From: Chitinophagaceae bacterium | Lineage (GTDB): Bacteria; Bacteroidota; Bacteroidia; Chitinophagales; Chitinophagaceae | Reading direction: 5' to 3' | Length of the DNA: 42,836 bases | NCBI GenBank assembly: GCA_025363075.1 | Contig: JANYEP010000001.1 | Span: forward strand, 1-42,836 | Shown: in pieces, positions 1 through 42,836 of the stretch | Layout of the letters: each line of letters starts with the position of its first letter | Position numbering within the stretch: the stretch's first letter is position 1 | The notes under the pieces: generated by a model | Seen by the model: the letters and a program-made list of their open reading frames with translations, nothing else | Told to the model about the DNA's origin: nothing | The model's database searches: none | Made by a program: the position numbers and the translations under genes

Positions 1-118
1 TTTTCTTGTTAGCTTCTCTGTACTCAAAGCAAATAATAATGTTACAAATTAAGGCTATAAAATTAATGTGTTCTGTACGTTGTTTTGAAAATTTAATTAA
101 AAGCAATTCCCATATACA

Positions 119-991
119 TTACAAGTTGGGAATTGAGCCTAAAATTTGGACAAGTTGGTTGTTTATTTGTTGTTGTATTTCTTGTTGAAATATGTTTTGT
201 TTATTATTTGATTTAGTAATGGCAATGTATTTAGCTGCAAAATATTTTCCTTTTTTCTTTCCATATTTCTCACAGATTGATTTTCGTGCAATAGCTATTC
301 CATTTTGTTGGAAATAGGATGCTAAAAAATAGTCGTTGCACTTGCGGGGAATTGAGCTTTGTTTCAAAAACTGAATTTGACTGAACTTTTTGAGTAATTC
401 ATTTGCCAAAATATTAAACCCATTTGCAGAAACAATATCATTTGAAGTTTTTAATTGTGGCAAAAAATGTGAGGGGTTTATTCTTTGAATTTCAACACGC
501 AGTAAATTGTAATTGAGGGTTGATTCGAGGGTTTTATTATAGAGTTTGATTTTATAATCTTGTGTTTGGAAGAAAAGTGTTTGTTGCCTATCGGCAGTAT
601 CGAAAGGATTGAATGACTTTGATTTGAAACCTTGAATTTGCTGCAAGTAAATTGAAGGATTATGTAGTAATGGAATATTAACTCCAAACTCGAACTTGGG
701 CATACTGCATTGCCATAAATCAACCTCTAAAAAGTTGCTTAAATTGTTTATTGCTTGTATGCAATCAGCTAACGTGAACAAGCCTGTGTTGTGGGTTTGA
801 CTGAATTTGTGCAATGAGTTTTTAATGGTGAACCCTTTATTGTTTTGAGTTATTTTAAGACCTTTGTAATATGCAGATAAATTGGGCAATGCCTCGCCAG
901 TTTGCACTTTGAGCAAAGTTGTTGCATCGAGTCTTTCCCAAACATTAATTGGAATTGAGCCTTGCCCCTTTATTGTTATATTACATAACAC
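119..991 (-). CDS. Possible replication initiation protein of an integrative element
   Basis: This is a 290-residue soluble protein with no signal peptide or membrane segment. A segment near residues 100-106 (EFGVNI) and a later stretch around residues 149-170 (KLYNKTLE, then LLRVEIQRI) recall the phage/plasmid replication proteins (gpII/X type) common on small Bacteroidota elements. The C-terminus is rich in Gln, Asn and Lys. I cannot point to a clear HUH metal-binding motif, so the catalytic type is not established. Translation starts at a GTG one nucleotide after the stop of the upstream helix-turn-helix gene, which implies translational coupling. It could instead be an uncharacterised accessory protein of the element. 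Confidence 0.45.
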   Translation of the reverse strand: MLCNITIKGQGSIPINVWERLDATTLLKVQTGEALPNLSAYYKGLKITQNNKGFTIKNSLHKFSQTHNTGLFTLADCIQAINNLSNFLEVDLWQCSMPKFEFGVNIPLLHNPSIYLQQIQGFKSKSFNPFDTADRQQTLFFQTQDYKIKLYNKTLESTLNYNLLRVEIQRINPSHFLPQLKTSNDIVSANGFNILANELLKKFSQIQFLKQSSIPRKCNDYFLASYFQQNGIAIARKSICEKYGKKKGKYFAAKYIAITKSNNKQNIFQQEIQQQINNQLVQILGSIPNL

Positions 992-992
992 T

Positions 993-1283
993 CTAAACTA
1001 CTTTTTTAGTAGTACGAGATTTTATGTAATGTTTTTTCATTAATTCTTCAACATCAGATAGCTTGTAGTAAATTTTTGAACCTACTTGAGAAAATGATAT
1101 TAACCCATTATCACGATAATGCTGACAAGTTCTTTTTGAAATTTTAAGTAAGTCCATTAGCTCTTTATTATCGAGCCATTGTTCTTTGGGTTGCTTTTCT
1201 TTTTGAGTTAGGCGAAAATTAATTGCTTCGATTTTACCAATTAAATCTTGGTATGCTTCGGATTGAATTGTGATTACTTCCAT
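993..1283 (-). CDS. MerR/excisionase-like helix-turn-helix protein
   Basis: This small protein (96 aa) has a winged-helix DNA-binding domain of the HTH_17/excisionase type across residues 37-85. The sequence runs LDNKELMDLLKISKRT, then the recognition helix, then a wing ending in YYKLSDVEELM. The N-terminal 30 residues are predicted helical. Such proteins next to tyrosine recombinases usually act as excisionases or control replication genes. Its stop is one base before the GTG of the downstream possible replication gene, so the two are probably co-translated. An imperfect inverted repeat at 1348-1389, just upstream of its start, is a candidate binding site. Confidence 0.8.
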   Translation of the reverse strand: MEVITIQSEAYQDLIGKIEAINFRLTQKEKQPKEQWLDNKELMDLLKISKRTCQHYRDNGLISFSQVGSKIYYKLSDVEELMKKHYIKSRTTKKVV

Positions 1284-1347
1284 TTTTAATTTATTTGAGT
1301 GTTCTTAAATGTTTAACACAGCAAAAAAAAGAATGAAAGTGTATTGA

Positions 1348-1405
1348 GAAAGGTTACATAGGGTGATATAACCCTAAGTGAACCCCTTTATCTGTATAGG
1401 TTACA
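1348..1405. repeat. Imperfect inverted repeat plus direct repeat upstream of the HTH gene
   Basis: A core palindrome AGGGT-N6-ACCCT lies at 1360-1375. It sits inside a longer imperfect inverted repeat of about 20 nt per arm (about 1348-1389) with one-base offsets. The octamer AGGTTACA occurs at 1351-1358 and again at 1398-1405. The position between the 423-residue gene and the HTH/replication pair suits an operator, an excisionase site or a replication origin. This is pattern reading only. Confidence 0.4.
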
Positions 1406-1416
1406 GCAAAATAAAA

Positions 1417-2688
1417 TTATTTATAATTTTTGATTTGAGCAATAAAAGTGTGGAAATGTTTCTCCCAAAACTTTACAGCTTTTATATCAGGGGCGGAAAA
1501 TAAATTGCGAAGCTTTTGAATACTGATACCATCTTCACCAGATTTTTTTGTTTCGATATTGGCAGATATAAAACGAAACAATTCGGCATCGGATTCCATT
1601 CTAAAAATATCTGGCTTTAATTCATTTAGCATTTTAAAAAGAAAGGCAAGCTCAGTAACAGTAAGGTTGGTTTTTAATTTGGGTGTTATTGGCTTTTGTT
1701 CCTGTACTGCTCGGATAACTGGGTTGGGGTCAAACTCGTTTATTTGTTCGTTAATAAATTCCACAATTTTACTTACGTTTCTAAACCAGTATATATCGTA
1801 AAACGCCAATTTCATTTCCCATATTTCAAGTGCATAATTAATTTTTTCTTCATCTTTAGAATCTGCAATGTGAATTGACGATAATATTTTATTTAGTTTG
1901 TCGCCTGAGGTATTGTAGTATAAATCACTTTCTGATTTTATATTATACTTTTCTAACCAATAGGTAATATCTTCCTCTGTCCTACTTGTATTTGGCTTGT
2001 TAATCTCGATAAGATACAATAATCTTTTTAAGTATGGTTTCCTGTCGTCTTTTGATAAGTTTATTAAATTCTCCAGTATCTCTTGTTTTAGAATTATTAC
2101 GTTTCTCTCAATTACTGTTCTGTAAAGAATAGAATTTTCTAAATATTCGTTATCGAATTTTATCAGGTTAATAAATTCATCAAAAGTTTGATAAGTAATA
2201 TTCTTTATGTTAATATCATTAACCTTAATTGGACTTGGTTGAGCACCTATCAAACCTGCTCTAAAATCTTCTAATGCTTTTTCCGCAGCTTCCTTAAATA
2301 AATTGAAATGATTGGCGTAATGTTTTAAAATATGTTTAGCATATTTTTCTTCGTGTTCATTTGCAATAACGCCCATTTCATTGGGAAACCAGTAGGTGTT
2401 CCAATAATTCAAAACAAAGTCTTTTTGTCGGCTGTTGGGTGTATGTGTTTTAAATTGTGCAACTGACAAAGTAAGAAACCGACTAATTTCTTGGTTATTG
2501 AGTGGTTTAATACGTTCGTAAATTAGTGATAAAAATTCAGTGTATAATGAGCCTGTGATATATGTATCAAAGTATGTTGGGTCGAACTTGTTCGATTCCC
2601 AATCATTTTCAATTTTGCCCATATAATAAATGCCCTCTCTTATAAGGCTATTTTCCAACTCTTCTACCAGAAGTAACTCTTTTTCCAT
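1417..2688 (-). CDS. Hypothetical protein of the integrative element
   Basis: This is a 423-residue, largely helical and acidic cytoplasmic protein. I do not recognise it as a named family. The C-terminal 82 residues (about 342-423) form a compact segment with LTVTELAFLF, FRFISANIETKK and KLRNLF, ending in a Trp- and Lys-rich helix. Similar tails are seen in accessory proteins, including RteC-like ones, encoded beside Bacteroidota tyrosine recombinases. Residues 1-145 carry several aromatic-rich helices. The recombinase gene begins its own leftward transcription about 40 nt upstream of this start, so the two may be co-transcribed. A regulatory role in element mobility is plausible but is an inference from position. 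Confidence 0.6.
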   Translation of the reverse strand: MEKELLLVEELENSLIREGIYYMGKIENDWESNKFDPTYFDTYITGSLYTEFLSLIYERIKPLNNQEISRFLTLSVAQFKTHTPNSRQKDFVLNYWNTYWFPNEMGVIANEHEEKYAKHILKHYANHFNLFKEAAEKALEDFRAGLIGAQPSPIKVNDINIKNITYQTFDEFINLIKFDNEYLENSILYRTVIERNVIILKQEILENLINLSKDDRKPYLKRLLYLIEINKPNTSRTEEDITYWLEKYNIKSESDLYYNTSGDKLNKILSSIHIADSKDEEKINYALEIWEMKLAFYDIYWFRNVSKIVEFINEQINEFDPNPVIRAVQEQKPITPKLKTNLTVTELAFLFKMLNELKPDIFRMESDAELFRFISANIETKKSGEDGISIQKLRNLFSAPDIKAVKFWEKHFHTFIAQIKNYK

Positions 2689-2728
2689 TCAAAAACATTT
2701 AGGCATTAACAAATATGTAGCACTTTTA

Positions 2729-3937
2729 TTAATCGTTAAAAACATCCATTGCTTTATCAAGCTCCGAACTTACAATTTTAGCGTAAATCTGTGTATCACG
2801 AATTTGGGAGTGCCCCATTAGTTTAGAAACTTTATCAATACTCATTCCTTTTCTTAATGCTCTGGTAGCCCAAGTGTGACGGCTAATGTGAAATGATAAC
2901 GGTTTAGCAAGTTCAGCCTTATTTGCTAATGTTTTAAGGTTCTTATTTACATAAGCAGTTGCACTTGAAATTTGATTGTATGAAATTTGAGGGTTGTTTA
3001 AGTCAATATCATTTGGCAACATTGGAAAAATAAAATCTGTTGGCTTATTACTTTTCTTTTGGTATTCACTGATAATTTCAATTGCTTTATTTGGTAGCTT
3101 TATAGACAATTGTGATTTCGTTTTGTGAATAGTAATGTTGATGTGTATGCCATCGAAATTTTGCCACCTTAATTTTAAAACATCTGAAATCCTAAGCCCA
3201 CCTGTGTAAGCTGCAAAAATGAACATCTTTTTATGCAAGTCCATCTTTTCGCCAGGAACGGTTGTTACATTTTCTATTGCTTTTAATTCATCATCACTAA
3301 GAAAGGAACGGCTTGTTTTTTCCAATTTTAATTTATACTTAGTGAAAGGGTTGTGTTGATATTCGATTTTATCTAACCTTAAAGCATCGTTGAATATTTT
3401 ACGAAGGAATTTTAAATGCTTATGAATTGTATTGATTTTAAGGTTTTGCTTGTTTTGAAGATACTTTTCATACTTAGCCAAAAAATCAGGCGTAATATCT
3501 TGAAACATTATTGCTGAACCTTTCACATAATCTTTTAAAGTTTTAATAGTAGAGCTGTGTGTAATGTATGTGCTTATTTTTCCATCTTCTTTATAAGCAT
3601 TTACAATTTCATCGGCAAAGCCAAAAAAGTCTTCTGGCTTCTTGCCATAAATTTTTTCTTTGAGCTGGCGTGAGGTTGTAGATTTTGAAATGGTTTCGTG
3701 TTCAAAAACTTGGTCTTGTAACTCGGCAAATTTGTTTGTAATGAAGGAATTTAACCTTGCACTATTGGTGTGCTTACCCTTTATTTTATTTTTGTCATAA
3801 TCCCAATTTTCTTCTGGCAGCATAATACCAGAAGATATGTAACTAATTTTTCTATCTTTGATGATACGAAAATGAATAGGTGCTTGACCTTTTTTATTCA
3901 GCTTATCTTTTCTGAAAACTATTGATACACTTGACAT
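2729..3937 (-). CDS. Tyrosine-type site-specific recombinase (integrase)
   Basis: The 402-residue protein has the three-part layout of Bacteroidota integrases. An arm-type DNA-binding domain lies at residues 1-85 and starts with the usual SIVFRKDKLNKKGQAPIHFR pattern. A SAM-like core-binding domain lies at about 105-195 and the catalytic domain at about 212-395. The catalytic set is complete: Arg249 (TGGLRISDVL), Lys272 or Lys274, His350-x-x-Arg353 (HISRHTWAT), His376 (LMGH) and the nucleophile Tyr385 (TQIYAK). It should catalyse integration and excision of the element. It lies about 180 nt inside the tRNA-like fragment that probably marks the element boundary, the usual place for an integrase. 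Confidence 0.95.
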   Translation of the reverse strand: MSSVSIVFRKDKLNKKGQAPIHFRIIKDRKISYISSGIMLPEENWDYDKNKIKGKHTNSARLNSFITNKFAELQDQVFEHETISKSTTSRQLKEKIYGKKPEDFFGFADEIVNAYKEDGKISTYITHSSTIKTLKDYVKGSAIMFQDITPDFLAKYEKYLQNKQNLKINTIHKHLKFLRKIFNDALRLDKIEYQHNPFTKYKLKLEKTSRSFLSDDELKAIENVTTVPGEKMDLHKKMFIFAAYTGGLRISDVLKLRWQNFDGIHINITIHKTKSQLSIKLPNKAIEIISEYQKKSNKPTDFIFPMLPNDIDLNNPQISYNQISSATAYVNKNLKTLANKAELAKPLSFHISRHTWATRALRKGMSIDKVSKLMGHSQIRDTQIYAKIVSSELDKAMDVFND

Positions 3938-4117
3938 ACAGCGTTTTTATTATTGCTATAAAGATAAGCAAAATAACGCAAATTGGGGTAAACAATGGGG
4001 TAAACATTTTCCACATTTGAATACTTTTTATTGCATCAAAAAAGATTTGCAGAGTAATAGAATGTAGTATTTATAGGGTTTTCAGTGAATTTTGGTGAAA
4101 ATGGCTACAAATAAGTT

Positions 4118-4136
4118 AGTCCCGTCCGGTCCGCAG
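4118..4136 (+). other. Candidate attachment site: 3' end of a tRNA gene (att remnant)
   Basis: The bases AGTCCCGTCCGGTCCG read like the last part of a tRNA: the end of the T-loop (AGT), the 3' T-stem strand (CCCGT), the 3' acceptor strand (CCGGTCC) and a G discriminator. An acceptor pairing with GGACCGG and a G73 would fit a tRNA-Ser. The 5' part of a tRNA is absent upstream, as expected where an element has inserted into the 3' end of a tRNA and left a partial copy at its far end. A terminator follows at once, as after many tRNA genes. The G+C richness stands out from the AT-rich surroundings. Confidence 0.45.
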
Positions 4137-4145
4137 ATTAAAAAG

Positions 4146-4183
4146 AAAAAGCCTTGTAAGTCAAATACTTACGAGGCTTTTTT
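4146..4183 (+). terminator. Rho-independent terminator after the tRNA-like fragment
   Basis: The arms AGCCTTGTAAGT (4150-4161) and ACTTACGAGGCT (4167-4178) pair over 12 bp with one G-T wobble around a CAAAT loop. An A-run lies before the stem and a T-run after it, so the hairpin could stop transcription in both directions. It probably originally ended the tRNA transcript. Confidence 0.85.
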
Positions 4184-4393
4184 GATTCTGTGGAAAACAT
4201 TGTCCCAGCGTTTAAAATTTGTCATATTCTTTTTGCAGATAGTTTTATTGAATGATAAAAAATCTTTTAAAGACTCATAATTTTTACAGCACTACGAATC
4301 GATAAATTACTCTGTAAATATTTGCATAGAAATTTTGAAATAAAATAAATAATTATAAACTTTTTGAATTAGAATATAAAAAACAGCGTTGCG

Positions 4394-4401
4394 TAGTTTT
4401 G
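4394..4401 (+). promoter_or_regulatory. Candidate Bacteroidota -7 promoter box for the Crp/Fnr gene
   Basis: TAGTTTTG matches the Bacteroidota -7 consensus TAnnTTTG exactly and ends 24 nt before the chosen ATG, leaving room for a short leader. A TTTTTG run at 4361-4366 is further upstream than the usual -33 spacing, so only the -7 box is convincing. Confidence 0.4.
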
Positions 4402-4425
4402 TTATGTTTGCAAATTATTTTAAGT

Positions 4426-5052
4426 ATGGTTAGTAGAACACAAACACTTTTTCCCAGTTTTGATAGTAGTCTTTTAAAAAATATTTTAGAGCGTTCTACA
4501 GTTGTGGAAGCCAAAGCAGGAACAGTTTTAATGCGTACAGGGCAGTACATAAAAAACACTGTTTTGGTGTCAAGGGGTAAAATAAAAATTTATAGAGAAG
4601 ACGATGAGGGTAAAGAATTTTTTATGTACTACTTATTGCCAGGACAAGCTTGTGCCATCTCTATGATTTGTGCTACCAAAAGTGAAAAAAGTCAAATAAT
4701 GGCAAAAGTTGTAGAGGATGCTGAGTTAATTATGGTGCCTTTACAGCTAATGGGTAAATGGATGACGGATCATAAGAGTTGGTATGAATTTGTTGTGGAT
4801 ACTTATAGAAGTAGGTTTGAAGAAGTATTGACTGTTATTGATAGCATTGCTTTTAGAAGTATGGACGAAAGATTGGAGTTTTATCTAAACCGTAATGCAG
4901 AAACAAACCAAACAAACGATATTCAAATTTCCCATCAAGAAATAGCCAATGACCTAAGTTCATCAAGAGAAGTAATATCAAGACTATTAAAAAAGATGGA
5001 GCAAAGAGGTTTTGTGAAACTACATCGCAGTCATATAGAATTATTAAAGTAG
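4426..5052 (+). CDS. Crp/Fnr-family transcriptional regulator of the sulfur island
   Basis: The 208-residue protein has a cyclic-nucleotide-binding-like beta-barrel (about 8-110), a long dimer helix (about 115-145) and a Crp-type winged HTH (about 150-205). The recognition helix carries SSREVISRLLKK, so Arg181, Glu182 and Arg186 match the Arg-Glu-x-x-x-Arg pattern with which CRP reads TGTGA half-sites. The effector pocket has two cysteines, Cys76 and Cys82 (QACAISMICA), and no obvious cAMP-binding signature, which suggests redox or sulfur sensing rather than cAMP (inference). The ATG at 4426 is chosen over an upstream in-frame TTG at 4399 because the protein then starts with the usual short helix. 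A CRP-type palindrome lies before the metallo-hydrolase gene and a weaker one before the permease gene. Confidence 0.9.
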   Translation: MVSRTQTLFPSFDSSLLKNILERSTVVEAKAGTVLMRTGQYIKNTVLVSRGKIKIYREDDEGKEFFMYYLLPGQACAISMICATKSEKSQIMAKVVEDAELIMVPLQLMGKWMTDHKSWYEFVVDTYRSRFEEVLTVIDSIAFRSMDERLEFYLNRNAETNQTNDIQISHQEIANDLSSSREVISRLLKKMEQRGFVKLHRSHIELLK

Positions 5053-5054
5053 TC

Positions 5055-5070
5055 AGTGATAAATGTTACA
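5055..5070. promoter_or_regulatory. Weak CRP-like operator upstream of the TSUP permease gene
   Basis: AGTGA-TAAATG-TTACA matches TGTGA-N6-TCACA at eight of ten half-site positions. It ends 49 nt before the permease start, nearly the same distance as the perfect site before the metallo-hydrolase gene. A TA-CAC-TTTTG string at 5090-5099 could be a near-consensus -7 box, which would put the operator centre close to -41. Confidence 0.4.
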
Positions 5071-5119
5071 ATGTAGCAGATTTTATACTTACACTTTTGT
5101 CGAGTAAATTTTATCTATT

Positions 5120-5902
5120 TTGTTACTTGGTTATTTTTTAGCATTATTCGTTGGTATTTCATTGGGCTTAATTGGTGGTGGTGGTTCAATATTGGCAATG
5201 CCAATATTGGTATATATTTTCCATTTTAACCCTCAGCTTGCAACAAGCTATTCACTTTTTATTGTGGGGATTTCTGCACTTATCGGCTCAATAAAACATT
5301 ATAAACTTAATAATCTAAACCTCAATACTGCATTTGTTTTTGGCATTCCATCAATTGTAAGTTTACTGCTTGCTCGAAAATTTATTTTACTGCAAATTCC
5401 TGATGTGATTTTTAGTCTTAACAAGATTGCAATTACCAAAAATATTTTATTGATGGTTGTATTTGCTGTATTAATGATTGCTGCATCTATATCAATGATA
5501 AAAAATAAAACAAGTGAAAATAAACTCAATTTGCCAAGTAAAAACAAACTTGCATTTGTAGGGTTTATGGTAGGTATTGTAACTGGATTTTTAGGTGCTG
5601 GTGGTGGTTTTCTAATCATTCCTGCACTAATATTTTTTGCAGCCCTACCAATGAAACAAGCTATTGGCACATCTCTTTTTATAATAGCAGTAAATGCAAT
5701 GATAGGCTTCATTGGAGATCTTATAAACAATGTTCATCTCAATTTTCAATTTTTATTGCTGTTCTCATTTATAGCAATTATTGGAATTTTTATTGGCACA
5801 TACTTATCCAAAAAAGTTGATGGAAATAAATTAAAACCTGCTTTTGGTTGGTTTGTTTTAGTTGCAGGTATTTATATTATTGCTAAAGAAATATTTTTTT
5901 AA
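5120..5902 (+). CDS. TauE/SafE (TSUP) family sulfite/sulfonate permease
   Basis: This 260-residue inner-membrane protein has about eight hydrophobic segments and the two family signatures: GLIGGGGSILAMPIL near residue 17 and GFLGAGGGFLIIPAL near residue 155. TSUP proteins carry sulfite, thiosulfate, sulfoacetate or related anions, and export of sulfite made by persulfide oxidation is a common role. No ATG is available at the N-terminus. The frame opens after a stop at 5105, and TTG at 5120 is the best start, with ATT at 5117 as an alternative. Its stop overlaps the next ATG by one base, so it is translationally coupled to the DUF2490 gene. Confidence 0.9.
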   Translation: MLLGYFLALFVGISLGLIGGGGSILAMPILVYIFHFNPQLATSYSLFIVGISALIGSIKHYKLNNLNLNTAFVFGIPSIVSLLLARKFILLQIPDVIFSLNKIAITKNILLMVVFAVLMIAASISMIKNKTSENKLNLPSKNKLAFVGFMVGIVTGFLGAGGGFLIIPALIFFAALPMKQAIGTSLFIIAVNAMIGFIGDLINNVHLNFQFLLLFSFIAIIGIFIGTYLSKKVDGNKLKPAFGWFVLVAGIYIIAKEIFF

Positions 5903-6606
5903 TGAAAAAAGCTACAACCCTTGTTTTTATTGCATTTTTGGCTAACAACTTATTTGCTCAAACTCATTTTGAAGAGTGGAATAAAGTTAGTTTGTTAAAA
6001 AAAATAAGCAATAAATTTTCTACAATCTTGGACATTAACTTCAGGCAACAATCAAATTATAAAGTCGGTGATAATAATTGTTTTCATCTGCCTTTAATGC
6101 GTAGTGAAAGGCTTTGGTTGTTTTATAATCTCAAAAACAATTATAGTATTGTTGGCTCATTATTTTATGCTAACACAAACGATATTAGTATTACAAAAAA
6201 TGATTTATTATCATCAAAAGAAATGCAGCTAAATATTGGCTTGTTTAATAAAAGCACAATAAAAAAAATTGTTTTTAGAAGCAGAGTTTTTTTTGAAAAA
6301 AGACAAATAAATCCAATAAATTCCAGTAATATCAATCAGTTCAGATATAGATTAATGGAACTTGTAACTATACCTATTAAAACATTTTCCAATCATCAGT
6401 CAATAAATTGTATATTGTTTAATGAAGCTTTTTTTAAAACACAACAATCATTAACTGGCTTCGATCAAAATCGTTTTTGTACTTCGTTGCAATGGCATTT
6501 CCCCAAAGTAGAATACAATATTGGTTTTCAAAAAACTTATCAAAATCAAAGCGATAATTTGGTTGAAAAAAATCAAATAATTCTTCAAGCTTTTTTAACT
6601 TTATAG
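5902..6606 (+). CDS. DUF2490 family outer-membrane beta-barrel-like protein
   Basis: The 234-residue protein has a cleavable signal peptide (residues 1-19, ending LFAQ). Its body of alternating beta strands includes FRQQSN, SERLWLFYNLKNNY and FRYRLMELV and ends in a hydrophobic strand (IILQAFLTL), as in small outer-membrane barrels. The DUF2490 assignment rests on the N-terminal EEWNKVSLLKKISNKFSTIL pattern and the overall size. No function is established for the family. Its one-base overlap with the TSUP gene suggests that the two work together, for example in moving sulfur oxyanions across both membranes, but that is inference. Confidence 0.7.
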   Translation: MKKATTLVFIAFLANNLFAQTHFEEWNKVSLLKKISNKFSTILDINFRQQSNYKVGDNNCFHLPLMRSERLWLFYNLKNNYSIVGSLFYANTNDISITKNDLLSSKEMQLNIGLFNKSTIKKIVFRSRVFFEKRQINPINSSNINQFRYRLMELVTIPIKTFSNHQSINCILFNEAFFKTQQSLTGFDQNRFCTSLQWHFPKVEYNIGFQKTYQNQSDNLVEKNQIILQAFLTL

Positions 6607-6854
6607 GTTGTGTGATTTCTACAAAATATGGAAAGTATATGCTTGCTGAATTCAATGATAATAACACATCTAAGATTACATTCACTTTTAATCGAGTGTT
6701 GGTAATTGTGGGTTAGGAAAGCTAAAATATTGGCTTGATTATATTTTAGTAAAATTTTAAAACGATGTAATGAAAAAAGTATTTTACTAATGTGATATAT
6801 ATCACCATTAATTAGTTTTTCCCAATTCATTTTTACATTCTAAATCATAATAAA
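6607..6854. other. Intergenic region upstream of the persulfide dioxygenase-like gene
   Basis: This 248-nt AT-rich gap separates the TSUP-DUF2490 pair from the metallo-hydrolase operon. I see no gene on either strand. Its one clear signal is the perfect CRP-type palindrome at 6791-6806. No exact TAnnTTTG box was found between the palindrome and the ATG, but weaker T-rich matches exist at 6813-6820 and 6826-6833. Confidence 0.6.
6791..6806. promoter_or_regulatory. CRP/FNR-type operator upstream of the metallo-hydrolase operon
   Basis: TGTGA-TATATA-TCACC contains the perfect 14-nt palindrome GTGATATATATCAC (6792-6805) and fits TGTGA-N6-TCACA at nine of ten half-site positions. It ends 48 nt before the ATG of the metallo-hydrolase gene. 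The Crp/Fnr protein encoded at 4426-5052 has the recognition-helix residues expected for TGTGA, so local control is likely. Confidence 0.75.
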
Positions 6855-8282
6855 ATGCAAATAGAACAAATTTACACAGGATGTTTAGCACAAGGTGCTT
6901 ATTACATTACAAGTAATGGTGAAGCTGCTATAATAGACCCACTTCGTGAAACACAACCTTATTTAGACAGATCGCAAAGAGATAATGTAAAACTCAAATA
7001 CATTTTTGAAACACACTTTCACGCCGATTTTGTAAGTGGTCACGTTGATTTAGCAAAAGCAACTTGTGCAAAAATTATTTATGGTCCAAATGCAAGTTGT
7101 GGATTTGATTGCGTTTCTGCAACAGATGGACAAATTTTTAAATTGGGTAATGTAAAAATTAAAGTGTTGCACACACCAGGTCACACAATGGAAAGCACTT
7201 GCTTTTTATTGATTGATGCGAGTGGAATTGAACATTCTTTATTTAGTGGTGACACTTTATTTATTGGCGATGTTGGCAGACCAGACCTTGCACAAAAAGC
7301 TGCATCAATGACACAAGAAGAATTAGCAGCCGTTCTATATCATTCTTTGAGAAACAAAATAATGACTTTGCCAGATGATGTAATTGTTTACCCAGCACAC
7401 GGTGCAGGCAGTGCTTGTGGAAAAAATATGAGTAAGGAAACCACTTCAACAATAGGTATTCAAAAGCAATTAAATTATGCTTTGAGGGCAAATATGACCG
7501 AAGCTGAATTTGTAAATGAAGTAACTGATGGATTGTTGCCTCCACCTGCTTATTTTGGTGCAAATGTGGCTATGAATAAAACAGGTTATCAAAGCTTCGA
7601 CACAGTTTTAAATAATGGGATGAAAGCATTGTCTGTTGCAGCTTTTGAAGCAGTAGTAGAAGAAACAGGTGCAGTAATTTTAGACACTCGAAACAATACA
7701 GATTTTTGTAAAGGGTTTGTTCCACAATCAATAAATATAGGCATTCAAGGTGATTTTGCTCCTTGGGTAGGTTCAATGATTGGCGATGTAAATCAAGCCA
7801 TAATTTTAGTCACAGAAATAGGAGTGGAAGAAGAGTCTGTTACAAGACTAACAAGAGTTGGTTTCGATAATATTATTGGTCATTTAAAAGGTGGGTTTGA
7901 TGCTTGGAGAAATGCAGGAAAAGACGTTGATATTGTTGGTAGAATATCTGTTCAAGATTTTGCCAAGAAATTAAAATTTGGAATACCAGAAAGCAAAGTA
8001 ATTGATGTTCGCAAACAAAGTGAATACCTTGCAGAACACGTTGAAGAGGCTTACAGTAAACCCTTGTCCGAAATTAATGATTGGATAAAAGACATAAAAC
8101 CAAATGAACATTTTTTCTTGCATTGTGCAGGAGGGTATAGAAGTATGATTGCTGCAAGCATTTTGCAAGCAAGAGGCTACAGGAATTTTACAGAAATTGA
8201 AGGTGGGTTTAGTGCAATTGCAAAAACTGAAGTGCCAAAAACTGACTTTGTTTGTCAATCAAAATTATCAACAATTAATTAA
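6855..8282 (+). CDS. Persulfide dioxygenase-like MBL-fold hydrolase with two rhodanese domains
   Basis: The 475-residue cytoplasmic protein begins with a metallo-beta-lactamase domain (1-245). Its metal ligands are visible: THFHADFVSGH (His54, His56, Asp58), His110 (TPGHT), Asp133 (SGDTLFIGDVGRPDL) and His182 (YPAHG). This pattern matches the ETHE1/Blh persulfide dioxygenase group, which oxidises glutathione- or other low-molecular-weight persulfides to sulfite. Two rhodanese domains follow. The first (about 265-355) lacks the active cysteine. The second (about 370-455) keeps it as Cys424 (HCAGGYRS). The fusion would pass sulfane sulfur between a carrier and the dioxygenase or release it as thiosulfate. 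It leads an operon with the single-domain rhodanese 5 nt downstream. Confidence 0.92.
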   Translation: MQIEQIYTGCLAQGAYYITSNGEAAIIDPLRETQPYLDRSQRDNVKLKYIFETHFHADFVSGHVDLAKATCAKIIYGPNASCGFDCVSATDGQIFKLGNVKIKVLHTPGHTMESTCFLLIDASGIEHSLFSGDTLFIGDVGRPDLAQKAASMTQEELAAVLYHSLRNKIMTLPDDVIVYPAHGAGSACGKNMSKETTSTIGIQKQLNYALRANMTEAEFVNEVTDGLLPPPAYFGANVAMNKTGYQSFDTVLNNGMKALSVAAFEAVVEETGAVILDTRNNTDFCKGFVPQSINIGIQGDFAPWVGSMIGDVNQAIILVTEIGVEEESVTRLTRVGFDNIIGHLKGGFDAWRNAGKDVDIVGRISVQDFAKKLKFGIPESKVIDVRKQSEYLAEHVEEAYSKPLSEINDWIKDIKPNEHFFLHCAGGYRSMIAASILQARGYRNFTEIEGGFSAIAKTEVPKTDFVCQSKLSTIN

Positions 8283-8287
8283 TTATT

Positions 8288-8614
8288 ATGCTACAATTTC
8301 TTTTTAAATTATTTTCAAATACAAATAATGTAGAGCTGCAAAATGCTGTGAAAAGAGGTGCGTTTTTAGTTGATGTTCGCACACCACAAGAGTTTGCAAG
8401 TGGTAATGTAAAAGGCTCTGTGAATATTCCACTTAATAAAATACAAAACCAGTTGCAAGCATTTAAAAACAAGACAAACATTATTGTTTTTTGCAGAAGT
8501 GGCAATAGAAGTAGTCAAGCAATATCTATTTTAAAACAAAATAATTTCACCAATATTATTAATGGCGGTACTTGGCAAAATGTGAACAAAATTTTAAACA
8601 ATAAAAACAAATAA
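8288..8614 (+). CDS. Single-domain rhodanese sulfurtransferase
   Basis: This 108-residue protein is one rhodanese domain. It carries FLVDVRTPQEF near residue 26, the GSVNIPL strand, and the active-site loop FCRSGNRS with Cys69 as the persulfide-carrying residue. A hydrophobic N-terminus (LQFLFKLF) may tether it to the membrane. It would move sulfane sulfur among the neighbouring dioxygenase, the DUF2892 membrane protein and the YeeE transporters. It starts 5 nt after the metallo-hydrolase stop. Confidence 0.92.
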   Translation: MLQFLFKLFSNTNNVELQNAVKRGAFLVDVRTPQEFASGNVKGSVNIPLNKIQNQLQAFKNKTNIIVFCRSGNRSSQAISILKQNNFTNIINGGTWQNVNKILNNKNK

Positions 8615-8616
8615 AT

Positions 8617-8823
8617 ATGAAAAAGAACATTGGTTCAACTGACAAAATAATTCGTGTTGCAGCAGCCATCGTACTATCTGTGTTGTATTTTACAAAAGTA
8701 ATAAATGGCACAACTGCAACGGTGTTGGGCATTGTAGCTACTGTACTTTTACTGACAAGTATTATAAATTTTTGCCCATTGTATGTAATTTTAGGCACTA
8801 ATACTTGTAAAATAAAAAAGTAA
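8617..8823 (+). CDS. DUF2892 (YgaP-like) small membrane protein
   Basis: This 68-residue protein has two transmembrane helices (about 13-28 and 34-50) and the family marks: an N-terminal KNIGSTDKIIRV and a C-terminal NFCPLYVILGTNTC. In E. coli YgaP the same domain is fused to a rhodanese. Here it is a separate gene 2 nt after the rhodanese gene, so the two products probably form a membrane-anchored sulfurtransferase. The conserved cysteines near the second helix could accept sulfur. Confidence 0.9.
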   Translation: MKKNIGSTDKIIRVAAAIVLSVLYFTKVINGTTATVLGIVATVLLLTSIINFCPLYVILGTNTCKIKK

Positions 8824-8827
8824 GTTG

Positions 8828-9664
8828 ATGGAAGAATTGCAATGTTGTGTCGTTTCCTGCGAACGACAATTAGATAAAAATTATTGGGATAATCAATATC
8901 AAAGTAATAAAACTGGATGGGATTTAGGTGAGGTTTCCCCACCAATTAAAAAATATATTGATGAATTGCAAAATTGTAATATCAGTATTTTAATACCAGG
9001 TTGTGGTAACACTTATGAAGCTGAATACCTTTTGCACAAAGGCTTTACAGATATTACTGTAATTGATATTGCACCAACGATTGTAGAAAAATTACAAGAA
9101 AAATTTTTATCAAACAAGAATATAAAAGTAATACTTGGCGATTTTTTTGAACATTATAACAAGTATGATTTAATAATTGAACAAACATTTTTTTGTGCGT
9201 TGCCACCAACACTTCGTCAAAAATATGTGTATAAAATGCACCAACTTTTAAACATTGATGGATTGATCATTGGGCTTTTGTTCAATAGAATTTTTGAAAC
9301 AAATCCACCGTTTGGAGGAAGCAAAAAAGAATATGAAATGTTGTTTAAAGATGCTTTTGTTTTTAAACAATTTGATGTGTGTAATAATTCTGCCGCACCA
9401 CGTGCTAACACTGAATTGTTTATAGAGTTCAAAAAAAAGATTGCTGTGATAGTTGATTTGTATGGCTTTGAAGGCATTACTTGTAATGGTTGTATGAATA
9501 CAGTGTCACAAAAAATTGCAACATTACCCAATGTACTAAATGTAAGTATGAGTACAAATTATGCTGAAGTTTTAATAGTAAGTAATGAGGCAGTCTTGCT
9601 ACAAGATTTGCAAAACGAAATATCGTATGACGCAAAATATTTTATTAAAAAATTAAATTCGTAA
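8828..9664 (+). CDS. TPMT-like S-methyltransferase fused to a C-terminal HMA domain
   Basis: The protein has 278 residues if it starts at the ATG at 8828; a TTG one codon upstream is also possible. Residues 15-205 are a thiopurine-methyltransferase-type SAM enzyme. WDNQY and GWDLGEVSPPI are N-terminal, motif I is IPGCGNTYEAEYL (56-68), EQTFFCALPP lies near 118, and NPPFGGSKKEY near 159. Relatives methylate thiols, sulfide, thiocyanate, halides or metalloids. Residues 206-278 are a heavy-metal-associated domain with GITCNGCMNTV (Cys219, Cys222), the site that binds soft metals or can carry a persulfide. TPMT-type enzymes are usually single-domain, so the fusion is unusual. In this operon, methylation of sulfide or a related soft nucleophile is the best guess. 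Confidence 0.85.
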   Translation: MEELQCCVVSCERQLDKNYWDNQYQSNKTGWDLGEVSPPIKKYIDELQNCNISILIPGCGNTYEAEYLLHKGFTDITVIDIAPTIVEKLQEKFLSNKNIKVILGDFFEHYNKYDLIIEQTFFCALPPTLRQKYVYKMHQLLNIDGLIIGLLFNRIFETNPPFGGSKKEYEMLFKDAFVFKQFDVCNNSAAPRANTELFIEFKKKIAVIVDLYGFEGITCNGCMNTVSQKIATLPNVLNVSMSTNYAEVLIVSNEAVLLQDLQNEISYDAKYFIKKLNS

Positions 9665-9672
9665 ACTAAACA

Positions 9673-10245
9673 ATGAATATTATAGAATTTATCAAACAAC
9701 CCTGGCATTGTTTAATAGCAGGCATTTTAATAGGGTTAACAGTGCCTGTGCTTTTATTAATTGGCAACAAAAAATTTGGAATATCTTCATCGCTTCGCCA
9801 CATCTGTGCAATGTGTGTACCTGCCAATATTCCATTTTTTAAATACGATTGGAAAAAAGAAATTTGGAATCTATTTTTTGTAGCAGGTGTTTTAATTGGT
9901 GGATTTTTAGCAACACATTTTTTAAGTAATTCTAATACAATAGAAGTAGCACAAAGCACTAAAACTGCATTAGCACAATATGGCATTACAGACTACAGTA
10001 AACTAATGCCAGCACAAATTTTTAACATAGAAAACATAATTACATTCAAAGGCTTTTTCTTTTTTGTTGTTGGTGGGTTTTTAGTTGGTTTTGGAACTCG
10101 CTATGCAGGAGGTTGCACCAGCGGACACGCCATTATGGGCTTATCAAATTTACAATTGCCGTCTTTAATTGCTACTTGTTGCTTTATGGTTGGTGGATTT
10201 TTTTCTGCTAATATCCTAATGCCTTTCATTTTAAAATTATTCTGA
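9673..10245 (+). CDS. YeeE/YedE family sulfur transporter, first subunit
   Basis: This 190-residue inner-membrane protein has about five hydrophobic segments and the YeeE/YedE signature GTRYAGGCTSGH around Cys148. A second cysteine pair (RHICAMC, Cys45 and Cys48) lies in the first loop. In the YeeE family, conserved cysteines relay thiosulfate or sulfane sulfur through the membrane. The family is often a single protein with two repeats. Here the two halves are separate genes 4 nt apart, as in many Bacteroidota and in PmpA/PmpB-type pairs. It follows the methyltransferase-HMA gene by 8 nt. Confidence 0.88.
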   Translation: MNIIEFIKQPWHCLIAGILIGLTVPVLLLIGNKKFGISSSLRHICAMCVPANIPFFKYDWKKEIWNLFFVAGVLIGGFLATHFLSNSNTIEVAQSTKTALAQYGITDYSKLMPAQIFNIENIITFKGFFFFVVGGFLVGFGTRYAGGCTSGHAIMGLSNLQLPSLIATCCFMVGGFFSANILMPFILKLF

Positions 10246-10249
10246 TACT

Positions 10250-10750
10250 ATGCAAAATACTATAGAAACAAAACAAAGCATTGACACAAGACATCAGGAT
10301 GCAATGTGTGTAAATGATTCAAAACTGCAACACCCATTTTGGCATAACATAAAGTATATGTTTGTGGGTATTTTATTTGGAATCACGTTTGTAAAAGCCG
10401 AGATAATAAGTTGGTTTCGCATTCAAGAAATGTTTCGACTACAATCGTTTTTTATGTATGGTGTAATAGGAACAGCAGTAGTTGTAGGCTTATTGTCAGT
10501 TTTTATAATCAAGCGTTTTAATATTAAAACATTTAGTGGCGAACCAATAACTTTTGAAGATAAAAAATTCAACAAAGGACAAGTTTTTGGTGGCTTAATT
10601 TTTGGAATTGGCTGGGCAATTACAGGGGCTTGTCCAGGTCCATTATTCGCACAAATTGGTAGTGGCTTTGTAGTAGTCGGTATTACTTTTTTAAGTGCAG
10701 TTTTAGGCACTTGGGTATATGGATATTTTAGAGAAAAGTTGCCACATTAG
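10250..10750 (+). CDS. YeeE/YedE family sulfur transporter, second subunit
   Basis: The second half-transporter has 166 residues. A soluble N-terminal stretch of about 35 residues is followed by four hydrophobic segments. The signature loop is GWAITGACPGPLFAQIG around Cys128, the second conserved sulfur-relay cysteine of YeeE-type channels. It almost certainly pairs with the product of the preceding gene. It is the last gene of the sulfur operon, and a hairpin follows within 10 nt. Confidence 0.88.
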   Translation: MQNTIETKQSIDTRHQDAMCVNDSKLQHPFWHNIKYMFVGILFGITFVKAEIISWFRIQEMFRLQSFFMYGVIGTAVVVGLLSVFIIKRFNIKTFSGEPITFEDKKFNKGQVFGGLIFGIGWAITGACPGPLFAQIGSGFVVVGITFLSAVLGTWVYGYFREKLPH

Positions 10751-10758
10751 ATTTTAAT

Positions 10759-10802
10759 AAAAGACAACTTCATTTTTTTAATATTTTATACAGTTGTCTT
10801 TT
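10759..10802. terminator. Bidirectional terminator between the convergent sulfur operon and kduD
   Basis: AAAAGACAACT (10759-10769) and AGTTGTCTTTT (10792-10802) form a perfect 11-bp stem around a 22-nt AT-rich loop. The A and T runs at either side of the stem let it serve both the rightward sulfur operon and the leftward kdu operon. Confidence 0.75.
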
Positions 10803-10808
10803 GTAATA

Positions 10809-11570
10809 TTACCTTGCCATCCATCCACCATCAACAGTTAAAATTGTTCCATTGATATAATCAGATGCGGGAGAACTTAAAAAAACAAAAGCACCAGTCA
10901 AATCACTTGGTTTCCCCCATTTATTTGCAGGAATGCGAGATAAAATTGCTGCATTTCTATCTGGGTCATCTCTTAATAGTTGTGTGTTGTCTGTTGCAAT
11001 ATATCCTGGAGCAATGCCATTAACAGTAATGTTATGTTTTGCCCATTCATTGCAAAAAGCTTTAAGCAAAGAAGCGATAGCACCCTTGCTGGCAGCATAT
11101 CCTGGCACATTAATACCACCTTGAAAACTTAATAATGAACAAGTAAAAATAATTTTGCCATAACCATTTTCAAGCATTTGTTTGCCAATTTCTCGTGTAA
11201 TAATAAATTGGGAATTTAGGTTGATGTCAATGATGGCGTCCCAATATTCATCAGGATGTTCGGCTGCTGGTTTTCGTAAAATATGCCCAGCATTGTTAAT
11301 TAAAATATCAATCTTTTTGTGGTCTTCTTTTACTTTGTTTAAGAAAGTATATAACGAATCACGATTAGTAAAATCTGCTTGGTATGGATAAAATTTTCTC
11401 CCTAATTTTTCTACTGCAATTTGAACATTGCTACCACTTGCTGCAAGGTTGGCACTCACACCAATAATATTTGCACCACTTTGTGCAAGCTCAATGGCAA
11501 CATCCATTCCAATGCCTCTGTTACATCCTGTAACTAAGGCAAGTTTATTATCTACTCTAAAATTTATCAT
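10809..11570 (-). CDS. kduD: 2-dehydro-3-deoxy-D-gluconate 5-dehydrogenase (KduD)
   Basis: This 253-residue classical short-chain dehydrogenase has TGCNRGIG (14-21) for NAD(P) binding, NNAG (92-95), and the catalytic Tyr158-x3-Lys162 (GYAASKG). The sequence around it (NRGIG, AFCNEWAKHNITVNGIAPGYIATDNT, NGTILTVDGGWMAR) is typical of KduD. KduD reduces 2,5-diketo-3-deoxygluconate to 2-keto-3-deoxygluconate, the step after KduI. It is the last gene of the leftward operon, 93 nt after kduI, and a hairpin repeat occupies that gap. It differs clearly from the second SDR at 16129-16884. Confidence 0.9.
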   Translation of the reverse strand: MINFRVDNKLALVTGCNRGIGMDVAIELAQSGANIIGVSANLAASGSNVQIAVEKLGRKFYPYQADFTNRDSLYTFLNKVKEDHKKIDILINNAGHILRKPAAEHPDEYWDAIIDINLNSQFIITREIGKQMLENGYGKIIFTCSLLSFQGGINVPGYAASKGAIASLLKAFCNEWAKHNITVNGIAPGYIATDNTQLLRDDPDRNAAILSRIPANKWGKPSDLTGAFVFLSSPASDYINGTILTVDGGWMAR

Positions 11571-11592
11571 AGTATTTTTATTTGAAAAGATA

Positions 11593-11656
11593 TTGCCACA
11601 AAGGCACTAAGGCACAAGGTTTATAGCTTCTTTGAGCCTTTGCGTCTTTGTGGCAA
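11593..11656. repeat. GCCACAAAG-type hairpin repeat, copy A
   Basis: The arms at 11593-11613 (TTGCCACAAAGGCACTAAGGC) and 11636-11656 pair at about 18 of 21 positions, so the kduI-kduD gap would form a long stem-loop. The left arm contains short internal repeats of the type AAGGCAC. A related element lies at 16892-16945 in the other arm of the locus. Confidence 0.7.
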
Positions 11657-11663
11657 ATAAAAA

Positions 11664-12494
11664 TTATTTTAATGCTGAAATATTAATAAAATCCATATCC
11701 GTAAAGCTCATATTTTCTCCAGCCATTGCCCATATAAATGAATAAGCAGCAGTACCAACACCACTATGAATACTCCAATTTGGTGATACAATTCCTTCTT
11801 CATTATTGATGAACATATGACGTGTTTCATCAGGTTCACCCATTAAATGCAACACTCTTTGATTCTCTGGTAAGTTGAAGTAAAAATATGCTTCCATTCT
11901 TCTGTGATGCAAGTGAGACGGCATTGTATTCCATAAACTGCCTGGTTTAAAATTGGTAACACCCAGCATCAACTGGCAACTTTTTAATCCATCTGGATGA
12001 ATGTATTTGTTAATCACACGATGGTTGGCTGTTTCACTGCTTCCCATTTCTGTTGGTGTTGCATCAGCAGGCTTCATTAGCTGCACTGGATATTCTTGAT
12101 GAGCAGGGCAAGAGAAGAAAATAAACTTTGCAGGACTTGCAGCATCTGCACTTGCAAACACAACTTTTTTATTGCCTTTGCCAATGTATAAACAATCTCT
12201 ATTTTCTAGATTATATGTAACGCCATCAACAGTAATAGTTCCATTGCCAGCAATATTTACGATACCAATTTCTCTGCGAGATAAAAAGAAATCAGATTTT
12301 AATTCATCGTAAGTGCCAAGCTCAAGTGTAGTGTTTACAGGCATTGCAGCACCTACAAGCATTCTGTCATAGTGTGTGTACGCACATTCAATTTTATCTG
12401 CTTGCACTAATTTATCAAGCAAGTAACGTTCCCTAATTTGTTCTGTACTGTAAGATTTAAAATCTGCTGGATGTGTTGGGTGAATAACTCTCAT
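11664..12494 (-). CDS. kduI: 5-dehydro-4-deoxy-D-glucuronate isomerase (KduI)
   Basis: The 276-residue double-cupin protein matches KduI over its full length. The zinc site is intact: His194 and His196 (MPSHLHHRRMEAYFYF), Glu201 and His243, each two residues below the E. coli numbering as I recall it. KduI converts 5-keto-4-deoxyuronate (DKI) to 2,5-diketo-3-deoxygluconate, the substrate of KduD. It starts 12 nt after the PL6 stop in the leftward operon. KduI/KduD is best known from pectin breakdown but is also found in uronate and alginate loci. All the lyases here point to alginate or a related uronan. Confidence 0.95.
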   Translation of the reverse strand: MRVIHPTHPADFKSYSTEQIRERYLLDKLVQADKIECAYTHYDRMLVGAAMPVNTTLELGTYDELKSDFFLSRREIGIVNIAGNGTITVDGVTYNLENRDCLYIGKGNKKVVFASADAASPAKFIFFSCPAHQEYPVQLMKPADATPTEMGSSETANHRVINKYIHPDGLKSCQLMLGVTNFKPGSLWNTMPSHLHHRRMEAYFYFNLPENQRVLHLMGEPDETRHMFINNEEGIVSPNWSIHSGVGTAAYSFIWAMAGENMSFTDMDFINISALK

Positions 12495-12506
12495 TTGTGT
12501 TTTATT

Positions 12507-14768
12507 TTATTTATTAATTACGAATTCGTTTTCCTTTATTGAGCCACTTTTTGTGAACTTATTTTTTGATTGAAGATGAATAGCACGAACAATATCTGTG
12601 TAAACAATCAATTGTTTTTCGTTGTTTGAATTGGTGAAAATATTGTTCTCAAAATTGGAATATTGAACACCAGTTAAATCAATCAAAGCCTTATCTGCAT
12701 TGATATTTTCAATGGTGTTGTTATTAAACCAAAGCCTTGGACCAAGTGTACTTTCATCATTTCCAGTGCGTGCAATATTAATTAATACACCTTTATTGTT
12801 GATGAATTTATTGTTACTGATTTTAATATTCTCTGCACTATAATATCCTTTCTTATCTGTCTCTTCACCAGCAGATAAAATGTTTATTGAAGTGTTCTTA
12901 AAAGTATTGTTTCTAAATATTAAACTATCTGCATAAGAACCCTTTATTGAATAAAAGAATGCAGTATTTGCAGCATCATTATTACTGTAAATGCTATTAG
13001 TAAATAAAAACTGGTAATGGTTTACACTACCATTTGTTGGTGATGAAACAAAATGTGTTGCTTTAGTGAAACCTGCATCAATATTGGTTTTGGTGATATT
13101 TAAAGAAGCATTTCCCTCAACAACAAAAACGGCTTCTTGTGCTTCAGTAACAAATTTTATTTCTTTATTAAGTGAAGTAATCTTTACTTGATTATAAACT
13201 TTAATTGGTTTGTTAATATCATAAATAATTCCAGTTAAAATAATGTTGATTTGTTTTTTATAATTAATTGAATCACCTAATGCAGCAAGCAATTGTTTGG
13301 CATTTGAACATTGAATTTCTGTTGCTTTATTAGTTGGTTTAATATCTTCTTTCCAAATAATGCCAGTAGTTTTTTGAGATTTAGAGATTGTTACATTTAT
13401 GGAATCAAAATTGGTGAAACCAATGATATTATTAAGTTTAAAACCTAATCTTTCTTTTGCAATTTTTTCAATATTATCATTTAAAGGATTTTCCTCATAG
13501 ATTGATAAGGCTATTGGATAATTTATTCCTTTTATATTTTTTTCTCGAAGTATAGTTTTCTCGAACCCTTTGGGCAAATTTTGTCCTACAGTTTTTGATA
13601 CAACATTGTTGCTGAAACTAAAGCCACTAATGTTATCAAACTTATAAAATAAGGTAGTATCTTCTTTATTATAAAAAACATTATTTGCTATCAATACATT
13701 TTGTGGTACTTGGCTACGTTCTTTATCACTTCCTTCACACAAACTAAATGGTGTGCAGTTAATAAAACTATTGCCAAAAATTACAGCATCTTTTACAGGC
13801 AAATATCTATTTGCAGGAGAATTTGGAACGCCATTCATTATAGCCAAAGGAGAACGAAAACTAACACCTTTACATTCATAAAATAAATTATTAATAACCC
13901 AGTTTCCTTCGTTAATAATTCTCACACCACCAGTGCCTTCTTTTCCATTACCAAGAAAAATATTATTGAAAACAGTGTTGTTATTTCCGTGCCTTAAAGT
14001 AATGCAACCCTGGCATTCTTTAAACACATTATTCCTTATAATATTCTCACAAGATTTTAAAGAAATAATTTCTGTTTCACCATCACAGTTTCTAAAATAA
14101 TTATTCTCAATAATTGTATTTGAATTAAAGGTGCAATGCTGCGAAACGCCTACCCTTATTATCTCTCCAGCGTTTGAGCCAAGTGGTGGACGACCATCAA
14201 AATAGTTGTGGTCAATGCTATGAAAATTATCTCTGCTCTTTTCATCTTCTAAAATAACAGCCATTAAAACACCCAAGTTTTTTTTGTTTCTAAAAGTGCA
14301 ATGATCTATTCTGTTATGCTTGCCTAAAAATGATACCCAATAATCTTCACTCATTCTTTGAGGCTTGTTAAAATCATCAATTAAACAGTTGGTAACCCTG
14401 CAATAACTGGCAACAGTATTTTTATCACTTTTAAAATTGATAACAGTGCTTTCTGTGCTATAACCATTGGTAAAATTTAATCCAGCAACAACAATATAAC
14501 TGCCTCCAATTTTTAAACAAGATTTACCCGAAATAAAAACCTTTCCAGCAGTTTCTGCTTTGAAAGTAATAGGCTCTTTTTCTGTGCCAATGCAATTCAG
14601 TTTTATTTTAACATCATTCCAAATTCCATTTTGCAAAATAATAATATCACCCGCTTTTGCATTTTTATCAGCTTCTTGTAAAGCCTTGCTATCATTTACT
14701 TTTATTGTAGAGCTATTGGCTACAATACTTATACAGCAAAGCATTGCGAGTTTTATATATTTAAGCAT
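12507..14768 (-). CDS. PL6 family alginate lyase, two beta-helix domains
   Basis: This 753-residue exported protein has a signal peptide (about residues 1-19). The N-terminal right-handed beta-helix (about 20-400) carries the PL6 catalytic pair Lys238 (EIISLKS) and Arg259 (CITLRHG). The 21-residue spacing equals that of the Lys and Arg of AlyGC. A second beta-helix region fills about 480-750, as in two-domain PL6 enzymes such as AlyGC, which are often exolytic. It lacks a T9SS tail, unlike the PL6 at 28530-30614, so it is probably periplasmic. It starts 5 nt after the LacI-family gene. Confidence 0.92.
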   Translation of the reverse strand: MLKYIKLAMLCCISIVANSSTIKVNDSKALQEADKNAKAGDIIILQNGIWNDVKIKLNCIGTEKEPITFKAETAGKVFISGKSCLKIGGSYIVVAGLNFTNGYSTESTVINFKSDKNTVASYCRVTNCLIDDFNKPQRMSEDYWVSFLGKHNRIDHCTFRNKKNLGVLMAVILEDEKSRDNFHSIDHNYFDGRPPLGSNAGEIIRVGVSQHCTFNSNTIIENNYFRNCDGETEIISLKSCENIIRNNVFKECQGCITLRHGNNNTVFNNIFLGNGKEGTGGVRIINEGNWVINNLFYECKGVSFRSPLAIMNGVPNSPANRYLPVKDAVIFGNSFINCTPFSLCEGSDKERSQVPQNVLIANNVFYNKEDTTLFYKFDNISGFSFSNNVVSKTVGQNLPKGFEKTILREKNIKGINYPIALSIYEENPLNDNIEKIAKERLGFKLNNIIGFTNFDSINVTISKSQKTTGIIWKEDIKPTNKATEIQCSNAKQLLAALGDSINYKKQINIILTGIIYDINKPIKVYNQVKITSLNKEIKFVTEAQEAVFVVEGNASLNITKTNIDAGFTKATHFVSSPTNGSVNHYQFLFTNSIYSNNDAANTAFFYSIKGSYADSLIFRNNTFKNTSINILSAGEETDKKGYYSAENIKISNNKFINNKGVLINIARTGNDESTLGPRLWFNNNTIENINADKALIDLTGVQYSNFENNIFTNSNNEKQLIVYTDIVRAIHLQSKNKFTKSGSIKENEFVINK

Positions 14769-14773
14769 TCGTT

Positions 14774-15802
14774 TTATTTTTTTGAAATAATTAATCTTTG
14801 TGATGATTCTCTAACTACCAATTTTGGTTTTAAAATAATTTCCCTTGCACTCATGTCTGCATCATTATGAAGTAATTCTATAAACATTTTTGCAGTAACT
14901 TTTCCCATTTCAAATGCTGGTTGTTCAATACTAGAAATTTGTGGTGTTGTAAGTGCAGTTACAGGTTCATTATTAAAGCCAACCAAGCCAATATCTTGTG
15001 GCATTCTCAATCCTTTCTCTTTAATAGCAAGCATTGCACCAATTGCCATTCTATCACTAATAGTAAAAATTGCATCAGGTCTTTTACGCATATTCAACAA
15101 TTCTTTAGTTGCCAAATAAGCATAGTCTTGGTTAAAGTCGCAATGAATAATTAAATCCTTATCTACCTTGATTTTATTGGCTTTCAGAGCTTTTAAGTAA
15201 CCATCCATTCTTTGATTACTAATGCCTAAAGTATCTTGGCCAGCTAAAATTGCAATACGTTTATAACCTTGTTCAATTAAATGTTGTGTTGCCTTAAAAC
15301 CCCCATCTTCATTATCTAAAATAATTTTTGGTGCAGATAATTCATTGGTAATTCTATCAAACATTACAATGGCTTTTTTGTTTGTCTGCAATTTTTTTAA
15401 ATGGTCAAACATTTTTGTTTCACTTGATACAGAAATAATGAAACCATCCACCAGACTGGCGTTCAGGCGACTCACGTTCAATAATTCCCTACCATAACTT
15501 TCGTTGCTTTGGCAAACCATAACAGTATAGCCAGCCTCTAAAGCTACTTCATCAATACCCTTAACCATAGTTGCTAAAACATAATCAAGATTGGGAACAA
15601 TAACACCAATAGTATGCGTTTGTTTTTTTAATAAACTTAATGCTAATTGATTGGGTTGATAATTGAGTTCTTGTGCCAAAGCAATAACAGCAGCTTTGGT
15701 TTCAGGCTTTACATCTGTTGCATTTCGCAAGGCCCTCGAAACAGTTGAAGTAGATATTTGCAAGGTTTGTGCTATATCTTTTATCGTTGCTTGTTTTTCC
15801 AT
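14774..15802 (-). CDS. LacI-family transcriptional regulator of the alginate locus
   Basis: The 342-residue protein has an N-terminal LacI HTH (ATIKDIAQTLQISTSTVSRAL, from residue 5) and a periplasmic-binding-protein-like effector domain (about 63-338). The start is set at the ATG at 15802, where the HTH begins in the usual register. The open frame continues 36 codons further upstream, but those codons lie in the promoter region. The sensed ligand is likely a uronate breakdown intermediate such as 2-keto-3-deoxygluconate or an unsaturated uronate (inference). It heads the leftward operon and faces the rightward operon across 326 nt, so it could control both. A candidate operator lies at 15846-15867. 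Confidence 0.93.
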   Translation of the reverse strand: MEKQATIKDIAQTLQISTSTVSRALRNATDVKPETKAAVIALAQELNYQPNQLALSLLKKQTHTIGVIVPNLDYVLATMVKGIDEVALEAGYTVMVCQSNESYGRELLNVSRLNASLVDGFIISVSSETKMFDHLKKLQTNKKAIVMFDRITNELSAPKIILDNEDGGFKATQHLIEQGYKRIAILAGQDTLGISNQRMDGYLKALKANKIKVDKDLIIHCDFNQDYAYLATKELLNMRKRPDAIFTISDRMAIGAMLAIKEKGLRMPQDIGLVGFNNEPVTALTTPQISSIEQPAFEMGKVTAKMFIELLHNDADMSAREIILKPKLVVRESSQRLIISKK

Positions 15803-16128
15803 ATGTGGCACAAAAATAGAGACATTTTTGATATAATTTTGGAAATTACCGGTAACCATACCGGCAACGATTTTAAGTTTATTTGTTAAAATGTATCTTT
15901 TAATAAACAAAAATTATTGAAATATTTCTAACAAAATAGATTATATATTTGAAATTATTTATAATGCAATTAACATTGATACACTTTGTTTCAGTTTATT
16001 TTTACACATCGATTGTAAGTTATGCTTTGTGTTACATTTCTCTAAATTATATTATAGAAATTTCTTCAAAGAATCACATCGCAATCGTTGTTGTTTAAGT
16101 TAAGCTATCATTTTATAATAAATTAAAT
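15803..16128. other. Divergent promoter region of the alginate locus
   Basis: This 326-nt gap has no gene. It holds a TTACCGGTAA palindrome and near-repeat (15846-15867) close to the lacI-type gene. It also holds an exact TAnnTTTG box, TATATTTG at 15944-15951 on the plus strand, that could start the rightward operon with a leader of about 170 nt. Two near-boxes with a 3-nt spacer lie at 15980-15988 and 16021-16029. On the minus strand, TATTTTTG (15818-15811) lies only 8 nt before the regulator ATG. The region is otherwise AT-rich. Confidence 0.5.
15846..15867. promoter_or_regulatory. Candidate LacI-family operator
   Basis: The perfect 10-nt palindrome TTACCGGTAA (15846-15855) is followed two bases later by the near-copy ATACCGGCAA (15858-15867). 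Central C-G symmetry is common in LacI-family operators, and the site lies 44 nt upstream of the regulator start. No second full copy was noticed in the rest of the divergent region. Confidence 0.4.
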
Positions 16129-16884
16129 ATGGAATTGTTGAAAGGTAAAGTTGCAATTGTAACTGGTGGAGCAAGAGATATTGGTGCTGCTGTTTCAATT
16201 AAATTAGCAAAAGTTGGAGCAAAAGTTTGTGTAAATTATTTGAACAATAAAGAAGCTGCTGAAGCTACATTGGCTGCAATTAAAAACGCTGGAGGCACTG
16301 CTATCATTGCTCAGGGCGATGTTACAAATTCTGCAGACGTTGCGAAAATTGTTGATGAGTGTAAAGCTGCTTTTGGTGATACCATTGATATTTTAATAAA
16401 TGTTGCTGGAGGTTTAATGGCAAGAAAATTATTGCAAGATATTGATGAAGATTTTTGGGATGCTGTTATGAATGTTAATTTGAAGTCAGCATTTTTAGTA
16501 ACAAAAGCTGTTGTGCCTTATATGGCAAATGGTGGAACGATTGTAAATTTTAGTAGTCAAGCTGCTCGTGATGGTGGTGGTTTTGGAGCAATGGCTTACT
16601 CAACTGCAAAAGGTGGTGTGCTTACTTTTACTAAAGGTTTGGCAAAAGAACTTGGACCAAAAGGAATTCGTGTAAACTGTGTAAGCCCAGGAATGATTAA
16701 TACAACTTTTCATAACACATTTACTAAAGATGAAGTAAGAAAAAATGTAGCAGCTGCAACACCTTTAAGGCGTGAAGGCGAAGCAAATGAAATTGCTGAT
16801 TTGGTGTTGTATTTAGCAAGTCCAAATTCATCTTTTATAACTGGTGCAAGTGTTGAAATAAATGGTGGAACTTATTTTGTATAA
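16129..16884 (+). CDS. SDR-family reductase, probable DEH (4-deoxy-5-hexoseulose uronate) reductase
   Basis: The 251-residue short-chain dehydrogenase has TGGARDIG (12-19), NVAG (91-94) and the catalytic Tyr157-x3-Lys161 (AYSTAKG). The C-terminus is INGGTYFV. SDRs at the head of alginate loci in Bacteroidota reduce the open-chain unsaturated uronate (DEH) to 2-keto-3-deoxygluconate with NAD(P)H. The position as first gene of the rightward operon, directly before PL17, supports that role. The substrate is inferred from context because SDR motifs alone do not identify it. A KduD-like reaction is the alternative, but a separate KduD is encoded in the other arm. Confidence 0.8.
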   Translation: MELLKGKVAIVTGGARDIGAAVSIKLAKVGAKVCVNYLNNKEAAEATLAAIKNAGGTAIIAQGDVTNSADVAKIVDECKAAFGDTIDILINVAGGLMARKLLQDIDEDFWDAVMNVNLKSAFLVTKAVVPYMANGGTIVNFSSQAARDGGGFGAMAYSTAKGGVLTFTKGLAKELGPKGIRVNCVSPGMINTTFHNTFTKDEVRKNVAAATPLRREGEANEIADLVLYLASPNSSFITGASVEINGGTYFV

Positions 16885-16891
16885 TAACTTA

Positions 16892-16945
16892 GCCACAAAG
16901 ACACAAATTGTTTTTAGCTATTTGTGCCTTAGCGTCTTAGTGGCA
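16892..16945. repeat. GCCACAAAG-type hairpin repeat, copy B
   Basis: GCCACAAAGACACAAAT begins at 16892 and the reverse-complement-like arm ends at 16945 (GTCTTAGTGGC). The arms are unequal because one lacks an AAGGCAC-type block. The unit composition matches copy A at 11593-11656. It fills the gap between the SDR stop and the PL17 start. An in-frame ATG upstream of it would put it inside a coding region, which is one reason to reject that start. Confidence 0.65.
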
Positions 16946-16963
16946 AGAAAAAATAAAACGATT

Positions 16964-19156
16964 GTGTTGCTAAAATTAAAAATATTTTTATTGCTTGTTG
17001 TGTGTGCTGTTTGTATTAATACAAATGCTCAAACACAACACCCCATTGCTTTTGCAACTAAAAGCGATATTGAATACATTAAAGCAAATATTAAAACAAA
17101 TGCTTTATTAAAGGAGTCGTACAACGAAATAAAAAAGGCTGTTGACGAATGGTTGGATAAAGATGTTGATGTTCCTTTTCCTAAAGATGCAGCAGGTGGA
17201 TACACGCACGATAAACACAAAGCAAATTATACTTTAATGTTTAACAGTGGAATGATGTATCAACTAACTGGCGATGCTCGTTATGCTAAATTGGTAAAGA
17301 ATATTTTTATAAAATATGCTGCATTAAATCCAACTTTAAAAAACCATCTACAAGCAACAAGCAGTTCTCCAGGTCGCATTTTTTGGCAAGCATTAAACGA
17401 TGCAAACTGGCTTGTATACACAGGTTTGGCGTTTGATTGTATTCACGATTATTTAACGCCACAAGAAAGAAAACAAATAGCTGATGGAGCATTTAAACCA
17501 GAGGTTGATTTCTTTACACACGACTTGAAAAATTGGTTTAATTTAATTCACAACCACGCAGTGTGGGCTTGTGCAGGTGTAGGTTTAGTAGGTATTGCAA
17601 CAGATAATAATGACTATATTGATATGGCTTTGTATGGTGCAGATAAAGATAAAAAAGCTGGTTTTATTGCACATCTTGATGGCTTGTTTTCGCCAGATGG
17701 ATTTTATACTGAAGGGCCATATTACACACGTTATGCTGTGTTGCCATTTTATATGTTTGCAAATGGTTTAAACAATACAAAACCAGCGTTAAAAATATTT
17801 CAGCACCGCAAACAGATTTTAAAGAAAGCATTAGATGGTGCATTGCAACAAACCAATTTAGATGGTGGATTTTTTAGTTACAATGATGCTTTAAAAGAAA
17901 AAAAATATACATCTAATGAATTGGTAAATGCTATCAATATTGCCTGGCAAGTGTATGGAGCTAATAAAAATTATTTAGTTGTAGCAAAAGCACAAGGTCA
18001 CGTAACACTCAGTCGTGGTGGGGCTTCCATAGCAACAGCATTATCAAATTCAAATAATATTCCTAAAAATTTTCCCTATAAAACTATTGAATTTACCGAT
18101 GGTGCAAAAGGAGAAAATGGTGGCGTTTCTGTGTTGAGAAGTGGTAAAGATAAAAACCTTACCACGCTCATTTATAAATATACTTCACTCGGTTTATCTC
18201 ATGGTCATTACGATAAATTGAACCTTAATTTATATGACAATGGTAATGAAATTTTAGAGGATTATGGTGCTGCACGATACATTAATATTGAACAAAAATG
18301 GGGTGGAAGATATTTGCCAGAAACTAAAACTTATGCAAGTACAAGCATTGCACACAACACAGTTGTAGTTGATGGCAAAAGCCATTATAATGGTAAAGAA
18401 GACATCAGTGAAAAACACAATGCCTTTAAAGTTTTTGGTGGGATAAATGATAGTGTTAAAGTAGTATGTGCAAAAGATACTACTGCTTACGACAATACAG
18501 TTTTGCAACGTAGCATTTATATGATTGACGTTAAAGAAACAGGCAAACCTTTGATTGTAGATTTCTTTAAAGTAAATGCTGAAACCCAACACCAGTATGA
18601 CTTGCCATTTCATTACTTAGGAACTTTCATCAGCTCGAACTTTAAGTACAATTCTTATTTAGCCAAGCAAGAAACCTTAGGAATAAAAAATGGTTACCAG
18701 CATTTATGGAAAGAAGGTGATGCTGTAAAGCTTCCACAACTATCGCAAGTAACATTATTAAATAACGAAACTTTTTATACAGTCTCAAGTGTTGCAGATG
18801 ATAGCACAAAAATATTTTTTACAAGAGTTGGAGCTAACGACCCCAACTTTAATTTAAGACACGACCCTGCATTTATTTACAGAAAAAATGGTAGCAATCA
18901 AACCTTTTTTAATGTAATAGAATCGCACGGAAAATTTGATCCTATTGCAGAGGTCTCAACTCGTGCTTATTCATCAGTAAAAAAAATGGAAGTGTTGTAC
19001 AACGATGATGCTTATTCAGTTTTTAGTATTACCACTTCTACCAGAAAAATCACTATTGCACAATCAAACAATAACAATAATAACAACGCCAAACATTCAG
19101 TAAAATTAAACGACAAAACTATTGAATGGACTGGTGCTTATACCATCATCTTTTAA
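16964..19156 (+). CDS. PL17 family oligoalginate lyase
   Basis: This is about 730 residues with a signal peptide (LKLKIFLLLVVCAVCINTNAQ). An alpha/alpha-toroid follows, then a heparinase II/III-like beta-sandwich. Catalytic features match PL17: Asn197-His198 (IHNHAVW), Tyr253/Tyr254 (EGPYYTRY) and His413/His415 (SHGHYDKLN). PL17 enzymes act exolytically on alginate oligomers, often preferring mannuronate, to release unsaturated monouronate in the periplasm. The frame is open back to an ATG at 16862 inside the SDR gene, but those codons cross the hairpin repeat and do not form a signal peptide. The likely start is therefore GTG 16964 or TTG 16967. Confidence 0.93.
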   Translation: MLLKLKIFLLLVVCAVCINTNAQTQHPIAFATKSDIEYIKANIKTNALLKESYNEIKKAVDEWLDKDVDVPFPKDAAGGYTHDKHKANYTLMFNSGMMYQLTGDARYAKLVKNIFIKYAALNPTLKNHLQATSSSPGRIFWQALNDANWLVYTGLAFDCIHDYLTPQERKQIADGAFKPEVDFFTHDLKNWFNLIHNHAVWACAGVGLVGIATDNNDYIDMALYGADKDKKAGFIAHLDGLFSPDGFYTEGPYYTRYAVLPFYMFANGLNNTKPALKIFQHRKQILKKALDGALQQTNLDGGFFSYNDALKEKKYTSNELVNAINIAWQVYGANKNYLVVAKAQGHVTLSRGGASIATALSNSNNIPKNFPYKTIEFTDGAKGENGGVSVLRSGKDKNLTTLIYKYTSLGLSHGHYDKLNLNLYDNGNEILEDYGAARYINIEQKWGGRYLPETKTYASTSIAHNTVVVDGKSHYNGKEDISEKHNAFKVFGGINDSVKVVCAKDTTAYDNTVLQRSIYMIDVKETGKPLIVDFFKVNAETQHQYDLPFHYLGTFISSNFKYNSYLAKQETLGIKNGYQHLWKEGDAVKLPQLSQVTLLNNETFYTVSSVADDSTKIFFTRVGANDPNFNLRHDPAFIYRKNGSNQTFFNVIESHGKFDPIAEVSTRAYSSVKKMEVLYNDDAYSVFSITTSTRKITIAQSNNNNNNNAKHSVKLNDKTIEWTGAYTIIF

Positions 19157-19173
19157 AAACGAAACATAGCCAA

Positions 19174-22100
19174 ATGAAAAAATTTAGTTACTTTTTTTCT
19201 TTCTTATTGCTGCTTCTATTTAATTCTGTTAACGCCCAACAGCCTACAACTAAATTAAAAGTTACGGGCAAAATTATTTCAAGTGAAACTCGCAAACCCT
19301 TAGCCAATGCAAGTGTTAGCATAAAAGGCTCGAAAAAAGGGGTAGTTGCTGACTCGTTGGGAAACTTTACAATTAGGGTAGATAAAGGACAAACAATTGT
19401 AGTTGGCTACACAAGTTTTGAATCACAAGAGTTTAAAGTTTACGGTAATTTGCAACTTGAAGTTACTTTGGTTGCAAGGGTAATAGACAACGAAGAAGTG
19501 GTTGTTGTGGGATATGGTACAAGAAAAAAATCTCATTTGACTGGTGCAATTTCGAAAATTGTTACAGACGAGTATATTGGTCAAATTCCTGTATCTCGTG
19601 CTGATGATGCTTTGAAAGGAAAACTTGCAGGTGTGAACATTTTAACTACAGATGCACAAGCTGGTGCAGCACCAACTATTCAAATTCGTGGTGCAACTTC
19701 TGTTACTGCTGGCACAGATCCCTTGATTGTAATTGATGGTTATCCTGTACCAACTGATTTATCTTCGGTTGATATGAATGATATTGAAAGCATTGAGGTG
19801 TTAAAAGATGCTGCAAGTGCTGCTATATATGGTTCTCGTGGTGGTAATGGCGTTATTTTAATTACTACAAAATCGGGAAAAATTGGCAAAGGAAAGTTTA
19901 GTTTAAATGTTAGCACTGGACAAAAAGCTGTATATAGAAAAATAAAAATTCCATCACTGCAAGAATGGAAATCTTATGTAGCTGCTGATAATGCTGGTGT
20001 TATTCCAGCTGAGATTACACAGGCAGAAAAATTTGATGCACATACTGATGCACAGGATTTTATTTTTAGAAAAGTAAATTTTACAAATGTTCAATTAGCT
20101 GCAAGTGGTGGTACTACTGCCATCAAATATTATTTGTCAGGTAATGCTTTATTGGATAATGGAATAATGCTTGGAAATGATTATAAACGTTTTGGTTTAA
20201 GAGCAGGCTTTACTGCAAAAGTAACGCCTAAGACTACCATTGATTTTAATTTTACTCCATCTTATACTGAAAGATATGATGTACCTGTAACTGTGCAGGA
20301 GGCTATTAGAACTCTACCACCTTGGATGCCAATTTATCATAATGCTATCACATCGGCAGCTACAGGAATTCCAATTGGTTCTATTGCCAATCAAAGAGAT
20401 TTTGATCCAACTCCGGTGAATCCAAATTATACGGGTCCAAATTTAGCATCTGCAACAACCAATAGCCCATTGGAACAATTGACAGGAACAACTGATAAAA
20501 ATACCAATATTCGTGGTATTACTAATTTCTCTGTTAAAGTTGATTTTAATAAAGATTTCTCTTTCAAAAGTACTTTTGGAATATTGTACAGTGAAAATGG
20601 GCGAGAATATTTTCAAAAAAGCTGGGCTCAGGCAGAACCTGCACTTGATGGAATTGCTCTGGCAAGAACAACATCAAAAGCAATTTTAACAAAAACGAGG
20701 TTATTTGATTTTTCTAATGAAAACATTTTAACGTACAAAAAAAATATAAAAAAACACGATATAAATGTTGTTGGTGCTTTCTCTACTCAATACACCAACA
20801 CTGCTTTCTTTAATGCACAAGGAGGAAATTTTGCAACTGACAATATTCCTACACTTAACGCATCTACAATGCAGGTTTTAACAAGTACTATAGAAGAAGA
20901 ATCTTTGTTATCTGTTTTAGGTAGAATTAATTATGCCTATGATAACAGATATCTAATTTCTGTTAGTGAAAGAGCAGATCAAAGTTCACGTTTTGGACCA
21001 GAAAACAGATGGGGATATTTTCCTTCAGTTTCTATAGGTTGGAAATTAAGTAGCGAAAAATTCTTTCCAGAAAATAAAATTGTAAGTGATGCTAAATTTA
21101 GAGCAAGTTATGGTGCAACGGGAAATAAAAATATTGGCAATTACAGATATTTTGCTAATGTTGGACCAGCGTATGCTTCATTAGGAAACTATGTTTCTCC
21201 AGGCTATCAATTGCTTAGCTTTGGGAATAATAACTTAGGGTGGGAAAGAACATTTTCATATAACTACGCAGTTGACTTAGGATTAGCAAATGGAAAAATT
21301 CGCTTAAGCATTGATTATTATAATACTGAAACAGACAAATTATTATTGAATCTTCCAACTGTAGCTTCAACAGGGTTTACAAGTTATCCTGTTAATTTGG
21401 GAAAGGTTTCTAATAAAGGATTTGAAGTTGAAATTTCTTCTACAATTGTTGCTAAAAAAGATTTTAAATGGAATGTATCTGGCAATATTTACACCAATGA
21501 AAATAAATTGTTAGATTTCGGTGGGTCAGATAATCAAATAAGTCAGGGAGATCCTAAAAGAGCTAACTTCTTTTTAACAAAAGTAGGAGCCCCATTAGTC
21601 CAATTTTATGGCTATCAAATGGATAGTTCTGTAACTATTCACAATACAACAAATTTTGCCTCAAACTATTGGCCAATTGGCGTTAAATCATTACACGCAT
21701 TTGTAAAAGACCAAGATGGAAATGGAATTATTACAGATAGTGACAGAGTTGTTTTAGGTAATCCATACCCTAAATTTAATTGGGGTTTTACAAGTAATTT
21801 TCAGTTTAAACAATTTGATTTCAGTTTCACCTTTCAAGGCTCACATGGTGCTAAAGTTTTTAACCTTGATAGATATTATTTTGAAACACAGTTTGGAACA
21901 ACCGGTTCTACAGCTTACAAAAACTCTGATTTATATACTCAACAGCAACAAGATAATGTGAGAATAAAAACACAAACTAATTTTAACCTTGAAGATGCTT
22001 CTTTTATTGCATTGCGTAACATTAACATTGGCTATACATTACCAGCAAAAACGCTAAGAAAGTTTAATTTAACAAAGTTTAGAATGTATTGTTCTGTTGC

Positions 22101-22251
22101 AAATGCATGGTATCATTTTGCAAATGGATATTCAAGCTTTAATCCAGAAGCAGATAATGGATTTCCAAATGATCCATTGCGTAAAGGCTATCAACGTGGG
22201 GCTGTACCTTTACCACGAACTGTAACATTTGGTGTAAATCTTGATTTTTAA
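19174..22251 (+). CDS. SusC/RagA-family TonB-linked outer-membrane transporter
   Basis: The protein has 1025 residues from the ATG at 19174, where a clear signal peptide (KKFSYFFSFLLLLLFNSVNAQ) begins; an in-frame ATG at 19126 lies inside PL17. A carboxypeptidase-D regulatory-like domain (about 27-100) is followed by the plug with EEVVVVGYGTRKK and SIEVLKDAASAAIYGSRGGNGVILITTK. A 22-strand barrel ends in the usual aromatic strand (TFGVNLDF). It imports alginate oligosaccharides across the outer membrane with energy from TonB. The SusD partner follows 18 nt later. Confidence 0.95.
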   Translation: MKKFSYFFSFLLLLLFNSVNAQQPTTKLKVTGKIISSETRKPLANASVSIKGSKKGVVADSLGNFTIRVDKGQTIVVGYTSFESQEFKVYGNLQLEVTLVARVIDNEEVVVVGYGTRKKSHLTGAISKIVTDEYIGQIPVSRADDALKGKLAGVNILTTDAQAGAAPTIQIRGATSVTAGTDPLIVIDGYPVPTDLSSVDMNDIESIEVLKDAASAAIYGSRGGNGVILITTKSGKIGKGKFSLNVSTGQKAVYRKIKIPSLQEWKSYVAADNAGVIPAEITQAEKFDAHTDAQDFIFRKVNFTNVQLAASGGTTAIKYYLSGNALLDNGIMLGNDYKRFGLRAGFTAKVTPKTTIDFNFTPSYTERYDVPVTVQEAIRTLPPWMPIYHNAITSAATGIPIGSIANQRDFDPTPVNPNYTGPNLASATTNSPLEQLTGTTDKNTNIRGITNFSVKVDFNKDFSFKSTFGILYSENGREYFQKSWAQAEPALDGIALARTTSKAILTKTRLFDFSNENILTYKKNIKKHDINVVGAFSTQYTNTAFFNAQGGNFATDNIPTLNASTMQVLTSTIEEESLLSVLGRINYAYDNRYLISVSERADQSSRFGPENRWGYFPSVSIGWKLSSEKFFPENKIVSDAKFRASYGATGNKNIGNYRYFANVGPAYASLGNYVSPGYQLLSFGNNNLGWERTFSYNYAVDLGLANGKIRLSIDYYNTETDKLLLNLPTVASTGFTSYPVNLGKVSNKGFEVEISSTIVAKKDFKWNVSGNIYTNENKLLDFGGSDNQISQGDPKRANFFLTKVGAPLVQFYGYQMDSSVTIHNTTNFASNYWPIGVKSLHAFVKDQDGNGIITDSDRVVLGNPYPKFNWGFTSNFQFKQFDFSFTFQGSHGAKVFNLDRYYFETQFGTTGSTAYKNSDLYTQQQQDNVRIKTQTNFNLEDASFIALRNINIGYTLPAKTLRKFNLTKFRMYCSVANAWYHFANGYSSFNPEADNGFPNDPLRKGYQRGAVPLPRTVTFGVNLDF

Positions 22252-22269
22252 TTTTAAATTTTTTATAGA

Positions 22270-23748
22270 ATGAAAACGAAATATTTTATTTTATCATTTA
22301 CTTTAGTACTATTGTTAACAACAATTGGTTGTAGTAAATTTTTAGACAAAGAACCTGTTTCAACATATGTTGAAGAGGAATATTATAAAAATACTGACCA
22401 GGTAGAAACTGGTGTAATTGGATGCTATGCAGCAGTTCGCCCACTTTATAATTTAGATTATATTCTGGCAGGACTACGTTCTGATGATGCATATATTTCT
22501 GAAGCCGAGGGTGATATTAACCAGATTGATGGATTTGGTGAAACTACTACCAACTCTTATGTTTCATCTTATTGGCAAACTGCATATTTTGCTATTAAGC
22601 AATGCAATACTGTATTAAAATATTTAGATAGCGTTACAGACCCTATAAAGAAAAATTATTTTGAAGGCGAGGCTAAATTTTTAAGAGCACACATGTATTT
22701 TAATTTAGTACGTCTTTATGGTGATGTTCCTTTAGTTACCAAATCTGTTGCTTATAATGATGTGTCTTCTTATGTGCGAATTAATAAAGACACTGTTTAC
22801 AATCAAATAATTGCTGATTTTAAGGTAGCCATTCAGAAGCTTCCAGCAAGTTGGACTACTGCTGAAATTGCACGTGCTACCAATTATGCAGCCAAGGGAA
22901 TGTTAGCTAAAGTGTATCTTACACAAAAAGACTATGCTAATGCAAAAATTTTATTATTAGACCTTCTACAAAACCCAGGTCAATATCAATTGCTTCCAGG
23001 TTATAAAAGCATTTTTGGTAACAATGAAATGAATGCTGAAATATTATATGCTGTAAGGTTTAGAGGAAATTCAAATGGTCTTGGAAATACATTTACTTAT
23101 AATACTGATAGGCAATCTGGTTCTGTAGGATTTAGAGCTGCAAGTGATTTCAGGGGTAATACGCCTTTTCCTGCTGCAGATTCTATTCGCAAAAGCCAAA
23201 CATTTATTTTATACACTGGTGTGAATAGCACAGGAGGATTGAGTACAAGTTATTATTGTGGTGGGAAATTTTTAGACCCAGGCTCTGTTAGAAATGATGG
23301 TGGTGCAGATTTTATTGTGTTAAGATATGCTGATGTTATTCTAATGTATGCTGAAACAGAAAATGAAATTAATGGAGGTGTTCCATTAGTTGCGAGTGAT
23401 ACGAGTAATCCACAATCAAGATTATACCAATTGAATAGAATACGAATTCGTGCAGGAGGTGCTTTTCCTAAAGCTGTACCAGCATATACATATAATTCAA
23501 CCACAATAAATACGCAGGATAAGTTTAGAATAGCAATAAAAGCAGAGCGTAGAAAAGAGTTTGGCGAAGAAGATCAACGCTGGTATGATTTATTGCGTTG
23601 GGGCGATGCAGTAACTGTAATGAATGCTCATTTTTCATCACGTTCCATCAATACTACTATTTTGCCTTATCAAACTTTGTTTCCAATACCACAAAGAGAA
23701 ATTGATGTAAGCGGAGGAATTATTAAACAAAATCCTGGGTATCATTAA
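22270..23748 (+). CDS. SusD/RagB-family glycan-binding lipoprotein
   Basis: This 492-residue surface lipoprotein has lipobox Cys21 (LLTTIGC). It carries the SusD marks SKFLDKEP after the lipobox, EAKFLRAHMYFNLVRLYGDVPLV near 125, AAKGMLAKVYLTQKDYANA near 205, and the C-terminal RRKEFGEEDQRWYDLLRWGD. It caps the SusC barrel and captures oligosaccharides. No SusE/F-like or other surface glycan-binding lipoprotein follows it in the operon, so a later T9SS protein may fill that role. Confidence 0.95.
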   Translation: MKTKYFILSFTLVLLLTTIGCSKFLDKEPVSTYVEEEYYKNTDQVETGVIGCYAAVRPLYNLDYILAGLRSDDAYISEAEGDINQIDGFGETTTNSYVSSYWQTAYFAIKQCNTVLKYLDSVTDPIKKNYFEGEAKFLRAHMYFNLVRLYGDVPLVTKSVAYNDVSSYVRINKDTVYNQIIADFKVAIQKLPASWTTAEIARATNYAAKGMLAKVYLTQKDYANAKILLLDLLQNPGQYQLLPGYKSIFGNNEMNAEILYAVRFRGNSNGLGNTFTYNTDRQSGSVGFRAASDFRGNTPFPAADSIRKSQTFILYTGVNSTGGLSTSYYCGGKFLDPGSVRNDGGADFIVLRYADVILMYAETENEINGGVPLVASDTSNPQSRLYQLNRIRIRAGGAFPKAVPAYTYNSTTINTQDKFRIAIKAERRKEFGEEDQRWYDLLRWGDAVTVMNAHFSSRSINTTILPYQTLFPIPQREIDVSGGIIKQNPGYH

Positions 23749-23791
23749 CAATAAAATTTATCAAAAAATATTTCATTTTTAAAATTATATT

Positions 23792-24154
23792 ATGAATAAC
23801 GAAGAATTACTAATACAACAAGCTGCTTTTGTAACAGATGAAAGTTTAGAATGGGAAACAGTTGCCCCAGGTATGAAACGAAAAATTATGGCTTACGATA
23901 GTAGAGTTATGGTAGTAAAAGTTGCTTTTGAAAAGGGAGCAATTGGTACGTTGCATCATCACTATCACACACAAATTGGCTATGTAGCAAAAGGTGTTTT
24001 TGAGGTGGAAGTTGATGGTAAAAAACAAGTATTGAAAGAAGGTGATGTTTTCTATGCTACACCAAATATTATACACGGTGCAGTATGTTTAGAAGAAGGA
24101 ATGTTGATAGATATTTTTAGCCCAATGCGTGAAGACTTTTTACCAACTTCTTAG
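23792..24154 (+). CDS. kdgF: KdgF-like cupin (unsaturated uronate linearisation)
   Basis: The 120-residue single cupin has the metal-site pattern LHHHYHTQIGYVAKG (His55, His57, Gln61 as likely ligands) and His95 (PNIIHG), matching KdgF. KdgF catalyses ring opening of the 4,5-unsaturated monouronate released by PL17 and PL6 exolyases. This gives the linear keto form used by the DEH reductase or KduI. There is no signal peptide, so it acts in the cytoplasm. It lies between SusD and PL7 with short gaps (43 and 31 nt). Its presence supports import of monomers by the MFS transporter later in the operon. Confidence 0.9.
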   Translation: MNNEELLIQQAAFVTDESLEWETVAPGMKRKIMAYDSRVMVVKVAFEKGAIGTLHHHYHTQIGYVAKGVFEVEVDGKKQVLKEGDVFYATPNIIHGAVCLEEGMLIDIFSPMREDFLPTS

Positions 24155-24185
24155 TCGAAAAATTAAAAATGATTAATTAAAGATT

Positions 24186-25526
24186 ATGAAAATACTTGTA
24201 TTATTTATTGCTGTTGGTTCAATGGTGTTGCTTTTATCAGCAACATCAAAGGGTAAAACTATGCAAGTGAATAATACACCTATTAAAACACCTCCACCAC
24301 CTGCAACACCAAATTTAGTATTGGATTTGTCTAAATGGAAACTGACTTTGCCTATCAATATTAATGGGCTTGAACAGATGGGTACAACCGCAATTTCCAA
24401 AACAACAGCTCAACTATTAGCAGGTTATTCATCAACTTACTTTAGTGTTTCGGCTGATACTGGAGTTACGTTTTGGTGCCCTATTGATGGAGCTACAACA
24501 AGCCCTGGCATTGGGTCTGATCATCCAAGAACAGAATTGGGCGAAACCTATTATTGGAATACAAGTAGTACTGGGCAAATGAATAATGTTGTGGCCATTA
24601 ATCAATATCCATCTAACTCAAAAAATATTATTATTGGACAAATTCATGGTGCAGGCACAACTTATAGCAGTTATCCTTTTGTTTTATTAAATATTGTAAA
24701 TGGAACTTTAAAAGCCAACATCAAAGGGGAGTTGAGTGGAAACGCAAATACCCAAAAGGCAACTTTATTAACCAACGTTGCATTGAATAAAAAAATCACT
24801 TATTCTATTGTTTGCGATGGAACAAATATTCATTTTACAGCTTCTTGCCCTGGTGCAACAGGTATTGGTAGCTGGACTGGGTATATACCAGCACCTTGGG
24901 TTGGTATAACTGCAAAATTTTCTGCTGGAGATTATGTTCAGGATACTGGTGCAAGCAGCACAGATGGTGGAAAGGTAACGTTCTATCAACTTAATATTGC
25001 CCACAATCCTTTGCCGGTTTCTTTGTCTTATTTTAAAGCAAAAAAAATAACACTGCAACAAATAAATTTATCGTGGGCTACAGCCACTGAAACGAATAAT
25101 AATTATTTTTCGATAGATAGAAGCCAGAATGGCAAAGCATTTGAAAGCATTGGCACAATAAATGGCAATTACAATTCATCAGTAGTGCAGCAATACAGTT
25201 TTACCGATAAAAATCCATATCAAGGCGTAAACTATTATCGCTTAAAACAAGTTGATTTAAATGGTAAATATTCTTATTCTGATATAGAAAAAGTTGAAAT
25301 TAATAACCAGGCATCAACAACTGTTTCAAGTTTAATTGAAGGCAATATTATTAAGGTAAATTATTTTGGTACTAAAGATGCAAAAGCGAATTTGTATAAT
25401 TCACTTGGTCAATCTTTTGGAACATTTAACCTTAGTGCTGGAGGTAATTTATTGAAGATAAATAAAATAAATACTGGCATTTACTATTTGAATATTAACA
25501 ATGAAGTTTTTAAAATAATTAAATAA
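24186..25526 (+). CDS. PL7 family alginate lyase with C-terminal sorting-type module
   Basis: This 446-residue exported protein has a hydrophobic signal segment (1-19) and a short Pro-rich linker (KTPPPPATP). The PL7 jelly roll spans about 45-275. The three PL7 motifs are RTELGE (115-120), QIHG (152-155) and KFSAGDYVQD (244-253), giving Arg115, Gln152, His154 and Tyr250. A QIH triplet is usually linked to activity on guluronate-containing alginate, QVH to polymannuronate. Residues 276-370 are an FN3-like module (LSWATATETNNNYFSIDRS) followed by a tail resembling T9SS C-terminal domains but lacking a YPNP motif. It is probably a secreted or surface endolyase. Confidence 0.93.
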   Translation: MKILVLFIAVGSMVLLLSATSKGKTMQVNNTPIKTPPPPATPNLVLDLSKWKLTLPININGLEQMGTTAISKTTAQLLAGYSSTYFSVSADTGVTFWCPIDGATTSPGIGSDHPRTELGETYYWNTSSTGQMNNVVAINQYPSNSKNIIIGQIHGAGTTYSSYPFVLLNIVNGTLKANIKGELSGNANTQKATLLTNVALNKKITYSIVCDGTNIHFTASCPGATGIGSWTGYIPAPWVGITAKFSAGDYVQDTGASSTDGGKVTFYQLNIAHNPLPVSLSYFKAKKITLQQINLSWATATETNNNYFSIDRSQNGKAFESIGTINGNYNSSVVQQYSFTDKNPYQGVNYYRLKQVDLNGKYSYSDIEKVEINNQASTTVSSLIEGNIIKVNYFGTKDAKANLYNSLGQSFGTFNLSAGGNLLKINKINTGIYYLNINNEVFKIIK

Positions 25527-25531
25527 AAATA

Positions 25532-26410
25532 ATGAAAAAAATATTTCTATTGCTATCATTTTTTGCAACTATAAATTTATTTGCACAAGATGAAACTGTT
25601 GTAAAGAAAGTAGAATTCCCTGTTGGGTACGAAGCCAAAATTGATGAGGTTTACCACGAAATTAATGGCTGGAAAGGAAGGGAAGATATTTACTTTAATC
25701 CAAAAGCTGCAAAGCCAACACCAGTTGTTTTTAATATTCACGGTGGAGGTTGGAATCACGGCACAAAAGAAAGTCAAACTGGCTATGGTAGCTGGTTTAA
25801 AATGGGCTTTGCTGTTGCTAATATTGAATATAGAATGTATCCTCAAGCTACTGCTCCTGCTGCAATTGAAGATGTTCGTGCTGCAATTCTGTATGTAGTA
25901 TCTCACGCTAAGAAATTAAATATTGACCCTAATAAAATTGTAATAATGGGTGGTAGTGCTGGTGGTCATTTAGCATTACTTGCTGGCTTGTTGCAAAACG
26001 ATAACAAGTTTGATGGAAAATATAAAGATGTTAAAGGCTACACAATAGCTGCAATAGTTGATAAATATGGACCTGCAGATTTAAGTGCAGGAAATTTTTC
26101 AAAATATAAATCACTTGTTAATTGGCTTGGTAATGAAGGTGCAAACAAAAAATTTAGAGAATCTCTTTCACCAGTTTATTATGTAAAAAAAACAAGCCCG
26201 CCAACATTCATTGTTCACGGAGACGCAGATCCAATTGTACCTTATCAACAATCAGTTGATTTAAAAAAGAAATATGATGAAGTGGGGGCAAAGAGTGAAT
26301 TTATGACAATACCTGCTGGAATGCACGGCAAATTTCCTAAGGAACAAAATACTGCTTTAAGTGCTGCTATTACTAAGTTTTTAACAGATTTAAATATCCC
26401 AAATAAATAA
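25532..26410 (+). CDS. Exported alpha/beta-hydrolase esterase, paralogue 1
   Basis: The 292-residue protein has a signal peptide (1-19, NLFAQ). It has an alpha/beta-hydrolase fold of the BD-FAE/acetyl-esterase group: oxyanion motif HGGGWNHGT (70-78), nucleophile Ser142 (GGSAGGH), Asp233 (HGDADPIVPY) and His265 (AGMHGKF). It could remove acetyl or other ester groups from the polymer or its oligomers. Its stop overlaps the ATG of the next, clearly related esterase by one base. Two esterases in an alginate operon suggest acetylated (bacterial) alginate or another decorated uronan, which is inference. Confidence 0.88.
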   Translation: MKKIFLLLSFFATINLFAQDETVVKKVEFPVGYEAKIDEVYHEINGWKGREDIYFNPKAAKPTPVVFNIHGGGWNHGTKESQTGYGSWFKMGFAVANIEYRMYPQATAPAAIEDVRAAILYVVSHAKKLNIDPNKIVIMGGSAGGHLALLAGLLQNDNKFDGKYKDVKGYTIAAIVDKYGPADLSAGNFSKYKSLVNWLGNEGANKKFRESLSPVYYVKKTSPPTFIVHGDADPIVPYQQSVDLKKKYDEVGAKSEFMTIPAGMHGKFPKEQNTALSAAITKFLTDLNIPNK

Positions 26411-27324
26411 TGAAAAAAATATTATTCATAACTCTAATAGCAATTAGTTCAAGTGTTATTGCACAAGATGATAGTGTTGCTTCAAAGAAGCAAGATACAC
26501 CAGTTGTTAAAAAAATAAAATTCCCTACTGGCTACAAAGCCAATCTTGATGCAGTTTACAGCGAAATTGATGGTTGGAAAGGAAGGGAAGATATTTACTA
26601 TAATCCAACTGCTGCAAAGCCAACACCAGTAATATTTAATATTCATGGTGGAGGTTGGAACAAAGGAACAAAAGAAGCCCAAGGTGGTTTTGATATGTAT
26701 TTTAAAATGGGCTTTGCTGTTGTGAATGTTGAGTATAGATTGAGCCAACAAGCAAGTGCTCCTGCTGCAGTTGAAGATGTGAGGGCAGCAATGTTATACG
26801 CAGTAAAAAAAGCTAAGGAATTAAATATTGATCCCAATAGAATTGTTGTGATGGGTAGTAGTGCTGGAGCTCATTTAGCATTAATGTGTGGTCTGCTGCA
26901 ACACGATACAAGATTTGATGGGGCATATAAAAAAGTGAAGAAATATGAGATTGTTGCCATTATTGATAAGTCTGGTATTACAGATGTTTGGGATTGGGCT
27001 TATGGTAAAAATAAAACCAGCAAATCTGCAACAATGTGGTTGGGTGCAAGAGATAAAGATGAAGCGTTTGCTAAAACTGTTTCACCAATTCACTATGTTA
27101 AAAAAACAAGCCCACCAACTTACATTGCTCACGGTGATGCTGATCTTGTTGTGCCATATCAGGAAGCTGTTGCATTGAAAAATAAATTTGAAGAAGTTGG
27201 TGCAAAATACGTTTTTAAAACCGTTCTTGGTGGAGGACACGGAAAATATACACGAGAACAAAACGATGAAATCAGTAAAGAGATTACTAAATTTCTAATT
27301 GACTTAAACTTCCTTGATAAATAA
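26410..27324 (+). CDS. Exported alpha/beta-hydrolase esterase, paralogue 2
   Basis: The 304-residue protein has a signal peptide (1-19, SSVIAQ), HGGGWNKGT (79-87), nucleophile Ser151 (GSSAGAH), Asp245 (HGDADLVVPY) and His277 (GGGHGKY). Long stretches match the preceding esterase, for example the GWKGREDIYYNP region and the VKKTSPPTYI region, so the pair arose by tandem duplication. The differences lie in the lid segment around residues 188-205 (ITDVWDWAYGKNK here, PADLSAGNFSKYK there). That suggests different ester positions or chain lengths. It is coupled by one-base overlaps to both neighbours. Confidence 0.88.
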   Translation: MKKILFITLIAISSSVIAQDDSVASKKQDTPVVKKIKFPTGYKANLDAVYSEIDGWKGREDIYYNPTAAKPTPVIFNIHGGGWNKGTKEAQGGFDMYFKMGFAVVNVEYRLSQQASAPAAVEDVRAAMLYAVKKAKELNIDPNRIVVMGSSAGAHLALMCGLLQHDTRFDGAYKKVKKYEIVAIIDKSGITDVWDWAYGKNKTSKSATMWLGARDKDEAFAKTVSPIHYVKKTSPPTYIAHGDADLVVPYQEAVALKNKFEEVGAKYVFKTVLGGGHGKYTREQNDEISKEITKFLIDLNFLDK

Positions 27325-28517
27325 TGAAGCTGACTAAAAAATATATCATTTTCTTAACACTAATGTGCTTGCAAAAACAAGTTGTAGCTCAAGCCATAGA
27401 ACTTTACTTGCACGATGCAAAGAAAGTAGCAGCTACTAAAAGTTTAGCAAAGAACGATGTGGCAATTAAAGAAAAAATTGCCCAGCTTTCTAAACAAGCA
27501 GACAAATTAGTGAATAAAAAATTTGGCTCAGTAATGGATAAAAATGTGCTGCCACCTTGTGGTAACAAACACGAATATTTAAGTTTAGCAAGATATTACT
27601 GGCCAGATCCAAGCAAGCCTGATGGTAAGCCTTACATTAAAAAGGATGGTGAAAAAAATCCTGATAACGATTTGATAAGTGATGATAAAAATTTTGATGA
27701 TTTAATAGCAGCAGTAAATGATTTGTCTTGGGCATATTATTTTACCAATGAAAATAAATATGCAGAAAAAGCAGTGCAGCTAATTCGCTTTTGGTTTTTA
27801 GATACTGCAACTTATATGTCACCTAACCTGAATCACGCACAAGTGAGAACTGGTATTGATACTGGTGTAAGCACAGGTATTATTGATACACATAATTTAC
27901 CTCAAATGCTTGATGCTATTGGTTTATTACACTCTTCAGCTATTTGGAAACTATCAGATGAAAGTGGAATGAAACAGTGGTTTGATGATTATTTATATTG
28001 GTTGCTTAACAGTAATAATGGGAAAAAAGAAAGGGAAGCTAAAAATAATCACGGTACTTTTTATGATATGCAAGTTGCATCCATTGCATTGTTTTGTGGA
28101 CAGAAAAAAGTTGCAGATGAAATATTGAAAAATGATTTTGAACGCCTTGCCTGGCAAGTTGAAATTGATGGCAAACAACCCTTGGAACTATCACGAACAT
28201 TGGCTTTGAGTTATTCAACTTTTAATTTAGAAGCGTGGTTTCGATTAGCAAGTATTGCTGAAAAAAATGGTGTTGATTTTTGGCATTACGAAACCAAAGA
28301 TGGAAGGAGTTTGAAAAAAGCATTGGTTTATTTAATACCTTTTGTAGTTGATGGAAAGCCTTGGGAATACAAGCAAATTAATAAATATAAACAACAAGAT
28401 TTATATCGTTTGTTACTTATTGCAGCAGAGAAATTTAAAGATGACAAGTATAAAAAGCAAGCAGAGAAAATAAAGGACAGTAACAAAAATGTGTTAGTGG
28501 ATTTATTAAATACTTAA
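27324..28517 (+). CDS. PL38-like alginate lyase (alginate_lyase superfamily)
   Basis: The 397-residue protein has a signal peptide (about 1-23) and an (alpha/alpha) toroid fold of the Pfam alginate_lyase group. Typical features are KHEYLSLARYYWPDP (83-97), SPNLNHAQ (166-173), and the catalytic-type NNHGTFYDMQ (241-250) with His243 and Tyr247. The length and these motifs resemble PL38 enzymes, which cleave mannuronate- or glucuronate-rich polymers, more than PL5. No T9SS tail is present, so it is probably periplasmic. It overlaps the upstream esterase gene by one base. The PL38 family call needs a profile search. Confidence 0.8.
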   Translation: MKLTKKYIIFLTLMCLQKQVVAQAIELYLHDAKKVAATKSLAKNDVAIKEKIAQLSKQADKLVNKKFGSVMDKNVLPPCGNKHEYLSLARYYWPDPSKPDGKPYIKKDGEKNPDNDLISDDKNFDDLIAAVNDLSWAYYFTNENKYAEKAVQLIRFWFLDTATYMSPNLNHAQVRTGIDTGVSTGIIDTHNLPQMLDAIGLLHSSAIWKLSDESGMKQWFDDYLYWLLNSNNGKKEREAKNNHGTFYDMQVASIALFCGQKKVADEILKNDFERLAWQVEIDGKQPLELSRTLALSYSTFNLEAWFRLASIAEKNGVDFWHYETKDGRSLKKALVYLIPFVVDGKPWEYKQINKYKQQDLYRLLLIAAEKFKDDKYKKQAEKIKDSNKNVLVDLLNT

Positions 28518-28529
28518 GAAAATATAAAA

Positions 28530-30614
28530 ATGAATTCGATAATAAAATATACTATACTATTATGTTGCATTCTATTTTGCAATAACAGCTTTGCAACAAA
28601 TTATACTGTTACTACAAAATCTACTTTGCAATCAAAAATGGTGGCAGCTTTGCCTGGCGATACAGTTATTGTTGCTAATGGTACCTACAATAATTGGGGC
28701 AGTATTTCTTTTGCAAATACCAAAGGAACAGCTACATCTACCTGGATAGTATTAAAAGCTCAAACCTTTAATGGCGTTGTGTTTACTGGCACAACAAGCC
28801 TTTCATTTTCTGGCAAACGCATTTTAGTAACTGGTTTTAAATTTACAAATGGAAGTACTGGTGGAACAACTGATGTATTACAATTCAGAACTTCGTCAAC
28901 TGTTTTTGCAAGTTACTCACGCATCACAAATATTACATTCGATAATTTCAATAGTGATTCAACTGGTTCTTATCTCAACAATAGTAGTGATATAGATAAT
29001 AAATGGGTTTCACTTTATGGTACAAACAACAGGGTTGACCATTGTACATTCATCAATAAATTTAATGCAGGAGCAACTGTTACTGTGTGGTATGATAACA
29101 ATACATATCCTCAATTATCAACTACAACTTATCATTATATTGATTCAAATTATTTTAATGGGAGAGGCTATTTAGGTGACAATGGAGGAGAAACAATAAG
29201 GGTTGGAACAAGCACTGTTTCACGTTCTGTGGGTAAGAATGTTATAGAGTATAATATGTTTGAAAATTGCGTACAAACAGAGCCGGAAATAATTTCAAAT
29301 AAATCTGGGTTCAACACATATCGTTATAACACATTTAAAAATTGTAATGGAGGATTAACATTAAGGCAAGGCAGGTATTGCAGTGTTTATGGCAACTTTT
29401 TTATTGTTGATAATCCTGTAAGAACAAACTCTTATGGTATCAGGGTTATTGATAAAGGTCACAAGATTTACAACAACTATATTGAAGGAATATTAGGTAA
29501 TAAAAACAAGCTAACTTCTTTGCGTTGTCCCATTATTTTATACAATGGACTTTCATCAATAAATGATACAACTGATGCAAGCAAAGCTGCTGGATATTTT
29601 CCTACAGATAGCGTGGTTGTTGCGTTTAACACAGTTGTTAATTGCTCAGGTGGTGGTGGAATTGTGTTAGGATTTACAGATGGCGGTGCAAATATTTACC
29701 AACCAAAAGGAATACAGGTTGCTAATAATTTAATTAAAATGACTACAGGTCAAGCTGCCTATATAGATCCTGTAAATACTGCACTAACTTATTCTGCTGA
29801 AGGAAATTTTTATTCAGCACCAAGTTTAGGCTTAGCATCATCAACAGGGTTTTCAAATAGTACTTTAACTTTTGGTACAAGAACAAATGGCATTTTACCA
29901 CCGCCTTCTCTTGTGCAAGATGCAGCAACAAATACTGCAACATATTCTTCTTTATTAAATTATTTGGATGTAAATGGAAAAACAAGAACTGCTCTTTTTG
30001 ATGTTGGTTGCCAGGAATTAAATGGAACAGGAAACATTATTGCAAGCCCATTAGACTCTACTTTAGTTGGTGCAGGAAAACCTGTGATAATTACTCCTGT
30101 AACACTTATTAATTTTTCAGCTTTTACAGTAAATAATGCAATAAATCTTAAGTGGTTTGTAGAAAATGAAATTAATTTTTTACAGTATGAAATTGAGTAT
30201 AGTGTTAATGGTATAAACTTTGTGAAAACTTCTACAGTAAAGGCTTTGCAGCAATCATCATATAGTTATGTTTTTACGGATAAAAGCAATTCTAAAAATT
30301 ATTTTAGATTGAAATTGGTAGATAAAAATGGCACTTTTTCTTATTCAAATGTTGCTGTGGTTGATGCAAAAATTGCATTCAATATTTACCCAAATCCGAC
30401 AAAGAATTTTATTACTATAGATGTTAGTAATGACCAGCATAAATATTATGCAATAATTACTGATATGCTTGGAAAGCCTGTGAAGCAAGCGATGCTTGCA
30501 TCTCAACACAACACCATTTCAACAAATGGGTTTATAGACGGATTTTATACTGTTCAGATTATAGAAAATAATCAAGTTGTTAATATTTATCCAATTATTA
30601 TTTCTAAACAATAA
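28530..30614 (+). CDS. PL6 family alginate lyase with T9SS C-terminal domain
   Basis: This 694-residue protein has a signal peptide (1-22) and a PL6 beta-helix (about 24-430). The catalytic pair is Lys258 (EIISNKS) and Arg279 (LTLRQGR) at the standard 21-residue spacing. The supporting NRVDHCTF and GGETIRVG repeats are present. After a linker comes an FN3-like module (about 525-610: INLKWFVENEINFLQYEIEY) and a type A T9SS sorting domain with YPNP, so the enzyme is probably secreted or fixed to the cell surface. The FN3 plus sorting tail closely resembles that of the next protein. Confidence 0.93.
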   Translation: MNSIIKYTILLCCILFCNNSFATNYTVTTKSTLQSKMVAALPGDTVIVANGTYNNWGSISFANTKGTATSTWIVLKAQTFNGVVFTGTTSLSFSGKRILVTGFKFTNGSTGGTTDVLQFRTSSTVFASYSRITNITFDNFNSDSTGSYLNNSSDIDNKWVSLYGTNNRVDHCTFINKFNAGATVTVWYDNNTYPQLSTTTYHYIDSNYFNGRGYLGDNGGETIRVGTSTVSRSVGKNVIEYNMFENCVQTEPEIISNKSGFNTYRYNTFKNCNGGLTLRQGRYCSVYGNFFIVDNPVRTNSYGIRVIDKGHKIYNNYIEGILGNKNKLTSLRCPIILYNGLSSINDTTDASKAAGYFPTDSVVVAFNTVVNCSGGGGIVLGFTDGGANIYQPKGIQVANNLIKMTTGQAAYIDPVNTALTYSAEGNFYSAPSLGLASSTGFSNSTLTFGTRTNGILPPPSLVQDAATNTATYSSLLNYLDVNGKTRTALFDVGCQELNGTGNIIASPLDSTLVGAGKPVIITPVTLINFSAFTVNNAINLKWFVENEINFLQYEIEYSVNGINFVKTSTVKALQQSSYSYVFTDKSNSKNYFRLKLVDKNGTFSYSNVAVVDAKIAFNIYPNPTKNFITIDVSNDQHKYYAIITDMLGKPVKQAMLASQHNTISTNGFIDGFYTVQIIENNQVVNIYPIIISKQ

Positions 30615-31991
30615 ATGAGCTATAAAAGCAACATATCGGTAATAATATTTATAGCAATCATATTTGCTGTAATGCCTATACTTGCTACATCACAGGTTAC
30701 ACTTGATGCAAATGGGCCAGGGCAAACCTATGAATTAATCAATAGTGTTTTAGCACCAGGTTATACTGCTGTTGAAGCCCCAGACCAATGCACAAGCCAC
30801 CCAAGTTTTGGAAGACATATTGCAGAAGTGTGGGATGCTACCTTGAACAAATATGTGTTTGAATTTTATATTCACGTGCCAACATCTTTTCCTGTAACTG
30901 CAACAACTGCTGATAATGATAGGTGTATCAATTTCGACAGGCAAAGGGTTGAAATAAAAACGTATGAATCATCACCAGCAAACTTAAAAGGAACAGTAGG
31001 GGAGACTGTAAATTATAAATGGAAATTCAGGCTGCCATTGGGCTTTAGGCCATCGCCAAATTTTACGCATATACATCAAGTAAAGGCAGTAGGTGGTGAT
31101 GAAGGTGATCCATTATTTACATTGACTGTAAGAAAAAGCAACCCTGATATTTTGCAATCGCTTTATGTAAAGGATAGTGCGACTTCAGAATTTGTGCAAG
31201 GATTTGTAAATCTTTCTTCGATTGCTGGCATTTGGATAGAGGCAACCGAAGTTATAAAAGTTGGTGCAAATGGAACTTATTCAATTACTTTAAAACGTGT
31301 GAGTGATAGCGTTACTTTGCTTTCATATAATAACGCAAACGTAGCAACCATAAGGCCTTCAAATACTTTCATTAGACCCAAATGGGGAATTTACAGAAGC
31401 CTCAATAGCTATTCATATTTAAGGGATGACACAATTCGCCTTGCAAATATTTCCATTCAAGAAGGAGTGTTGCCTGTGCATCTTACAAATTTTACTGCAT
31501 CAATAATAAATAAAAAAATCGAACTGAAATGGAGTGTAGAAAACGAAATTAATTTTAGTGATTATGAAATTGAGTATAGCAACAACGGCATTGGCTTTAA
31601 CAAGATTGGAAATGTAAAAGCAGCCACTAAAACCGCATACAATTTTATATATAATAACAATCAACCAAAACAATTTTATCGTTTAAAGTTGATAGATAAA
31701 GATGGCAGGTTTTCTTACTCAAATATTATTTCATTGTTTACCAATGATAAAGTTGAATTAAGCCTATATCCTAATCCTGCAAAGAATTGTATCACTATTT
31801 CAACAAATGAACTTCATTCAAATAGTACATTAATTATTAGTGATGCAGTTGGTGTTGTTGTAAAGAAAACTGCATTAACAAATGCTGTAACAATAATTGA
31901 AACCAATAAGTTTTTAAATGGAATTTATCATATTCAATTATTAGAAAACAATCAAATCATTTGTAATAACACTTTTGTTATTGCACGATAG
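30615..31991 (+). CDS. Secreted jelly-roll protein, candidate polysaccharide lyase of unassigned family, with T9SS tail
   Basis: The 458-residue protein has a signal peptide (about 1-26), a beta-rich domain (about 28-284), an FN3-like module (about 287-370) and a T9SS tail (YPNP at 385-388). Three segments parallel the catalytic layout of jelly-roll lyases (PL7, PL13, PL18, PL20): DRQRVEIKTY (108-117), THIHQVK (151-157) and RPKWGIYRS (254-262). These would supply Arg, Glu, His, Gln, Lys and Tyr. I cannot place it in a named family. The spacing differs from PL7, and the motifs are THIHQ rather than QIH. Its position between two PL6-related genes, and the tail it shares with the T9SS PL6, argue that it acts on the same polymer. 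It starts directly after the preceding stop codon. Confidence 0.65.
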   Translation: MSYKSNISVIIFIAIIFAVMPILATSQVTLDANGPGQTYELINSVLAPGYTAVEAPDQCTSHPSFGRHIAEVWDATLNKYVFEFYIHVPTSFPVTATTADNDRCINFDRQRVEIKTYESSPANLKGTVGETVNYKWKFRLPLGFRPSPNFTHIHQVKAVGGDEGDPLFTLTVRKSNPDILQSLYVKDSATSEFVQGFVNLSSIAGIWIEATEVIKVGANGTYSITLKRVSDSVTLLSYNNANVATIRPSNTFIRPKWGIYRSLNSYSYLRDDTIRLANISIQEGVLPVHLTNFTASIINKKIELKWSVENEINFSDYEIEYSNNGIGFNKIGNVKAATKTAYNFIYNNNQPKQFYRLKLIDKDGRFSYSNIISLFTNDKVELSLYPNPAKNCITISTNELHSNSTLIISDAVGVVVKKTALTNAVTIIETNKFLNGIYHIQLLENNQIICNNTFVIAR

Positions 31992-31997
31992 AGCTTA

Positions 31998-32984
31998 ATG
32001 AAAACAATAATTACGATATTATCATTTAGTGTTTTTTGCAGTTGCACTGCACAGCAAAAGCTTGTTATAAAAACTATCAAAGTTTCCTCTGCAAGTGGCT
32101 TGCAGCAAGCACTTGATTATGCAAAGCCCGGTGATGAAATTGTTATTAACGATGGTAAATATGAAGGTAATTTTAAAATACCTACTACTGCAAATGGCAC
32201 ACGAAATAATCCAATTGTATTGCGTGGATCAAGTAAGGCTATTTTAAATGGAAGTACTACAAACACTGGATATGTGTTGCATTTGCAAGCGAGTTATTGG
32301 GTTATTAAAAACTTCACTATTACCAATGGCTTAAAAGGCATTATTGCTGATGGTGCAAATTATAATTTAATTGATAGTTTAACAGTAAATACAATTGGTG
32401 AAGAAGCCATTCATTTAAGAAAGTTCTCTTGTCACAACTCAATACAGCATTGCATAATATCAAATACAGGTTTAAAAACTCCTGATTATGGCGAAGGAAT
32501 TTATTTAGGAAGTGCTGTAAGTAATTGGACAAAATATACTAATGGATTAGAAGATAAATCTGACTCAAACTCAGTTATTGAAAATATAATAGGACCTGAT
32601 GTTGCTGCTGAATGTATTGATATAAAAGAAGGTTCAACAGGCGGAATTATTCGTGGAAATAAATTTAATTCAACTGGCATCACAGGTGCTAATAGTGGTG
32701 ATAGTTGGATGGATGTAAAAGGTAATGGTTATCTTATAGAAGGCAATACTGGTTTCAATCCTAAGGGTTCTGTATTGAAGGATGGATACCAGGTACATTG
32801 TGCAGTTGATGGTTGGGGAAATGATAATATTTTCAAGAACAATACTTGTGAAGTTAATGCAGATGGATATGGAATAAACATAACATTAAAGAGTAGTAAA
32901 GGTGAAGCAACAGGAAATAAGGTTTATAAAAGCAATACTGTTATTGCAGCCAAAAGTGGCTTAACAAATATTTCGAGTGAGTAG
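31998..32984 (+). CDS. Right-handed beta-helix protein of unassigned family
   Basis: The 328-residue exported protein has an N-terminal signal with cysteines near the cleavage site (FCSCTAQQ), possibly a lipoprotein. The body is a parallel beta-helix: repeats such as GIIADGANYNLIDSLTV, ECIDIKEGSTGGIIRGNKF and MDVKGNGYLIEGN each end in Asn-rich turns. The PL6 Lys/Arg signature is absent, so it is not a fourth PL6. It may be a lyase of another beta-helix family, an epimerase-like fold or a binding protein. Conserved acidic clusters (KTPDYGEGIYLG, AAECIDIKEG) could hold calcium or the active site. It lies 6 nt after the jelly-roll gene. Confidence 0.65.
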   Translation: MKTIITILSFSVFCSCTAQQKLVIKTIKVSSASGLQQALDYAKPGDEIVINDGKYEGNFKIPTTANGTRNNPIVLRGSSKAILNGSTTNTGYVLHLQASYWVIKNFTITNGLKGIIADGANYNLIDSLTVNTIGEEAIHLRKFSCHNSIQHCIISNTGLKTPDYGEGIYLGSAVSNWTKYTNGLEDKSDSNSVIENIIGPDVAAECIDIKEGSTGGIIRGNKFNSTGITGANSGDSWMDVKGNGYLIEGNTGFNPKGSVLKDGYQVHCAVDGWGNDNIFKNNTCEVNADGYGINITLKSSKGEATGNKVYKSNTVIAAKSGLTNISSE

Positions 32985-33007
32985 AAATAACGACTTAAAA
33001 AAGCTAA

Positions 33008-34492
33008 ATGAAAGTTAAAGGTTTGCGTTGGTGGGTTTTAGGATTGGTGGTTTTAATAACTATCATTAACTATCTTGATAGAGGTACACTTAATTATATG
33101 TGGGTTGCCAATACCAAGGTTAAGTATGATGTTGTAGTGAATGTTAATGATGCTAAACCAAACACTAATTATGCAACGATGAATGCAGACAGTTCTTATG
33201 TTTTGTCAAGTACTGATGGTGTGATTAAATCTGTTTTAAAAAAGGAAATTGTCGTGTTGGAAAACAATCAAATTCAATTCACAAAAAAAGGTGGTATTGC
33301 TTATGAACTTGGCTTGGTTAATTTAAACGATAAACAAAGTGTAGTTGACGATAAGCTTAAAAAATTATACTCTTATATCTATATGTTTTTTATGGTCGCT
33401 TATGGCATTAGTCAATTAGTTTCAGGAAAAATTTATGATAAAATCGGAACGAGAAAAGGCTTTGTAATGAGTGCACTAATTTGGGGAACTGCTGATATGC
33501 TTACATCACTGGCAAGAGGTGTTGGTTCATTGAGTTTCTTTAGGGTTTTATTAGGGCTTGGAGAAGCTGGTCCTTGGCCAGGAACTGTAAAGTCAAATGC
33601 TGAATGGTTTCCTGTAAAGGAACGTGCCTTAGCTCAAGGCTTGTTTGGTGCAGGAGGCTCTATTGGTAACATTCTTGCACCAATTGTAATCTCAATGCTA
33701 TTCATAAAATTTGGTTGGCAAAACACATTTATCATTGTTGGTTCTTTAGGAATTTTATGGATTATCCCCTGGTTAATTTTAAACAAAAAGAAACCTGCTG
33801 AGCACCCTTGGATTACTGATGAAGAAAGGGAATATATTTTATCTGGTCAACCAGAAAATAAGTTACAAAACGATGTTGCAAAATCCTGGAGCGAGTTGTT
33901 ACAAGATAAAAAAAGTTACTCCGTTATTTTAGGTCGTTTCTTCTTAGACCCAATCTGGTGGATGTTTGTAGCCTGGTTGCCTGTTTATCTTACCAATAAA
34001 TTTAAACTTGATATTAAACAAGTTGCTTTCTCTGCGTGGGTACCTTATGTGGGTGCAGCAATTGGTGCTATTACTGGTGGTTGGTTTTCGGGTTACTTAA
34101 TAAGGAAAGGAAAATCTGTAAATGCTGCAAGACGAACCGCCATTATAATTGGTGCTTGCATTATTCTTCCTGCAATGATTGCTGCAGCCTTTGCCAGCAC
34201 TGCATTAGTGGCTGTTTTAATTATGAGTTTTATTCTGGGAGGATTTCAATTTGCTATTGTAAATGTGCAAACATTACCAAGCGATTTTCATTCAGGAAAA
34301 ACTGTTGGTTCACTTTCAGGATTGGGTGGTGCAGCGGCAGTTTTAGGAACAATCTGCACAATGTTTTTAGTGCCATACATAACAGCAGGAAATAATTGGA
34401 CACCATTTTTTGTAATGGGTACTTTATTAATTCCAATGGGTATATTCTGTGTATTTTTCTATAGCGATAAAATTAAAAAAGCTACCGTTTAA
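33008..34492 (+). CDS. MFS hexuronate-type transporter with a large loop after TM1
   Basis: The 494-residue inner-membrane protein belongs to the anion:cation symporter (ExuT-like) branch of the MFS. TM1 is RWWVLGLVVLITIINYLDRGTLNY, later signatures are SGKIYDKIGTRKG and LGLGEAGPWPG, and there are 12 hydrophobic segments in all. It should import unsaturated monouronate from the periplasm. Relatives have a short TM1-TM2 loop, but here about 75-80 residues (roughly 35-115) intervene, with a Thr/Ser- and Lys-rich sequence and beta-like segments. By topology this loop is periplasmic. The stop overlaps the next ATG by one base (PL6), which ties transport to depolymerisation. Confidence 0.92.
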   Translation: MKVKGLRWWVLGLVVLITIINYLDRGTLNYMWVANTKVKYDVVVNVNDAKPNTNYATMNADSSYVLSSTDGVIKSVLKKEIVVLENNQIQFTKKGGIAYELGLVNLNDKQSVVDDKLKKLYSYIYMFFMVAYGISQLVSGKIYDKIGTRKGFVMSALIWGTADMLTSLARGVGSLSFFRVLLGLGEAGPWPGTVKSNAEWFPVKERALAQGLFGAGGSIGNILAPIVISMLFIKFGWQNTFIIVGSLGILWIIPWLILNKKKPAEHPWITDEEREYILSGQPENKLQNDVAKSWSELLQDKKSYSVILGRFFLDPIWWMFVAWLPVYLTNKFKLDIKQVAFSAWVPYVGAAIGAITGGWFSGYLIRKGKSVNAARRTAIIIGACIILPAMIAAAFASTALVAVLIMSFILGGFQFAIVNVQTLPSDFHSGKTVGSLSGLGGAAAVLGTICTMFLVPYITAGNNWTPFFVMGTLLIPMGIFCVFFYSDKIKKATV

Positions 34493-35922
34493 TGAAACAA
34501 TTTTTAGTCATATTATTTTCTTGTTACAGCTTTTGTGCAAATGCTACAGACTATACTGTTAGTAGTGTTGATGAACTAAATATTGTACTTAAAAAAGCAA
34601 ATAATAACGATATTATTATTTGGAAAAATGGAACATACAATGATGTTAAAATAAATTTTACTACAATAAAACAGCACCTTGTTCTAAGAGCTGAAACTGC
34701 TGGAATGGTTGTTTTTAAAGGCTCTTCATTCATTTCAGTTAATGGTGATTACTTACAAGTAGAAGGCTTTTTATTTGAGGGAATATCAACATTAGATAAA
34801 GACGATGTGATGGCTTTTACACAAAGTTCAAACCACTGTAGAATTACAAATTGTGCTGTAATTAATTATTCTTCTAAAGGAGAATTTGATAATAACAACT
34901 GGATAAGTTTACAAGGCTTATATAATGAGGTTGACCATTGCTATTTCAGTGGCAAAACAAACAAAGGACCTTATTTAGTAGTACGATATAAAACAGATAA
35001 AAATTTTGTAGAAGGCAGTGATGCTGCACCTTCAACACACCATCACATTCATCATAATTATTTTGGATACAGAACATTTAGTGAAAATGGGGGAGAGGAT
35101 ATGAGGATTGGAGATAGTAGAACATCTTTTACACACGGCTTCAATATTATTGAATATAACTATTTTGAAGAAGAAAGATTGGAAGCCGAAATCATTAGCA
35201 ATAAGAGTTGGAACAATATTTATCGCTTCAATACTTTCATTGCAAACGATGGAGCTATGTGTTTACGTCACGGTCAAAAGTGTTTTGTTTATGGCAATTA
35301 TTTAGATGGTAAAACTGGTAGAAATACAAGTGGTGGACTTAGAGTTGTAAATGCAAATCAAACAGTATTTAATAATTATGTTGTTAATGTTGAAGGCAGC
35401 GAAAAAAATGCTTTAAAAGCTGGCATAGTTGTAATGTGTGGGCTTGAACATAGCGAAATCAATGGCTACTATGCAGCAGATAGTGCAGTTGTAGCATATA
35501 ACACTTTTGTTAATTGTGTGGGTCCTGTTATTAAAGTTGGTGTTGGAAATAAAAGTAAAGGACAACCTTTCATTGCTCCAAAAGACATTTCACTTGTTTC
35601 AAATCTTGTTATTAATTCTTATGGACAAGCAAACAAAGCAATGATGGAATATGAAACAGTAACATATAATGTTTGCAAAAATAATTTTTATACAAATGGT
35701 GGAAGCATTGGTGTTAAAGGGTTTGAAGCCATTAAAGAAAAGAATATCATCAAACAAAATGGATTTGATTATTATAAAATAACTATTGATGATGATATTA
35801 TAAAAACAATCAATCAACGATTAGCTATACACAATATACATTTGACAAATGAAGAAATTACACACTTCAATCCTAAATGGAAATTAGATAAAAAAGATGT
35901 AGGTGTAAGTTGGATGAAATAA
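34492..35922 (+). CDS. PL6 family alginate lyase, single domain
   Basis: This 476-residue exported protein has a signal peptide (about 1-18) and one PL6 beta-helix. The catalytic pair is Lys238 (EIISNKS) and Arg259 (MCLRHG). The supporting NEVDHCYF, HHHIHHNYFG and ENGGEDMRIG segments are present. There is no second beta-helix domain and no sorting tail, so it is probably periplasmic. It is the third PL6 of the locus. The three differ in domain make-up (two-domain, T9SS-tailed, single-domain), which suggests division of labour between endolytic surface and exolytic periplasmic steps. Confidence 0.92.
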   Translation: MKQFLVILFSCYSFCANATDYTVSSVDELNIVLKKANNNDIIIWKNGTYNDVKINFTTIKQHLVLRAETAGMVVFKGSSFISVNGDYLQVEGFLFEGISTLDKDDVMAFTQSSNHCRITNCAVINYSSKGEFDNNNWISLQGLYNEVDHCYFSGKTNKGPYLVVRYKTDKNFVEGSDAAPSTHHHIHHNYFGYRTFSENGGEDMRIGDSRTSFTHGFNIIEYNYFEEERLEAEIISNKSWNNIYRFNTFIANDGAMCLRHGQKCFVYGNYLDGKTGRNTSGGLRVVNANQTVFNNYVVNVEGSEKNALKAGIVVMCGLEHSEINGYYAADSAVVAYNTFVNCVGPVIKVGVGNKSKGQPFIAPKDISLVSNLVINSYGQANKAMMEYETVTYNVCKNNFYTNGGSIGVKGFEAIKEKNIIKQNGFDYYKITIDDDIIKTINQRLAIHNIHLTNEEITHFNPKWKLDKKDVGVSWMK

Positions 35923-35980
35923 GTTAAACAAGTAAAAATTTTAAATAAACAATTATTCTTAAACAAAAAAACGATTCAAA

Positions 35981-38728
35981 ATGAAAAAAGTAATCTACAC
36001 ACTTCTGTTTTTAATTGCTACAACGGCAAGCTATGCAACCACTTATTATTGGATTGGTGGATTAACTCCATCAGTGAATTATTCAAACAATGCAAACTGG
36101 ACAACAAACCCTGTAACACGTACACCAGTTGCTGCTACAGGAACACTTGTAATAACATCTACTGATGTTTTGGTTTTCGATGGTACAAATCTTGGGGGTA
36201 CAAGTGTTGTAACAGGTCCTGCAACTGTATTAGCTTCTGGAGCAGACACGTTTGGTCAATTAAAATTTTTAAATAATGCTAACATAACATTTGGAAGGAC
36301 AACTACTGGCACTACAAAGTTTACTTTATTTGGAGATGGGACTTCTGCACCAGACCTTATTGTTGATGCAACAAGTACTTTAACGTTAGGGGGTACAATT
36401 TCAGGTGCTAATGTTGGTATTATTTTAGATACAGTAAACCAGAATGCAACAGGTTCAATTTCTGGAAACTTATATATGTCGCCACTTTCTTCAAACACGG
36501 GACCACACACAGCAAGTTATATTACTGCTGGTGCTGGCGAGTTAGTATTTAATAGTGGCTCCGCTTGCTATTCAAGTGACTCAACAACTGTAAGTTGTTT
36601 TAACGGCTCTACAGCAAATTCTGTAGTGTTTAAATCCGGTGCATCTTTATATTATTACACAGGAAGAAGTCCAGTAGGTAAAAGCTCTACATTGCCTTTT
36701 GTAGTGTTTGAATCGGGTAGCAATTTTTATATTCGTGGTAGTAATGTAAGTTATGTTGATGGAACAACTGCTTACGCAAGTTCAAGTTGGACAAGTGGAA
36801 AAACTTTTGCAAATGTCTTTATCCAAAATGGTGCAACATACACAGCTGATGGCACTGTCAATAAAATTGAAGATTTTACAATTGACGCAGGCTGTACTTT
36901 TTTTACTCACTTAAGTGGTCAAACACCAGTTACAGGTAACTTAGTTGTTAATGGTGCTTTAACTGCACCAGCTGCTGGAACTACAAATATTCTTGTACTT
37001 GGGGGTAATAGCCCTCAAACGGTTTCTGGAACAGGAACTATTTCTGTATTATCATTTACAGTTTGCGATAACAGTAATGTAGCACTTGCAAAAAATATTG
37101 TAACAACTGGTACAACTGTAAATATTGTTGGTAAATTAGATTTTGGAGCTACAAGCGTTATTTCTGGCACTGCATCATTTACAAGTCGTGTAGCTGGCAC
37201 TGCTGCTGCTGCAACTGGCAATACTGTAACAGGTTCTTATCAAATAACTGGTGCAAGTGCAGGATTAAGTGGACTTACAGGTCTCACAATTTCTGGTGCA
37301 GGCATTCAAGCAAATACCAATGTAATTGGGTTTGGAACAGGGTATATTAATTTATCGAAGCCTGCAACAGCAACTGCAACAGGAACTGCATTAACTTTTG
37401 CAAGTGGTGCTGCAACACTTGCAACAGCAAACCCAAATGGATTTGATAGCACAAATGGTAGTGTTACAGTTGTTGGTATAAAATCATATAATAGTGGAAC
37501 AAATTATGTTATCAATGGTGCTACAACTTATCCTTTTGGTATAAGCTCTACAGCTAGTGCAGCAGGTATCGGTGTAGGAAATATTACACTTAATGCTGCT
37601 GCAACAACAAATACCAAAATAAAAGTTGCTGGTATGCTTACATTGAATGCAGGAAAACTTACTATTCGTTCATCAGATACAGTAAGGGTGTTAGCAAGTG
37701 GAGATATTGTAGGTAGTCCATTTAGTAGCACTAAATACATTGTAACAGATGTTAATGGTTCAAATAGTGGTGCATTACGAGTAGATTCTTTTACAGTAGT
37801 AAAATTATTACCTATTGGAACTGCTGCTAATTATTTACCAGTAACCATTACACCAAGTACAGGTTATGCAGGATTTACTGCAAGCGTTTTTGAAGGGGTT
37901 ACAGCAGATGGAACACTTGGTGGCACTGCATTTACAGCTTCTCAAAAAGCTAATGTAGTAGATGCTGTTTGGAATGTTAATCGTGTTGTTGGTTCTGGCA
38001 ATACAGATGTAACTGTGGGTTGGGCAGATGCTTTAGAAGGAAGCAATTTTGCAAGTCTTTCAGATGCTCAAATAGGTGTTTCAAGATATAACAGTTCAAA
38101 TTGGACAGTTGCAAATGCAATTGCAGCAAGTAATACAACAAACACTGCTACTTCTACAAATGGTAGCTTTGGTCCATTTGGTGTTGGTAAATCAGGTGAT
38201 ATTCTTCCTGTTAAATTGGTAAACTTAAATGCTTCAATAAATAACAATTCAGTTGCTATTTCATTTGATGCTTTAAACGAAACAGATATTGAAAAATATG
38301 CTGTTGAAAGAAGTAGCAATGGTGCAAACTATAGTGTAGTTGGTAATCTTCCAGCATACAACATTGGTGGAGAAAGAACATATCATTTTACAGATGCAAA
38401 TGTTGCAACAGGTACTTATTTATATAGAATTGCAATAGTTGATAAAAATGGTAAAACATCTTACAGTCAATTATTAAAAGTTGCTATTTCAACTAAATTA
38501 AACGTAAGTGTTTATCCTAATCCTGCAAACAATGAAATAGCTGTATCTGGTATTGTTAAAGGCTCTACACTACAAATTTTAGATATTTCTGGAAGAATAA
38601 TTTCTCAGCAAATAGTGAATAATGAAGCTCAAACTATTAATATATCTAAGCTTTCAAAAGGTGTATTTGTTATCAAAACTATACAACCAAATGGAGTAGT
38701 TAGCAATACATCTTTTATAAAAGATTAA
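35981..38728 (+). CDS. Large T9SS-exported surface protein of the alginate locus
   Basis: The 915-residue protein has a signal peptide (about 1-19, ending YAT). A Thr-, Gly- and Ala-rich region of beta strands (about 20-740) resembles beta-helix adhesin or autotransporter-type repeats. An FN3-like segment (about 745-835: ISFDALNETDIEKYAVERS) and a type A sorting domain follow (YPNP at 845-848). No enzyme motif is visible. It starts 58 nt after the last PL6 and precedes the strong terminator, so it may be the last gene of the alginate operon. A surface glycan-binding or adhesion role is possible because no SusE/F-like protein is present. Confidence 0.8.
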   Translation: MKKVIYTLLFLIATTASYATTYYWIGGLTPSVNYSNNANWTTNPVTRTPVAATGTLVITSTDVLVFDGTNLGGTSVVTGPATVLASGADTFGQLKFLNNANITFGRTTTGTTKFTLFGDGTSAPDLIVDATSTLTLGGTISGANVGIILDTVNQNATGSISGNLYMSPLSSNTGPHTASYITAGAGELVFNSGSACYSSDSTTVSCFNGSTANSVVFKSGASLYYYTGRSPVGKSSTLPFVVFESGSNFYIRGSNVSYVDGTTAYASSSWTSGKTFANVFIQNGATYTADGTVNKIEDFTIDAGCTFFTHLSGQTPVTGNLVVNGALTAPAAGTTNILVLGGNSPQTVSGTGTISVLSFTVCDNSNVALAKNIVTTGTTVNIVGKLDFGATSVISGTASFTSRVAGTAAAATGNTVTGSYQITGASAGLSGLTGLTISGAGIQANTNVIGFGTGYINLSKPATATATGTALTFASGAATLATANPNGFDSTNGSVTVVGIKSYNSGTNYVINGATTYPFGISSTASAAGIGVGNITLNAAATTNTKIKVAGMLTLNAGKLTIRSSDTVRVLASGDIVGSPFSSTKYIVTDVNGSNSGALRVDSFTVVKLLPIGTAANYLPVTITPSTGYAGFTASVFEGVTADGTLGGTAFTASQKANVVDAVWNVNRVVGSGNTDVTVGWADALEGSNFASLSDAQIGVSRYNSSNWTVANAIAASNTTNTATSTNGSFGPFGVGKSGDILPVKLVNLNASINNNSVAISFDALNETDIEKYAVERSSNGANYSVVGNLPAYNIGGERTYHFTDANVATGTYLYRIAIVDKNGKTSYSQLLKVAISTKLNVSVYPNPANNEIAVSGIVKGSTLQILDISGRIISQQIVNNEAQTINISKLSKGVFVIKTIQPNGVVSNTSFIKD

Positions 38729-38739
38729 GATAACTTTAT

Positions 38740-38790
38740 AAAACCTCAATGCAATTTGACACGTAAATAAACTGCATTGAGGTTTTTTTT
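38740..38790 (+). terminator. Strong rho-independent terminator at the end of the alginate operon
   Basis: The arms AAAACCTCAATGCA (38740-38753) and TGCATTGAGGTTTT (38773-38786) form a perfect 14-bp stem around a 19-nt loop, and the T-run continues to 38790. It lies 11 nt after the stop of the 915-residue gene and separates the locus from the next large gene. Confidence 0.9.
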
Positions 38791-38823
38791 TATTTACAAA
38801 TTTTATTATAAAAAATAACGATT

Positions 38824-41800
38824 ATGAAAACGATTATGAAAATTTTTATAGTAATGTTTATGGCATTACTTACTCAAAAAACTATGGCTCAAATAGCGGC
38901 CACTGGCGATTATCGCTCAGTACAATCAGGCAACTGGTCATCAACATCTACCTGGCAAATAAGAGATGCAAGTGGTAATTGGACAACTCCAAGTACAGCA
39001 CCTACAGCTACCAACAATGTATATATACAACTATTGCATAGATTAACCTTAGATGTAGCAACTGCAAATTGTAACGACTTACATATGCAAACAACAGATA
39101 GTTTAGGGCTTGGGAGTAATACACTACAAGTCAGTGGTAAAATTCGCTCTTACAATTCTTATCAAATTACTACAGCTGCTTTAACAAGCAATGTTGTTAC
39201 TATTACAACATCTTCAGCACACGGATTGTCTGCTGGAAATTCAGTAATAATTTTAGGATTAGCAGGAACATTATTACCAGTTAATGGTAGTTACACCATA
39301 GCTTCAGTACCAACAAGCACTACGTTTACTTATACTCTTACCAATGCTGATATTACTTCTACAACAAGTGGTACAACCACTGGTTCGGTAACTAAAAACG
39401 TTGCTGCTGTTACATCTGGGGTTGATGGAACATTTTATTCTGCACAAGTAAGCTCCACAGCTATTAATGCTTCTATGCTTACCTCTACAAGTGGTTTAGG
39501 GGGAATAAAGTTTATTGGAAATTCGAGAAGAATTACCAGTATAGGTGAATGGACAGGTAACAGCATAAGTTTTTTAGTTGACTTTAATTTTGCTTTAAAT
39601 GCTGGACAAACAGATTCTTTATTAACAGTTTTTGGTGGTCGTAATCTTACATTCAGTTCAGGTACAACAGTAGCAACAACAAGGGTTACGCCAGGAGCTG
39701 GGTCTGCAGGAACTGGAACAGTAACTATAAAAAGTGGGGCTACTTTTTCATCAAATTCTCCAGGAAGTACACAAGTATTTAGTAGAACATCAACATCAAC
39801 ATTTGGAACACTAACTATTGATGCTGGCGGTACTTTAGAATTAACTGGCAGTTTGCCATCAATTGATGTTCATACTATAGTTAATAATGGAAATATTGTT
39901 TACAATAGAGGAGGAGCTCAAACATTATTAGCAAAAGGTGGAAGTACAGATACTGCTGCAAGTGTCAAATCTATTGATTTTACATCTTATAATAATTTAA
40001 CAATAAAAACTTCAACTGCCAAAACTATTCCATCTGGTGTAACTATTAATGTTGCAGGAACATTAACTTATGCTGGTGGTAGTACAGATACTTTAGCAAG
40101 TATTGGAGGAAGTGCTTTAACCTATAGTGCAGGAGCAACTTTAGCTTTCTCTGGAACAGCAAGTTTGGCAATGTCATTGACGCAAGCAAATCTTATTTGG
40201 CCAATAACAAATGGTCCAACAAATGTGCTTGTAACTTCAAACACATTATCTTTTGCAGCAAGTGCTGGAATTAGTAGAACTATTGCTGGAACACTTACTT
40301 TAAATGGTGGCAACTTCACAATAAATACAGGCAATACTTTAGTAATGGCGAATAATTCTACCATTGTTCGTAGTGATTCTTTGAGCTCAATGAGTTCTGG
40401 TCTTACCATTGGTACAGCTTCGAGTGATGTGGTTAATATCACAATCAACTCTGCTAAACCTTTAACAATGGGTAATGAATTTTTAATATCTCCATCACCA
40501 GGAAGCTATGGAACTTTAACAATTGCATCAGGTTCTACATACACAATTAACAGTGGGAGATCTATTACCAATCTTTCTAATAATGGTGTAATAATATTTA
40601 GCACAGCTGCAACTTTTACAACAACCATTAATGGAAGTATCACAGGTACTGGAACAATAACTGGTAATGTTGGTGCTAGCATTACTGTTGGAGGAACAGG
40701 TAATGGAAGTGCAGGAACTTTATATTTCACCAGTGGAAGTCAAGTTGTAAATAATATTTCTTTAAGTAGAACAGGAACTAATCCTTCGCTAAGTTTAGGA
40801 ACACCAATTACTGTTTACAGAAACATATCATTAGCATCTGGAACAACACTTGATGGTGGCAATTTTGTTGACACAGTAAAAGGCAGCATAACTGGTAGTA
40901 GTGGTGGTTTCTACACTTTTGGTTCTGGCGGAAAAGTTGTATTAAATGGTACAAGTACAACAACACCATATACATTATCTGGTGCTACTTTTAGTAATAT
41001 TGAGTTGGCTTCAAGTGCTTACACATTGTCAAGTTCGCCCACAGTAACTGGTACATTTGATTTAAAAACAAATGTTTTAAAAACAAGTACCAATAGCCTA
41101 AGAATGGCAGCAGGTGCGACTTTAAGCAGAACTACTGGTTGGGTAAATGGAACACTTCGTAAAAACGTTTCAACAGGAAATGCTGTTGTAAGAACTTATG
41201 AAATTGGTGACTCATTAAGATATACACCAGTAACAATAAATTTTGATACGGTAAAGGTTGCTGGCGATTTTTCAGTGAAGACTGATAGTGCTGCTGCTGA
41301 GGCTAATTTTGCAACTGCACCTATTGATAAAGCAAATTATATCAACCGCTATTGGGCGACTACAAGTGTCAGCCCTCTATCTTTTACCATTTACAGTGCA
41401 ACATTTAATTATGTTGCATCTGATTTGATTGGTAATGCAAATGCTACAAATATTATTGCTGCATTGTATTCTTCAAATTGGGCTACAAATGGTTTAACTG
41501 TTGCAGGAACATATTCAAACACCATAAATTCTATTTCAACAACTGGTGATTTTATTTTGGGCAAATGTGGAAGTTTAGTAACGCCTACAGTTACAATTGC
41601 TGCGGCAACAGATACTATTTGTAATGGTAGTGTTACAACGTTTACCCCAGTTAGTACCAATGGCGGTTCAGCTCCGAGTTTTGGATGGTTTAAAAATAAT
41701 CAAAGCCAAGGAACAGTTAATGGTGACGGAACAATAACTTTTGGAGCAAACACATTAAGCACTGGTAACAATGTTTTCAGTTGTGTAATGACAGCAAATA

Positions 41801-42836
41801 ATCTTTGCCAAACAACAGGAACAGCTCATAGCAATACAGTTGTATTGTATGTAAAACAAAGCCCACTAATAGGCACATCAACAATAAACTCTGGTACACT
41901 TTGTACCATTGGAGCAACAACAAATGTTTACAATTCAAATACCCAAGGTGGTGGAGTGTGGAGCAGCAAAAACACAGCAGTTGCAACAGTTTCAACTGTT
42001 AATAGTGCATCAGGGGTAGTAACAGTAACAGGTTATGGTGTAGATACTTTAATTTATACCAAATCATTAAGCAATGGTTGTTCAGAAAGTAGATCAACTA
42101 TATTATCAGTTGTTCAAGCAACATCACCAGGAACTATTACAGGAACCAATAGCATTTGCAAAGGCTTTACCACAACATTGGGTGGTGTAAGTGGTGGAAT
42201 CTGGAGTACCCCATCGAGCAGTATTGCATCTGTAAACAGTGGTGGTGTTGTAACAGGAAACAGTGCAGGCGTTGCCACTATAGTTTACACAATAGCCAAC
42301 AATGGTTGTAGTGGTGTATCAACTTACAATGTAACAGTAAATCCAACACCAACCATACCAAGTATGGGTTATGTGGCAGGTACGACAAATCCACAAACAG
42401 GAACAGGAGGAGCATTTTGTGTAGGCAAAACCTTTAAGGTAGTTGGAACTTCACTAATAGCACCAATAGTTGCTAATTTAACAGGTGTTTGGAGTAGCAG
42501 TGATACTGCATTGGTAAGTGCAACAGCAGCAGGCTCTGGCAACAACAGAGATACTGCTACAATAGTAATAAAAGCAGCAGGAACAGGAGTAGCATTAACT
42601 TATAAAGTTACTTCACCAGCAAGTTGTGTTAACAGTAGAGTTACAACATTTAATACTTCGGTAACTTGTCCATTTCACAGAGGAGGAACAATTAAAGAAG
42701 AATTGATGACAAATAGCGTACAATTTACACTTTATCCAAACCCTTCACATTCAACAGTGAGTTTGCAAGTTGAAAAGTTAGTAGGTTCTGGAACTATTGT
42801 AGTTACTGATTTGTATGGCAAACAAGTAAAAACACA
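38824..42836 (+). CDS. Very large T9SS surface protein with Ig-like repeats, truncated by the window edge
   Basis: An unbroken frame begins at ATG 38824 and runs at least 1337 codons to the edge, where no stop is reached. Residues 1-22 form a signal peptide (FMALLTQKTMAQ). Residues 25-900 are Thr/Ser/Gly-rich beta repeats similar in character to the 915-residue neighbour. BIG2-like Ig segments follow at about 1040-1075 (GVWSSKNTAVATVS), 1120-1170 (GGIWSTPSSSIASV) and 1220-1255 (GVWSSSDTALVSA). A type A sorting domain begins at YPNP (1304-1307). It is probably a cell-surface adhesin or matrix protein. It follows a strong terminator, so it is likely transcribed separately. An in-frame ATG at 38836 is an alternative start. 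Confidence 0.85.
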   Translation, partial: MKTIMKIFIVMFMALLTQKTMAQIAATGDYRSVQSGNWSSTSTWQIRDASGNWTTPSTAPTATNNVYIQLLHRLTLDVATANCNDLHMQTTDSLGLGSNTLQVSGKIRSYNSYQITTAALTSNVVTITTSSAHGLSAGNSVIILGLAGTLLPVNGSYTIASVPTSTTFTYTLTNADITSTTSGTTTGSVTKNVAAVTSGVDGTFYSAQVSSTAINASMLTSTSGLGGIKFIGNSRRITSIGEWTGNSISFLVDFNFALNAGQTDSLLTVFGGRNLTFSSGTTVATTRVTPGAGSAGTGTVTIKSGATFSSNSPGSTQVFSRTSTSTFGTLTIDAGGTLELTGSLPSIDVHTIVNNGNIVYNRGGAQTLLAKGGSTDTAASVKSIDFTSYNNLTIKTSTAKTIPSGVTINVAGTLTYAGGSTDTLASIGGSALTYSAGATLAFSGTASLAMSLTQANLIWPITNGPTNVLVTSNTLSFAASAGISRTIAGTLTLNGGNFTINTGNTLVMANNSTIVRSDSLSSMSSGLTIGTASSDVVNITINSAKPLTMGNEFLISPSPGSYGTLTIASGSTYTINSGRSITNLSNNGVIIFSTAATFTTTINGSITGTGTITGNVGASITVGGTGNGSAGTLYFTSGSQVVNNISLSRTGTNPSLSLGTPITVYRNISLASGTTLDGGNFVDTVKGSITGSSGGFYTFGSGGKVVLNGTSTTTPYTLSGATFSNIELASSAYTLSSSPTVTGTFDLKTNVLKTSTNSLRMAAGATLSRTTGWVNGTLRKNVSTGNAVVRTYEIGDSLRYTPVTINFDTVKVAGDFSVKTDSAAAEANFATAPIDKANYINRYWATTSVSPLSFTIYSATFNYVASDLIGNANATNIIAALYSSNWATNGLTVAGTYSNTINSISTTGDFILGKCGSLVTPTVTIAAATDTICNGSVTTFTPVSTNGGSAPSFGWFKNNQSQGTVNGDGTITFGANTLSTGNNVFSCVMTANNLCQTTGTAHSNTVVLYVKQSPLIGTSTINSGTLCTIGATTNVYNSNTQGGGVWSSKNTAVATVSTVNSASGVVTVTGYGVDTLIYTKSLSNGCSESRSTILSVVQATSPGTITGTNSICKGFTTTLGGVSGGIWSTPSSSIASVNSGGVVTGNSAGVATIVYTIANNGCSGVSTYNVTVNPTPTIPSMGYVAGTTNPQTGTGGAFCVGKTFKVVGTSLIAPIVANLTGVWSSSDTALVSATAAGSGNNRDTATIVIKAAGTGVALTYKVTSPASCVNSRVTTFNTSVTCPFHRGGTIKEELMTNSVQFTLYPNPSHSTVSLQVEKLVGSGTIVVTDLYGKQVKT

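Follow-up and report, generated by a model that had tools for sequence, protein, structure and literature searches.

The window analyzed here is a stretch of 42,836 nucleotides from a Chitinophagaceae bacterium (GenBank assembly GCA_025363075.1, contig JANYEP010000001.1). The genes placed below all lie on the + strand. An SDR reductase (probably a DEH reductase), a PL17-type lyase, SusC and SusD occupy 16129–23748, where the genes are seen as ORFs and the PL17-type lyase is assigned by Pfam. They are followed by a KdgF-like cupin (23792–24154), seen as an ORF and matched by a cupin in the syntenic relative L136; cupins of this kind open the ring of unsaturated uronate. Next come a PL7 alginate lyase (PF08787; 24186–25526), two BD-FAE-like esterase genes with a PF05426 alginate lyase (25532–28517; the first esterase assigned by Pfam) and a PL6-type lyase (PF14592) with a T9SS tail (28530–30614). 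The stop codon of this PL6 gene abuts, with no gap, the ATG of our target, an ORF at 30615–31991 that encodes 458 amino acids and whose exact boundaries the translation confirmed. Six bases downstream begins a short PL6-like beta-helix protein (31998–32984; Pfam), and an MFS transporter and a further PL6 (PF14592) follow at 33008–35922 (ORFs and Pfam). The PL7, PL17-type, PF05426 and PL6 lyases and the BD-FAE esterase were named from Pfam, and the SusC, SusD, MFS, reductase, cupin and KduI/KduD-like genes from sequence and syntenic relatives, with the annotated relative NZ_OY725910.1 used for the reductase, SusC and SusD. Around the target gene, neither the promoter scan nor the terminator scan gave signal above that of shuffles.

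The target protein begins with a hydrophobic leader, probably a Sec signal peptide, read by eye in the translation (about residues 1–26; 30615–30692; MSYKSNISVIIFIAIIFAVMPILATSQ). A jelly-roll lyase-like domain (residues 1–259 in P0001 numbering; 30690–31466) is indicated by an AlphaFold2 model, structure matches and a weak PF14099 match. It is followed by an Ig-like or FN3-like linker domain (residues ~285–383; 31467–31763), recognized by its similarity to the corresponding part of the adjacent PL6, and by a T9SS type A sorting domain (match at 384–450; 31764–31988) that passes the cut-offs of both PF18962 (32.1 bits against 27) and TIGR04183 (28.7 against 23). By this C-terminal domain, the predicted protein is a T9SS cargo. 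As the first-pass annotation had claimed, the tail resembles that of the neighboring PL6: linker and sorting domain together are 45% identical over 166 amino acids to the PL6 upstream, which is the best among the other tail matches genome-wide. Similar tails recur at dozens of positions in the genome, so the tail says little about substrate or function, and we dropped it as evidence on the substrate.

Our AlphaFold2 model of the 260-residue domain, built from a 59-row alignment, is a confident beta-sandwich (mean pLDDT 92.1, pTM 0.91). Three motifs that had been picked out from the letters alone, DRQRVEIKTY (D83–Y92; 30936–30965), THIHQVK (T126–K132; 31065–31085) and RPKWGIYRS (R229–S237; 31374–31400), are present in that order in the translation and fall on modeled strands 84–90, 126–134 and 227–237, in keeping with the strand-like context proposed for them. 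The model thus has the layout of PL7-type folds, a jelly roll with three motifs on strands, and from the strand positions and the homologous folds the motifs are expected to share one cleft. Foldseek ranks the glucuronan lyase 2zzj first (3.8e-10) and places heparin lyase I, PL14, ulvan lyase, PL7 and PL36 behind it; where a structure entry has no family number in its title, we give the family that we take it to belong to. VIA-align places heparin lyase I of PL13 (3ina, 3imn, 3ikw) at Z 19.6, GH131 hydrolases at 18.9, PL20 glucuronan lyase 2zzj at 18.6 (208 residues, r.m.s.d. 3.1, 18% identity), PL36 at 17.1, PL7 at 17.0 and PL14 at 16.9. The solved members of PF14099, from PL13 and PL20, therefore share the fold, and lyase structures are best or near-best neighbors of the model. 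The jelly roll foreseen in the first-pass annotation is borne out, as a confident sandwich close to PL13, PL20, PL36, PL7 and PL14.

The motifs are strongly conserved. R86, E88 and K90 in the first, H127, Q130 and K132 in the second, and R229, K231, G233 and Y235 in the third are all retained in 123 of the 126 rows of an alignment that includes some genes twice, and we therefore regard the motifs as family hallmarks and not chance. The remaining three rows are a single gene of one genome, the family member L154 (G297:C58), which has lost R86, K90, H127 and Y235 together and retains E88, Q130, K132, R229 and K231; in the stretch around it we found no recognized polyuronate gene, and its product is probably a pseudo-enzyme or a binding protein. 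H129 is replaced by Phe in one subgroup, amounting to 8 of 110 domains, of which seven read H-I-F-Q and one H-F-F-Q.

The lyase-like reading of the first pass holds for the fold, the motif order, the lack of a PL7 match and the association with alginate genes, but the nearest kin are PL13 and PL20 (PF14099) and not PL7. PL7 alginate lyases resemble the target in fold and in the order of their motifs (R-x-E-x-R, Q-x-H and K-x-G-x-Y), whereas the PF08787 profile did not match the target protein and hhalign of the family alignment against the PL7 of the window found nothing; on these two results, we reject PL7 membership. PL36 and PL14 alginate lyases (Aly36B, 5gmt) are likewise similar in fold, but they are 9–10% identical and we found no sequence relation. 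The description of the protein as unassigned is true in that the window domain scores under the curated cut-off of PF14099 (Polysacc_lyase; 23.2 bits against 29.9), yet it overlooks that this weak match exists. By hmmscan, PF14099 matches 18 of 19 family members (best 4.9e-8), and two relatives exceed the cut-off: L071 with 33.1 bits and L030, the nearest tree neighbor of the window protein (69% identity), with 31.6. The window protein consequently belongs to PF14099 by transitivity only. Compared by hhalign with 11 other PF14099 proteins, the family shows no significant similarity (probability 1%); the Pfam link therefore depends on hmmscan, and the family is remote from those proteins.

A profile of the same 11 proteins matches 2zzj (4.4e-9) and heparin lyase I, and it aligns with the latter at QWH (His151, chain numbering) and KFGIYR (Tyr357). 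By motif spacing, read by eye, F125-T-H127-I-H129 and K231-W-G-I-Y235 of the target occupy these QWH and KFGIY places, which puts H129 and Y235 in line with His151 and Tyr357. PL13 thus shares with the target the jelly roll and the register of F-x-x-x-H and K-x-G-I-Y-R. It differs in having no sequence match, in size (~370 residues against 260), in reading QWH where the target has HIHQ-K, and in context, which for the target is alginate or other uronates and not heparin. PL20 offers the best Foldseek match, a similar size and a common tie to PF14099, but it has no direct sequence match and reads ANR where PF14099 proteins have QxH. Searches of PDB sequences with phmmer and profiles matched no PL13 chain and found no solved structure or characterized homolog; profile matches to a fibronectin-binding protein (E 0.0017) and dynein (0.27) were dismissed as chance. 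The literature searched yielded no characterized member and no description of PL44–46 that fits the target. We conclude that the nearest known kin is the heparin lyase I and glucuronan lyase group.

The family is widespread and apparently unstudied. Confirmed relatives are encoded in at least 508 stretches of GTDB contigs, and the family was present in 19 of 195 sampled genomes of the same taxonomic family, 12 of 395 in the class sample and 7 of 247 in the phylum sample, each count including the genome studied here. PL5, PL6, PL7 or PL17 genes occur at 13 of 20 relatives' loci, as against none of twenty 20-kb control stretches taken mostly from the same contigs. In a larger set of 101 loci, 53 have a lyase of these four types and 23 a GH88-like gene, and 12 of the latter 23 lack another of the lyase types searched. 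The target-type domain occurs as a fusion with CBM96 in L143, L024 and L077, and in L066 it shares one polypeptide with PL6, Ig-like domains lying between the two (1488–4859). CBM96 has been described as an alginate-specific binder (PMC9971899). In a Chitinophaga-labeled MAG, a target-type domain, a GH18 domain and fn3 share one reading frame (L068, 9237–12188). Five loci (L071, L078, L097, L064 and L048) form a distinct recurrent type, with two domain copies near each other and a SASA-type esterase, DUF4861, KduI and KduD. A BD-FAE-type esterase often lies directly 5′ of the family gene (L032, L033, L037, L038, L053 and others), a hint that the substrate may be an acetylated polyuronate.

The family also reaches a Bacteroides finegoldii plasmid, where a protein that aligns over 98% of the query with 38% identity ends an alginate-type cluster composed of SusC/D, a chondroitinase-B-domain protein, a heparinase II/III-family protein, a cupin, an MFS transporter, a reductase, an alginate lyase and an esterase. 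We read this cluster as PL6, PL17-like, cupin, alginate lyase and esterase genes with the family member last. That protein, a distant member, bears the name 'heparin lyase I family protein', which is no more than a label.

Ten Flavobacterium loci share the order SusC–SusD–GH88–GH2–X–GH2, where X is the target family, and contain no other lyase type searched; their X copies form one clade of the tree, in which the placement of L156 and L157 is unsafe because of their long branches. At one of these loci, Pfam identified the four neighbors as SusD, GH88 and two GH2. Because GH88 enzymes act on unsaturated uronides, which are lyase products, a lyase is expected at such loci, and among the lyase types searched X is the only recognized candidate.

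Taken with the predicted fold, the motif conservation and the family link, this genomic context leads us to infer that the target is very likely a polysaccharide lyase, which is the best explanation of its chemistry. With equally high confidence, we regard it as a secreted cell-surface lyase of an uncharacterized family beside the heparin lyase I and glucuronan lyase group (PF14099). After export by Sec and then T9SS to the cell surface, its jelly-roll cleft would bind a polyuronate, with R86 and K90 of the first motif and R229 and K231 of the third neutralizing the uronate carboxylate. The C5 proton would be taken by a histidine of the second motif, H127, with H129 in most members, and Y235 would donate a proton to the leaving O4, so that beta-elimination, presumably in an endo fashion, releases unsaturated oligosaccharides. 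The catalytic base is uncertain, because H129, the residue aligned with His151 of heparin lyase I, is Phe in some domains. The conservation pattern argues that the indispensable pair may be H127 and Y235 rather than H129, or that the tyrosine may serve as both acid and base, as it does in some PL7 enzymes. The oligosaccharides would then enter through SusC/D, and their breakdown would be completed by the PL6, PL17 and PF05426 lyases together with the KdgF-like cupin and the uronate reductase. A bolder proposal, in which our confidence falls somewhat short of even, is that these proteins form a new PL family with its own CAZy number, comprising alginate or polyuronate surface endo-lyases found from freshwater Chitinophagaceae to gut Bacteroides, in which H-x-[HF]-Q-x-K replaces Q-x-H and catalysis centers on H127 and Y235; PL44–46 were compared with it by description.

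For the window protein, the most likely substrate is alginate. The gene is flanked on both sides by PL6 genes, its cluster also holds PL7, PL17-type and PF05426 lyases, its nearest tree neighbors adjoin alginate-type lyases, and CBM96 and PL6 fusions occur elsewhere in the family. These observations weigh against a substrate other than alginate, in which the lyase chemistry and fold would be kept and the enzyme would cut a glucuronan-like or other GlcA polymer that travels with alginate clusters; glucuronan-like polymers are the main rival substrate. We consider this unlikely for the window protein, while recognizing that glucuronan lyase and heparin lyase are among its nearest functional folds, that KduI- and KduD-like genes are present in the window, and that some members adjoin GH88 and GH2 at loci lacking other recognized alginate lyases and others adjoin KduI or KduD. 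Because the loci of some members contain GH88 and GH2 but no further recognized lyase, the polyuronate attacked probably differs between branches of the family. Within the window, positions 10809 to 35922 make up a large polyuronate cluster that comprises four PL6-type genes, a PL7, a PL17-type and a PF05426 lyase and two esterase genes, and its downstream genes are of both the alginate type (SDR reductase) and the KduI/KduD type, which suggests that more than one uronate polymer is used.

A potential objection to lyase activity of any kind is that jelly rolls are common among binding modules and that Cip1 combines a lyase fold and cleft with no significant lyase activity detected (PMC3764139). 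Against a non-catalytic carbohydrate-binding or Cip1-like role, the ten motif residues are nearly always retained and are lost jointly in one degenerate gene, and some members already have a separate CBM96; we find such a role improbable. Cip1 is absent among the 50 VIA-align rows listed, which does not count against it. A GH131-type glycoside hydrolase with no lyase activity is more doubtful still, for all that GH131 structures fit the fold equally well, since E88 is the only invariant acid among the motif-strand positions tabulated and GH131 enzymes are thought to use two catalytic acids, the invariant His, Tyr, Arg and Lys set is typical of lyases, GH88 neighbors need a lyase product, and the sequence relation is to Polysacc_lyase.

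Overall, we see in this family a component of Bacteroidota alginate and polyuronate clusters, one of them on a plasmid of a gut Bacteroides, that accompanies known lyases and has no role assigned to it so far. Its predicted fold and active-site layout are very probably those of alginate-, glucuronan- and heparin-cutting enzymes, and it is probably an extra cutter, by its predicted activity, of alginate or a similar acidic sugar in an alginate-eating cluster. If it is a surface-acting lyase, it would help to explain the first opening of large polymers and would provide a new type of enzyme for making alginate or glucuronan oligosaccharides.
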